From assembly GCF_021134715.1 (NCBI RefSeq), contig NC_060023.1, positions 2,046,001 through 2,110,000 on the forward strand: a stretch of DNA of 64,000 nt, in the 5' to 3' direction. Position 1 is the first letter of the stretch, and each line of letters opens with the position of its first letter. Below the pieces are notes generated by a model. It saw nothing but the letters and a program-made list of their open reading frames with translations, had not been told where the DNA came from and searched no databases. The translations under genes were made by a program, and so were the position numbers. The DNA comes from Daphnia pulex (taxonomy: Eukaryota > Arthropoda > Branchiopoda > Diplostraca > Daphniidae). Shown one piece after another: positions 1 through 64,000 of this stretch.

Positions 1-391
1 CCGTTCAGCTGGCTCTTTAAATGGCCAATGACTCCGGAAGTTTCCTTCAAACGTTGGGAAGTCACTGAGAGCAGAAAGATGTCAAATGTTAAACCGAATT
101 ATCATAAATAATATTATTCTGCCTAAAAAGAAAAAAATACCTTTGAGTTCCCTGAGGCACGGGTCCTTTTGCTGGGGACTACTACCGTCCAACAGAGGCA
201 CATAAGGAGACTGAATAAGCGGATTGTAATAAGTCCAACCTGGCGGTCCTCTGATCAACTGACCGGAGACGACACTCATCACCGCAAGGACCGTTATTAC
301 CTTTTCTCATTCCAATAAATACATTAGAAACATTTAAATTAATTTTAAATATAACGAAATATAACAAATTCACTTACCGAAATCTTCATGC
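1..391 (-). CDS. Secreted coiled-coil/C1q-family protein, 5' part (runs off the left edge)
   Basis: This is the 5' end of a minus-strand gene. Exon 1 (380-391) has only 12 nt and encodes Met-Lys-Ile-Ser. Exon 2 (about 142-296) completes a signal peptide ending near VVSGQ, followed by a Pro/Tyr/Gly-rich stretch with one cysteine (DPCLREL). Exon 3 (1 to about 65) encodes a helical heptad-like segment (SQRLKETSGVIGHLKSQLN) and continues outside the window. The 12-nt first exon, the signal peptide in exon 2, the Pro-rich linker and the phase-1 coiled-coil exons all match the complete C1q gene at 1800-3623. I therefore infer a tandem paralogue whose C1q domain lies off the edge. Product secreted; function unknown. 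Confidence 0.65.
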
Positions 392-448
392 TGAGCTTTA
401 CTGAGTTTCAGAATTGAAAATGAACCAACAACCCGAAAGTTCTAGCGT

Positions 449-458
449 CTTTTATAAT
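449..458 (-). promoter_or_regulatory. TATA box of the truncated C1q-family gene
   Basis: The minus strand reads ATTATAAAAG about 60 bp upstream of the start codon at 391, a usual distance for an arthropod TATA promoter with a short 5' UTR. Confidence 0.45.
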
Positions 459-1795
459 ATCCGCAGTGGCGAATAAATATAATATTTCCACGCACGTTTT
501 TATACTTAATATTTAATTTGGCGTGTTTCGCAACCTTTTGCTATTTCAGGAACTATAATATAATAGTAAACGGCATTTGCGCAATCGACGTCCAAACATG
601 GATTTTATGGTCTTGTATGACATTAGTAATAATTTATTTCAAAAGTCGGTGTATTAGGAAATTGATTCTTTTAGACAAATAAAAAACAAATAGACGCTGT
701 GCACTCACATATATACGTATACACGTTGGACATACGAGATAAGAGGGAAATGGCTGCTGTAAGTATATAGTATGTGGTCGCATCGCCAGACATCAGACAT
801 AGGCTCCAGACACATTAGTTGCATTGGATCTACAGCATGCCCTACATATAACATATACTTTTTTTTATTATTTTCACGCTCATCTCTCTTATATTTCTCT
901 CTCGTTGAATTGTGTGTGTCTGGTAGACATCACAAAAGTCTGGTCACGATCTATTTTCCTATATATGTAATCTTGCTGGCCTGAGGGGGTGTGAATATCG
1001 AGAAAGACAAAGTTCTTTTATAGCCATAAAAGATAATTTCTCATATTATTATTTAACTGGAGAAATAATCAAATGAATCGAGTGAATTTAGTATGTAATA
1101 TATAGTCAAATATTATATGCTGAGATGTATACATAACCACGCAGGTGCACCTTTAAAGTATAGTCATCAAATGCTGTTTTATTAGTGTCTAAACCACAAA
1201 ATTCGTCCTTTCTGCGTTACGTGCTGGGAGGTAGGTACAACCGGTTATACAACATATAATGTGTAATAAAACACGTCACAGGTGGAATATAATAACTTTC
1301 ACGGGAAAAAGTAAAACTGAACTGTTTTTATATCTATACAAATTTTAAATTCGTGTCTATAATAAACAATTTCATTGGATCGTCGGTGTGACGAAGGCAG
1401 ACATTGAATTCACTATATTATATAGGACCCGATGACTTATGTAAAATCGATGTATAATAATATCGACAAATAAATTATTGGGCTTATATCCACGTGTCCC
1501 CAATGACCTGTTCAATTGGAAAATCCAATCTATTATACCAATTTAATTCGTCGAAACATTTCAATGGCTATGTGATGATCTCAATCACCTGGAGAGTATA
1601 ATAGGCCTAATACAGACATAAAAATATTATCCCAGAAAGCAATTTCAGATGGGATTTGTCTACATATGCAATCTTGTTACATGCTGTATTATATAAGAAA
1701 TAAGGCCTATTATTAGCCTACATAATCAAGAAATGATGGAACCATTAAACATTTATATATTTATTCGACACATTTCATATGATAAAATAAACAAT
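459..1795. other. Intergenic, A+T-rich, no gene seen
   Basis: Short scattered open frames only, none with splice support or recognisable protein. It separates the two tandem C1q-family genes and holds the promoter of the left gene and the 3' flank of the right one. Confidence 0.6.
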
Positions 1796-1799
1796 ACAA

Positions 1800-3623
1800 T
1801 CAAGAGAAATCTTCTTCTAAAAGGAATCCGCTGAAATGGGTGTGGTGGATTTCGGGAGCGTCGTAGAGAAAAACTCCGTCCGACATGCCGGTGATTTGCA
1901 ACCAAATGCGATCGCCTTGTCGCAAGACCAGAGTCGATTGCAGAGCCAACTGGTTGAATTGGTACTCGGTGGCGCTCGACTTGGACGAGTGGGCCGTGCC
2001 GACGCCCAGTCCGTTGACCAAGAGACGCACTTCCAAGTAGACGAATTCCACAGAGGCCGGGAATTCCGCCAGTCCCGTGAACGAGAAATAATACGTGCCG
2101 CTTCTGGGGGCCGTGAACGTTCCGTTGGCCAAATCAAAGGCCCCTCCGCTGTTGACTGGTTCCATTTCGAACGGAATCGGGACGCCCATCGACGAGAAGG
2201 AATTGTTTTTCTGGACGTAGAAATAAGTCGGTCGGGATTTGACGTCGATCGATCCAATTAAAACCTGAAATTCTACAATGAAAATTCAAAAATGGAATCC
2301 GTCATTTTGTTTTAGTGTATTAATAGGCTATATACCTGTGTTGTTGGAAGATTTGGTGAAATCGCAGTAAACGCTGTCGATGCTCCTGTTATTGTTGCCC
2401 AGAATTGAAAATAATCCGCTTCTTTTGTATCCAATCACCTGCAAATCGGCGCACGAGCTGGGCAGTCTACCAATGGATGACGGACTCGTGCTGCTGGCTG
2501 TAAAGGCTGTATATAATATGGAATGAACGCTCAATATTACGAATAAAGGTCAACGGCGTGATTATTATACATAACCAACCTCTCAATTCGGCTGTTAAAT
2601 TCCCAACTGTCGCCTTGGTGTCGGCTAAATCTTTTCGGGATTCTGCATGAAATATTTCCAGCACAGCGCCAAAGTTTATCATCGTCAAATAATTAAATTT
2701 GCAATGAATTGATATATACCGTTCAAATCATTTTGCAGTTGTATGATTCTTTTATTCGAGTCCGACAGCAGTTGATCAATTTCGGCCGAGCGTTTCAAAC
2801 TTTCTAAAACATTTTTAAAATTCCCGCTATATATATGTGAACCGTCGGTTGAATGTAAATCAAATATTGAATACCGTCCAACTTTGTCGTCGCCATGATC
2901 CAAATGGTCACCATCGTTTTGGCCAAATTTTGCGAAACCACTTTCACGGCTAGATGGGATTTGTTATGTAATTTCCCAGGAGAGAAAATACAAAGTTTCA
3001 ACATTTATTCATATTTTATAAATATGGATTCCCGAATTATTTGTTAAATTTACCTTCCATATCGTTCTGGACAGTTTGGAGAGTCAGGATGGTTTCGTCC
3101 AATCGTTGCGTTGCATCTGATAGAGCGCAAAAGTTTACAAACACATATTATATTTAATAACCATACGAATAAATCGATCATCCCGGGATTAATTCATTAT
3201 TACGTATAAATATAGATAGATACGTATAGTTCACAGACTTACATTTCACTTCACGTTGACACGGAGCTGCTGGAGAAGAGCCCGGGATCACAGCAGCTGA
3301 AACTGGATGTAACATCTGGGGAAAAGCGTAATGCACTTGCGCTGCTGCGGCTGCTGGGATCACCGGGAACGTGAAATGCTGGAGATAATAGGGATTCCGT
3401 GAATTCGGCGGGATTGTCGCTAATAACTGCTGGCGGCAGGAGACCGATAACATCAAGGAGAAGGTCAGCAGCGTAACGCCAGCAGCAGCATCCACTATCT
3501 GTGTGTGCAATGATGTATTATATAACTCTCATTGAAAAATCAATAATTCATCTAATCTAATTTATAAATAAAAAATAATAATGTAGATTTAGCCTATATT
3601 AAAAGATATACCGAGGACTTCAT
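1800..3623 (-). CDS. Secreted protein: coiled coil, fibrinogen-like N-motif, C-terminal C1q domain
   Basis: Eight exons join in frame to 398 residues: 3612-3623, 3243-3498, 3054-3116, 2875-2949, 2720-2803, 2580-2642, 2336-2506 and 1800-2272. Exon 1 is only 12 nt (MKSS). Exon 2 gives a hydrophobic signal peptide and an Ala/Pro-rich linker ending in a cysteine. Exons 3-6 are 63, 75, 84 and 63 nt, all phase 1, and encode a heptad-like coiled coil. Exon 7 carries SCADLQVIGYKRSGLFSI...VYCDF, which resembles the first subdomain of fibrinogen C-terminal domains. Exon 8 is a C1q/TNF-like jelly roll (GTYYFSFTG, QGDRIWLQITG, FSGFLLEEDFS). C1q proteins trimerise through the upstream helix and act as secreted lectin-like or immune factors. 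The role here is inferred from the family. The last acceptor was chosen at 2273 because only it keeps frame. Confidence 0.8.
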
Positions 3624-3693
3624 TTCCTTTTTGGGGGGCTCCGGCTGGATCGAATCCGGCGTTTGAATTAACCGAGAAACTGCGCCAGGCTTC

Positions 3694-3701
3694 CTTTTAT
3701 A
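3694..3701 (-). promoter_or_regulatory. TATA box of the C1q gene
   Basis: The minus strand reads TATAAAAG about 70 bp upstream of the start codon at 3623. Confidence 0.5.
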
Positions 3702-4126
3702 CAACACACTAAATATATAGGCTCCTACATGTTGACACACACACCTTATATAACATTCGGTTTGATATTGTGTTTGTAGACGATTATTTTCGCCCGGGAG
3801 CTGCTGCTGCTCTATAATTGAAAATGTTTAACGGCTTCCGCACTCTCTCACTGCTGCGTTATACACCTTTTTTTTTCTTCCGGTATTAAATAAGCGATTG
3901 GTATACGTAGTGGAACAGCGCACTTTGTTATATATGTTGTAAAATATAAAAAAATGTCATCCCCTTGGAGCAGAAACATTTTTATTGGCATTAAAAAAAA
4001 TGAAATAAAATATTGTTATTCCTATAATGTAGTCTCAACAAATTCCTTTTGGGTTTGATATTATTTATCGACAAATAATAAGTGGGGTTGTAGGGGATAT
4101 ATAATAACAAGGACAATGTCCTTACA

Positions 4127-4930
4127 CAGTGGCGGTATCCTACTTTCATGTAACTGCTACTCGGTGACAGCCTACTAACCAATTGATTGAAACTACTTCT
4201 CAATTCTTCTACCTTTTCTTACTCGCCTTACTAATTATAAACTAAACCACTTTAAATTCTTTCCTGCTTTTACTACCCACCCCTTACTTAAAAAGTTTTG
4301 ACCACTTCATTTACGGCATTGGTTTGCCATTCCTACTGATATTATTCGGCACCACTAACCGACCATTTCGATTTTATTTAACTTGGAAAGAAGACTTGAT
4401 TTATTCGGGAATTGAACCCGGACCTTTGGCGTGGCAGTCTAGTGCCTTACAGGCACGCCACATTGATATATACAAAAGCTACTATCCTAACGAATACTAC
4501 TTATTCCTTGTAAGTTGTAACCTACTAGTCTAAGGTACTGAATTGTTCACACTACTTATAACAAAAGTACTAAATTTTTGTAAACTACTAGCTATAACCT
4601 ACATTGCTTTTATTATTGATTACTTTTTAAAATCAAACTACTAACCCTACCTGAACATACTGAATTTTTCAGACTACTAACTAAATCTTTATAAACTGCT
4701 GGACCAACCTACTGAACAGAACTATGCCTACTAACAGTTTCACTAGGAATAACGTAAAAAGTAGGCAAATGAATGGTTAGTAGAGAATTTGTACTTAAGC
4801 AAGTACAGTAAAATACTGAATTGCGTTTCAGTAGCATATTAGACCCTTTTGAAGGGTACTGAAACTGTTAGGGGTGTGTAGGTACTGGAAATCGTTAAAA
4901 TAAGCAGTTTAACGCGGCTGTGTAGACGAC
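4127..4930. repeat. Possible decayed mobile element with recurring TACTAAC-type motifs
   Basis: The stretch repeats CTACTAA/TACTGAA-like words on the left (for example near 4171, 4640, 4673 and 4727) and the complement GGTTAGTAG near 4777. This gives a loose inverted organisation. No coding capacity is seen. Borders are approximate. Confidence 0.25.
4404..4466 (-). pseudogene. tRNA-like fragment (degenerate tRNA or SINE head)
   Basis: The minus strand carries a T-arm-like hairpin with a B-box-like GGTTCAATTCC, preceded by a CTGCCAC loop that would give a Gly(GCC) anticodon. The anticodon stem does not pair well and no acceptor stem is evident, so this is not called as a functional tRNA. Confidence 0.25.
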
Positions 4931-5757
4931 CCTGAAGTCAGCACCCATTGCGTGATTGTGTGTAGTATAGAGCTTCCGTGCTGTAATGTCCAGTGATTTT
5001 TATCCATTGATGTTTTCCAATATTATTCTGTATATGCAGCTTATATGTATTATACAAGAACGAATGGTATTTAGATGACCTTTAGATGACCGACCAAAGT
5101 TACTATTTCCATTTTCACGCTGAAGTTTATTTAGCTGAAAGTTGAAATGGCGGATATAGAGGAAGGAATAATAATCTATAGAGCTCGAAGGGACTCGATT
5201 GTATATTGTTATATGTATCCGCATCACCTGATTTAATTTGATGATGTTATATCTATATATTTTCCTGCGGGCCATAACTATATGAAACTTGTTAGCTACA
5301 AGCATAAGCTCCTGTTTCACGCCTTTTGTTATATATCGACGCGGTTTATATCACTATCTTTTTCCAGGAAATTTCCCGGCAAAAGTGCGGATGTCGTCCA
5401 TCCGAGACCTTCGGGCGGGTATATAATAATAATATCATACAGCACCTGTTATATATATACGGCGCTGTTGCTGCGCCAACATTTAATGTTATATACTCAC
5501 ACATTATACTGTATACACGTATCAAACACCCGAGTTGATTATTTCTATAAATGTTTTTTATTATTTTATTTTTTATTTTAGTAGATTATTGCGTGATCTA
5601 CCCGCAATTTTTTAATTTCTGGCGTATACTAAACGGTTTTTATTTCTTAACTTGGTGGGCGACATTCGATCCCAACACCTTGACGAGGAAATTAATTTAT
5701 CGGATTTATACCCATTTTTGGTTTAAGGGTTTTCCGGTGCGGGGGTAAAAAAACATT
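4931..5757. other. Intergenic, A+T-rich, no gene seen
   Basis: Contains TATATA-rich runs and short open frames without splice context or recognisable protein similarity. Confidence 0.5.
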
Positions 5758-6320
5758 TTATTCTATAAAACGAATGGCTTCCGCCTTTTGATGGCCAGTT
5801 ATTTGCTGGTCTCCTTGAAAATGATGACGTTGCGTAAAACTTAATTGCAGCAGTATAGCACACATAACATTTTTATTTGATATTGAACCCGCAGCAAGGT
5901 GATGTTTTGTAACGAAACAAACTAGCCAAAGTTCAATGGGAACGATCGCAAGAGCAAATTTTCTTTCTAAAAGAATAAATCCGGTGAAAATGGATGGACA
6001 ACTTTGAGCATCGCATATGTAGAGGAGAAACACAATCGGCGCGAAACCGATTAACGTTTGGTATATAATCTTGTACTGCCATTGAACGGGGAATTATTAT
6101 TAGCATGTTGAAGTTGAACAAATAATAGAACGAGCATCAGAGTTCTAAAACTGCTGTAAGCCGATAATACCCGCGTACTATCGTTGAATTCCTTCGCTTG
6201 AAATCGCAGCAGTCGACACTTTGATTTCCCATGACGGAATAAAAATAAATCCGCTTATATACGTATACGTTGCGTGACCAATCAACTGCAAATCTCCGCA
6301 TGAGTTGGGTGGTTAACAGC
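5758..6320 (-). pseudogene. Decayed third copy of the C1q/fibrinogen-motif gene
   Basis: On the minus strand, about 6200-6315 reads SCGDLQLIGHATYTY..., paralleling exon 7 of the intact gene (SCADLQVIGYK). One frame shift later TGC GAT TTC AAG restores CDFK, the counterpart of YCDF. Further along, about 5950-6050, CDAQSCPSIFTGFILLERKF parallels the last C1q strand (DAPEIHHTHFSGFLLEEDF). The C1q core between them is not readable and no start or splice chain can be built. It is a relic in the same orientation as its two better-preserved relatives. Confidence 0.55.
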
Positions 6321-7853
6321 TCAACTCGCTGTTGAACAGATTAAATATGGAAACTTTTATTTTTATTTTTTTAAATAATTGATATAGATCCAAATGTTTG
6401 AAAGAATTTGATAACTTTTTTAATTTGCTGTTTATTCGGTGGAAAATTGTCTTGGTTCATTTTTAATCGAGTCTAATGGCGAATGGCAAAACTGTTCATT
6501 CGGTTATCGCATTACTTTCCGCCTTTCAACTGAAAAAAGACGAATGTCGACTATTTAACACGTTACGCTAATTTTCTAAAATTAAATAGGTTTTCTTGTG
6601 AGAGGTTATTATGTAACGACGCGATTGTTCGGCTCATTTTACACTTCATTATTTGCGTGTCATGGAGACCGCTGTTTTGGCATTTGATTCGGCTACAATG
6701 TCGTCCGCTCTAATTGAGACGAATTGTTTATCTCCCATTAATTGATTCCACTAAACAGTTAACCAACAATTCCAATCTTGCTATAGTCAAACAAATAAAC
6801 GAATAAGATATAGTTAAGAATGTTAGTTTGGTTCTGGCAACTGGCCAGAAAATGTTCTTCAACTTTGATTATTTCTTGAATGTCTTCCGAATATCGTTAA
6901 TCGATTCTCCGAAAGCCATAAGCCCAGCTGTTGTTATTCCCCTTGCTGCAGCTATCCATATCGTGTAAAATTCAGTAGGCTATAGCTATATATTCCAAGA
7001 ACAATGTCAACTTAAACGGGCCTTTTTTAGATAGCCGATTGCGTGATACCAAATATATTCCCCGGTTCGGTTGGCGTATAGCCTCATAAATGTGACATCA
7101 TCTTGACAAATAAAAAAACACGAGTCGGCAGATATATAAAGGCACAAAGAAATTGTGTGTGTACATTGTAATAATACAGCAGCAAAGTCAGAAAAAATAT
7201 ATATCCGTCTGATTTTTTTCTTTTCCGGCAGAATTTTTCTATTGGATATAATATTTTTCCAGTCGAATGCACAGCAAGCGAATGTTCGCCGTTGAATAAT
7301 TCAATCTTCCCATCTCCTTTGTTGGCTCCGTGAACTTTTTCCATTTCCGATTTGAAATCTGTTACTCATTCTATAGCAGCTTCTCTATTTTTTTTTCTCT
7401 TATATATCCGAAGTTACGAACGTTATCGTTCGAAAATGATTCCGACTTCTCTTGTCTGTGTCTACCCCGTAAGGCATGGCGATTTTTGTTTGCTTTCTAT
7501 ATAGCCGATCGGATTCACTGGGTTCAATTGATTTGATATTTATTTATTTTTTTTTTACTTTGGATATACAATTTTCGGTCGGGTTCGTGCTCTGTTATTC
7601 CGGTTATTATTTTTTTATTTAGCGGAATTCTGTGCGCAACGTCGTACCAACGAAAATATGGCAACGTTGCTTCGAGTTTTATGTCTGCACATGAAGCTCT
7701 TGTTCTGTGACATTGCAGAAAGTTGTTAATCAAAACTAGGAATACCGGTACGTAAGTGTTTGACAATTACAATTCACCACACATATTTAACTCGACAATT
7801 AAACGTTTGGTTTGCTCTAAAGAGTCTGAAAGGCTTGAAGCGAAAGAAAAGTC
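6321..7853. other. Intergenic, no gene seen; 5' flank of the proteasome gene
   Basis: A+T-rich, with no recognisable coding or RNA feature. The last 100 bp must hold the PSMD12 promoter; no clear TATA box was seen, as expected for a housekeeping gene. Confidence 0.5.
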
Positions 7854-9663
7854 ATGGCGGAATCAAACACAACCGACGGGGGCCGTATCATCAAGATGGA
7901 AGTGGACTACAGTTCGACTTGCGATGAAAAGATACCCATCTGTAAAGCTTTGGCAGCAGAGGGAAAAATTAATGAAGGCTTGGAAATTCTTTATGCTCTT
8001 GAGAAGCAGACTAGGACTGTGAGTTGACTTTTTTTTTACGTTTTTGCCGAGTCAATTCATTGTTCATTTCTTTTCCTGCAGGGTGCCGATGCCATCTCCA
8101 CTGGACGTATCTTGGAAGCTATTGTGCAGCTTTGCTTCGACACCAAGAAGTGGGATCTGCTCAACGAAAATATCATTAGTTTGACCAAAAGAAGGAGCCA
8201 GTTGAAAGCAGCTGTTACCAAAATGGTCCAGCAATGCTGCAAATATGTTGACCAGATGCCTACTAAGGAAGTGAAGCTCAAACTGATTGATACCCTCAGA
8301 ACTGTCACTACTGGAAAGGTTTGACGATAGTTTTTAAAAATTCCATTATGAACTTTTCACATAAGTAAAACATTTTTGCAGATCTATGTTGAGGTGGAAC
8401 GCGCTCGATTGACTCACATTCTAGCCCAAATGAAGGAAAATGAAGGTGAAGTCACTGAAGCCGCCGACATTCTCCAGGAGCTCCAGGTTGAGACCTACGG
8501 ATCCATGGAAAAGCGAGAAAAGGTTTGATGAAATTGTAGAATTTCTTTTGGCGAAACGATTCAATTAATTTGTCGATCCTTACTACAGGTCGAGCTCATT
8601 CTCGAACAAATGAGGCTTTGTCTCGCAAAGAAAGACTTTATCCGCACGCAGATCATTTCGAAGAAGATCAGCATCAAATTCTTTGAAGAAAAGGACTCGC
8701 ACGACCTTAAGCTGAAATTTTACAAGTGTGTATTTATTGGATTCTTTTGGCTGTACGAAATGTCTTAATTGATTCCTTTTTTTTCACGTTTTGTAGAATC
8801 ATGATCGATGTGGACCAGCACGAAGGATCGTATCTTTCCATCTGTAAGCACTACCGGGCCATGTACAACACTGACGTGATCCAGGAGAACGAGGCCGATC
8901 GACGCATGATGATGCAACACGCCATCCTTTACCTTTTGTTGAGTCCCTTTGACAACGAACAATCCGATCTCACTCACCGGTTCCTCCAGGAGAAAGTCGT
9001 CGACGAAATCCCCAAATACAAGTAACCGACCAAAATGTCATGGAATGCAATTGTTGGCGGAATCTAATCCAATTTGTCTTTGTTTCTTGGCTTTCCCAGG
9101 GAACTGCTGCAGTTGTTTATCGCTGCTGAACTCATCCACTGGGGTACTCTCTGCCAGCAGTATGAACAAGTCCTTCGAGTGGGAGACGCTTCAACACCAG
9201 CAACTAACGTCTTCACCGTCGGTGAGTTTGAATTGACAATCCATTTTTTGTTTAACAAACGGAGTCGAGTGCTAATAATTTGACAACAGGTACCGAGGAA
9301 GGTGAGAAACGCTGGAAGGCCCTCAAGACCCGCGTTGTCGAGTACAATATCCGCATTATGGCCAAGTACTACACCCGTGTGACGATGCAAAGGATGGCGG
9401 CTCTCCTTGACTTGTCGGTCGAGGAAACGGAAGAATTTCTCTCCAATTTGGTTTCCAGCAAGACCGTCACCGCCAAGGTGGACCGATTGGACGGCGTTGT
9501 TCATTTCCAAACGTCACAAACGCAAGACGTCAATGTCCTACTCAACAATTGGTCAAGTGGCCTCGCCTCGTTGATGGACCTCGTCACCAAAACCAATCAC
9601 CTCATCAATCGCGAAGAGATGGTTCACCGACACTTGTTGGCCACCAACCCTTCGCAAGAGTGA
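7854..9663 (+). CDS. PSMD12: 26S proteasome lid subunit Rpn5 / PSMD12
   Basis: Seven exons join in frame to 466 residues: 7854-8018, 8082-8318, 8382-8522, 8589-8725, 8797-9021, 9100-9221 and 9290-9663. This is close to the usual length of about 455. The protein begins [20 protein letters not shown] and follows the Rpn5 pattern ([40 protein letters not shown]). The C-terminal third is the PCI domain ([28 protein letters not shown]), which holds the lid together and contacts other PCI subunits. It is a structural, non-ATPase part of the 19S regulatory particle in cytoplasm and nucleus. All introns are short GT-AG. It is followed directly by the pyroglutamyl-peptidase gene on the same strand. 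Nothing is anomalous. Confidence 0.95.
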
Positions 9664-9952
9664 GGTATCTTTTTTGAAGTACATAACAAACTGTCTGCGC
9701 CGATTGATAAATAAAAACAGAATTCTTCGATTTCCATCTGCACTGGTTAATTCGTTTTTTAATTTTAAAATGAGAGAGCGAGTTCGTTCACCTCAATTGT
9801 TATTGTTTAACCGGCAACATTGCACCTACCTGTGGCTGTGCGTGAGTTTAGATAAATGTCACGACAGTCACGTCATAACAAGGTTACCTATAATCTTGCA
9901 GTATTATTTCTTGGTCGAGTTCTTTGTTCCGTCACACCTGGGTAAAGAAGAA

Positions 9953-10819
9953 ATGGGGTCCAACGAAGAATTTCCCGTGTGCGAAGATACGGTAATAGTG
10001 ACTGGTTTTGGGCCTTTTGGAGTTCATAAAATTAATTCTAGCATGGAAGCTGTCAAATTGCTACGCGGTTTAGAGGTCGAACGAGAGCTCGGAATCCAAT
10101 TAGTAACTAAAGAAATTCCAGTTGAATATGATTACGTGAAAAATGAAATTCCAATTTTGTGGCAACTGTATAAACCAAAGGTAATGATATCCATTGACGA
10201 GGTGTTTTAGCTTTGAAATTTAATTGTGTTATTCTTCTAAATATAGCTTGTTGTTCATGTCGGAGTCTCTGGTATGGCCCAAGAACTAACTTTGGAGACT
10301 CAAGCCTTCAACAGAGGATACGGGTCATTGGACAACACAGGCAACCTCCCTGAAGGTGGTGTGTGTGTTGAAGGATGCCCGGACTATCTAGAATCCTCTA
10401 TTGACATGAGAACAATTTGCCAAAATATGAACAGCTCTACTTGTGGTGTAGTTTCCTGTGTGTCTACTGATCCAGGCCGTTACCTGTGTGACTACATATT
10501 TTATTCATCCCTCCGTGTTGATAAAACCAGAACAGCTTTTGTTCATGTGCCTGTTTTGAACAAACCGTAAGTTGATAGTATTTCAAAAATAGGTAGAGAT
10601 TGGATTCTAAAGGAGATATCACATTTTAAAATACTTAATTTATTTTTGCTAGGTACTCAGCTATTCAGCTTGCTCAAGGATTGAAATTGGTTATTGCTGG
10701 TATGTAATAAAATGCATTTACATTACATGTATAATGCAAATAATGGCACAATATCAATATTTTATATAGAAATGTTGGAACAAGTCCGCAAAAACGACCA
10801 GAAGCAAAATCCCGCCTAG
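9953..10819 (+). CDS. PGPEP1: Pyroglutamyl-peptidase I (cysteine peptidase C15)
   Basis: Four exons join in frame to 214 residues: 9953-10180, 10247-10566, 10653-10699 and 10770-10819. The family is about 209 residues long. The enzyme removes N-terminal pyroglutamate from peptides in the cytosol. Family landmarks are present: VTGFGPFGVHKINSS near the N-terminus, VHVGVSGMA followed by the catalytic Glu in LTLET, the nucleophile Cys in PGRYLCDYIFY, and the catalytic His in AFVHVPVLN. The start at 9953 was chosen because it precedes the conserved first strand by about 15 residues and lies downstream of in-frame stretches that look non-coding. It sits about 290 bp after PSMD12 and 330 bp before ZFR, on the same strand. 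Confidence 0.92.
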
Positions 10820-11147
10820 ATTTCAAAAGTGCTAATCATCGTTCATTAAGAATGAATTTTTCCCCTCTCTTAGACCAAATTAAAGACAGAGTTTACTTAA
10901 TTTTTGAATAAATGAAAATCCCTATAAATATTTTTTGGGTTATCCGGTGTTTATTAAGTTGAATACACTTTACGAAGTGTAAAAATCTAAAATAATATTT
11001 ATTTAAAAAAACAAAATAACATTTGTTTGCGTTGAAGCCAATTTAAAGTGATGTGGCACCGCTGCGTAGACGCAGACTAAAGCCGAAAGGCAGACAACTA
11101 GTACCAGTCGGCTTTTTTATTGATCGACTCGTTTATTCAACGTAAAA

Positions 11148-16130
<4,983 letters not shown>

Positions 16131-19100
16131 AAATAGAAAAAATAAAATTTCAAAAAGATTCAATGTTTCGGTGAAAAACAAACAAGAAACGCAGATCCCC
16201 CTCATTGGCCAATCGTCAATTCATTGTCTCTTTTTTAAAAAATAATAATAATAATTGATTAATTATTTTTTTTTTGTCTTAATTCCTTTCTCTCATTTGA
16301 AATACCTCCCCATCCCTTTTTTACCCACCTTCCCTTGGTATTGTTTGTTTCTCCCTTTGATTGTTTTCCTCCCAAATTTTTTTTTTAATGCAAAGAAATT
16401 CTTTGGTTTAACACAGGCAAAAAACAAAACAAAAACAAAAGTGACAGTGAGAGAAAAAGTGAAACATCCCAATTTTGTTCCCTCCCCAACTCCTGTTTTT
16501 CATCCTTTTACCTCTCTCATAGTATTTGATCGTGTTGAATAAAATGATTTGGCTGTCATCAACCAAAAGCAGCCAAGAAAAAACAAAAACGCAAAAAGAA
16601 AATGTCAAACTGGTGTCGCGTGGAAAAACTCTTCGGCACATCTCGTCCGGCGGCGTGTGTGTGTGTACGTCTGTTGTCGCCTTTTCCTCTTCCATCCCTT
16701 ATTTTTTTTCTTCTTCTTCTTCCCCACTCCTGAAAATGACACGCAAAGAGCATCGATGAAGGGCGTCCTGTGAAAGCGACTCGTTCTGATTGAACCTGGA
16801 ACTTTGCCTTCGTGCGTCACGGAACGAAAACATTTGCCAAAGTCCATAATCCGTAAACTTTTCCTGGATCCAGGAAGAAGAAGAAGAAGAAGAAAAATCT
16901 CTTCTAGGAAGTGATAGTAGTAGTAGTCCTACTACTCTTACTCTACTACGAGAGGTCAAGTCTGGCGGAATAGAAATGGAGGCAAAAGTTTTCGTTTTGG
17001 ACGCGGAGAAAAGAGATTGTATTGAAATGGCCCGTTTTTGAATAACTTGAGAGCACAGGAGAAGAAGAATATATCTATCGCCTCGCTTGGTGATGTTCAC
17101 AGCTCGTATTCCGCCGGCCATCCATTTGGGCAGGGGGCAATGGTGAGTCTCCAGCTGAGCGAATATTGACACGATCCATCGTAGTATAGATGGAATTGGT
17201 AGTATGTATTTTTTTTTTCTTCTAACTTCCTTCGTAGTAAACACCGTCGTAGTAGTAGTAGTAGTATTGGTTGTAGTAGAGACGTAGTAGTAGTCGTCTG
17301 AACGCCAAAAGTGTTGTCCAATTTGTTATCCGTGTTTTGTGTTTTGTTTTGTGTCTCTTTAGGGAGATGGCAGTTTGGTTCCATTTTTCTTTTGCTGCCG
17401 AGTTTTCATCCGTCGGTGTCGTTGCCAACACGGATGTGCATCCACTCTTGGCCCAAATCGGATGGCGTCAGTTTGATTCCACTTTTTTTCTAACTTCCGT
17501 CTTTTTCGCACCAATTTTTGGATGGAAGTTCCTTTTTTTTCCGTGCAAGTGCGGAAAAACACAGACTCGCTTAACTTTTTGATCCGGGCCCGCCGCAACA
17601 AAAATTGGGGAGTTTCCCCAGCAACAATTTGAAGAGAAGAAAAAAAAGTGGAGCTGTTCAATCTTTTCACTTTTTGGCAGCAATGGCGAAACCGATAAGG
17701 CGACGAAAGATTAGGCTAAAGAAGATGCCGCCAGCAGCAGCAGCAGCAGCCGACAAGATTTCCTCAAACTCAATTAGCTCCAGTGGGTATGATCTTATTT
17801 AATTCCTTTTTTTGTTTTTTTATTGCCATGGTTTATTTTTGTTGGGTTTCCTCGTTGACGGACGAAACAAAAAACTTTTTTAGTTTTTATTTTATTTTGT
17901 GTGTCGCGGATATTAAAAAAAAAGAAAAAGTTGATACTTTGTTTTTTCAAATGATTTATGCAGAAAAACGGGATAAAAGGAGAAGCTTCGATCGCTTGTG
18001 CCAGACAAACAGATCGGCGCTGAAAAACTTTGGACGAAAAGAAAAAGTGTGTGTCGATCGTCGTCCGATGATTCATCGTCTTAAACTCCAAATATTGTAT
18101 AGTAGAGTACGTATATACCCCTTTTTTTCTTTATTATTATTCTCATCATCATCGTCGTCCTCGGGTTTTGTTTCTTTTCCACGAGAAGTTCAATCGATCT
18201 TGTTGATCTTTTAGTCCACCAAGTGTCGACATTTTCTCTCTCTCTCTCGAGATGTTTCAACCAAAAGTTTGGAGGGCAAATGTTGAAAATTCTCATCCGG
18301 TTGCGCCCAGCACCAACCGCGACCAGTAGAGAGCGTATTTATTTTATTGCGGAGTCTGCCGTGTTGTTCAAATATTCATTCATGACCTAGAAGATTGTTT
18401 CTTTTAGAACTCTCGACGAATGATTTGGTTCTGAAATGGGAAAACAGAACATTTTCTGGTAGTCCATTAATGAAATGATTCAACTTTTTTTTTGCGACTG
18501 ATTTCCCTTTTAAATATTTACGGACAGACTTGTGCGTGTTCCTTTTTTTTTGTTTCTTGGTATTGGGGTATTTTTATCGGTCGATCGGGAATAAATATAT
18601 CCCCGGGAGTATATTAACTAGACGCGAAGGGATCGAACGTTTGCGATCGACCGGCTTCTCCCAGTTATTTATGCAATGGACGGACGACGACTGTCTGTGC
18701 TGAAACTTTCAATATTTTATTTTATTCGAATAAGGATAGCCGAATAATTGCGATAGTATTATTTGTCTACTTGGAAATAATCTTGGAAGAAAAATCTTAA
18801 ACTGAACTGGCTGGTTTTTTTTTTGTATAAACAAGACACATTTCCCATTATCCCGATGTCGACCGCTCGGGAATATCCCTTACAAACCGAGAGAGTTCCG
18901 TTCCGGTTCGACTTCCGGATAGTGTGTTTGTTCTTGTTTGGGTGCGTGAACACTCGCCATCCGAAGATCAAAACGTTTTTCTCTTTTTTATGTACACATT
19001 GGGGTGAGTGACGTCAATTTGCTTTGTGTTTCTCTATTCCCTTTTTTGACTTTGATATCGAGTCGACTAACTAACCCGAACCGAACACGATTGTCGAATG

Positions 19101-19800
19101 TTTTCTCAGCGGGTTGTGTATCGTAATAACGGTGTTTGATTGTTGAAAACGGCCGTGTGTGTGTTTTAAAAGGCTATCAATAGCTGCCGACTGTTGTTTA
19201 GTAGTCGTTCTTTTTATTTTTGAATCTACCGCCGATCGATCTTTATACACATCTGGTTGTTTGTTGGAATCCAGTTCAGACTCGACTAGAATCAAAAGAT
19301 ATTTTTGATGTTAAAAAAATGTCTTAAATAATAAATAATACGAGGGCGCGAAGATTTGAATTCCTCTGGGCTCGACCGGAGACTTCAATCGATTAAAATT
19401 CTATTAAAAAAACATCTAATCATAATTTTCACCTTTTTTTTTTCTTCTTTTCGGTCTTCTGGCGCGGCCGGAACGCGATTTTTCTTCCCTGGATCCCCCC
19501 TCTTCAGAAACTGTTGAGAATAAAGAGGGTGGCATCTAGAAAGAAGAAGGGAAGGAGGGATGAGGTGGTTTATTGAGAGATAAAGACGGGCCGGAGAGTT
19601 TTTCTTCTTCTTCTTTGGGTGGTACAAGAAGAAGTTTCTTTTTTGGCTCTGGGTCTCTATTGTATTACACGGAAGAGAGCTTAGAGCGAAAATGCTGGGC
19701 TACAACAGTCCAGGGAGGGTGAGAGTCTCGTATAGTTCCAGGGAGATGTATATATGCATGTCTATATCTATCTATCTCTTTCTATCCATCTAATATAAAA
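16131..19800. other. ZFR 3' UTR and long low-complexity intergenic DNA
   Basis: AATAAA-type signals occur just after the ZFR stop (about 16138) and near 16536. Beyond that the sequence is dominated by T-runs, GAA/TTC runs and TAG/CTA triplet repeats (about 16915-16950 and 17230-17300). A small open frame at 17683-17797 (Arg/Lys-rich start, then polyalanine, with a GT donor after it) could be a first coding exon, but no partner exon was found. Confidence 0.5.
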
Positions 19801-19807
19801 GAAGAGG

Positions 19808-20405
19808 GTGGTTTTATAAGCGGGCGGCCCGTCGACAATTTTCTTTTCTCAAGATAACCCCCTCCTCTTACTAACCCCCCACCACCACCCACCGTCCACC
19901 CCACACCGTGCCCACCGAAAAGTCACAAAGTCCTGCCCACTTTTCCATCACAAAAACCGGATACGAGGCACGACGCAAGCGCATACGAAGCTCAGCTACT
20001 ACAAAGTTCCACTACTACCGTGTCAGCTCCTCATACGACTCGCCAGAGTCAGTCAGACTACTGTCAACCCCCCCCCGCCCGATCCGTGCTGCTCCCCCCT
20101 TCTGTGTGTTTGAAGAAGATCAAACAAACAAAACCAAAAAATCTTGTAACCGAATCCAATTTGTATTTTCCCGCATCTTTTTATCGTGCAGACGTCCACC
20201 ACCTTTTTTCGGGCCGCAGTCGCATCCGCCGCAGAGGTTTGAATCGATCGGTTAAAGTGATGTAACAAGAAGAAAAATTAACAATTATTTGAATCGCCCG
20301 CCGAGAAAAAAGAAACAAAACAAAAACACTCTATAAAACCAACCAACCGTGTCGTCTTCTAGTGAATGTAGTTTGCATCTGGGCCCCTCAATCATCCATC
20401 AAAAG
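19808..20405 (+). promoter_or_regulatory. Candidate noggin promoter and 5' UTR exon
   Basis: TTTATAAG at about 19811 is followed by a GC-rich stretch and, downstream, by AGTCAGTCAG initiator-like words. A good donor (AAAAG|GTAATT) lies at 20405/20406. The first coding exon of noggin begins directly after an acceptor-like TTGGCAG at 23332. A 5' UTR exon spliced over 20406-23332 is therefore plausible but inferred; RNA data would be needed. Confidence 0.3.
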
Positions 20406-23332
20406 GTAATTATGATTTCTTTTGATTTTATTAGTGTCTGGCTATTAGTAGAACATTTAGTGGAGACATTTGTGTCCGTGTCAGCCCACCTCCCTCCTCC
20501 TCCTCCTTTTTCTTTTTATGTCAAAGGAAAAAGAAAAAAAATGTTTGAAACCAACACCTTTTCGGAGATCAGCATCCCAAGTGTCCCATCATTTATTGGA
20601 GGGGAGAACGTGTGAAAACTGTGACGAACGTGTCAACCTTTTTATTTTTTCTTTTTCTTTTCCCCAAAAATACTTCTCACCTTCGCTTTTTCACCATTTC
20701 AATAAGAGAAGAGCGACTCTCTCTATACGGGGCTAATTGTATTGTTGTTGAATGTGTGGCATTCCTCTCTCTCTCTACGCCGCTCTCTCTCTCTAGAATT
20801 CCTATTGTGCGCTATGGAATGACACCCTTTTTCGGGGGGTCCTTCGAAACATATTTTTCAATAGACACGGAAGAAGGAAAGAAGAAGAAAAAGGGTGGCG
20901 GTGCTGCTGTGAAGGAATTTTTTTTAACTTTTTCTTTTTTTTCCAAGGGATTTGACTTTGGGAAATGGATCACTTCCTCTTCTTTCTTTTCGGGATCCCA
21001 ACACTATTTTTTTTTAGTGGGAGCGTATCGGTCCCCACAGCACGTTTCACAATAAGCACATTTTTGGTTTTGTTTGGTCGAGACAGCCAAGCTCTCTGAT
21101 ACAAACAATAACACAAGTCGTGGCAGATATTTTATTTCCCCCTTTTTTTGTGTTTGTGTGTGTGTCCACCCTTCGATGAAGAGAGTAGCGGACTCCTTGT
21201 TGGTCATTTTTCCACACAAACGGGCTGGATCGATTGGCAGAAGAGAGGGAGAGAAAAGAGAAAACCCAAAGTCTTTCAGTCATCCCCCTAGCAGTAGTAG
21301 TAGTCGTCGTAGTATATATCTATTTCCTCCTGCTCGATATTGTCTACATCTAGACTTGTGTTATATTGATAAAAGCTTTTTTCTCCTTCTCTCTCCCCCT
21401 CGCTCTCAACTTCTGTTTGTCCTATTAATCCGCCAGGGTCCGAAACTCCCCCCTCTCTCTTACTCAACTATATATATCATCCATTTAGAAGATGAGAAAG
21501 ATCCTGGGTCACCCCCGACAGCGCTCCTAACACATAAAAGAAGGAAAAACGTGTCAAACTGTATGCGTGTGCAAGAGAGAGAGGCCCCCCACCAACTGGT
21601 ATTGAGACATCAGGGATAAAGATTTAGCGAGTTAGATCATCTTCCTTTTTTTTGATGATGTTGTTATTGTGTATATGTGCGGCCCCCCAGAAATATTCTT
21701 CCATACAAAAATGGAAAAAAGAAAAGGAAAAACCGTGGAGGGATCAGGAGCTTTGCTCACTTGCGGAGGGGAGTCTTGTTTGGTTGTCCGTCTCATCGAT
21801 CATCATCTCGATTGCATACGAAGTAAAAACAAGAATCCCCCCCCCCCCCCATATTCCTCCCCAGAAGAAAAAAAAAGAAAGGAGGAGAGAGAGAAAGATG
21901 CGCATCTATCGCTAAAAGTGATCCCAAATGATGAGTTATAGATGCACTCTATTACATAGCGACGAACGGGAACGATGATTATTTATTTGTTTTGTATTAG
22001 GAGAAAGAGAGAAAGAAGGAACACAAACAGAAAAAAGGGACAACAAAATAGAAAACGACGACGAAGACGACTTACTACTCCGGCGCAATCCAAATGATGT
22101 AAAGAGGAAAGTGGGATCTTCCCTCCTTTCACTATAAATATAAAGCCTCCCCCCCCCCCCGAAGCTATATAGCCGTTTAAAAGGATTCTCTTTTTTAAAA
22201 AAATATTTTGCGATGAAACAAGGAGCTCCTCTTTTTGTCTTTTTTGGTTCGATGCTAATCCACACGACGCCCCACTTTTTTCTTGTCCTATCCGCCACAA
22301 ACACTCAGACATGGACTGGATGAGGGCCGCGCATATAGAAGGAAGAAGAAGAAAAAAAGGAGGGATGATGCTCCTGATGATGCCTAGGGGCTCTTTATAG
22401 TGCATAACATTGGAGTAGGAGCAGACTTTTGTGTGTGTGTGTGTGTCCAGGGGTCGGATAGGAGCTCCTCCCAAGGATTGTCCTCTCTTTTACATCAGGT
22501 CACCGACATGTTGTAGGATCTCCATCTCATTTCCTGAAACATACAAGGAGCTTGATATAAGGAGCCGAATTGTGTTTTTTCCCCCTTCCCTTTCTCAGGA
22601 GCCTTGGAGAAAGAAAAAAGGAGAGAGGAGCCAATCTATATCGATGGTCGTATCCATTTTTCATGTGAGGAGGGATAGTAACACTACCCCCCTTTTTCCA
22701 AAAAAATAGGAGGCTAGACTAGGAGCAACAACATCAAGAGACCGAAAAGAAGGAGATGCAGGAAGTCAAAAAAAGAGGGAGGAGATATGGCAGAAGAGGG
22801 TGGTCTCTCTCCTTCTTTTCTCTTCGACATCGGCGATGAGCTCCTTCCTGATTGAATCCTATTTATATATTTATACTACACACACAAGAATCTATAACGT
22901 AGACTCGGCTCCTATTGTTGTGTGTTCCAAAAGAAGAAAAACCCAGCGCTCGCTCCGGGGTCCGCCGGAACACGATCCGGAAATGGGGAAACGAAAAACC
23001 TCCTTTTCTTCCTCTTCTTCTTCTCCTTCTTATTCTTAGTTTGTAGATAAGGAAATTTCCTTTTAACCCAAAAGATATCAAATCAAATGAGATCGTCACA
23101 GCGGAATAATTCCGCTTTTCCTTGTGTGTGTGTGTCATTTGATTTTTGAATTGCTAATCGAATCACGTTGTTTGTTTATTATTTCGAGAAAAAAGAATGA
23201 TGAAACATTGTCTGGTGATGGTCCGTCTGACGATGTGACAATGAAAAATCGGGACCTGATCAGCCGGGCAAGGAAGGGGGGAAGACATTGATAATTGATT
23301 ATTGATTTCGTGTTGATGGTTTCGATTGGCAG
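20406..23332. other. Low-complexity DNA, probably a 5' UTR intron of noggin
   Basis: Purine/pyrimidine-biased with CT repeats (about 20765-20800), poly-C tracts (about 21838 and 22149) and GT repeats (about 22430). From about 22.2 kb rightward the words AGGAGC/GCTCCT are strikingly frequent. No coding feature seen. Confidence 0.4.
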
Positions 23333-25510
23333 ATGATGAGAAGAGCAGCAGGAACTAGCGCCGTCGTTGCAGCAGCCGACCGACGTCGTCGACATGGTGG
23401 CGGCTCCTTTCCCGCTTTAATGCTGGGCATGACCGTCGTTGTCGTCGCCGCCGTTCTGGCGACATCTCCCGGCTCCTTGTTGCTACCAGGAGCCTCAGCC
23501 GCCGTCCAGACGACCGTCAAAAACGTCCAGCAACAGCAGCAGCAGCAGCAACAACTACGTGTCAAACCGCAGCCGTCGTCGTCTGTCGCTTCTTCCGGCC
23601 TTCCGGTTCCGGATCTTCTAGAATCACCCGACGCCAAATACGACCCCAAACCCAAAGATATCGACGCCGCCGCCCTCAGACTCAGACTCAAAGGTTAGTG
23701 TCTCATTTGATTGAATTAAATTTAAAAGCCAAAAAACCCAATTCGATCAATTCAAAGACACGGCCGTCGTCCGTCCGTCCGTCTCCTCTTCCTAGTTGCG
23801 ATCCGGTTTCGACCGACAGGGCCGATATCGAAATCGATGATTCAGCCATTTTCCGTTTAGTTTTTCTGACGTCAATCACGCACTTGGGAGGAATAGGAGC
23901 GCGGCGGACGGGTGGCCGGTTGTGTATTTTCTCACGCCAAAATGTCGTACACGTGAACACCGTCCAAGGATATCGTCGGTTGCCCTGGGTCACCGAGTCT
24001 ATAGATTTTTTCTCTTCAATTATTTGTCTCTTCTTTTTTAAATGCGCCATATCGGCGCTACATTATGCATCGCATGTAACTAGACTCGGAAAGTTGTTGT
24101 TTTTTTTAGCTGACTTGTCTATGTGGATGGATATCCATCAAATCCATGTTGTCTATTTATAGTTTTAGTATTCTTTCTTTTTTGTTTCTCCCCTACCACC
24201 GCCGCCGGTTGACAACGATGGGGCCGATTCTGGTTGGGTGGGAAAAGGCGATTATGGATGGATGGGGCGGATGGATGGATGGATGGGGTTGGCTCCTTTT
24301 TTTATCGCTTAATACTTCACTTTGCTGCCTCGTCGCTATTATGTAGATAAAAGTAGTCGAGTATAGAAGAAGAAGAAGAAGCCAGTCGTACATGGGCAAT
24401 CGAGGAGCCAATCCCGGTCCGGGAGCGGACAACAACCTCGCTCCTTGCTATATAACAGAAAGAAAAAAAGGGAAAAAGAAAAAAAGAAGAAGAACCTCTT
24501 ATAGACTTGTTTATACCAGACATATCAGAAACTATATTCGGCTGTTGCTGTGCGGAGGTGCACGCCAATGGTGGCCACAGTCTACTACTTCCGACTCGGA
24601 TACACGTAAACTGTTTGGATTCATTTTTCTGGAATGAAAACGACAACGATGATGATTAGAGGCTGGTGACGATTGGAAGGGGAAATCCCCTGAAATGTTC
24701 AAACTGGAGAGGAAATGATTTACGAGCCGAACGGGGCCTACAATGACGCTGTCGGATTACGGTCACGTTTGAAATGAAAAGGGAAAAGAAAAAAAAAAGC
24801 CCAAATTCGAATTTGATGAAATTCTAATTCCGTAATATAATAGAGACGTGAGCACGGCCAAAGAGCCCTGCATTAATGTTAATCCAACGGTCGAACTGAT
24901 CGGCACGTTTTCGACTCCCCTCGAAATTGTTTTCTAGGCCAATAAAAAAATAAGAAAATTTAGGTTTTGACTAACTTTTTATTTTTCATCTTTTTGTGTT
25001 GTTGTAGATCATTTCGACGGACGATTTATGTCGATTGGACAGCCCAAGGAAGCCATTCTGTACCCGAACGGCACGGCCGAATACCCGGTCCGCTACAACA
25101 ACAATTTGTCGCCCTCGAGGCGCAACGTCCCCGGCCGCTCAAAGTGGAACCTCGGCTCGCTGCAGCTGCCGGACGGCAGCCGAGTGCGGACGCGCCTGTC
25201 GCGCAAAGTCCGCAAGAAGTTGGAGAAATTCCTCTGGCTCTACACTCAATGCCCCGTCATTTACCGGTGGAAGGATCTCGGTTCGCGCTACTGGCCCCGC
25301 TGGATCAAACAGGGACGATGCCACGCCAACCAGTCGTGCTCCTTCCCACCGGGAATGACCTGCCGCGCCTCCGAAGAGCGTGAAGTCGTCATTTTGCGCT
25401 GGCACTGCCAGTACTGGGATCCGCCCCGCTTCTGCAAATGGATCCCGCTCCATTACCCGATCGTTCGGCAGTGCACCTGCGGCTGCTCGGCCACGAAATC
25501 CATCAATTGA
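23333..25510 (+). CDS. NOG: Noggin (secreted BMP antagonist)
   Basis: Two exons, 23333-23693 and 25008-25510, join in frame (phase 1) to 287 residues. The N-terminus has basic residues and then a hydrophobic, Ala/Val-rich signal segment, followed by a polyglutamine run. The conserved clip region reads LPVPDLLESPDAKYDPK...IDAAALR, then HFDGRFMSIGQP, both close to vertebrate noggin. The C-terminal cysteine knot starts near residue 190 (CPVIYRWKDLGSRYWPRW) and ends CTCGCS. I count nine cysteines in vertebrate-like spacing (CPV; C-x(5)-C; MTC; HC; FCKW; CTCGC). Noggin binds and blocks BMP/Dpp-type ligands outside the cell. Residues IPLHYPIVRQC match the family signature. It is isolated in a large gene-poor stretch, as developmental regulators often are. 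Confidence 0.92.
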
Positions 25511-26748
25511 ATCTCCTTTTTTAACTCTCTCTCTCTCTATCTATCTCTGATTTTGAATTTCCCGCGACAACATATTTTGAAAACTCCCCTCAACGATTGG
25601 ACGCAACATTTTCTAAAAAAGAAGGAAAAAACCAAAACGAAACTTTTTATCAAATAATCAAATGCCAGCTATAATACTCATTGCACATGCACAACCCCCC
25701 CCCCCCAAGTAACAGTTGCATTCCCACTTTGACAACGTAAAAAAAAAAAAATCAATCACAACCCAAAAAAGACAACAATTGGCATTCCACAATTTCTCTC
25801 CCCTCCACCAGTCTGCTGCTGCTGCCCACCACGACAAAAAAAAAATAAAATCTAAAAAAAAAGGAAAGAACAAAATAGAAGCCCGTCCATTGAAAAAAGA
25901 AAATGTGGCTGACGTTTTGATACGCACAAAAGAAGAAAATCTTTTCGCAAATTTTTGTTCTCCCCAAACTATTATTATCCTATTATTCCCCCCTCCCCAG
26001 CCCGCTGTCAATCGAAAATTTGTAATCGAAAGCGCACACATATTTCTAACCAGTATTTTTTGGTCCCCTTTTTTCCCCTTCATCACCTTAATATTATTAT
26101 ATAACTTTTTAATTGAATTCAGTAACGATCCTATTTTGATGACAATTGATATATGATAATAGTCGGCAATAATCCACCCCCCAATATGTCTCTGTGTGTT
26201 GTGTGTGTAGCTATATATATATGATATACATATGAAAAGGAGAGAAAAGAAAAAAAAATTAGGGTTTGTGGGATTTTTCTCCCGGCCGTTTGAAACCTCC
26301 CGCCCTTTCTCTCCTCCCGCAGTATTATTTTTACACCCCCAAAAAAACAGCATTGAAAAACGCACACGCTCTAATCTTTTTTTTTTTAAACATGCTTTTA
26401 CTCGAGCTATACTATCTTTATAACGATTTTTACCGCCCCGTCAGAGCAAAATTTGAAACAAAAACAAAATTATAAAAAAAAAAATGTTCAAATCTTGTGT
26501 GCCGCATTTAAATCTCGCTGTAAATAATGAGGGGAAGAAGGGAAAAAAAATTAACATGCTCGTTACTAGACAGACACGCAACAATGTCGAGACGATATTT
26601 TGTAATCCAGCCATAGTCGTGATTTTTTTTGTATCTCCACTTGTCACAAGGGGGTAGAGGGAGGGAAGGAGATTTGGGTTTGTGGAGGCAAAGAAGAAAA
26701 AGTTAATTTTTTTTTTGTCGACAACTGTGTTAAGAGTTGACTGCGGAG
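25511..26748. other. Noggin 3' flank and intergenic low-complexity DNA
   Basis: Contains CT repeats just after the stop, a poly-C run near 25699, several A-runs and AATAAA-like words (for example about 25845), plus a TATATA/TGTG repeat near 26195-26230. No gene seen. Confidence 0.5.
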
Positions 26749-29353
26749 TCAAGCTTGCAGTTGGAGCAGCGTGTACTGAACGAGGAACTCGTCCGAGAGC
26801 GTTCGATCGAGCGTCATTTTGGCCCGGTGGTGCAAGTTACCCACCCGAGTCGGGTCGCCGCGTTCCAATTCGAATCGGATGAAGCGAAGCCAGATTTCTA
26901 TCAAAAGGCAACAAAAGAAGAAATTTTTAAAAAATTCATTGGAATGTGTGTGAAAAAATAAAAAAAAGTTGATTAAGGAAATTCGACATGTAAACGGATC
27001 TCATGTGATGGCTTTGTAACTCCATTTCCTATCCCCCACCCCCAACCCATCATTTGGAATATAACGTTTTACATGTTGTGTAAAAAGTTTTGGTCTTTGA
27101 TTTTTTACTTTAGTTTTAAAAAATGCATACCTGTATTCTTTTGGCCAAAGTACATGGCGGCTTTCTCGTAGACTTGCCGGAGAAATTCCAGGTCAGGGTG
27201 AGACTCGTTGAGCTCCACCTGAATCATTTTGTAGTGAAAGTCCAGCACGAGAGGTGGAAGCGCTGCCTGGGATTGATACAATTTTCGGGCTTCGTCTCGG
27301 CCTGTAAAGAAATAAGAAACAGAATTGTTGACACTAAAGTCATTATCGTAAAAATAATAAATGTAAACCTTTCTGAGTTGCAATCCAGTTGAGATAAAGA
27401 GGTTTGAAATGATTTCCGACCGGAGGCTCAACAGAGAGCGCTTTCTGGTAGAGGTTTTCGACTGTTTGTAGAGCCTCAGCATTATCATTGCACAAGGCTT
27501 CGTAATGTTGGATTGCCGTCTCCCAAACGGGAATCGAATCGGCTGTAGATCCCAGGGCTTTGATCGCTTCCCAGAAAAGAGCCGGAAGTTCAACAAAAAC
27601 AGCTGCTGATTTTTCATCATCACCAGCTGGAGGCAATTCGTCGGATTCTCCAGTGTCAATCTGGAAGAGAGGCTCCTCTTCCTTTTGTTCGAGCTCCGCC
27701 TTCAATGATTTCACCCACAGCGTGGCATTCTTGGGAAACTGACGCACAGCCTCAGCCAAAACCGATTTCAATTGGTAGCCGGACAAAGGATCATTCTCCA
27801 TCATGCCTATCTGTATTCCAACACAAAATTATGAATAAATTACGTAAATTTTAAATAAACAATTATTTTTTTCCGTTTTACCCAGTCAGTGAGTTGTTCG
27901 TCTGACAATTTTTCGTTCATGAGCGCACGATGACAAAGGTGATGAATTCTTTGACGGATTTTGGGTCTGATGATTTCATTCTGGAACAAGAAAAAGAGCG
28001 TGTCGACAAACAGTTGCCACATTTTCGGCGTGTCAATGCGCTCGATAGCTTCTTCGTAAGTAGAGCAACACAACCTAAATCACAATAACGAATTAGCATC
28101 TTTAACTGATGATAAACGGATATTTCACTTGACTTACTCTATCCTATCTTTCAGCTTCACATCCTTATCAGTGGACACCTTTTCGAGCGTGTTTCTGGCT
28201 ACAGTATCCCAAGTGATTTCGTCTTCGCTGTGTTCGACTTTCATATCGCTACAAAATGAAAGTGTAGAAGCTTAAAAATTTAAAGAGTAATAAATGGAAA
28301 TCAACTTACGAGAGGATCGTTTGCCGAAGTTGAAAAGTGAAATCAAAATCTTTGACCACGGCAAGGAAAGGCAGAAGGTCAGAAGCCGATTTTACAGCAT
28401 TCTTGGCGTCGTTGTAAAACAAGATAGCAAGTTGTCCCTCAAGAATGCTATTCGTCTCTTCTTCACCCTCTGGCAAATCAGCTTCACAGCTGAGGCCTAG
28501 AACTTCTCTCCTTTTCCGTAGTCGGTCTGCTTCAAGGAGTTCGAGACGAAAAGCCTGTCACAAAAGTATTTAGAATTTTATTATTAGGGAACGTATATGA
28601 ACATGTTACCTCCGTGTACAACTGGATGCTTTCAGGATGAAATCTCAACGCTCTCAAAAGCAAACCTCGGCCGTTTGCGGCAGAGCCATTATCTTCAAAC
28701 TCCCATTTGGCAGCCATAATCCACAGTGAGGGGTCATTGCTTTTCATGGCAAGCAGCCTGACAAATATTCTGGTTATGCTGCTATTCCATTTCTTTATTG
28801 GACAAAAGAATAATAATTATGGTGATTCAGTTATAATGAAAATGTGTAAAGCTTATTTACCATCCGCTTGCAAAACTCAATGTGAGATAACCAAATTTTC
28901 AAATCAGTCGGGAAACGAGCTGTAGCATACATAAACATTTTGTTTATCCTGTTGGCAATGGCATAATCAATCTCTGGTTTCTTGAACTGGTAACCAATTT
29001 TCTGGAAGTAAACATAATTGTTTTAGTGTCTTGTGACAACTTTACTGTTTAAACTATACTGCCATACATTTCGTCTTATTCTGACTAGTGTCAGTAAATT
29101 GATTTCATACTGTATGTATTTGAGAAAATCTTCCTTCATTTTAGTATGTTTCTGGAGCTTATATTCAAAATCTCGACGCTTTTTCACTATCGCTCTAAAA
29201 TTTAAATGGTTTTAGTAATTAGCATCAACACGTAATAATCACAAACTTCTTTCTGTCATACTTAATTTCTTGATCGTTGAATAATTCCACTCTCTGCATC
29301 TGCTCCAGCTCTGGGAGCATTTCCTCAAGTCTTAAATCCACAAATTCCGCCAT
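26749..29353 (-). CDS. UTP6: U3 snoRNA-associated protein 6 homologue (UTP6), SSU processome HAT-repeat protein
   Basis: Ten exons join in frame to 617 residues (human about 597): 29262-29353, 29068-29194, 28861-29001, 28610-28792, 28310-28554, 28138-28248, 27882-28074, 27369-27810, 27131-27301 and 26749-26897. The N-terminus MAEFVDLRLEEMLPELEQMQ, then FEYKLQKHTKMKEDFLKYIQ, matches the Utp6 N-terminal domain. It is followed by half-a-TPR repeats such as SLWIMAAKWEFED and LWVKSLKAELEQ. The last exon (EIWLRFIRFELERGD... HRAKMTL) is the conserved C-terminal HAT repeat. Utp6 acts in the nucleolus in the UtpB part of the 90S pre-ribosome, needed for 18S rRNA processing. In exon 4 the acceptor at 28793 is required to add KWNSSITRIFVRL and keep frame. 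Confidence 0.92.
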
Positions 29354-29872
29354 GATTAAAGTATTTACGTTTCAAATTTACTTCAAACACAGAGAAGAAT
29401 TAACGAAGAACAAACTGTTCCAAATTTCAAACACGTGTGTTTTCAGACAGAGAGAACATCGTCTGCTTGCATCAATCCAAGCGCATTTCGTTGTAAAAAA
29501 ACTGTCCATCTATGTGCGTATCTTAAAACTGTTTGCATGGTTATCGGTGCCTATTTGAAAATGGGGATTTTTTATATTCTAGAAGATATTTTTTTTAATT
29601 AAATTAAATCTGACGGATTTTAATACTTAAAAATTATTGATTTCATTCTAAAAAAAATTGTGAAAGCAATCTGGCTTTTTGTTGTGCTGCAGTTGTTCTG
29701 CTAGTCGTTCGAAGGTTACAATCTTAAAAAAAGCGAAAAAGGGCTAAAAATCTTAGAACTTTCAGTGTTTTTAATTAAAAAGAAGACTGTCAACAAAGTT
29801 TTTATGGTTGATTTGTATTCCTTTGTTCATCAGATAACATTGACTTAAGCCTGACACTTAAAAATATTGAAT

Positions 29873-31229
29873 ATGGATTGGATTCATTGCAATGACTGTT
29901 ACAAACAACCATATACAAGCCCTAAAACCTTGTTCGTCCTCACGTCGTGCGCCCGAATCCAGTGCTCTGAATGCAATTCATCCAACTCATGTGAATTCAT
30001 ATACATTCTTTTGCATTAATTAAGTCTGGTTTGTGACCCTAAATGTTTATTGTTTGTGATTGAAAACTAGGCGTAAACAGAGATTGCAAGCCGTGCAGAA
30101 GTCAGAATTACAATGCAGTTCCATTAGATGGATCACTACCTTCAGACGTCGAAGACTTTTTCCGCGATCCTTTAGATATCCTTAAAAGATACCTTAAAGT
30201 CTATGATTTCCAACGTGGCCATCGGGATCGACTTTTTAAACGCCATGCTGAACAAGTGACATTTTACTAATTGCAGATAATTATTTTAAAAAAATCTAAC
30301 CTATTATTCTCATTTTCAGCAAAAACAAATGGCTGCTCAATGTGCTCAGGCATCTCAATTTCAGAAAACCATCTCAGACCTACAAGGGCATGCAAAAAAT
30401 CATTTTAAAAATCCAAACCTCAACTGTGTCTCACTATTAATTATACTATTTTCATTGCAGTACTGTGCAAAAACTGACATCAGAAATTCGCGCCAAGGAC
30501 CAGGAAGTTATCACAATTGAGTCAAAACTACGAGAAGTGGAGAATGCCATGGCTAAAGAACGGAGGTTCTTGATTTAGAGGTTGAAAATAATGTTTTGTC
30601 CAATTGACAATTGTGTTGCTTTCTCTTAGGTCACAAGATTTATATCAAAACCTTAAGAAAATGCCAGCAGACCCAAACAAGAGAATTGCTCCAACTCCAA
30701 CGTTGAGCGACAGAGTTTCTGATGACCGCAATTCTATTCCATGGCAGCCGAAAGTTCCAGGAATTCCGGTGAATCCCCCAGATCGTCCTGGCCCAATGCG
30801 CCAACGCTACATGCCAACCCAACAGCACCAGCCGTATCCATCCAGAGGATCCCAACAGTTTTTAAATTTTGAAACACCATCCTATTTTTACTCGTCGTCC
30901 ACCCCGGCTCCTGTTGCCCGAGCGTCTCTCTCCAGCAACGTCACTCCGATAAATCCTCTGTCTTCCTTTCCTACTCCAACTGTCCAACGGTAAATGTGTT
31001 TTTATGGTGTTTATTTTGCTTATTAATTGATCATTTGTAATTTGAAAATTTCAGACCTCGTCAATCTGTGGTGGCTGCCCCAATGTCGCACCATGCACCA
31101 AAGCAACAGCAGTCACATCCACAACAGCAAAAGCGCGGAGTATCTTACAATCGAGTTTTCGCTTTCATGTCGGAAGCGGCTCGTCAGGCTCTTACCCCAG
31201 AAGTTCCACAAGGAAAAAAAAAGTTGTAA
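29873..31229 (+). CDS. Zip3/RNF212-like RING protein (meiotic crossover regulator family)
   Basis: Exons 29873-29990, 30071-30255, 30305 to about 30394, 30461-30565, 30630-30989 and 31055-31229 join in frame. The start MDWIHCNDCYKQP, then LTSCARIQCSEC and DCKPC, follows the N-terminal RING of RNF212/ZHP-3/Vilya proteins. It is followed by the family's helical segment (DVEDFFRDPLDILKRYLKVYDFQRGHRDRL) and a coiled coil (QKLTSEIRAKDQEVITIESKLREVE). The tail is Pro/Ser/Gln-rich. Such proteins mark recombination sites on the synaptonemal complex and act as SUMO or ubiquitin ligases. The usual zinc-binding His (CGHxxC) reads Arg here (CARIQC). The junction between exons 3 and 4 keeps frame only with a GC donor at about 30395, so it is uncertain. 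Confidence 0.75.
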
Positions 31230-32266
31230 CTTGTAACTATCTTTATTTTATTTTTTTTTTCGAAAAATACATGCAACATATTATTCATAGAAAAGAATTA
31301 CGTGATTACTAATCGACACTAATTGGCATGACTTTATGATACAAAATACGTTTAATTCAAAAGCTTAGCAATCGAGAATGCAAGTAAAATTCAAACAAAT
31401 CCGATAGCCCAGTCCGTTATAGGGGAGGCGAATGAACAAATCAGAACGAACGATGGAACTTTTAAAAATATCCTTTAGCTATTTTCCGTAGTGATTTGCT
31501 AGGAAACCTCTCTCACTTAACCGAAGTTATACCTTCATGGATAAAGAACTCGAAAACCTTTTTCGCATTTAAAGCTATTTGAGTTCACGGGAAAGCCAGT
31601 ATCGTCTCAACAGTCAACACTCAACAGCAGTTGAGAAAGGGGCTGAGCGTCTCAACCTGTTCTCAACAATTGTGCGAGAATATTGAGATGCAGTAATAGC
31701 TACAATTTTTAACGAAAGCAGCATTCTCGCATCATATCATTTATTTGGTAAGTGAAGTCTTTTAAATAATATTTGAAAATCCCAATACAAAGCCTACGAT
31801 AAAGTTAGGTCATATTCGGTTAGTTCATATTAGGTCATATTATAAGTTAGCTGATATTCCCTTTTCCTTTTCTCTGCTTTCCCCTTTACTACCTGACAGT
31901 AATAGTAGTTCTAGACGACCTTGTCATAAAGACGACCTTGAAATAAATGGTGATTATTTGGAATTAATATATGATCAGAATCATTTTCATGTGGAACGAG
32001 ATTAGAGTATGGTTTTTTACTATTACTCAATCAACAATTAAACAAAATAATGATATGAAACCATTGATCTGTATATTTGACTAAAATAATCGACCGGTAT
32101 AATTTCCTATTAATTTGGTTGAAGGTCATAGGGAACATTACGTAAAACTGTCAATGCGGTGGTGTAGAGGTTGGGTGAGAAACTGAGAACGGGACGCGTT
32201 TGCACCATTATCAAGCAGGTACAATAGCCGCAAGGCTTAAGAGGTAGGTAGGGTGAGAAAAAGTCG
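31230..32266. other. Intergenic, no gene seen
   Basis: A+T-rich spacer between the RING gene and the first Tyr-rich repeat gene. CTCAAC/GTTGAG words recur near 31600-31680. No coding feature. Confidence 0.5.
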
Positions 32267-32301
32267 TATAAAAGGAGAGAGCAAAAGTGATAGAGATCAG
32301 T
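32267..32301 (+). promoter_or_regulatory. TATA plus TCAGT initiator of Tyr-rich gene A
   Basis: TATAAAAG at 32267 and TCAGT at 32297 are 30 bp apart, the canonical arthropod TATA-Inr spacing. The start codon follows at 32386. The same TCAGTCGAGTGAGC initiator block is found in front of gene B. Confidence 0.75.
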
Positions 32302-32385
32302 CGAGTGAGCGTCTCTGACACGGCAACATCTCCATCGCACACTTGTCACCAGCTGCATTTTGCATCGTATTATCAGTTGGCAATC

Positions 32386-34151
32386 ATGGGTAAATATTCT
32401 GTTTTTGCATGTCAATTTTTGTATCAATTTCTATGTTGTTAAATATATGTTATTACTTATTAGCCAGTTATTGTTGAATGCTAATGTTTGAATTGTTTTA
32501 CTAATTAGTTAATTATGGCGTCGTGCTGCTGTTGGGTGTCGTATCGTTGATGGCTGGGTCGACCACTGGTGTACCGATGTCTCCTGGTTATGGCGGATAC
32601 CAAAGCACAACACTGCCGTCTTACTACTCACCACCAACCTACTATACCGAGGCCCCTAAGTACTACACCACCAAGGCGCCGGAGTACTACACGACTACGT
32701 ATGATGCACCAGCTTACTACACCGAGGCTCCAAAGTATTACTCTGCCCCGAGCTACTACCAGACTGAGGCTCCGGTTTACTACACCACAAAGGCCCCCGA
32801 GTACTACACTACAACTTATGCTGCTCCTACTTACTACACTACCAAGGTTGCCGATTACTACACCACTACCTATGCTGCTCCAAGCTACTACACTGAGGCT
32901 CCAGTTTACTACACCACTAAGGCTCCAGAGTACTACACAACAACATACGCTGCACCGACTTACTACACCGAGGCCCCGAAGTATTATCCTGCTCCAAGCT
33001 ACACAACTACTGAAGCAGCCAAGTATTACGAAGCCCAACCCTACTACGCATCGGCTGCTCCTTCTTATTATGTTGAACCAACCTACTACACCGAGGCTCC
33101 AAAGTACTACTCCGCACCAAGCTACTACACCGAGGCTCCGGTGTACACAACTTACGCCGCTCCGAGCTACTACACCGAAGCGTCACAATATTATACCACA
33201 AAGGCACCAGAATACTACACCACAACTTACGCTGCCCCAGTCTACTATACGGAAGCTCCTAAGTATTACTCAGCCCCAAGCTACTACACCGAAGCGCCAG
33301 TTTACTACACCACCAAGGCCGCAGAGTATTACACAACTACCTATGCTGCTCCAACTTATTACACCGAGGCTCCTAAATATTATTCAGCACCAGCGTACTA
33401 CACCGAGGCACCAGTCTACTACACTACCAAGGCCCCTGAGTACTATACTACAACTTACGCTGCTCCGACCTACTACACCACTAAGGCTCCCGAGTACTAC
33501 ACCACTAAGGCTCACGAGTACTACACCACAACCTACGCTGCTCCGACGTACTACACCACTAAGGCTCCAGAGTACTACACCACAACCTACGCTGCTCCGA
33601 CGTACTACACCACTAAGGCTCCAGAGTACTACACCACAACCTACGCTGCTCCGACCTACTACACCACTAAGGCTCCCGAGTACTACACCACTAAGGCTCA
33701 CGAGTACTACACCACAACCTACGCTGCTCCGACGTACTACACCACTAAGGCTCCAGAGTACTACACCACAACCTACGCTGCTCCGACGTACTACACCACT
33801 AAGGCTCCAGAGTACTACACCACAACCTACGCTGCTCCGACGTACTACACCACTAAGGCTCCAGAGTACTACACCACAACCTACGCTGCTCCGACGTACT
33901 ACACCACTAAGGCTCCAGAGTACTACACCACAACCTACGCTGCTCCGACCTACTACACCACTAAGGCTCCCGAGTACTACACCACTAAGGCTCCCGAGTA
34001 CTACACAACTACCTACGCTGCCCCGACTTACTACACTGAAGCTCCGAAGTATTACTCGGCTCCGAGCTACCAAACTGAGGCGCCGAAATACTACACTACA
34101 ACATATGCTGCTCCAACCTACTACACTGAAGCCCCAAAGAAGTATTATTAA
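32386..34151 (+). CDS. Secreted Tyr/Thr/Pro-rich repeat protein A
   Basis: Exon 1 (32386-32389) carries just ATGG. Exon 2 (32509-34151) gives a signal peptide (MVNYGVVLLLGVVSLMAG) and about 520 residues built of YYTEAPKYYSAPS and YYTTKAPEYYTTTYAAPT blocks, ending APKKYY: 548 residues in all. Paired tyrosines, Thr and Pro dominate and there is essentially no cysteine. Such composition is seen in extracellular structural, silk-like or adhesive proteins. Tyr cross-linking would be a reasonable guess, but no function is established. From about codon 70 the DNA is nearly identical to gene B on the opposite strand; upstream of that the two differ. Alternating long frames on both strands in this region are shadows of the repeat. 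Confidence 0.85.
33452..33990 (+). repeat. Near-perfect 54-bp tandem repeat array in gene A
   Basis: An 18-codon unit (YYTTKAPEYYTTTYAAPT) repeats almost exactly at DNA level, with occasional 24-bp insertions (YYTTKAPE/AHE). The matching array in gene B has fewer units. Confidence 0.85.
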
Positions 34152-34786
34152 CCGTAGCAGCCTTGTTTTAATTCACGAGGTGACGCAGTTTTCGATTTTA
34201 TTCGCATGTTCATATTCGTTACAAAATATCTCCGATTTATCTGCCTTGTCTATCCATTCACTAGTCATTCGGTTTGGATTGGTTCCTCCTTCAGATTTTT
34301 CAAAAAATAAATTATTTATGTGGTTACTTAACTTGCATTGGTTAGTTTCAGTAAATGGCGAAGGTGTTGTATTGGCTAGTCGTGTAAAATTGTAAGTGAT
34401 CAAATGGTCTGATTTAGCACCGGCGAATCTACAATCTTTTTTGAGCAATTTGGCTGTTCCTAGTTCCCGGTCTTCTCAGAAGCAGTTGGCTGTGATATGG
34501 ACTGTTCGATGAACTAATGTTCTTTAATATTGGTAACAAGGCTGCTTAGAGGGAAAAGGATAGATAGTCTGGGATGAAGAGAAAAATGCGCTGTATTGGA
34601 GAACACTTGGTATAAAAGTATAGTATTGTGTTTGGAGTTAATGAAAATACTTTTTAATTCATAGAAAAACAAATCAGTTAGAATGTTGAATTGTGTTTTA
34701 TTTGCCCACCTCCACCCACAATTCCACCACGGTTTAACATAAGACATACAATACATAATACAACATACACATACAATAATAGTTAA

Positions 34787-35097
34787 CCCGTTGGCTGCCA
34801 CGCCATACAACCCGTAGGTTGTACTCTCTACTAGGACTCTACGCGCCACGTCTGAAGGATCTATGACCAAGGTGGGACTTGCCATTGCTGACAAGTCCGG
34901 GCTGACACGGTGACAGGAGAATCCATCACCGCATCGACAAGGGGGAAGTCCCTATAGTGCATTGCCTTAACAGGCGCCTTGCGGCAAGTTTTGGGCTGGT
35001 ACGACTTTCCGATCCCACGGCATGAAAACCACGAGACCGAACAGCGCACGCAGCCCGTGCAAAGCTAGGGGAGAAAAAAGGCGTGGCAGACAACGGG
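34787..35097. mobile_element. piggyBac-type MITE, left copy (about 311 bp)
   Basis: The ends are CCCGTTGGCTGCCACGCC and its near-perfect inverse GGCGTGGCAGACAACGGG, flanked on both sides by TTAA. A 5'-CCC...GGG-3' terminus with a TTAA target duplication is the piggyBac signature. No transposase is encoded, so it is non-autonomous. A mirrored copy sits at 37732-38042. Confidence 0.75.
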
Positions 35098-35367
35098 TTA
35101 ACTTACACAAACACAAACATATTACCAACAACAAATGATGATCCACGCTGACGTTTTGGAGATACCGGCGATGTTTTGGTGTCCATCTTCTCGACGTCTC
35201 TTCTGCATTACCTGATTAAAGAGAAAAACATTCTTATTTAGTGACATGCCAATAAAAGTTACATAATACAGATAGAAACAATAATAAGGTTTTTTAGCTC
35301 AAAGATTTAAATATGCAATTTTTTAAAGTTTAAATCAAGCTTGCAATGTTGAGAACAGTAAACAGAA

Positions 35368-35646
35368 CAAAGCTCACTTGCTAGTCTTTTTTTTTTAATT
35401 CCGGAAGTATACCGGAAGTAACCACAGCGCCTCAACCATTGAGCTGTCGTCAAATTAAACCACATATTCGTGATCTCCATGAAATTTGGGGTCGATTAGA
35501 TGTGATTTAAACGAAATCCAAAATTTGGCCAAAATCGAGAATTTTCCTGAACATAGTTCAGGAAAATTTTCGAAACCGGAAGTACGCGTACGTAAAAAAC
35601 AGAACATGAACTTTACCACAAATTTTACGAGGATCACGAATATGTG
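35368..35646. mobile_element. Truncated MITE at the inverted-duplication junction (left copy)
   Basis: Begins CAAAGCTCACTTGCTAG, matching the terminus of the full element at 37078-37461, but stops at CACGAATATGTG, where the left arm ends. It contains an internal palindrome around TTCCTGAAC/GTTCAGGAA and an inner inverted pair CACATATTCGTGATC. Confidence 0.65.
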
Positions 35647-35647
35647 T

Positions 35648-36024
35648 AATATAAGTATTAATTAGCATCAAATTGTTTCGCCCATTTAGCCTCGTTTACG
35701 ATGTAAAAACAACAAGGGCGACACTAGCGACATCTGGTAATGAGTTTTGAAGTTGGTTGCACAGTCGAAGCTCAAATTATCGGAGTTCTATTGTCGCATA
35801 TGGGGAGTTCTACTGTCGAGCACTGGAGTTCTATTGTCGGGTATTTTTAAAATAAAATATTGGGTTTTTATTTTCGGTAGAGTTCTATTGTCGGGTTTTT
35901 AAAAAATAATATTGCAACCAACTTAGGATTCCAAACTCATTACTAGATGTCGCTAGTGTCGCCATTGTTGTTTTACATGATGGCAAAATGGGCGAAACAA
36001 TGGATGCTAATTAATACTTATATT
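35648..36024. mobile_element. Fold-back element in the spacer
   Basis: AATATAAGTATTAATTAGC at the left end and its inverse at the right end open long inverted repeats. Each is roughly 110 bp and includes GTTTCGCCCAT and GTCGCTAGTGTCGCC-type sequence. The centre holds four or so copies of GAGTTCTATTGTCG. No coding capacity. It abuts the end of the left arm exactly. Confidence 0.7.
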
Positions 36025-37077
36025 CCTTTGATTTCATATACCAAATTGAACTTCTTATCATATGTAGGTTTATCTTGACCTCATTTTCTTATTTTATATT
36101 GTACTAACTTATTTCTTCAAATTTTAGATGCTTACTGTCAGTCATTCCAAAAAGTTGACTTAGCGCTCAGTCACTTTTCCTCCAATAGACCCATCATGTT
36201 GTCAAAAGCCTAAAACTTATGTTTGAAGCTCACATATCGTGGAATACAAATGTGTGGAGACAAGGTATTTCTCGATTACTGCTAACACACCAACCACGTC
36301 AAATGCCTTACTAAATTCAGCACCATTCACCCACATGATAAAGGAAAGCATCAATATAACCTATCACTACGCTACTGCAATACTTCATGACAATTTCTTT
36401 GGCATCAGGAAATTTACCTCAACCTAAGGAGTAAGGCTGTTGGTTGCTGTGATTTCCATTTTTGCAGTTTTTCATCATGAAAATCTGCAGTGTGCTTCTT
36501 AGTTTAGGTAAAGATTGAAATGTTTTATTAACTGTTATATTTTCAATTCATTATTAATGCAATACATTTTTTTTACAGAGCATGTAATAGATCCTCAAGC
36601 CAATGCTGACCTTTGTCCATGAAGGAAGTGATACATCCAGCAACGTTCTGCCCCTACCTTATCTTCCCGACGTACGCTCATCTAGCTTCACTGCTTTTTC
36701 TGCTACAACTTGTCTTACTTCACCGACGAGTTGGAACACTTCAGTGGTCGCTACCTCCTTTGCTGTTACACACCTGCAGTTACTCACCACGGGATTATGC
36801 CCAGGTACCCAACAATTGACTTACTTTCGTAGGTTATCTACCAATAGTCTAGTTGCGTTAAACTCTGTGTCTGTGTAATAATTCCAAAATCAGGCCCTTC
36901 TTGTGCGCAAACAAAGTTTTACTTGGATGTTTCTTTTTTCTAACGCTAGATGGCTTTTTGAAATTTTGCAGCTGTCAAAATAGTCAGTTTCAGTTACTTT
37001 GCACATCTCTTTAAACATTTATTGGCAGTTATTTTGTTGAAATATTTAGTGATAACTAACGATAACTATTCCCCCAA
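36025..37077. other. Unique spacer between the arms
   Basis: The only sizeable open frame (36603-36878, 91 codons, Ser/Thr/Leu-rich) has no recognised similarity. Nothing else supported. Confidence 0.4.
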
Positions 37078-37461
37078 CAAAGCTCACTTGTTAGATTTTC
37101 GATATTTGATTTTTTTTTCTACTTCCGGTTTACTCATTTCAGTCAGTAGTTTAGTAAATATTGATCTGACGCACAAAAGAACCACATATTCGTGATCCTC
37201 GTAAAATTTTTGGTAAAGTTCATGTTCTGTTTTTTACGTACGCGTACTTCCGGTTTCGAAAATTTTCCTGAACTATAGTTCAGGAAAATTCTCGATTTTG
37301 GCCAAATTTTGGATTTCGTTTAAATCACATCTAATCGACCCCAAATTTCATGGAGATCACGAATATGTGGTTTAATTTGACGACAGCTCAATGGTTGAGG
37401 CGCTGTGGTTACTTCCGGTATACTTCCGGAATTAAAAAAAAAGACTAGCAAGTGAGCTTTG
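37078..37461. mobile_element. MITE with CAAAGCTCACTTG termini (complete right copy, about 384 bp)
   Basis: Starts CAAAGCTCACTTGTTAG and ends CTAGCAAGTGAGCTTTG, giving terminal inverted repeats of about 17 bp. It spans the inner end of the right arm: 37193-37461 is shared with the left arm, while 37078-37192 is not. Confidence 0.65.
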
Positions 37462-39898
37462 TTCTGTTTACTGTTCTCAACATTGCAAGCTTGATTTAAA
37501 CTTTAAAAAATTGCATATTTAAATCTTTGAGCTAAAAAACCTTATTATTGTTTCTATCTGTATTATGTAACTTTTATTGGCATGTCACTAAATAAGAATG
37601 TTTTTCTCTTTAATCAGGTAATGCAGAAGAGACGTCGAGAAGATGGACACCAAAACATCGCCGGTATCTCCAAAACGTCAGCGTGGATCATCATTTGTTG
37701 TTGGTAATATGTTTGTGTTTGTGTAAGTTAACCCGTTGTCTGCCACGCCTTTTTTCTCCCCTAGCTTTGCACGGGCTGCGTGCGCTGTTCGGTCTCGTGG
37801 TTTTCATGCCGTGGGATCGGAAAGTCGTACCAGCCCAAAACTTGCCGCAAGGCGCCTGTTAAGGCAATGCACTATAGGGACTTCCCCCTTGTCGATGCGG
37901 TGATGGATTCTCCTGTCACCGTGTCAGCCCGGACTTGTCAGCAATGGCAAGTCCCACCTTGGTCATAGATCCTTCAGACGTGGCGCGTAGAGTCCTAGTA
38001 GAGAGTACAACCTACGGGTTGTATGGCGTGGCAGCCAACGGGTTAACTATTATTGTATGTGTATGTTGTATTATGTATTGTATGTCTTATGTTAAACCGT
38101 GGTGGAATTGTGGGTGGAGGTGGGCAAATAAAACACAATTCAACATTCTAACTGATTTGTTTTTCTATGAATTAAAAAGTATTTTCATTAACTCCAAACA
38201 CAATACTATACTTTTATACCAAGTGTTCTCCAATACAGCGCATTTTTCTCTTCATCCCAGACTATCTATCCTTTTCCCTCTAAGCAGCCTTGTTACCAAT
38301 ATTAAAGAACATTAGTTCATCGAACAGTCCATATCACAGCCAACTGCTTCTGAGAAGACCGGGAACTAGGAACAGCCAAATTGCTCAAAAAAGATTGTAG
38401 ATTCGCCGGTGCTAAATCAGACCATTTGATCACTTACAATTTTACACGACTAGCCAATACAACACCTTCGCCATTTACTGAAACTAACCAATGCAAGTTA
38501 AGTAACCACATAAATAATTTATTTTTTGAAAAATCTGAAGGAGGAACCAATCCAAACCGAATGACTAGTGAATGGATAGACAAGGCAGATAAATCGGAGA
38601 TATTTTGTAACGAATATGAACATGCGAATAAAATCGAAAACTGCGTCACCTCGTGAATTAAAACAAGGCTGCTACGGTTAATAATACTTCTTTGGGGCTT
38701 CAGTGTAGTAGGTTGGAGCAGCATATGTTGTAGTGTAGTATTTCGGCGCCTCAGTTTGGTAGCTCGGAGCCGAGTAATACTTCGGAGCTTCAGTGTAGTA
38801 AGTCGGGGCAGCGTAGGTAGTTGTGTAGTACTCGGGAGCCTTAGTGGTGTAGTACTCGGGAGCCTTAGTGGTGTAGTACGTCGGAGCAGCGTAGGTTGTG
38901 GTGTAGTACTCTGGAGCCTTAGTGGTGTAGTACGTCGGAGCAGCGTAGGTTGTGGTGTAGTACTCTGGAGCCTTAGTGGTGTAGTACGTCGGAGCAGCGT
39001 AGGTTGTGGTGTAGTACTCTGGAGCCTTAGTGGTGTAGTACGTCGGAGCAGCGTAGGTTGTGGTGTAGTACTCGTGAGCCTTAGTGGTGTAGTACTCGGG
39101 AGCCTTAGTGGTGTAGTACTCGGGAGCCTTAGTGGTGTAGTAGGTCGGAGCAGCGTAAGTTGTAGTATAGTACTCAGGGGCCTTGGTAGTGTAGTAGACT
39201 GGTGCCTCGGTGTAGTACGCTGGTGCTGAATAATATTTAGGAGCCTCGGTGTAATAAGTTGGAGCAGCATAGGTAGTTGTGTAATACTCTGCGGCCTTGG
39301 TGGTGTAGTAAACTGGCGCTTCGGTGTAGTAGCTTGGGGCTGAGTAATACTTAGGAGCTTCCGTATAGTAGACTGGGGCAGCGTAAGTTGTGGTGTAGTA
39401 TTCTGGTGCCTTTGTGGTATAATATTGTGACGCTTCGGTGTAGTAGCTCGGAGCGGCGTAAGTTGTGTACACCGGAGCCTCGGTGTAGTAGCTTGGTGCG
39501 GAGTAGTACTTTGGAGCCTCGGTGTAGTAGGTTGGTTCAACATAATAAGAAGGAGCAGCCGATGCGTAGTAGGGTTGGGCTTCGTAATACTTGGCTGCTT
39601 CAGTAGTTGTGTAGCTTGGAGCAGGATAATACTTCGGGGCCTCGGTGTAGTAAGTCGGTGCAGCGTATGTTGTTGTGTAGTACTCTGGAGCCTTAGTGGT
39701 GTAGTAAACTGGAGCCTCAGTGTAGTAGCTTGGAGCAGCATAGGTAGTGGTGTAGTAATCGGCAACCTTGGTAGTGTAGTAAGTAGGAGCAGCATAAGTT
39801 GTAGTGTAGTACTCGGGGGCCTTTGTGGTGTAGTAAACCGGAGCCTCAGTCTGGTAGTAGCTCGGGGCAGAGTAATACTTTGGAGCCTCGGTGTAGTA
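37193..39898 (-). repeat. Right arm of large inverted duplication
   Basis: Reverse complement of 32715-35646. The open frames in the flanking DNA are identical in both arms, including 38381-38656, which is identical to its mirror at 34173-34448. This points to a recent event or ongoing gene conversion. Confidence 0.85.
37732..38042. mobile_element. piggyBac-type MITE, right copy (about 311 bp)
   Basis: Mirror of 34787-35097 with the same TTAA flanks, so the insertion predates the inverted duplication. Confidence 0.75.
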
Positions 39899-40449
39899 GG
39901 TGGGAGTGGCGTATGTTGTGTAGTAAACTGGAGCTTCAGTGTAGTAACTTGGGGCAACATACGTTGTGGTGTAGTAAGAAGCTGTAGTGTAATACTCGGG
40001 AGCCTTGGTGGTGTAGTAAACGGGAGCTTCGGTGTAGTAGGTCGGGGCAGCATACGTTGTGGTGTAGTATTTAGGCGCCTCGTAATACTTGGGAGCTTCA
40101 GTGTAGTAAACTGGGGCAGCGTTGGTTGTAGTATACTCCGGTGCCTTGGTGGTGTAGTACTTGGGAGCCTCGGTGTAGTAAGTGGGGGCAGCATACGTAG
40201 TCGTGTAGTACACGGGGGCCTTGGTAGTAGTTTGGTAAGAATAGCTGCCATAACCAGGAGACATCGGTACAGCATTGATCTGCCCAGCCATCAACGACAG
40301 CAACGCCAGCAACAGCACGATGCTGGAATTAGCTACAAATACAGATAAACATTAAACATTATTTGTCAAATACTTTCATTAAAAACAATTTCACAACAAC
40401 AATTTCATTTCAATTCAGAGTGAACATTTAAATGATTTAACTTACCCAT
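38678..40449 (-). CDS. Secreted Tyr/Thr/Pro-rich repeat protein B
   Basis: Exon 1 is 40446-40449 (ATGG) and exon 2 is 38678-40332, giving 552 residues with a signal peptide MANSSIVLLLALLSLMAG. The N-terminal 140 or so residues use the same YYTEAPKYY/TTTYAAP vocabulary as gene A but in their own order (including ASYYTTTYVAP). After that the DNA is nearly identical to gene A, with fewer 54-bp units and one extra YYTTKAPE. Secreted structural protein by composition; function not known. Confidence 0.85.
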
Positions 40450-40528
40450 ATTTGCAAGATGAAATTCGATCGAGATTCAAGTGAATACAGGAACTAGATA
40501 CTGTTGCTGTGTTGAAGCTGCTCACTCG

Positions 40529-40563
40529 ACTGATTCCAATGTCGTCTGTCCTCACATTTTATA
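40529..40563 (-). promoter_or_regulatory. TATA plus TCAGT initiator of Tyr-rich gene B
   Basis: The minus strand reads TATAAAAT, then TCAGTCGAGTGAGC about 30 bp later. It shares the initiator block with gene A although the surrounding promoter DNA differs. Confidence 0.7.
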
Positions 40564-41277
40564 CCCTTTCCTGTCACCCTGATTTACCTCGTTGCCTACC
40601 CTTTCCCAATCGTTTTACTGGGTTTGCCCTTGAGTTATCGCGCTACTCGATAATGATGCAAAAGGCACAAAAGAACCACACCCATCACTATTTAAATTTC
40701 TTACCACACCTCTATTACGAGGCAAAATGGCGATTTTTTAGCCCCCTACCTCTCTCTCTCTTTCAATTCTTAGCCGTTGGCAGTTAGGATATAAGGAAAT
40801 ATAAGGAAATGGAATAAACATGGATGAATGTAATAAATGGAATGTGAGATCAGAAACGTCAAAGCGCATTTTCTCATCCTCTAATATGTGACCATCCGCG
40901 TACTATTTATGTAGGTATATTCAAAAACTTTAAAATTGTAAAATTGTAAAAGATGATTCATTTATTCGGCCATTTTGCAGCGTTACTCTAATTTCGATTT
41001 CAAACAATGAATTTTTCACACAGATTCTCTTGAACACGCGTCACGCTATTTATCGTCACACTTTCATTTTTGATGCTCTGGAATTTGCTTGTTATCTCTT
41101 TTAGATAATAATAAAAAACAAAACAAATAACTAGTGTGAAATTTTTAAATTTTCGATCTGTTTTTTTTTTTTTTTTTGGTATGAAATGCTGCGACTGCTA
41201 CAAGTATTGAGGTACCGATACTCGGAGAATTCCGGTTTTTACATTCGTTTATTTGACAATACAACCCACAAGCCTAT
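40564..41277. other. Intergenic; upstream flank of gene B and 3' flank of the receptor gene
   Basis: Block 40656-40790 (AAAGAACCAC..., GCAAAATGGCG, AGCCGTTGGCAGTT) recurs in diverged form at about 55590-55740. No gene seen. Confidence 0.5.
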
Positions 41278-43343
41278 TTACAAGTCAATTTTTACCACAC
41301 GAGAACGACACTGACATTTGGCAGAGCAGATTTCAACAAGAAACACTATAAAACCGAGTACTGCCCCTCCAAAAGCACCGAAAAACCCGCGTAGATCGTG
41401 CAAAGTCAATGGAGCTATCCGGCGGTTCCGCTTGTCGTTTTCCACTTTGCGCTCGTCTATATAACACCTCGACGCAAAACTGTGATGGGTGTCATCCAAA
41501 TAATTGGACAAACCTGTTTGCCTCAGCAACAAAAGCCTATATGAATACGATATTAGAGTTATTATTGCATACAAGGTGTGCAGGAATTGTGATTGTATGA
41601 AATTGCGAAAATTGAATTTCTCACTGATTGTTTATTGCCTTGGTAAACTGGCTGTCCTTTTGAAGGAACAAGCTGTTTTGTCTCGATTTCACTTTCTCCG
41701 GCAGAATCGTCGCTCGGCAAAATCCGGTTCTCCTAAAGTCTTTCTCGATTTCGGAATCTGCTAAAAGATCAGACTGAAAAGCCAAGCGCTTTTATGAAAT
41801 TAACTGTAAATAAATAAATTGTGAATTGAGATGAAATTGGAATACCATGATTAAAACCTGGTTTGGCTTGCTTAGTAAAAGTTCCACAAATTCGCTGGAG
41901 GGTGAAACTAGAAGCTCCGGGTTTTCCCTTACGCGCTTATAGATTTCTTGATAAATTGGGTCACTAGATTCCTTCAGACACGTTTATATGATATAATTTA
42001 AGTTTATTATGAACCTCAAAATTTTTAAATTTTATTTAAAAAAAATGAAGATGTGGTTTATTGACTATCATTTTAAAATACCCATTTCCCAACTTCACCT
42101 TAAATTCGGTGTGTGTACTGGACTCGTTAATAATGAGTGGTTGGATATCTTTGTTTGCCACCACATCTCCGATTGAATGGACAATGAAATGTAATTTAGG
42201 AGTAGTTATCATCGAAATGATGGATCCAGTAAAGGCGTAATCAAACACCAACACAGTAAAAAGCCACGATCCTATAATCATGCGAGAAGCCAGCGAACGG
42301 TGTCTCGTCCCTGCAAGATCTCCACCTTGGAATAATAAAAAAACACGCAAAACATATTAGGATTCAGTTATTTTGAATTGAGTGCCGAACTTCAACATGG
42401 TCTATACCTTGTCCAAAAACTATTCCGACGCCATTTGTGAGAATGTCTTGGTATGTTAATATCTTTTGCTCAGGTCCTTTCTTAAGGTACATCACAATCC
42501 AAACAACGTATCCAACGGCAAAGTTAGCTGCCGAATACAGGATCCACATCTGCATGTGATGAGAATAAAATACTTGATTATTACATAAATTATACGACGT
42601 TGAACTCCCTTCGATATTGAAATTAAAATTCTGAAATTAGTTAACAAACCGATGGGGAGTAAACGTTGGAAATTGCAAAGGCATCAATATTTTGCAGTGG
42701 ATACGGGACAACAATTGCAATATTGTCCAAAATGATCGGCACAGTGACATCGAAAACCGAATCTCTTGAATATAGCCGGGGACCGAAAGTAGCAGTCATA
42801 TCCACTTCCTAGTTGCCCAGACAAATAAAACTTAGACCGGTTAATTAACATTGAATACTGTTTCAACAAGTATCACTTCTTATGTATACTTCACGGACGA
42901 GTTGGCCCAAAATTCCAGTCCAAGATCCGTTTCCGTGGATTTCGTCGGGTGAACCCAATTGCAGAACGTCCGTTGTAACGTGAATTTCGTACCTTTTCAA
43001 AATTGGAAGCAAAAATGGATAAATAAAAAAATAAATACGACGTGGAACCTTCGTCCCTTACGTGAAATTCAAGGACTCTGCAAGCATTTCAATCAGTTGA
43101 GATTCAATCATGCCTAATTTGTTTATGGATACATTAGGAAGATTGCCTAAAGGATTCTGGGAGTAAAAAAAAATCCCAATTAAGGAAACGGTAATTTCTA
43201 AACATTCTCAGGATATGTTTCATTTTGAGTTATTAACTTACGTAACAAGTAGCGAGGCGAAGATGACCGTTGATTTTTTGACATTTACAAAATACAATCA
43301 AGAGAAAAACCAAAAATAAGAGCTCCAAAGCAATAAACCTCAT
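41278..43343 (-). CDS. Ionotropic glutamate-like receptor (IR family)
   Basis: Nine exons join in frame to 460 residues: 43242-43343, 43062-43156, 42890-42992, 42650-42808, 42408-42549, 42066-42325, 41858-41971, 41625-41773 and 41278-41536. A signal peptide (MRFIALELLFLVFLLIVF) is followed by the S1 ligand-binding half (GMIESQLIEMLAESLNFTYE, GNGSWTGILGQLV, VDMTATFGPRL). Next come membrane segment M1 (AANFAVGYVVWIVMYL), the pore/M3 region (SRMIIGSWLFTVLVFDYAFTGSIISMIT), S2, and M4 (FGGAVLGFIVFLVEI). The SYTANLAAF-type M3 motif of true glutamate receptors is replaced, and the short extracellular part lacks an ATD, as in IR chemoreceptors. Expected at the dendritic membrane of chemosensory neurons. 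The GT donor at 41624 overlaps an in-frame TGA, so the splice is needed to reach M4. Confidence 0.85.
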
Positions 43344-43914
43344 CTTGTCTAGTTCAGCTGAGCGATTACCGGCGATTCAATAAATTACAGGTATCAAGTT
43401 CAAATACCTGAATCCAAGAATGCTTTTTAACGGTAGAATGCCGAAGAGATTGCCTAAGAAGCCTGTGAGTATTTTTAACTGATGGCAAGTGCGTCTGCAT
43501 TTTACCCTCGACGACAGAAACGAAATAAAATCAATAACAATCACAGTAGGGTCCCAGCCAGTCGCCTCCTGACAGTCCCAAATTGGCTATAACTGTACCA
43601 TGACGTTTCTCTTAAAAGTAGACGAGATTTCTTTTAATAGTTTGCTATAGTATACCTTCGCTGATGGAATGCGGGAGACATCGATAGCTAGACAATTTTT
43701 CGCTTCGTCAGTTACCTCTAAAGGTTTTGGACTCCTGAGTCCTGACCGGTAATACTAATTTAAAAGAAAAAAAAACTACCGTATTTTGTTGTTGTCGGTT
43801 ATTGTTGCAGTAATTTGGGGGGAAAATTTGGCCGCTTTCCGAGGTTTTTAATTTTTTTTTCTATTTGTTTTCTCCAATATGTGTTAAAAATAAAAACCAT
43901 AGATATGATTTTCT

Positions 43915-44372
43915 GTCAAAGCCTTAGCATTTACCAGATTGGAAAAGGGAAAGCGCTGGAAAACTGAGATTTATGGTCATCTATGATTGGGGAAACTAGA
44001 AGCTCCGGGTTTTTTCCTGTGCGCTTAAAGATTTCTTGATGAACTGGGTCACTAGATTCCTTTAAAGGTTTAAAATAAATGGTCTGAGCCACGATCCTAC
44101 AATCATGTGAGAATCCCGGAGAATCCAGTGAATGGTGCTTCGCCGATGCGACATTTCCACCTAAAGCACAAACATTGGAATTCAGTTACTTTTAGTTAAA
44201 CATGGTCTACCTGCTGTGAGTATTTTTAAAAAAACTGCGTTTGTTTTGTTGTTGCTGAAATCATGTTGGGAGAAAATGGGATGTGATTTTCTAGCAAATA
44301 TGCCTTGGTGATAGATAACCAGAATGGAAAAGGGTAAGCGCTAGAAAACCGGAATAGGAGCCTACGGTCATC
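43915..44372. repeat. Direct repeat pair flanking an IR relic
   Basis: About 43915-43985 and 44282-44372 share GATTTTCT..., GGAAAAGGG-AAGCGCT and GGTCAT. Together they bracket the IR-like relic, suggesting a small local duplication. Confidence 0.5.
43989..44165 (-). pseudogene. Relic of a second IR gene (two exon fragments)
   Basis: About 43989-44065 repeats, in diverged form, exon 7 of the intact receptor. About 44092-44160 repeats the start of its exon 6 (SRMIIGSW region). No continuous frame or membrane segments survive. Confidence 0.6.
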
Positions 44373-45149
44373 TTCGGCTGCGTACAAAGTTGGGACGCGG
44401 TTGGAACTAGAAAAGCTTACATCTGGTTAATAACGGTGAAAGAACTCGCAGTCGCTCGCAGTTTCAGTTGGTCTTTGCCATCGTCACGACGATTGCAGCT
44501 GTGCTATCATAACTTTTGGGAATTTAAGTTTCAAAGGAGAGCCTCGTTTAAACGTACTCTGAGCAGAACTTTGTTGATCTGGTGAGTGTAATTATTTTGT
44601 TGTTGTTTTCGTGAATTGGTGCTATTGTGGTGGTGGCTGAATATAATGTTCTGCTGGTCTTTGCGTCAACAGCCTTGAAGCTTTGCGCCTGTTTGCGCAA
44701 CCGCAGTGTGGCTGGGCTCTACATGGCCTTCACTCCTGTATGGGGTAAGTAGTGGTGAAACCGAAGTGGCTGCAGCGCCTTGGTATACAATAAAGAGGAG
44801 TATGTGACCAAAGTGAACAAATAGCAATGTCGACCCTCCATTCGACCATTCCCATGATAGCACACACGGTAACACGGACTTAGCGCACGAGGGAGTGTTT
44901 GATTCGTAGTTTACTTCCTATTTGGGCACTAGACGCGTCTAAAAAAATTCCCTTATTAGCCCTAAGGACTTCCACTGTATTAGCATAATACTTTTTCTTG
45001 TATGGTACGAACTCGTGCACCAAGGCCATTCCTGACCTTACTATGTAATAGTATTTTTTTTTCTACAGATGCTTCGTCGGACTTCCGTGAGAAAATATAA
45101 AATTTAAGATATCGGTGGCGATTCCCCAACTGTTTGTCTACGGAAAAAA

Positions 45150-48100
45150 ATGGATGATGATGCAGAGGATTCAACGGAAGGATCTCCAGTGTCCTGGAAT
45201 TTTAATTCAAGTTACTCCGACAAAGATGTTTTAGAAGAGATCAAATATTACGTACAGTCAGACGATAATGAATCCAACAAATTTTATGACGATGTCATCC
45301 AACACATTGAATCCAAGATTGGGCGTCAACTCGTCTGCTTGGAAAAAACCTGGTCCGAGAGACAATACGTCAATGTCGTCATGAAAATGTGGTTGCGCAA
45401 GAGTTGTCGAAAGGCCTTTTACTACCTGGATAATAAAACGACTGATATCAGCCTCGAGATGTCATCCCTCCTGACTGAGTTGGACTCCATCCATTCCTTC
45501 GAAGATATTCGCAGTAAATTGGCAGACGAATCACGACTTCGATACTGGTGTGATGGCGGATGTCAATATCTTAAACTGATTCTCGATCAAAAGGACCTAC
45601 TCGAAACCGCTCATCGCTTCGTCGTGCCTGTCATAAATTATTTAAAGCAATTCAAATCATCGTGCACCGACAAGGTGTTTTCCCGGTGCCTGAACGATAT
45701 TGCCAAAGATAAAGTTCGAGGCGACAAGTTCGTGAAATTTATTTCCTCGTTGGATGAGTTTCTGGCACACCTGAGGGAAGACAAGAAGAAGAAAGAATTA
45801 CAAGACCTTTTAGAAGAGGAGAATACAGTTGGCATATCGGGACGTGATTTGGTCAAGAAACTAATCGGCAATGTGTCCAAAATTAAATTAACATTACCCG
45901 AATGGGTTATTCGCTTCATATCCATTAATACACAATTGCCTGATGAAGAATGGACCCCAAAACTGCAATCACTGACTTTAGAGACGTGCAAAAAGTTCTT
46001 GCTACCCAGAAACGAAATCAAAATCAAAGACGACGATGGAAGGCAAATTATTTTCATCAAAGGCATCGTCATCTTTGTGAGCAAAATAATCAAACAAATG
46101 TTGGAACTGAAACGAGCCAATCCGAATGTGCAAGAAGTCCAAATTGTTGGGCTGACATCGGTACACGTCGACTGGCACTTGGAATCGAAAGACTGGCACG
46201 GAATAAACGTGGGAGTCGTCTCCGATCAAATCTTTGTCAACGGAGAAGTCTGTTGGGACGTATCAGGGCTACATGGATATATTAAACCTGGAACCAGCAC
46301 GATGTGTTCTATGAACGATAAAGGTAGTCCCAACTTCAAACTATTAACATTATTTAAAACATAATTTAAAATTTGATCAAAAATTTCTACATCAATCAAT
46401 CATTCAGGCGCAAATTATCCTAAGCCGGGAGAGAGCGGTGGTAATGTGTACGTCGTTTGTAACGAAATGACAGCGATCAACAATGGACGCTGGACAATTA
46501 CATCTGATGGGGGAGACGGAGACAACGCCAGCAAGGATGCAAATAGGAAATGGACAAAAGACAAATTTGAAATGGTTTTTCCTTCCATGTCGCGATTTGA
46601 TTCAGCAGGTGAAAATGCAGTGAGCAAAGTCCTGGCGAAACTAGAAGAAATATTACCGCCGGAAAATAGGGATCACGGCGTCGATATCGGAAAGGGACAC
46701 GACGATGCTTTTTTCGTCGAAGGAACCGCAAAAGATGGAAATAGGATCACAGTATCCTATTTTTACAAAATTAACAAGACAACCCGCAACATAAAGAATA
46801 AGTGTACAGTCGTACTTCGCCAAGGTAATAAACGTTGGGAGTATTATGACAAATTGTTTGCTTATTGTGCATAAATGTGTATCAAAGCCATTATTTGATT
46901 TGACTTAGCTACTGAACTTTTTCTCTTATTTGTACCAATTATCAGGAGCGGTTGGACAAGGTGGATTTGGTGGGACCATTGTCATCGAGAACCTGAGCGG
47001 AGACATGGGCAAGAAGTCCAGTGTTCTGTTCACCGGAAAGGACAAACGACAAATATCATATGTACGTACCAATTTTTATGAGGCATTCGGTTCAGATGGC
47101 AATATGAGCAAATTGGTTGGAGATGTCGGTTTTATTCACAACGAAAACTCGTCGCTGTGCAAACAAAACAACAAGGGAGAATTCTTCGGATTTGACAGTG
47201 ATGTCAGACTACATTTAAAATTTCAAACTAAGAAACCGCGCGGTAAAGGTTCCAACTTGTATGGCAGATTACATCATCCGATAAATGGGTTGAATTATGC
47301 GTCAATTGTGTGCAGTAGTAATCGGGAGTCTTATGAAGACCACAGCTTGACGTTCGACCAAAAGCGAATGGTGGAAGCCGTTAAGAAAAAGGCCATCACT
47401 CTGCAAAGTCTGGGGCAACATTTAGCCCAGATAGACGAACGAAAGCAAATGACTCAATCTCTCCAGAAAATGTTGGCCAATCCGTTGGATCAACACTGCA
47501 ACATCGGTGTTTTAATGAACAACATTTCAAACAAAGAAGTTCAACTGAATCATCAGTTGACATCCCTACGTCAATATCATCAGGAGAAAATCGGACGAGG
47601 GCAATACATCAAGCCATCATCGTTAAAGAAAGAAGATGTCGGTCGTGCAGCATGTTCTTACCGGATAAATGCAGATCGCCGTCCTGTTTGCTTTGCTGAC
47701 TGCAAGAAACCACCGGCCAACAAGGTTTACTGTCTCGAAGCTTTACCAACGGTCGGTGGGGTTGACAGCGCCCTCCACTGTATCTTTGGCCGACCGAATT
47801 CGGATGGTTTGTATTATTGCAATAACACCAACAAATACCGCCATCGTCTTGCCAAGTTCATTCTAGACAAAGAAAACAGAAGCAAAATGTCCGCGCCTAT
47901 CGAAAGTTTTGTGCTTAGAGTGAAGAACGGTAGCAAAGACTTTCCTGTGGCAAGTATCATGAAGGACTCGTACACGAAACACAAAAAAGTTGAGAAAAAA
48001 TCGAATTGGCAAATACCCACGGACCGATTCGAGAAATTGTTGGAGGAATATGCTAAATTCGTTGAATGCCCGTCGAGTTTTCTGTTGATTACCGAACTGA

Positions 48101-51100
48101 AGCTATTGGCCCTAATTCACCAACTAACCATTCATGTTTATGAAAGTCAATCATATTCATTCCAATTTAAAAGTACATTTAATCTAAACGGCGGCGGATG
48201 TAATATGGATCCATTAAATGAAAACTTTCTTCTGTACGAACCTGATGGTGAATGTCAGCGTCTCAAGGCTAATACGAACTTGCAACCCTTTTGCAGTCAA
48301 ATTGAAAACGATTTATTCAAATTTCAGCCTTTTCAGACCATTTCATTTGCAAATTTGATGGAATGGTCTAAAGAGAACTGCTGTAACGACAAAATAATGT
48401 CGTCACTCAAGATGTTCAACCCCGAAGACGGTGAAACACCTGATGAATTATCTCGACTTCTTCTAGAGCGCTTAAAGGAGATTGTAATGAAGAATAGACC
48501 AATAAATGAACTGGAATCAGAAATTCGCATTTTGTCTGAACGAGTGGAGGAATACAACAGTCGAAATCTGAGCCCAATCTTTTACCTGCACATTGTTGCC
48601 AAATCTGAGCCTTACGAATGGAAATATGATTTTCTTTTGCTCGAAATAGAAGAACAGCTTTCAAGTCCGCTCAAGCCAGCCGAACGAAAAGTTTGGAGAG
48701 ACAACTTGTTTTACAGTTTGGACGACAGGATTTTGTCATTATTGCGAGAACGTCTTGTGACATCAAGGACCGGTATTAGTACCTCTTTACTAGAACCAGA
48801 AAAGTTTGAGCAAATGTTGAAGATGTTGGAATCCAAAACCGAAGAGTCTGAAAAACTAGTTGAACATCTTCGTCAATTGCCCCTAAACAAATGGCATGAT
48901 GAGCTGAAAAGTAAAGTCGGAATGAAGAATGATAACAGCTCCTCGAGAAAAACGAGTAGGAATGAGGAGAACGATAAAGAAGAACCAGCCCCTAATTTAT
49001 CGCAAGAAAGAATCCTATCGGATATAATGTCCTTAATAAATATAGATAACGATTGGCCATCCACATTTTTGAGAGACATTGAAAATCGTGTAAGTGCATC
49101 ATCTTTGATGGCGGAGCGCGACGATAAGAGCATTCAAAAACTCATCCAAAAGTGGCAAACTAAAGGTTTAAAATTAAATGACGATGAATCGCTGATTCAG
49201 TTCCTTTATGTCTACGATTACGCCGTAACGAAAGTTTATGCCAGTTTGACCAAGAATGGAAGTAACAGAAACCAACCATTCCGGCTGCGCGATACCCAAA
49301 AAGTGACGATAATTACTCTATTGATGTCAACCAGCACGTTAGCTCAAGTATCTACTGGAGAAGGCAAGTCGCTAATCGTGGCCGGTGTGGCTATTGCACA
49401 TGCTCTTTCGGGGAAAAAGATTGACGTCATTATCAGCAACGATGTCCTAGCCCTTCGCGATTCTAATCGGTCGGTGGCTGACGGTGGCCTTCGAGACATT
49501 TACGAATATTTCAAAGTGAAAGTAGCCAACAATTGCAGCCATACGGAAGACGATCGCGTCAAAGCCTACGATTCTGCCGTCGTTTACGGGGAATTGGCTA
49601 ACTTTCAGCGTGATTACTTGTTAGACTCCTTCTATGGCCGCAACATCCGCGGAGATCGCACGTTCGACTTGGTCATTATTGACGAGGTTGATTGTATGTT
49701 GCTTGACCGAGGCAATAACACGCTTTACTTGTCGCACGATATCCCTGGCATGGAAATGCTCGAATCTTTGTACGTATTCATTTGGGAGAAAATATGCAAT
49801 CATAATTTGGGACTCGAAAAAATCAAATGCGACGTCCTGTATGATCTCTACGGCACAATCACTAAGAAACATTTAGAGGCCGTTCACGCTCCATTGAAAA
49901 CCAATCCATCAAAACTGAACCAACTGTGGGACTATCTAATCGAGGCGAAAATCATTGATCCACAAGGACGTCTTTTGGCTGATAAACTTGAACGCATTGC
50001 ACGAATAAATTATATTGAGAATCTCGATCTGAATTTAAAATTAATTTTCTATTTCCGCAATGTGTTCGAGCGCGAACGCCACATCCGGATTCCCAGTCAT
50101 TTGTTGTCCTTTGTCGACAGACATCTTGACACTTGGCTGGAAAACGCCTTGTTTGCAATGTATCTGAAACCTGAAGTGGATTACGTCGTCGACCAAGACC
50201 GGACAGATACGAGTCCAGATCTAAATCCTCAAGTGATTGTAATCGATCCGCACACGGGGACAGATCAAACTTCGTCCCAATGGGATGGATCTCTTCATCA
50301 ATTTCTTCAACTCAAGGAAGGATGCAAATTAACGCTGCAAAGTCTTAAGGCTGTTTTTATATCCAATACGACCTACATCAAACGTTACAAAATGCTACTA
50401 GGTACATCGGGAACGCTGGGATTCGAAGCAGAACAGGAATTTCTGAAGAAAAAATACGATTGCAAATGCATTTTCATTCCGACTGCCTTTCCGAAATGTT
50501 TTACCATCAAACCAGCCAAAGTGTTAAAGACAAAGCAAAGTTGGCTTGAAGCAATCAAAGAAGAAGTAAGACTTACAGTTTCCCCAACGAAAGAAAAGCG
50601 TTCGGCTGTCATTTTCTGTCGATCGATCAGAGATGTTAACATTGTTCATCAATATTTGACAGCTTCCTTTCCAAAAGTTAAAGAGACCAGACAGATCCAT
50701 CGCTACATCCGCGATTTCGAAGAATTCGCATTCGAAAGCAAAACATTGGACGTGGGTCATATAATTGTCGCTACCAATTTAGCCGGTCGTGGAACTGATA
50801 TCAAGATCAGTAGAGAATTGAATGAAAATGGAGGTTTACACGTTTGTTTGGCGTACCTGCCGGAAAACGAACGGATTGAGGAACAAGCGATGGGTCGTGC
50901 CGGTCGAAACGGAGCACCCGGAAGCGGAATAATTATCTTATGTGAGCCCCAATTTTCCAAAAGGGAGTTGTCGGTTGAATCTCATGAGGAGTGGAGTACT
51001 GAGAGATTCATCAACATGAAAGAAGAACGGAATACACGAGAACGCCAAAGAATTTCTAGACTAGAAGAAGATTACTGCGGCATTGATTTACAAGAAAGAT

Positions 51101-54006
51101 TCTTCAACGAATTTTCAAATCATCACACACAATTGAAGATTGACCTCAAACATTTGAAATGGGACGATCCGATAATTAAGGCAGTTTGCGATAGCATCTT
51201 GGACAAATGGGCACTGTGGCTCGATGAAATGGAAGTTGACGCGGCATTTTTAAGTTTCGAATGCATCAGCTATTTTTTTAGAAAAGAACTCATCGAGGTG
51301 CTCACACTACCCGAGAACCCTAGTGACATCGAATGGATGACACCGGCGCGTTCAGTTGTCGTGGCCAAACATCTAATAACAAATCGAGAGAACAAACCCA
51401 GTTTTTTAACGGCCGCTTGCGTAATTTTGGATAGACTGATCGAATCGAACGACAGTTTTTTCTACCCATCTGCTCACTACTATCGCTCTCTCATTTACAC
51501 AACAGACAATTTCCAAAAGAATAAAAAACCGTTTATCCGAACATTGCGAACCTGTGAATCTAATCTCATCAAGCACATAGAAATGCAATCGTCATGCCTT
51601 GACAAAATAACGCAAACAAAAAATATGAGATCTGACGAGAAGCTTCCGTTTTGCGTTGTCGATTCCTACAAACAGCAAAAGCAGAAAGTTATTCAAATAT
51701 TTCAATACTTTATTTGCTCCACAAGATCGTTGTTGGGAAGTCACAGTTGTTCAGCTTCTGATGTTCAAAATGCATTGATTGCAAAAAACACGAAAAACGA
51801 AAAAGCTAACGAAAAAAAGCTAATGAAAAAAGCTAACGAATTATTTGAATCGCTGGTGAAATCTAAGTGCATCATCAATCAAGTCAACGATGAAAAGACG
51901 GTCCCAAATCGAGATGCCGTTATTCAGCGAGTAGCCTATGACAATGGAGTTAGTCAATCGTCACTCGTTGAAAGCTTAGAAAACATAAGGGGCAAAAATG
52001 AATCATTCAACATTGAAAGGGGTGTGTCATTTTGCCGAACTATTAGCAAAGATAAGATTTTCGGAAAGAAAATAAGTAGCGATGGTCTCGGCGAGAGAGA
52101 AATTGAGAAGAAACTGAAAAGTATTCAGATGATTCGCTATTCCAGAAAAAAATTTTGGGAGTACATGTTGGATAAAGGAGTCCTCCAAGAGTGTGTGATC
52201 GTTTCCGAGTCTGAGGCTGCAAAAATGAATCGCTTAGACCCGGAATTCACTGATGGCATTTTCGTACAGTACAGTTATTCGGGCAGTTTCAAAGATTTAA
52301 AGAAGAATGAAAAAGTCATTTTCCGTAAGGAATATAAGAAAGCTAATACATGTCGTAATAACAAGGAAATTGATTACGATTATGCCCTTCTTGATCTCGA
52401 AAGGCTCAAGAGTGTCGACCTAACATCGTTTGGCCAGTTGAAAAGTCACGATTTGATGTACACGAATATCGATACCGACGAATGGCCACAGATATGGAAC
52501 GATTTGTTGAAACAAAATATTATTGACGAAAAGGGATATCTTGTCCCCAATAAGGAAACAAAACTTTTTAGATATCCCCAATGCCCGGCGTATGAAGTTC
52601 CTGTGAGAAAATTGATTGAAACAACGTTCGCTGTAGAAATAGTCAGGCGCCAGTGGCTGAATGCTGAAAAAGATCCAAATTCTCTCAAGGCAATTGAAAT
52701 ACTACCCCTGAAACCTTATCGAAAAATTCTGAACGATCTGAAGGCGTCACACGTCATTTGTGGAGCTCAAGTGACGGAGGATACGACACTTTTAGAGAAA
52801 ACTGTCAACGATATATGTTCATCAGAGGACACGCGTCAATGTGTTTTAGAATTCTTGAAAAGCCGCCAAGCAATCTACGTTACCACGAAAATGACACCGG
52901 ATACTTTTTGTCTCTATTCTCTTGAAAGCCACATTCGAACAATTAAAGAAATGTCAGGCGTCTTGTCTGAACTCCACGCTTTTACTCTGGTAGGATTTGA
53001 CCATGTAATTAACATGAAGGAACGAGCAGCGACATGGAAGTTTTTCGGTTCTGCCTCACTCGTCATTTTTGGTGGAGTTGCTCAGATTGTGGCTCGAGTT
53101 GTAGGTCACAATTTCGGGCTATTAACACAAGAATACGGTGACGCAGTATCACAACAGGGAATGGCTGACATCAATTACGGCATTCAAGCTATAAAATATC
53201 GACAAGAAATCACTTGGGACGATTACAAAAGGCATAAAATGGATCTGGTAAAATCTGATCTAGTTATGATTAGAGATGCAATGTTGAATTCCCTGGAGGC
53301 TGACGACGAATTTGAGTTTGAATCAGAATTGATGACGTCGGCGCCCTACTCAAGAGGAAACGAGAGAACAATTCGTGATCAATCCATATGCCAGGATAGG
53401 CCAGTAACCGAAGACAGCAGCGCAATCAATCACTTTCAATCAGTCGAGCACAAAGTCGATTTGTTTTTCCAACTTCGAGTCACGTTTCAAAGCACTTTAC
53501 TCGAGAAAACAAACAGCGTCATCAGAAAGAACTCGGTCGAAATGAAAGAGACACTGGGCAATCTCTATAGGTCACACGGACTAGAGAAAGCGCAAAAAAC
53601 CGTCAAAACAAAAATGAAAGAACTTGTCGACAACTCGTTTGACCATAGCCTAGGAGTGGCTGTAAAGGCATGGAATAAGCTGTTAGAGAAACAGTTCTTC
53701 CAACTAGACGATGCCGGGACTTTTAAATGGGAAAACAAAGAAGAACTTCGTACAAATTTGGTCCTAAAAATGGGAATATCAGTTATAAAACGCACACAAA
53801 TGGAGTGCATAAATAAATTTCACGCAGAACTGAGAAAATCCTGCTCGTCCGAATCATCAACAACCAATGACTTTGACGATGAGGAACGACACCGCTTTCT
53901 AACAAATGGAATAGCCAACATTAAATCTGAACTAGCTAGAAATGTAGAGAAGCTGACGCAGAAAATGATGGAGTATTTCATCCATAATCACAATGCATTC
54001 ACTTAG
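45150..54006 (+). CDS. Giant SecA-motor protein (about 2,883 residues)
   Basis: Three exons join in frame: 45150-46323, 46408-46824 and 46946-54006; the last is 7,061 nt without interruption. Residues 1-390 are mostly helical and end in a conserved-looking block (IKGIVIFVSK, VGLTSVHVDWHLES). A short Gly-rich stretch follows. Around 795-940 is an OTU-like fold with apparently lost catalytic residues. Residues about 1312-1862 are a complete SecA motor: Walker A STGEGKS (1333), SNDVLALRD, GELANFQRDYLLD, DEVDCMLLD (1443), VIDPHTG then WDGSLHQ, LLGTSGTLG, TNLAGRGTDI (about 1807) and QAMGRAGRNG (1844). The C-terminal ~1,000 residues contain a hydrophobic patch near 2562-2590. Bacterial SecA drives preproteins through SecYEG. 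The role here is unknown: no organelle presequence and no C-terminal zinc site are seen. A 5' UTR intron (donor about 44581, acceptor about 45068) is likely. Confidence 0.9.
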
Positions 54007-56028
54007 ATGCAAGATTTGACGCTTATTATTTAATTCTGAGCTTGCATTTAAAACTAATACAAATTCACAAACTCGATGGATGAGACCTTAACTCACGAAA
54101 ACGGAATCACAGTGGACAATTTCGACATGAGAATTGTTCGAGAATGCGGGTGGTGTACGTGATTGGCGCGTCTGCAACAGAAAAATTACATTGGACCACC
54201 GAAAAATTATCTTAAGAGTTAGTTGCCTTAATACTTATAGCAGGATATACTGGTGTCGGTGATAATTTTTGTACGATAAATAAAAAAAAGTTTTGCTTTG
54301 TAGCATTGTTCAATTAAACAGCAATGAAAATAAAAGTCATTTCAGTTAACCGCTTACATAACTTGTTTTGAACATGTTCCTTTTGTATGAATGGGAAATC
54401 CAGTCATTTACCAAATAACTATTAAAATGGATAAATATGGCAAGACAAAAAAGGCAAATGAAACCTTGCTGAGTCAACAAAAACCTCAAGAGAAACAGTC
54501 TTCCAGTCAACCACCTAGCTCAGGAATAATCGTACTCCAGGATAACGATTTATAATCAACACCATGGAATAGGAAAAAAGGAAGAATAGATAAACTTGAC
54601 CTACCTTTAATCCTGGGAAATACAGCCAGACATCCACATGTGAGCTCCATCCGCTTTCAGTTGAATCCACCAGCAGGCGGGGTAGGAAAAAGGGGGTCCT
54701 CATGAATACACTCATACTCACATGGGTGTACGGGGACATTTCAAGTAAGGAGAAGAAGAGATCCGTAGCTCAACGTGTAGTTTTTCCAATCAAACAGGAT
54801 GCTGTTTATCTGAATGAAAATTGGGTTACGAAAACAAATTAGCAGAAACAAAAGTAAGGAAAAGTTGAAAATGAGACACTGAATAAGCCATAATTATTAA
54901 TAAAAAGGAGGATTTAGGGTATCTTTATAATACACTGTGACATTTGAACAAGTCAAAGTCACACATCATTAAAATATTTAGCAGATTACAGAAATAAAAG
55001 TAATACAAATCAGTATCCTAGCGATAATACTGAGATTGTTGATAACAGGTCACTGCCAGAGCTAGCAAGACTTGCATATAGTGTTGTCTTGATAGCTGGC
55101 TCAACTGCTCGTTCAGGTCTTAAATCTTCACAAAGAAGAAGGTTAATTATAGTGCAAACATTGGGCCAACAAGGGGCTTACCAGCTATATCAAGCTAGTT
55201 AAGTAGTCAGACACTATTAACATTTCCCAGATCTGGAACAGGTTTAACTTTTACTCTATAACTCAGTTTTAACTTCTTTTCTTAGTTATATTTATTACCT
55301 GCCAAACAGCATGGAGAGCCGGGACACCACAGTTAATCCGACGACCACATTACTGTATAAGTTTATTGCGCTATTTTCCTGCAGTCGCGTACGTCCCGAA
55401 ATAGGAAATCGTTCGTGTTTTTTTTCTTTGTCTCAAACGGTTTCTTTTTCGACACTTGTAATAAACAAAACTAAAGCAGACGACACTATGTGAATGTAAG
55501 TTCTAATTTCTAGGGTACTTCTTTTTCTTTCACACTGATTTAGCCATTTAGGTGAAAATCACGCTGAATATGCCCCATTCAAAGGACACGAAAGAACCCC
55601 TCAGATAAAACGATAAAAGGCGATAATTATTTGCTTACCCCACCTCTCTACTTGAAACAAAATGGCGTTTTAGGTTTTAGTTGCTACCCTTCCTATCCAA
55701 TTCCCGCCTATTCCTATAGCCGTAGGCAGTTGGAAGTGTAAGATGGAATAAATGGAAATGAGTTAAAGTAAAATTTTGGAAAATGTACAAAATAGTAACC
55801 CTTATTAGCATAGAAACTCGTGTCCGAGATGAGAAAGGATGAACAATCGCTTGTAATAATATCCAACTCTTTTTATTCCCGATTCCCGAATATGTGAATT
55901 AAATGTCGCTACGTTTTAACTTAACAGTATGCGTTAGTTAACATACGGTGTGAGAGTGTGAGACAAATGTAAGGCCCATTTTTTTCAAACTTTTCCAAAC
56001 CGCTTTGCTCCTCTTGTAATTCTACTGC
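54007..56028. other. Intergenic; 3' UTR of SecA-like gene and a repeat-gene promoter relic
   Basis: AATAAA-like words near 54280 may end the SecA-like transcript. About 55590-55740 resembles the upstream flank of Tyr-rich gene B. Other open frames (for example 54515-54739 minus) lack support. Confidence 0.45.
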
Positions 56029-57391
56029 TCATACTTTTAAATAGGTAGTTGTTCCGATAAACCCATATTTAATATTTCCGTATGTGATACTCGGATTTGG
56101 GTTGCTGTAGATTGGGCAAGGGCCGTTGGGTTCTTTATCTAACCAGCCCCATACGTCGGGTTTGTCAGGATAGCCAGCGATTCCCATTGTGAGGACCATT
56201 CCTTTCTTTAATCCGTAGCTCATACTGGCCGATATTCCTCCCATGTTCCACTGATTGTAGTATTTGCAGTAAGCGTCCGATATAGAATTGAAATTCCCCT
56301 CAACCTGCATTTCAACAAAATGGATTACATTGGTTTGTTTTTTTTCAATCTCTAATCAATAAAGGCATACTGTTGGATTCGGTATCGTCCTGCCGTTCTG
56401 TTTGTAGAAACGTTGGATTTCTTTGAGGTCCCCTGTGTCAGTTCCGTCGACCGAGACGAAACGAGTCACGATGGTGAAAGGTTTGGTAGTGTCAACGCAA
56501 TAAGACGGCCCGCGTCCGTAGAATTTTTTCTTTCCAAGTGCGTACGGCAGATAAGCACATCCGGAAGGTTCGCAGCCGTTGTTGGTGGCATTGCAGGTGT
56601 GAGTGACCATCATTGTAGTTAAACTGTTGGCTTCAATAATGTCTAATTCGTGGCAAGATGGTTTGTTGGACTCGGGTAGCTGGGCGTCGCACCCGCCCGT
56701 TCCGTAAATGGGTCCTGTGTAACCGTGACTGGCCATCCCACCATCTTCTTCCATTCCGACAAAGAAAAAGGATGCGTCGAATCCGCATCCGACGGTAGAT
56801 AAGTCGACGTCAAAGCTTATCTCTCGGTTCAGCAGATAAACCATTTGATACCTGAGAATTTTATATTAACGTAACGATCCTGAACGTAGCATTGATAGGG
56901 TTGATATAATTACTTGTTAGAATTCGGGCCAGTGGTCAAGTAAATCCTGGGTCCTGTAGCTGGTGTCACGTACCTGAGCGTCAGATGAGTGCGTGAACTT
57001 GAAACAGTCGCACCGAATAAGGTATCATACTCAGCGGCTGTAAAAACCTGAATAGCATTTGACGGTATACTTAAACAACGTAAGTAATATTTAGAATTAA
57101 CGTAAAGACAAAATCATGATTCAATACCTTGTCGCACCGTTTTGGGTCGTAGCAGAGATTGTAAAATACACCTCTCCAGTTGTTATCGACAACCAAACCA
57201 GTAGCTAACGGTTCACAGTTATTCAAGCTGCTACACACGTAAACGATAAAGTCCAGGGCTCCTGTAGTACGGCCTGTCTGATTCATTTGAACATATCCTT
57301 CGTTCGTGACAGGTGAGGAGGTGACGAGCACGATTGTCCTAAACACTAAAATAACAAGACAAATTAGCCGTTTGTTGAAATAATTTGACAT
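56029..57391 (-). CDS. Glycoside hydrolase family 7 cellulase (cellobiohydrolase-like)
   Basis: Exons 57128-57391, 56914-57047, 56371-56851 and 56029-56304 join in frame to 384 residues. A signal peptide precedes the catalytic domain. GH7 landmarks: LTLRYVTP, PRIYLTTG, EISFDVDLSTVGCGFDASFFFVGM, GGCDAQLP, and the catalytic ExDxxE as HELDIIEANS (nucleophile Glu, Asp, acid/base Glu all present). These are followed by CAYLPYALGKKKFYGRGPSYCVDTTKPFTIVTRF, and near the C-terminus GMVLTMGIAGYP, WGWLDKEPNGPC and YGNIKYGFIG. No cellulose-binding module or linker is seen. It should release cellobiose from cellulose in the gut. GH7 is mainly fungal or protist; animal copies are known to me from crustaceans. 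An alternative upstream ATG lies at 57421. Confidence 0.9.
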
Positions 57392-58023
57392 CGTTGAACT
57401 ATTGATTTGGCCCCCTATCATTCAATTCAGCAGTTGACTAGTAACTGATGCGAACACGTAGTGTAATTCGTTGTTTCACCACACACACATCCTGTGGATA
57501 ACATCTGAATAAGCCATATTTTCAAGCTGGCACACTTGTGTCACATTAGCTACCATATGTTTCCTTTCGTTTGTGCTTGATGCGCATTGGGAACTAGTTT
57601 ATTTTTCGACACTAGAAAAAGGAACGATTCCATATTTTCAGAAAAACATTTGGAAACAATTAGTTCGCGGACTTAGTTTCTTATGCTATTTTACTGGAGA
57701 GACATTGAAAGTTAAAATTCTTTTTAATTTTGCGTTTGTTTTGTCAAATTAATTACTTTTGTTTTGTATTGAATCAACAGGATGTCAAAGAAAGGCTTCA
57801 TGATCAAATTATTGATCTTTTACCCGCACCACTGTAAGCTCAATTACTATTTAATAGAATTAGTTATTTTAAGACTAATATTCAAAAATTATGTACAGTA
57901 TCCATATATAATCTAAAGGCGTAATCTGATGCAATCCAATAAGCAGCAAACCTAATTTTATCTTCTCAGTTTTTTGTTCGGTCCATTTGAAAGAATTTTT
58001 TCCGCGAACGCCGGTGGGTTTCT
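57392..58023. other. Intergenic between GH7 and the first Spaetzle-like gene
   Basis: A CATCAGTTAC initiator-like word (minus, about 57447) may be the GH7 start region. Nothing else recognised. Confidence 0.4.
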
Positions 58024-58733
58024 TCAAGGTTTAAAAGCCCCAACTGCACATCCGCACGAGCCAGGCAACTTGAATTTTTCGATGGTGAAAGGAAATGCGT
58101 AATCGCTGGGATTGAAGACCAAAAAGCGGTGGAAAATGTTCTTCTGGATGCATTTGGAATCGTAGCAGGACGGGACCAGTGGGCAGACAGTGCCAACAAC
58201 CACGTCACATTCCTCAACTCGAGCCGTCTGGGTGTATTTGATGCCGTAGGACTCTACTCCATTGACGATGGTCCGCCACTTGCCTTCGACGTTAATGGCC
58301 CGTAGAGGACGGACGTACTCGGTGGAGCTCGGACAAAGGTAAATTTCGTCACTCAGTTTATCCAATCCGTCGACGGAATTGTCTGTGTTGGCCAGTTTAT
58401 CTTTGTAGAAAGCCAAAACGCTTTGGTAGTGCTGGTCCAGAGCATCTCTGACCTCTTGAAGAGGATATTCCGAGTCTTCCAGGCACCAAGACTTTGTAGT
58501 GTTTTTGGCGCAGTGCGGAATCTCGGCTTGATCGTATTTTGGCGGAGCACCGTACAAAGGTTTATTGTAGCTTGGATCGGGCGAGCTAAAAACTCCAACC
58601 AGCAACGAAGTAAAAATCTGTGTCCAAAAACATTGGGAAGTAATAGAAGAATAATTAATTTATGATTTATGTACACAAATTTATGTTTGAATTTGTTTTG
58701 TGAATTAGAACTTACTAATGAATTGATAGACAT
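58024..58733 (-). CDS. Spaetzle-like cysteine-knot protein 1
   Basis: Exon 1 (58716-58733) has 18 nt (MSINSL). Exon 2 (58024-58617) completes the signal peptide (IFTSLLVGVFSS) and the rest of 203 residues. The mature part has a Pro/Tyr-rich start, a helical region with PHCAKN...SWCLEDSEYP, and a C-terminal Spaetzle/NGF-like knot: LCPSSTEYVRPLRAINVEGKWRTIVNG, YTQTARVEECDVVVGTVC, SCYDSKCIQKNIFHR and LPGSCGC. Spaetzle proteins are secreted Toll ligands cleaved by serine proteases. No obvious processing site is evident before the knot. Divergently arranged with its paralogue at 59313. Confidence 0.85.
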
Positions 58734-58820
58734 TTTGTGACAAACAGCTGGAAAAGTTTTGGTTGTTCAGGCTCCAGTATGGTTAGAAAACAACTAATTC
58801 AAAATAAAGACCAAGCGCGC

Positions 58821-58827
58821 TTTATAT
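58821..58827 (-). promoter_or_regulatory. TATA box of Spaetzle-like gene 1
   Basis: The minus strand reads ATATAAAG about 90 bp upstream of the start codon. Confidence 0.45.
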
Positions 58828-59204
58828 TGTGCCCTGCCACTACCGCAAAAAAGTTCCAGTCGCTTTTACTTCCAGTTGACTGATTTAAATTTCACTAATT
58901 GGGAGATTAAGGTAAGGCGAGTCATCTGAAGTAGTTCGAAATTCTATGGTAAGTGGCTATGAGCGCTTCACATTTTGAGGTTGTGGTTAAGATCAACAGG
59001 AAACAAGTTGGACTGTGATGAATTAGTTTCGATTATTTGACCAATTCAAAGTTGGACAAACTCATTAATGAAAGTGAGTATTTCAAATGGGAACAAGACA
59101 GGTTCATTAGTGAAACTCAAATTCGAAATTTTGGTATTTTGTAAACCACAAACTCGAAAATACCACAATAGAGATGTGGCGTTGATCACCGATAGATGCA
59201 AATG

Positions 59205-59242
59205 TATAAAACCCTCGCCTGTTCTGAGTAAACTGCATCAGT
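59205..59242 (+). promoter_or_regulatory. TATA plus TCAGT initiator of Spaetzle-like gene 2
   Basis: TATAAA at 59205 and TCAGT at 59238, 33 bp apart; the start codon follows at 59313. Confidence 0.65.
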
Positions 59243-59312
59243 TGAAAGCTGACAGTCAAAAACACAGTTTGTATAGTTTTTAAGCCAATCACATATTATA
59301 AATTTATTAAAA

Positions 59313-60169
59313 ATGGAAATTTCATTGGTAATATTTAAAACGTTTTAATGAAAATTCCTTCTTTAAGATTAAAATCTGTTGTAGTTTTACTAATAATAAG
59401 TGTGAATCACATTCAAATTCTAGCTCTGTTTGGCTGCCGTATTGGTTGGAGCTGTTGCTGTGCCGGAACCGGATGCTGACCCCCAAACATATTCAAAACC
59501 TGCCTACCCAGCAGTTCCGTCCGATAACTGCAACCCTCGCAAGGCACCAAAGTGTTCGGAAAACAGCACTGAAACTTTCTGTCTCACAGACGCAGAATAC
59601 CCCGAAAAAGAAATCAGGGTAAGCCCAATTTTCCATACAAATTTGATACAAATATCTCCAGACTATTAATTAAAATCATAACCTGCTTTCAGAGTGCCAT
59701 CAAGTACGACCCGTTGGTGCTGCAGAGGTACTATGATATTGCCAAACAGTCGGCCGACAACTTGGTCGATGGACTGACATCTTTATCGGAGAAACATTAC
59801 GACTACTCCAACTACACGGGCAAGACTTTCGAGATGTCCAACTGGATCGGCGAGGAAGGATACATTTGCCCCAGCACTGTCCACTACGCCCGCCCTCTGC
59901 GCGCTCTGAACGTTGACGGTAAATGGCGTGCCATCATTCAAGATATCGCCTGGCCGGGATACACGCAGACCCAACGTGTCGAGACTTGCTTGTTCCCCGG
60001 CTCCCCTTGCCGCACTTTGGCTCCTTGTTATGGCAGCAAATGCTTGCAAAAGTACGTCTACCAGCGCATGTTGTCCTTCGATCCTTGCGATGCCAAAAAG
60101 GGAATTTTCATTGACCTTTACAAACTGCCATCGGCTTGCTCTTGCCACATTCCCGGTAAACTTCATTGA
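59313..60169 (+). CDS. Spaetzle-like cysteine-knot protein 2
   Basis: Exons 59313-59327 (MEISL), 59424-59618 and 59693-60169 join to 228 residues. The signal peptide reads MEISLLCLAAVLVGAVAV. The protein parallels gene 1: KCSENSTETFCLTDAEYPEKEIR, then a helical region, then the knot ICPSTVHYARPLRALNVDGKWRAIIQ, YTQTQRVETC, CRTLAPCYGSKCLQKYVYQRML and LPSACSCHIPG. It has one more intron than gene 1, at the EIR/SAIK junction. The tiny first coding exon is shared with gene 1 and with the C1q genes. Likely an extracellular Toll-type ligand or trunk-like factor, by family only. Confidence 0.87.
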
Positions 60170-60346
60170 GCCAATGATCCCTTATAGATAATACTAATCT
60201 TTCCTTTAATTAGCCTAAAATTTTCTCACCAGTAACGAAAAGTACGTCTTTTATGATAAGGTGAAAACGAAAACTTATTTGTGTGCGTTGAATTATGACA
60301 TTCTCATCAACATACCGCAAATAGTGAAAGAGAAATTAATAAAGTT

Positions 60347-60713
60347 TTAACTCACGATGGCGTCAGCTGATATTCTGCCGCATTTTCCTCCATAATCGAT
60401 GCTGCCACAGGGGTGCATCCGTCTGGTGTAGGAAGTTGATTCTACAATGTGCATAATTATGTTTTAATTGAGAAACTGTTTGACAGTTGTTTTTATTTAC
60501 CGTTACTGCTATTATTACGGGCGGGGAGGTACCGCACCGTAGAAGCAATTTCAGGAGTTTGCCCAAAGCTCTTCTATTACTGTAATGATTCAGCTGGAAG
60601 TTGATTGCATGCTTTTCAATTGGAAGTGGAAGTGGAAACTGCTGTGAACGTAAGAAATAATAACAACAACCACTTTAGAAGAGTCGCTAACTGAGAAGAC
60701 ATATACATACCAT
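60347..60713 (-). CDS. Candidate small secreted peptide precursor (73 residues)
   Basis: Four pieces join in consistent frame: 60711-60713 (ATG), 60640-60690, 60501-60573 and 60347-60441. The product opens with a strong signal peptide (MLATLLKWLLLLFLTFTA), has a short spacer, a dibasic RR site, and a 23-residue tail with one Cys pair eight residues apart (PCGSIDYGGKCGRIS). Splice sites at 60710, 60691, 60574 and 60442 are acceptable, but the donor before 60640 (GTTTCC) is weak. The layout resembles a neuropeptide or small hormone precursor; I do not recognise the family. The whole model is a hand-built hypothesis. It converges on Spaetzle-like gene 2. Confidence 0.3.
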
Positions 60714-63700
60714 CGCTGAGGTTGTGATTAATACAAAAAATGCAGAAACTTGTTGTGAAAACTGGAAGACCCAGGTCCATGACCATGAATCTAACCTGAT
60801 GAAGCAGCAGAACACACGCACGATATCTAGAAATAGTAGATAGACAGGATTGTGTGTTAGAAGTGTTTTTCCTCTGGTGCATCCTTAAGTCGAGTGAGGT
60901 GAGGTGTAGAGATTGACGTTTTACTTGGTGCAAGTTTTTCCAAAGTCCAAAACGATCTTCATTCCTCTGTGACGATTGGTTGCGACAACTTCAGTTTCCG
61001 GATTACGTTTACGCAATCCACATAGAGATGGGACTTCCCTGGATGTTTATGGTAGGTCGAATGGGATAACTACACACCGATGGATTTACTTCACTTGTGC
61101 GTCTACTAACCGCCTGATGTGTCCAGATTTCAGTGATGGTGATCTCCGTGTCCGGATGTGTCACCATTTCTTCCCAACGGAGCCATGAATAGTGAGTTCG
61201 TTCGTTTAAACTGGCAAAGAGAACTCACTTAACGAATGGAGGCCAACGAATGGGCAGATGCAAGCCAAAGAGTTTTTCTTGGGACGTCGGGCTAGGCTGT
61301 TCAATTTGCAATCCGGTCGATCGAAGTTGGTCCGTTTTTTTTCTCCATGTCATGTACTTCATTGGATATTTCATGGGCAATTATTCGTGTAAGAATAAGG
61401 GCCCCCAGTGTGTAACACAGGTTTTAGGCAATCGAGAAACTAAGGAAAAACTTTGGGTGAAGGGACATATTTGTCAAATGCTCACTATAATCACACAATT
61501 CACTGACTGAAAGTTATACGACACCATGCTGAGTTGGCAGCCCAACTTAATTGCTTTATTTCAACCACGTGTAGGAAGACGGGACCATCCCTTGATTACC
61601 ACGGTTGGGAAACAACAGAAAATTTGGCGCGAACCCATTTATTTGCCAAATCCTCACTAGGCAATAGTCACTCACTCACTATAACAAAACTGGTACAAAA
61701 CATGTATGGTTAATTAGCAGCCCAATCAAATGTGCTATGGGCTGTGGCATAACCAAGTCGATCGATTAACCGCCTAAAACGCTTCAACAACGAATTCTGC
61801 CATTCTGGTTTGTGCATTTTGCTCATTTTGACTGACAGTTGTCTGCAGACGAACTGAAAAGCGCTGATGCCAATTCTAAAAATGATGCTCGATGCCTCGA
61901 TGCCGCTCCGTATATTCTATAGGAAAATCGAATAGGAAATAACAACTAACCGAATTATCGTATTAGGATAAGAATTATCACGCTTCGGAGCGTGAGACAA
62001 ATCAATTGATTTATAGTGTGAACGCACAAATACTTGGATCAGAGGATAGGAGTTTCACTACCCCCGCTAGATGGCTCTATTTACCTTTTATTTACTTTTT
62101 TTCAAAAACTAAAATAGCATAATAATGTCAGGTTGCTTTAAAAAAAAGGGGGGAAGGGGGCTGTTTGACTTTCCGTAGAATTGGAACAATTTTTCATGCT
62201 CACGTTGTTTCGGGGGGAGGGGGGGGGGAGAGGAAATATTTCTGGCGTCAACTACATAAGCAAAACCATCAACCCGCCCTCAGTAACAGACGGCGCAGTA
62301 CCTGGAAAAACGATTAAACGTGCGATGCGTTGGGGTGTAACCGTTTGATTTCGAGTGAAAGAGAATTTCTCTAGTAGACAGAAAACATTTAAAAAAGAAA
62401 AAAAGAAAAAAAGAAAAATACCTGACACGAGAAGGAAGGAAGGGGGGGGGGAAGCGAAATGACAAATCGATTCAAGGGGAATGTTGAATTTCTTTCCACC
62501 CCTTGACATGTGTCCCCCCTTACTCTACCTAATACCTAGCACGGCTCTTTTTTGTTCCTCGAAATCCTTCCGCTTTTAGATTCCCGTCACTCCACTCCCT
62601 CCACGCATTTTTCAAACGAAATAAAACATAAAAAGAAGAAGAAATGAGATGTAACTGATGTTTCTGCTGAAAAATAAAATCTAAAATTTAAAAAAAAAAA
62701 AGAAAAAGCCAAAAGTTTTTACGACTTTTTCGGAGAATTTCACTTGTATGTAACCTCCGTCAGTATTTCCTTACACGATCCATCTCACTTTTTTTTATCC
62801 TTTTCTCTGGGAAATTCATTTCTTCCCGCGACTCTCTTATCATCTTCAATGTAATTTCCTTTTAGTTTCCATCCTATTTTATCTCGTGATTACCTAAGCA
62901 CTTAATGACGACCATCATCCCACTCTTTTTCGTCATGTCTACCGGGATGACAAGTCAATGACATTATTTTTTTTTTCCTTTCGGGATTGAGAAGAATTTT
63001 CTCTTTAAAAATGTTGTCACCGACGTGATTCTCAGGATTCGTCTTCGGTAAGTCAAATGAATCATTCGTCGTTTTTTACGCGTGTGGGTGTCGCTAAAAA
63101 AAAAATTCGAAAAGATAAATAGAAAACAAAAAGAAATGAATCAATTCCGGTGAATCGTGACTGCGTCACACGGTATTTACACCGCCGTCCCCCCCCCCCC
63201 CCAACAACCCCCTCCCGTTTACTCCCACGGAATTATTTTTCCAGTTTTGACTTTTTCCAAGAAGGAGCAATTGAATAAAAGACACACAAAACTCGAAGAA
63301 GAGATGCTGTGTGTGTGTTACCCCCCATTTACCAAATCTGACAAATCCATTAATTTCCCCCCTCTTCCTTGAAATATAAATCGATGTCATAAGAAAAGTG
63401 TGGGGGGAAGCAAACACCGATAATATAATAGTCGAAACAAAATTTTTTTTTTCACCTGAATTTCTTGTGAATTGAAAATGTTTTTTTTTTTTTATTTTTG
63501 ACTTTTTTTTGGGGTTTGTCCTCCTCCCAGTGTTTCCTTTTTGTGAGTTGTGAACAGCGGCGGCGCAGTGCTGCTGGATAATTGGGAATTCCGATGAAAA
63601 CTTTCTCACGTTTTTCTTTCTGGCTAAAGATTACGAGTCAAGTTTGGCTCTCTTGTACACGTGAAAATGTATAACGGAGAATTCTCGGTAAGAGAAAAGA

Positions 63701-64000
63701 GACTCTAATAGAGAGTAGAGTCCCCCCCACTCCCATCCACGCCCAGGACAGTTGGCGCAGGGCTGTGTCCACCTCCCCACCGTTCTCTGCTCACATCTGA
63801 ACTTGTTGATTCTATTGGAACCACCTGGTTTTTTCGATCTATACGTACCAAGAATAATGATTTCGTGTCTCGATATCACACACACACACACAACGTACGG
63901 ATAGAAGAAATGATTATATGATTATGAAATAATAATGTATAAAGAAAAGAAAGTTTTCCAGCCTTATATTCTTTCTCTCTCTTTTATGTAATAGAAATAG
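60714..64000. other. Gene-poor, A+T-rich and simple-sequence DNA
   Basis: Contains GA-runs, a poly-C run near 63189, a poly-G run near 62214-62230, T-runs near 63481 and CA repeats near 63880. One unexplained minus-strand stretch near 60930-61025 reads as a short Cys-containing frame with no splice partners found. No gene called. Confidence 0.45.

Follow-up and report, generated by a model that had tools for sequence, protein, structure and literature searches.

A giant gene with a SecA-type motor in Daphnia pulex and its relatives among bacterial giant proteins

The locus and its gene

The window (the whole stretch of Daphnia pulex DNA that was analysed, 64,000 nucleotides, from an assembly of 133 Mb in 13 contigs) contains a giant SecA-motor gene at 45150-54006 (+), in which three exons encode 2,883 aa with the final stop only. 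The start at 45150 and the stop at 54006 given in an earlier note were both right; the single open reading frame described there was replaced by three exons, separated by two GT-AG introns of 84 bp and 121 bp, both in phase 1. The features are as follows.

45150..46323 (+): exon 1, aa 1-391 and the first base of a split codon; conserved N-terminal module
46324..46407 (+): intron 1, 84 bp, GT-AG, phase 1; at an equivalent place, by ORF boundaries, in paralogues C7b, C3 and C7c
46408..46824 (+): exon 2, with the PGESGGNVY stretch; counterpart frame in C7b
46825..46945 (+): intron 2, 121 bp, GT-AG, phase 1; exon-3 side boundary at an equivalent place in C7b, C3 and C7c
46946..54006 (+): exon 3, including the stop codon; P0001 is aa 532-2883
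47722..48303 (+): hypothetical OTU-like region, aa about 790-983, no cysteine at the expected catalytic place
49114..50439 (+): SecA_DEAD (PF07517, E 9.7e-30), first nucleotide-binding lobe with the inserted preprotein-binding region
49351..49371 (+): Walker A, STGEGKS, aa 1333
49681..49692 (+): Walker B, DEVD, aa 1443
50122..50307 (+): SecA_PP_bind (PF01043, E 0.011, below cut-off), diverged C-terminal half, with VIDPHTG and WDGSLHQ
50521..50817 (+): SecA P-loop (PF21090, E 8.1e-9), second lobe, with GRGTDI
50884..50913 (+): motif VI, QAMGRAGRNG, aa 1844
51025..52674 (+): post-motor region, common to group A, the Wolbachia-like copy and, in part, group B (5/5)
52933..53238 (+), core 53047-53103: C-terminal Gly-rich hydrophobic domain, common with bacterial giants (8-giant profile, E 2.3e-5)
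54279..54284 (+): AATAAA, polyadenylation-like signal, read from the sequence

To our knowledge, a SecA motor is not expected in animals, and a domain of bacterial type could point to bacterial contamination of the assembly, which the earlier note had raised. However, the gene has two introns, lies 2.09 Mb within a 12.3-Mb, chromosome-scale contig with Spaetzle, GH7 and DZF ORFs as neighbours in the window, and has paralogues with equivalent intron boundaries; 12 SecA_DEAD matches were found over nine contigs of the genome. Contamination was rejected on the introns, neighbours and paralogues and is almost certainly wrong.

The motor and the Sec components

All SecA landmarks named in the earlier note were present, including VIDPHTG (aa 1629), WDGSLHQ (aa 1643) and TNLAGRGTDI (aa 1807), and its view of a SecA-type ATPase motor in a giant animal protein was upheld. 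The Walker A pattern GxGK[ST] was found in 11/11 animal copies examined, and all five motor motifs tested were present in each of the six copies of group A (described below). The SecA profile search proposed in the note, run with Pfam on exon 3, gave a strong SecA_DEAD match (104.3 bits, cut-off 24.6), and the second lobe exceeded the cut-offs of both P-loop_SecA (35.8 versus 27 bits) and Helicase_C (27.7 versus 23.5 bits, E 3.5e-6). SecA_PP_bind (cut-off 23.5 bits) scored 16.8 bits in the window gene and 23.8 in copy C8. SecA chains in the PDB match at about 1e-30, so the similarity to SecA is above chance. At the level of sequence, SecA-type motor chemistry is supported for the predicted protein.

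An alternative is a nucleic-acid helicase: SecA has the fold of superfamily 2 ATPases, and RNA or DNA, not protein, could be what the giant remodels. The Helicase_C match and a DEAD match (E 0.00064, below cut-off) agree with this, as does the annotation of the Bandiella giant as a DEAD/DEAH box helicase. However, no other profile matches nearly as well as SecA_DEAD, all six copies of group A retain the SecA-type insertion with LHQ, and PP_bind is over its cut-off in C8; a helicase is unlikely.

The earlier description of a complete SecA held for both nucleotide-binding lobes and failed for the scaffold/wing. SecA_SW (PF07516), the scaffold/wing including the two-helix finger, matched neither P0001 (at E 1) nor any part of the D. 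pulex genome, whereas 10 of 14 control genomes gave matches, so that only the motor half is recognisable. This absence is profile-based, and the scaffold/wing may have diverged past profile reach. The window protein has the two nucleotide-binding lobes and identical motifs in common with canonical bacterial SecA/SecA2, and differs from these in its length of 2,883 aa, in having no recognisable scaffold/wing and in falling in a separate clade (100/100). In motif III, the pattern G.[ST]GTL was found in 11/11 animal copies and 30/34 giants, in contrast to 0/7 canonical SecA rows.

A SecA-type motor and a SecY-family gene in the genome would fit a classical preprotein translocase exporting through a SecY/Sec61 channel. 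The SecY profile matched one place only in the genome, presumably Sec61 alpha. Export of this kind is disfavoured by the lack of SecA_SW and SecB matches in the genome and by the NCBIfam SecA models, eight of which matched, all far below cut-off (177 bits versus 862 for the best), and is very improbable. By hydropathy, no strongly hydrophobic stretch was found at the N-terminus of the window protein. PADLOC returned 0 families for exon 3, and a defence-system label was dropped.

Paralogues and the regions flanking the motor

Two paralogue groups, A and B, were formed by the 11 copies analysed; copy C5 lay outside this set. The exon-1 module was found in C7b, C3, C7c and the Wolbachia-like copy, partly in C10a, and partially in 4/5 group B copies. 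Estimates of dN/dS were below 1 in 9/9 comparisons (point estimates, range 0.18-0.47): 0.18-0.23 for the window gene against three paralogues, where dS is about 2 or more and near saturation, and 0.36-0.47 in the six remaining comparisons. We give limited weight to the possibility that the family was acquired horizontally, has no function in the host and is selfish or in decay. In its favour, SecA_DEAD matches are scattered across nine contigs, a patchy distribution has already been reported (Duplouy 2013, PMC3639933) and several places are partial or degraded, namely C5 (with 3 TGA), C10:736 kb (which lacks the motor), C9, C11:6507 kb and C12:6059 kb; against it, long frames stay open at high divergence, the dN/dS estimates are as given above, and no inverted repeats of at least 40 bp were found in 40000-60000.

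The OTU reading of aa about 790-983 is hypothetical. Pfam OTU gave no match in the window protein at E 1, and fell below threshold in 3/5 other group A copies (E 0.053, 0.08 and 0.1; 13.5-14.5 bits, cut-off 23.3). Ser or Asn occupied the catalytic place in 6/6 group A copies, as aligned by eye to the OTU motif, and in direct comparison a bacterial OTU could be aligned over 20 columns, with a probability of 5%. Separately, L027 has a DGNC motif downstream of its matched region, and tandem OTU units may be present there.

The bacterial-giant profile of the C-terminal domain found 7/11 animal copies and missed 4/11; shuffled decoys, which do not preserve hydrophobic runs, gave a best printed E of 0.68. 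The C-terminal domain of copy C4 matched seven places in the genome, six SecA-giant loci and C2:7046435. A PDB profile search with the domain returned seven chains (best E 0.061), none convincing. The C-terminal hydropathy peak of the window protein (1.6) is within chance, as 487 of 1000 shuffled versions of the post-motor part reach it; hydropathy is higher in a stretch at aa 300 (1.83), and the Wolbachia-like copy peaks at only 1.52. Single-protein hydropathy was dropped as stand-alone evidence for a membrane segment, and it is by homology and analogy that the C-terminal domain may insert in a membrane.

Bacterial relatives and a proposed role

By sequence, the window gene is an animal representative of the giant 'eukaryotic-type secA' genes, a family already reported from arthropods and Wolbachia; other eukaryotic members are those of Tetrahymena, Salpingoeca, ants and mosquitoes. 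Daphnia matches and Wolbachia relatives are in print (Duplouy 2013, PMC3639933), and giant genes have been described as wBol1_1092 (PMC3639933), the phage WO eukaryotic-like secA (Bordenstein 2016, PMC5062602) and L3551_05650 (PMC9680635). The main text of an HGT compendium (PMC13342648) makes no mention of SecA, Daphnia or translocase, and no functional test of the arthropod/Wolbachia giant family was found in the literature.

The Wolbachia-like copy (L074; L036 is the same place) lies in a 1.36-Mb genome, most likely that of a Wolbachia. Its two pieces are colinear with the window protein, matching aa 19-511, 1152-1814, 1803-2498 and 2524-2630 in order, with no BLAST match to aa 512-1151. 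Its motor is 44% identical to the window motor over 528 columns; it is interrupted within the motor, whereas the animal gene has introns.

The motor tree was built from fetched loci, and matches with no fetched locus were left out. Second fetches or near-copies (L038, L039, L040, L060, L069, L070, L072 and L073) and partial rows (L048, L052, L061 and L068) were removed beforehand; L031, a short match, never entered. Group A and the Wolbachia-like copy grouped at 100/98 and, with group B added, at 100/100. These motors clustered with proteins of small-genome bacteria, most of them giants, and canonical SecA stood apart (100/100). The relatives in intracellular bacteria mentioned in the earlier note proved real. 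Nesting of the animal copies within the bacterial giants is unproven, as a constraint holding the 34 bacterial rows together was not rejected (AU p 0.308).

The giants of Candidatus Megaera, Candidatus Bandiella, Legionella geestiana and Cytophagales and Alphaproteobacteria MAGs share about 28-33% motor identity with the window protein. Like it, the six bacterial giants scanned whole gave no PF07516 match, and 8/9 compared carry the C-terminal Gly-rich domain; unlike the animal copies, they have no detectable counterpart of the N-terminal module. HEAT repeats, LysM or an OTU match each occur in single bacterial giants. In its treatment of Amoebophilus effectors, PMC3482391 lists SecA-like domains. 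In the published arthropod-to-Wolbachia papers, either two genes of Amoebophilus are noted or close bacterial homologues are said to be absent. What is new here, on sequence comparison, is the clustering of animal and Wolbachia-like motors with giants of small-genome bacteria and the C-terminal Gly-rich domain common to both; the bacterial giants supply a bacterial background largely missing from the published story.

Our main reading, with a probability of about 0.4, is that the window protein is a self-contained polypeptide motor, possibly membrane-acting, which was domesticated and is related to the effector-like giants of symbionts. We infer its substrate, membrane insertion and role as follows. 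The two lobes would hydrolyse ATP and would grip and ratchet unfolded polypeptide as in SecA, but without the use of a bacterial SecY channel; attachment to a membrane, or insertion in it, would be provided by the hydrophobic domain at the protein's own C-terminus. The N-terminal half may recognise the substrate, perhaps ubiquitin-marked, and an OTU-like fold there would probably be dead. Symbiont versions would target host proteins or membranes, and the arthropod copies would have been domesticated and duplicated, the most plausible use being the handling of intracellular microbes.

A wider and rather doubtful proposal is that SecA left the Sec pathway and became a self-contained translocase, with motor and membrane domain in one giant polypeptide. 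This effector-like protein would have spread through intracellular bacteria belonging to more than one phylum, with domestication by arthropods and exchange with Wolbachia phage. If true, animals would own an ATP-driven protein translocase family of bacterial descent, and the question raised is whether a symbiont's protein-moving machine was turned into a host tool.

A viral reservoir was considered and dropped: in viral_contigs, 264 stretches matched the A1 patterns and one matched those from the Wolbachia-like piece, none being confirmed as a relative. No plasmid matches were obtained at E 0.01 for 46948-49113 or for 51238-54003. In the phage collection, 23 records matched the motor; among the 20 listed, 17 are without annotation and three are annotated as SecA.

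The gene and its motor

The giant SecA-motor gene is composed of three exons.

45150-46323, + strand, exon 1 of the giant SecA-motor gene
46408-46824, + strand, exon 2 of the giant SecA-motor gene
46946-54006, + strand, exon 3 of the giant SecA-motor gene

The introns (84 and 121 bp) are both GT-AG and both in phase 1, and the joined frame encodes 2,883 aa with a single, terminal stop. This is a genuine animal gene and a member of a family already in print. PMC3639933 describes, for wBol1_1091/1092, full-length matches in insects and a near-full-length match in Daphnia pulex, reports large Daphnia and Harpegnathos clades, and states that annotated introns of eukaryotic secA genes were mostly considered spurious.

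All SecA motifs listed in the earlier note were found in the protein, in the same order. A SecA profile check was also run; Pfam SecA_DEAD (PF07517, the first nucleotide-binding lobe) matched exon 3 at E 9.7e-30. The second lobe was matched in exon 3 by P-loop_SecA (E 8.1e-9) and Helicase_C (E 3.5e-6), SecA_PP_bind (PF01043) reached E 0.011 there, below the Pfam cut-off, and exons 1 and 2 gave no Pfam match. SecA chains in the PDB matched the protein at E about 1e-30. The motor and its kinship are demonstrated for this protein. Walker A, motif III (G.[ST]GTL) and motif VI were present in all 11 animal copies analysed, GRGT[DN] in 10 (not in C10b) and DE[VLIA]D in 9; its lack in C4 and C8 appears to reflect a site at the exon edge of the extracted pieces.

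The scaffold/wing half of SecA carries the finger that pushes the polypeptide chain. Its profile, SecA_SW (PF07516), had no match anywhere in the Daphnia pulex genome (133.2 Mb in 13 contigs searched), with 10 of 14 control genomes positive. Since the motor is kept and SecA_SW is without a match, 'SecA motor' is the right label and 'complete SecA' the wrong one: what had been proposed as a complete SecA motor stands as a SecA motor, by its motifs and SecA_DEAD, and not as complete. SecB had no match in the genome either (5 of 14 control genomes positive), and the SecY profile matched in three pieces at a single place, which is presumably Sec61 alpha.

The window corresponds to G000:C7:2046001-2110000 of the genome. 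Among ten other ORFs of the window, the Pfam matches over the cut-off were to Spaetzle (two), GH7 (one) and DZF_N (one); no tRNA was found in the window with ARAGORN. The ORFs for Spaetzle, a Toll ligand (58027-58605 and 59714-60166, on opposite strands), and the GH7 fragment (56359-56844) adjoin the giant gene, within 56359-60166. Overlapping long ORFs with strong GC skew were seen at 32523-34395 and 38437-40275; one of them weakly resembles cornifin, below the Pfam cut-off, and the rest were without a Pfam match at 0.01.

Paralogues, the Wolbachia-like copy and the motor tree

SecA_DEAD matched the genome at 12 places on nine contigs (C2, C3, C4, C5, C7 three times, C8, C10 twice, C11 and C12); the C5 copy has three internal TGA codons. 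Ten loci were analysed beside the window gene, five in group A, to which that gene belongs, and five in group B. The group A copies (C10a, C11, C7b, C7c and C3) are colinear with the window protein, except that aa about 209-611 are missing from C10a and the match to C11 starts at aa 789, and intron positions, taken from ORF boundaries, are equivalent in the window gene, C7b, C3 and C7c. For group B (C10b, C2, C12, C4 and C8), BLAST similarity to the window protein is confined to the motor or its vicinity; in profile searches, part of the N-terminal module of the window protein was shared by four of the five copies and part of its post-motor region by all five. As plain Nei-Gojobori counts, dN/dS was below 1 in nine of nine comparisons. 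The window gene gave 0.18, 0.23 and 0.20 against C7b, C10a and C7c, where dS (2.0-2.5) approaches saturation; the remaining six comparisons gave 0.36-0.47.

Copy C7b (G000:C7:1981301-1990704) lies on the same contig as the window gene, about 100 kb away and in opposite orientation, and its motor is 62% identical. A motor-less derivative (L025, G000:C10:735501-739000) consists of a 102-aa N-terminal frame, similar to C10a, then a 633-aa C-terminal frame, with no SecA motor between. A further partial copy (G000:C11:6507018-6508712; ORFs of 694 and 603 aa) matches the 46948-49098 region, with an internal TAG in one match and no SecA_DEAD match.

The best match overall (576 bits) was to G070, a bacterial genome in the order of G001. 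The single phage-collection match at its locus (54 bp, 96%) was to phage WO and the gene agrees with the published Wolbachia type, so G070 is most likely Wolbachia. The gene is broken inside the motor, and its two pieces follow the order of the window protein (aa 19-511, 1152-1814, 1803-2498 and 2524-2630). Two upstream frames are weakly similar to the motor and, with the gene, recall the short-long secA pairs published for Wolbachia. Published accounts describe a wAlbB-Uju pair of 4,491 and 11,664 bp, with closely related bacterial homologues stated to be absent (PMC9680635), SecA among the eukaryotic-like domains of phage WO (PMC5062602), a eukaryotic-like secA module in WOHa2 (PMC9203015) and SecA-like domains among Amoebophilus effectors (PMC3482391).

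The motor tree held 53 rows, counted after removal of near-copies, duplicates and partial loci: 11 animal rows, all of Daphnia pulex as the sole eukaryote, one row from the Wolbachia-like gene (its first piece), and 34 bacterial and 7 canonical rows. Canonical SecA stood apart from all other rows (100/100). Support was 100/100 for group A, 100/100 for group B, 100/98 for group A with the Wolbachia-like copy and 100/100 for a clade of all three. A single clade of bacterial rows was not rejected (AU p 0.308), so the animal and Wolbachia-like clade may attach either outside the bacterial rows or among them. PMC3639933 proposes a transfer from eukaryote to Wolbachia and places two Amoebophilus genes in the eukaryotic clade.

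The C-terminal domain and the OTU-like region

By hydropathy peaks, a Gly-rich segment lies behind the motor in all 11 animal copies and in 8 of 9 bacterial giants (long SecA-like proteins of small-genome bacteria). A profile made from these eight giants detected the domain in 7 of the 11 animal copies (domain E 1.9e-16 to 1.4e-4; window protein 2.3e-5) and in the Wolbachia-like piece (E 3.6e-16), and missed C10a, C7c, C3 and C8, although these copies align. Among the 40 rows listed, the top shuffled decoy had a sequence E of 0.68 and the top real ORF unrelated to the family one of 0.32, a margin over decoys somewhat flattered because the decoys did not preserve hydrophobic runs. Used as a query against the genome, the C4 domain found seven places: C2:7046435 and six loci that belong to the known 11. 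No Pfam model passed its cut-off within the domain in any member scanned, and a PDB search with it gave no convincing match. Neither a report of this common domain nor a functional study of the animal proteins was found in the open-access literature searched (subscription papers and preprints being outside that scope).

Translocation of proteins by the window protein and its insertion into a membrane are inferred, as would be any role in immunity. Against a membrane reading, the hydropathy threshold of 1.6 was reached by 487 of 1000 shuffles of its post-motor part, a stretch at aa 300 is more hydrophobic than the C-terminal peak, and the hydropathy peak of the Wolbachia-like copy is 1.52.

A stretch conserved in group A (LPTxGGxDSxLHxIFG, ELxxLAxI, IxVY and HFILY) is, as a hypothesis, a possible dead OTU. 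It gave a weak OTU match in three of the five other group A copies, and OTU matched the bacterial giant L027 at 2.5e-9. Ser or Asn stands at the expected catalytic Cys place in six of six group A copies, the place being set by eye from the OTU catalytic-Cys motif. Direct profile comparison of group A with L027 covered 20 columns at a probability of 5%; the group A profile matched the Wolbachia-like piece at E 1.3e-7.

Bacterial relatives

The motor matched 127 plasmid records. The best among the 20 listed were Candidatus Megaera (263 bits), Candidatus Bandiella (228) and Legionella geestiana (184), where the genes concerned encode 1,589, 2,966 and 2,947 aa, respectively; 12 of the remaining 17 carried a SecA annotation. 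On a 57-kb Megaera plasmid (L035, 609-21077), giant SecA-like genes of 1,589 and 5,225 aa are adjacent, a pair resembling the short-long pair of Wolbachia. The genome_contigs scan gave six loci: one on a Cytophagales MAG contig and five on Alphaproteobacteria MAG contigs, two of which come from the same MAG.

In whole genomes the giant type was marked by E <= 1e-35 with the motor search profile A1; canonical-length SecA ORFs (868-903 aa, in three of the four first genomes) reached only 1.4e-23. Scoring took in up to three candidates per genome. In the order of G001, 30 of 343 genomes were carriers; in that of G002, 9 of 390 were. Carrier genomes measure 0.8-2.7 Mb, a size not distinctive in the order of G001 because listed non-carriers are equally small and assemblies possibly incomplete. 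The matched frames were mostly >1,000 aa, with a few shorter (495-980 aa), some of these on short contigs.
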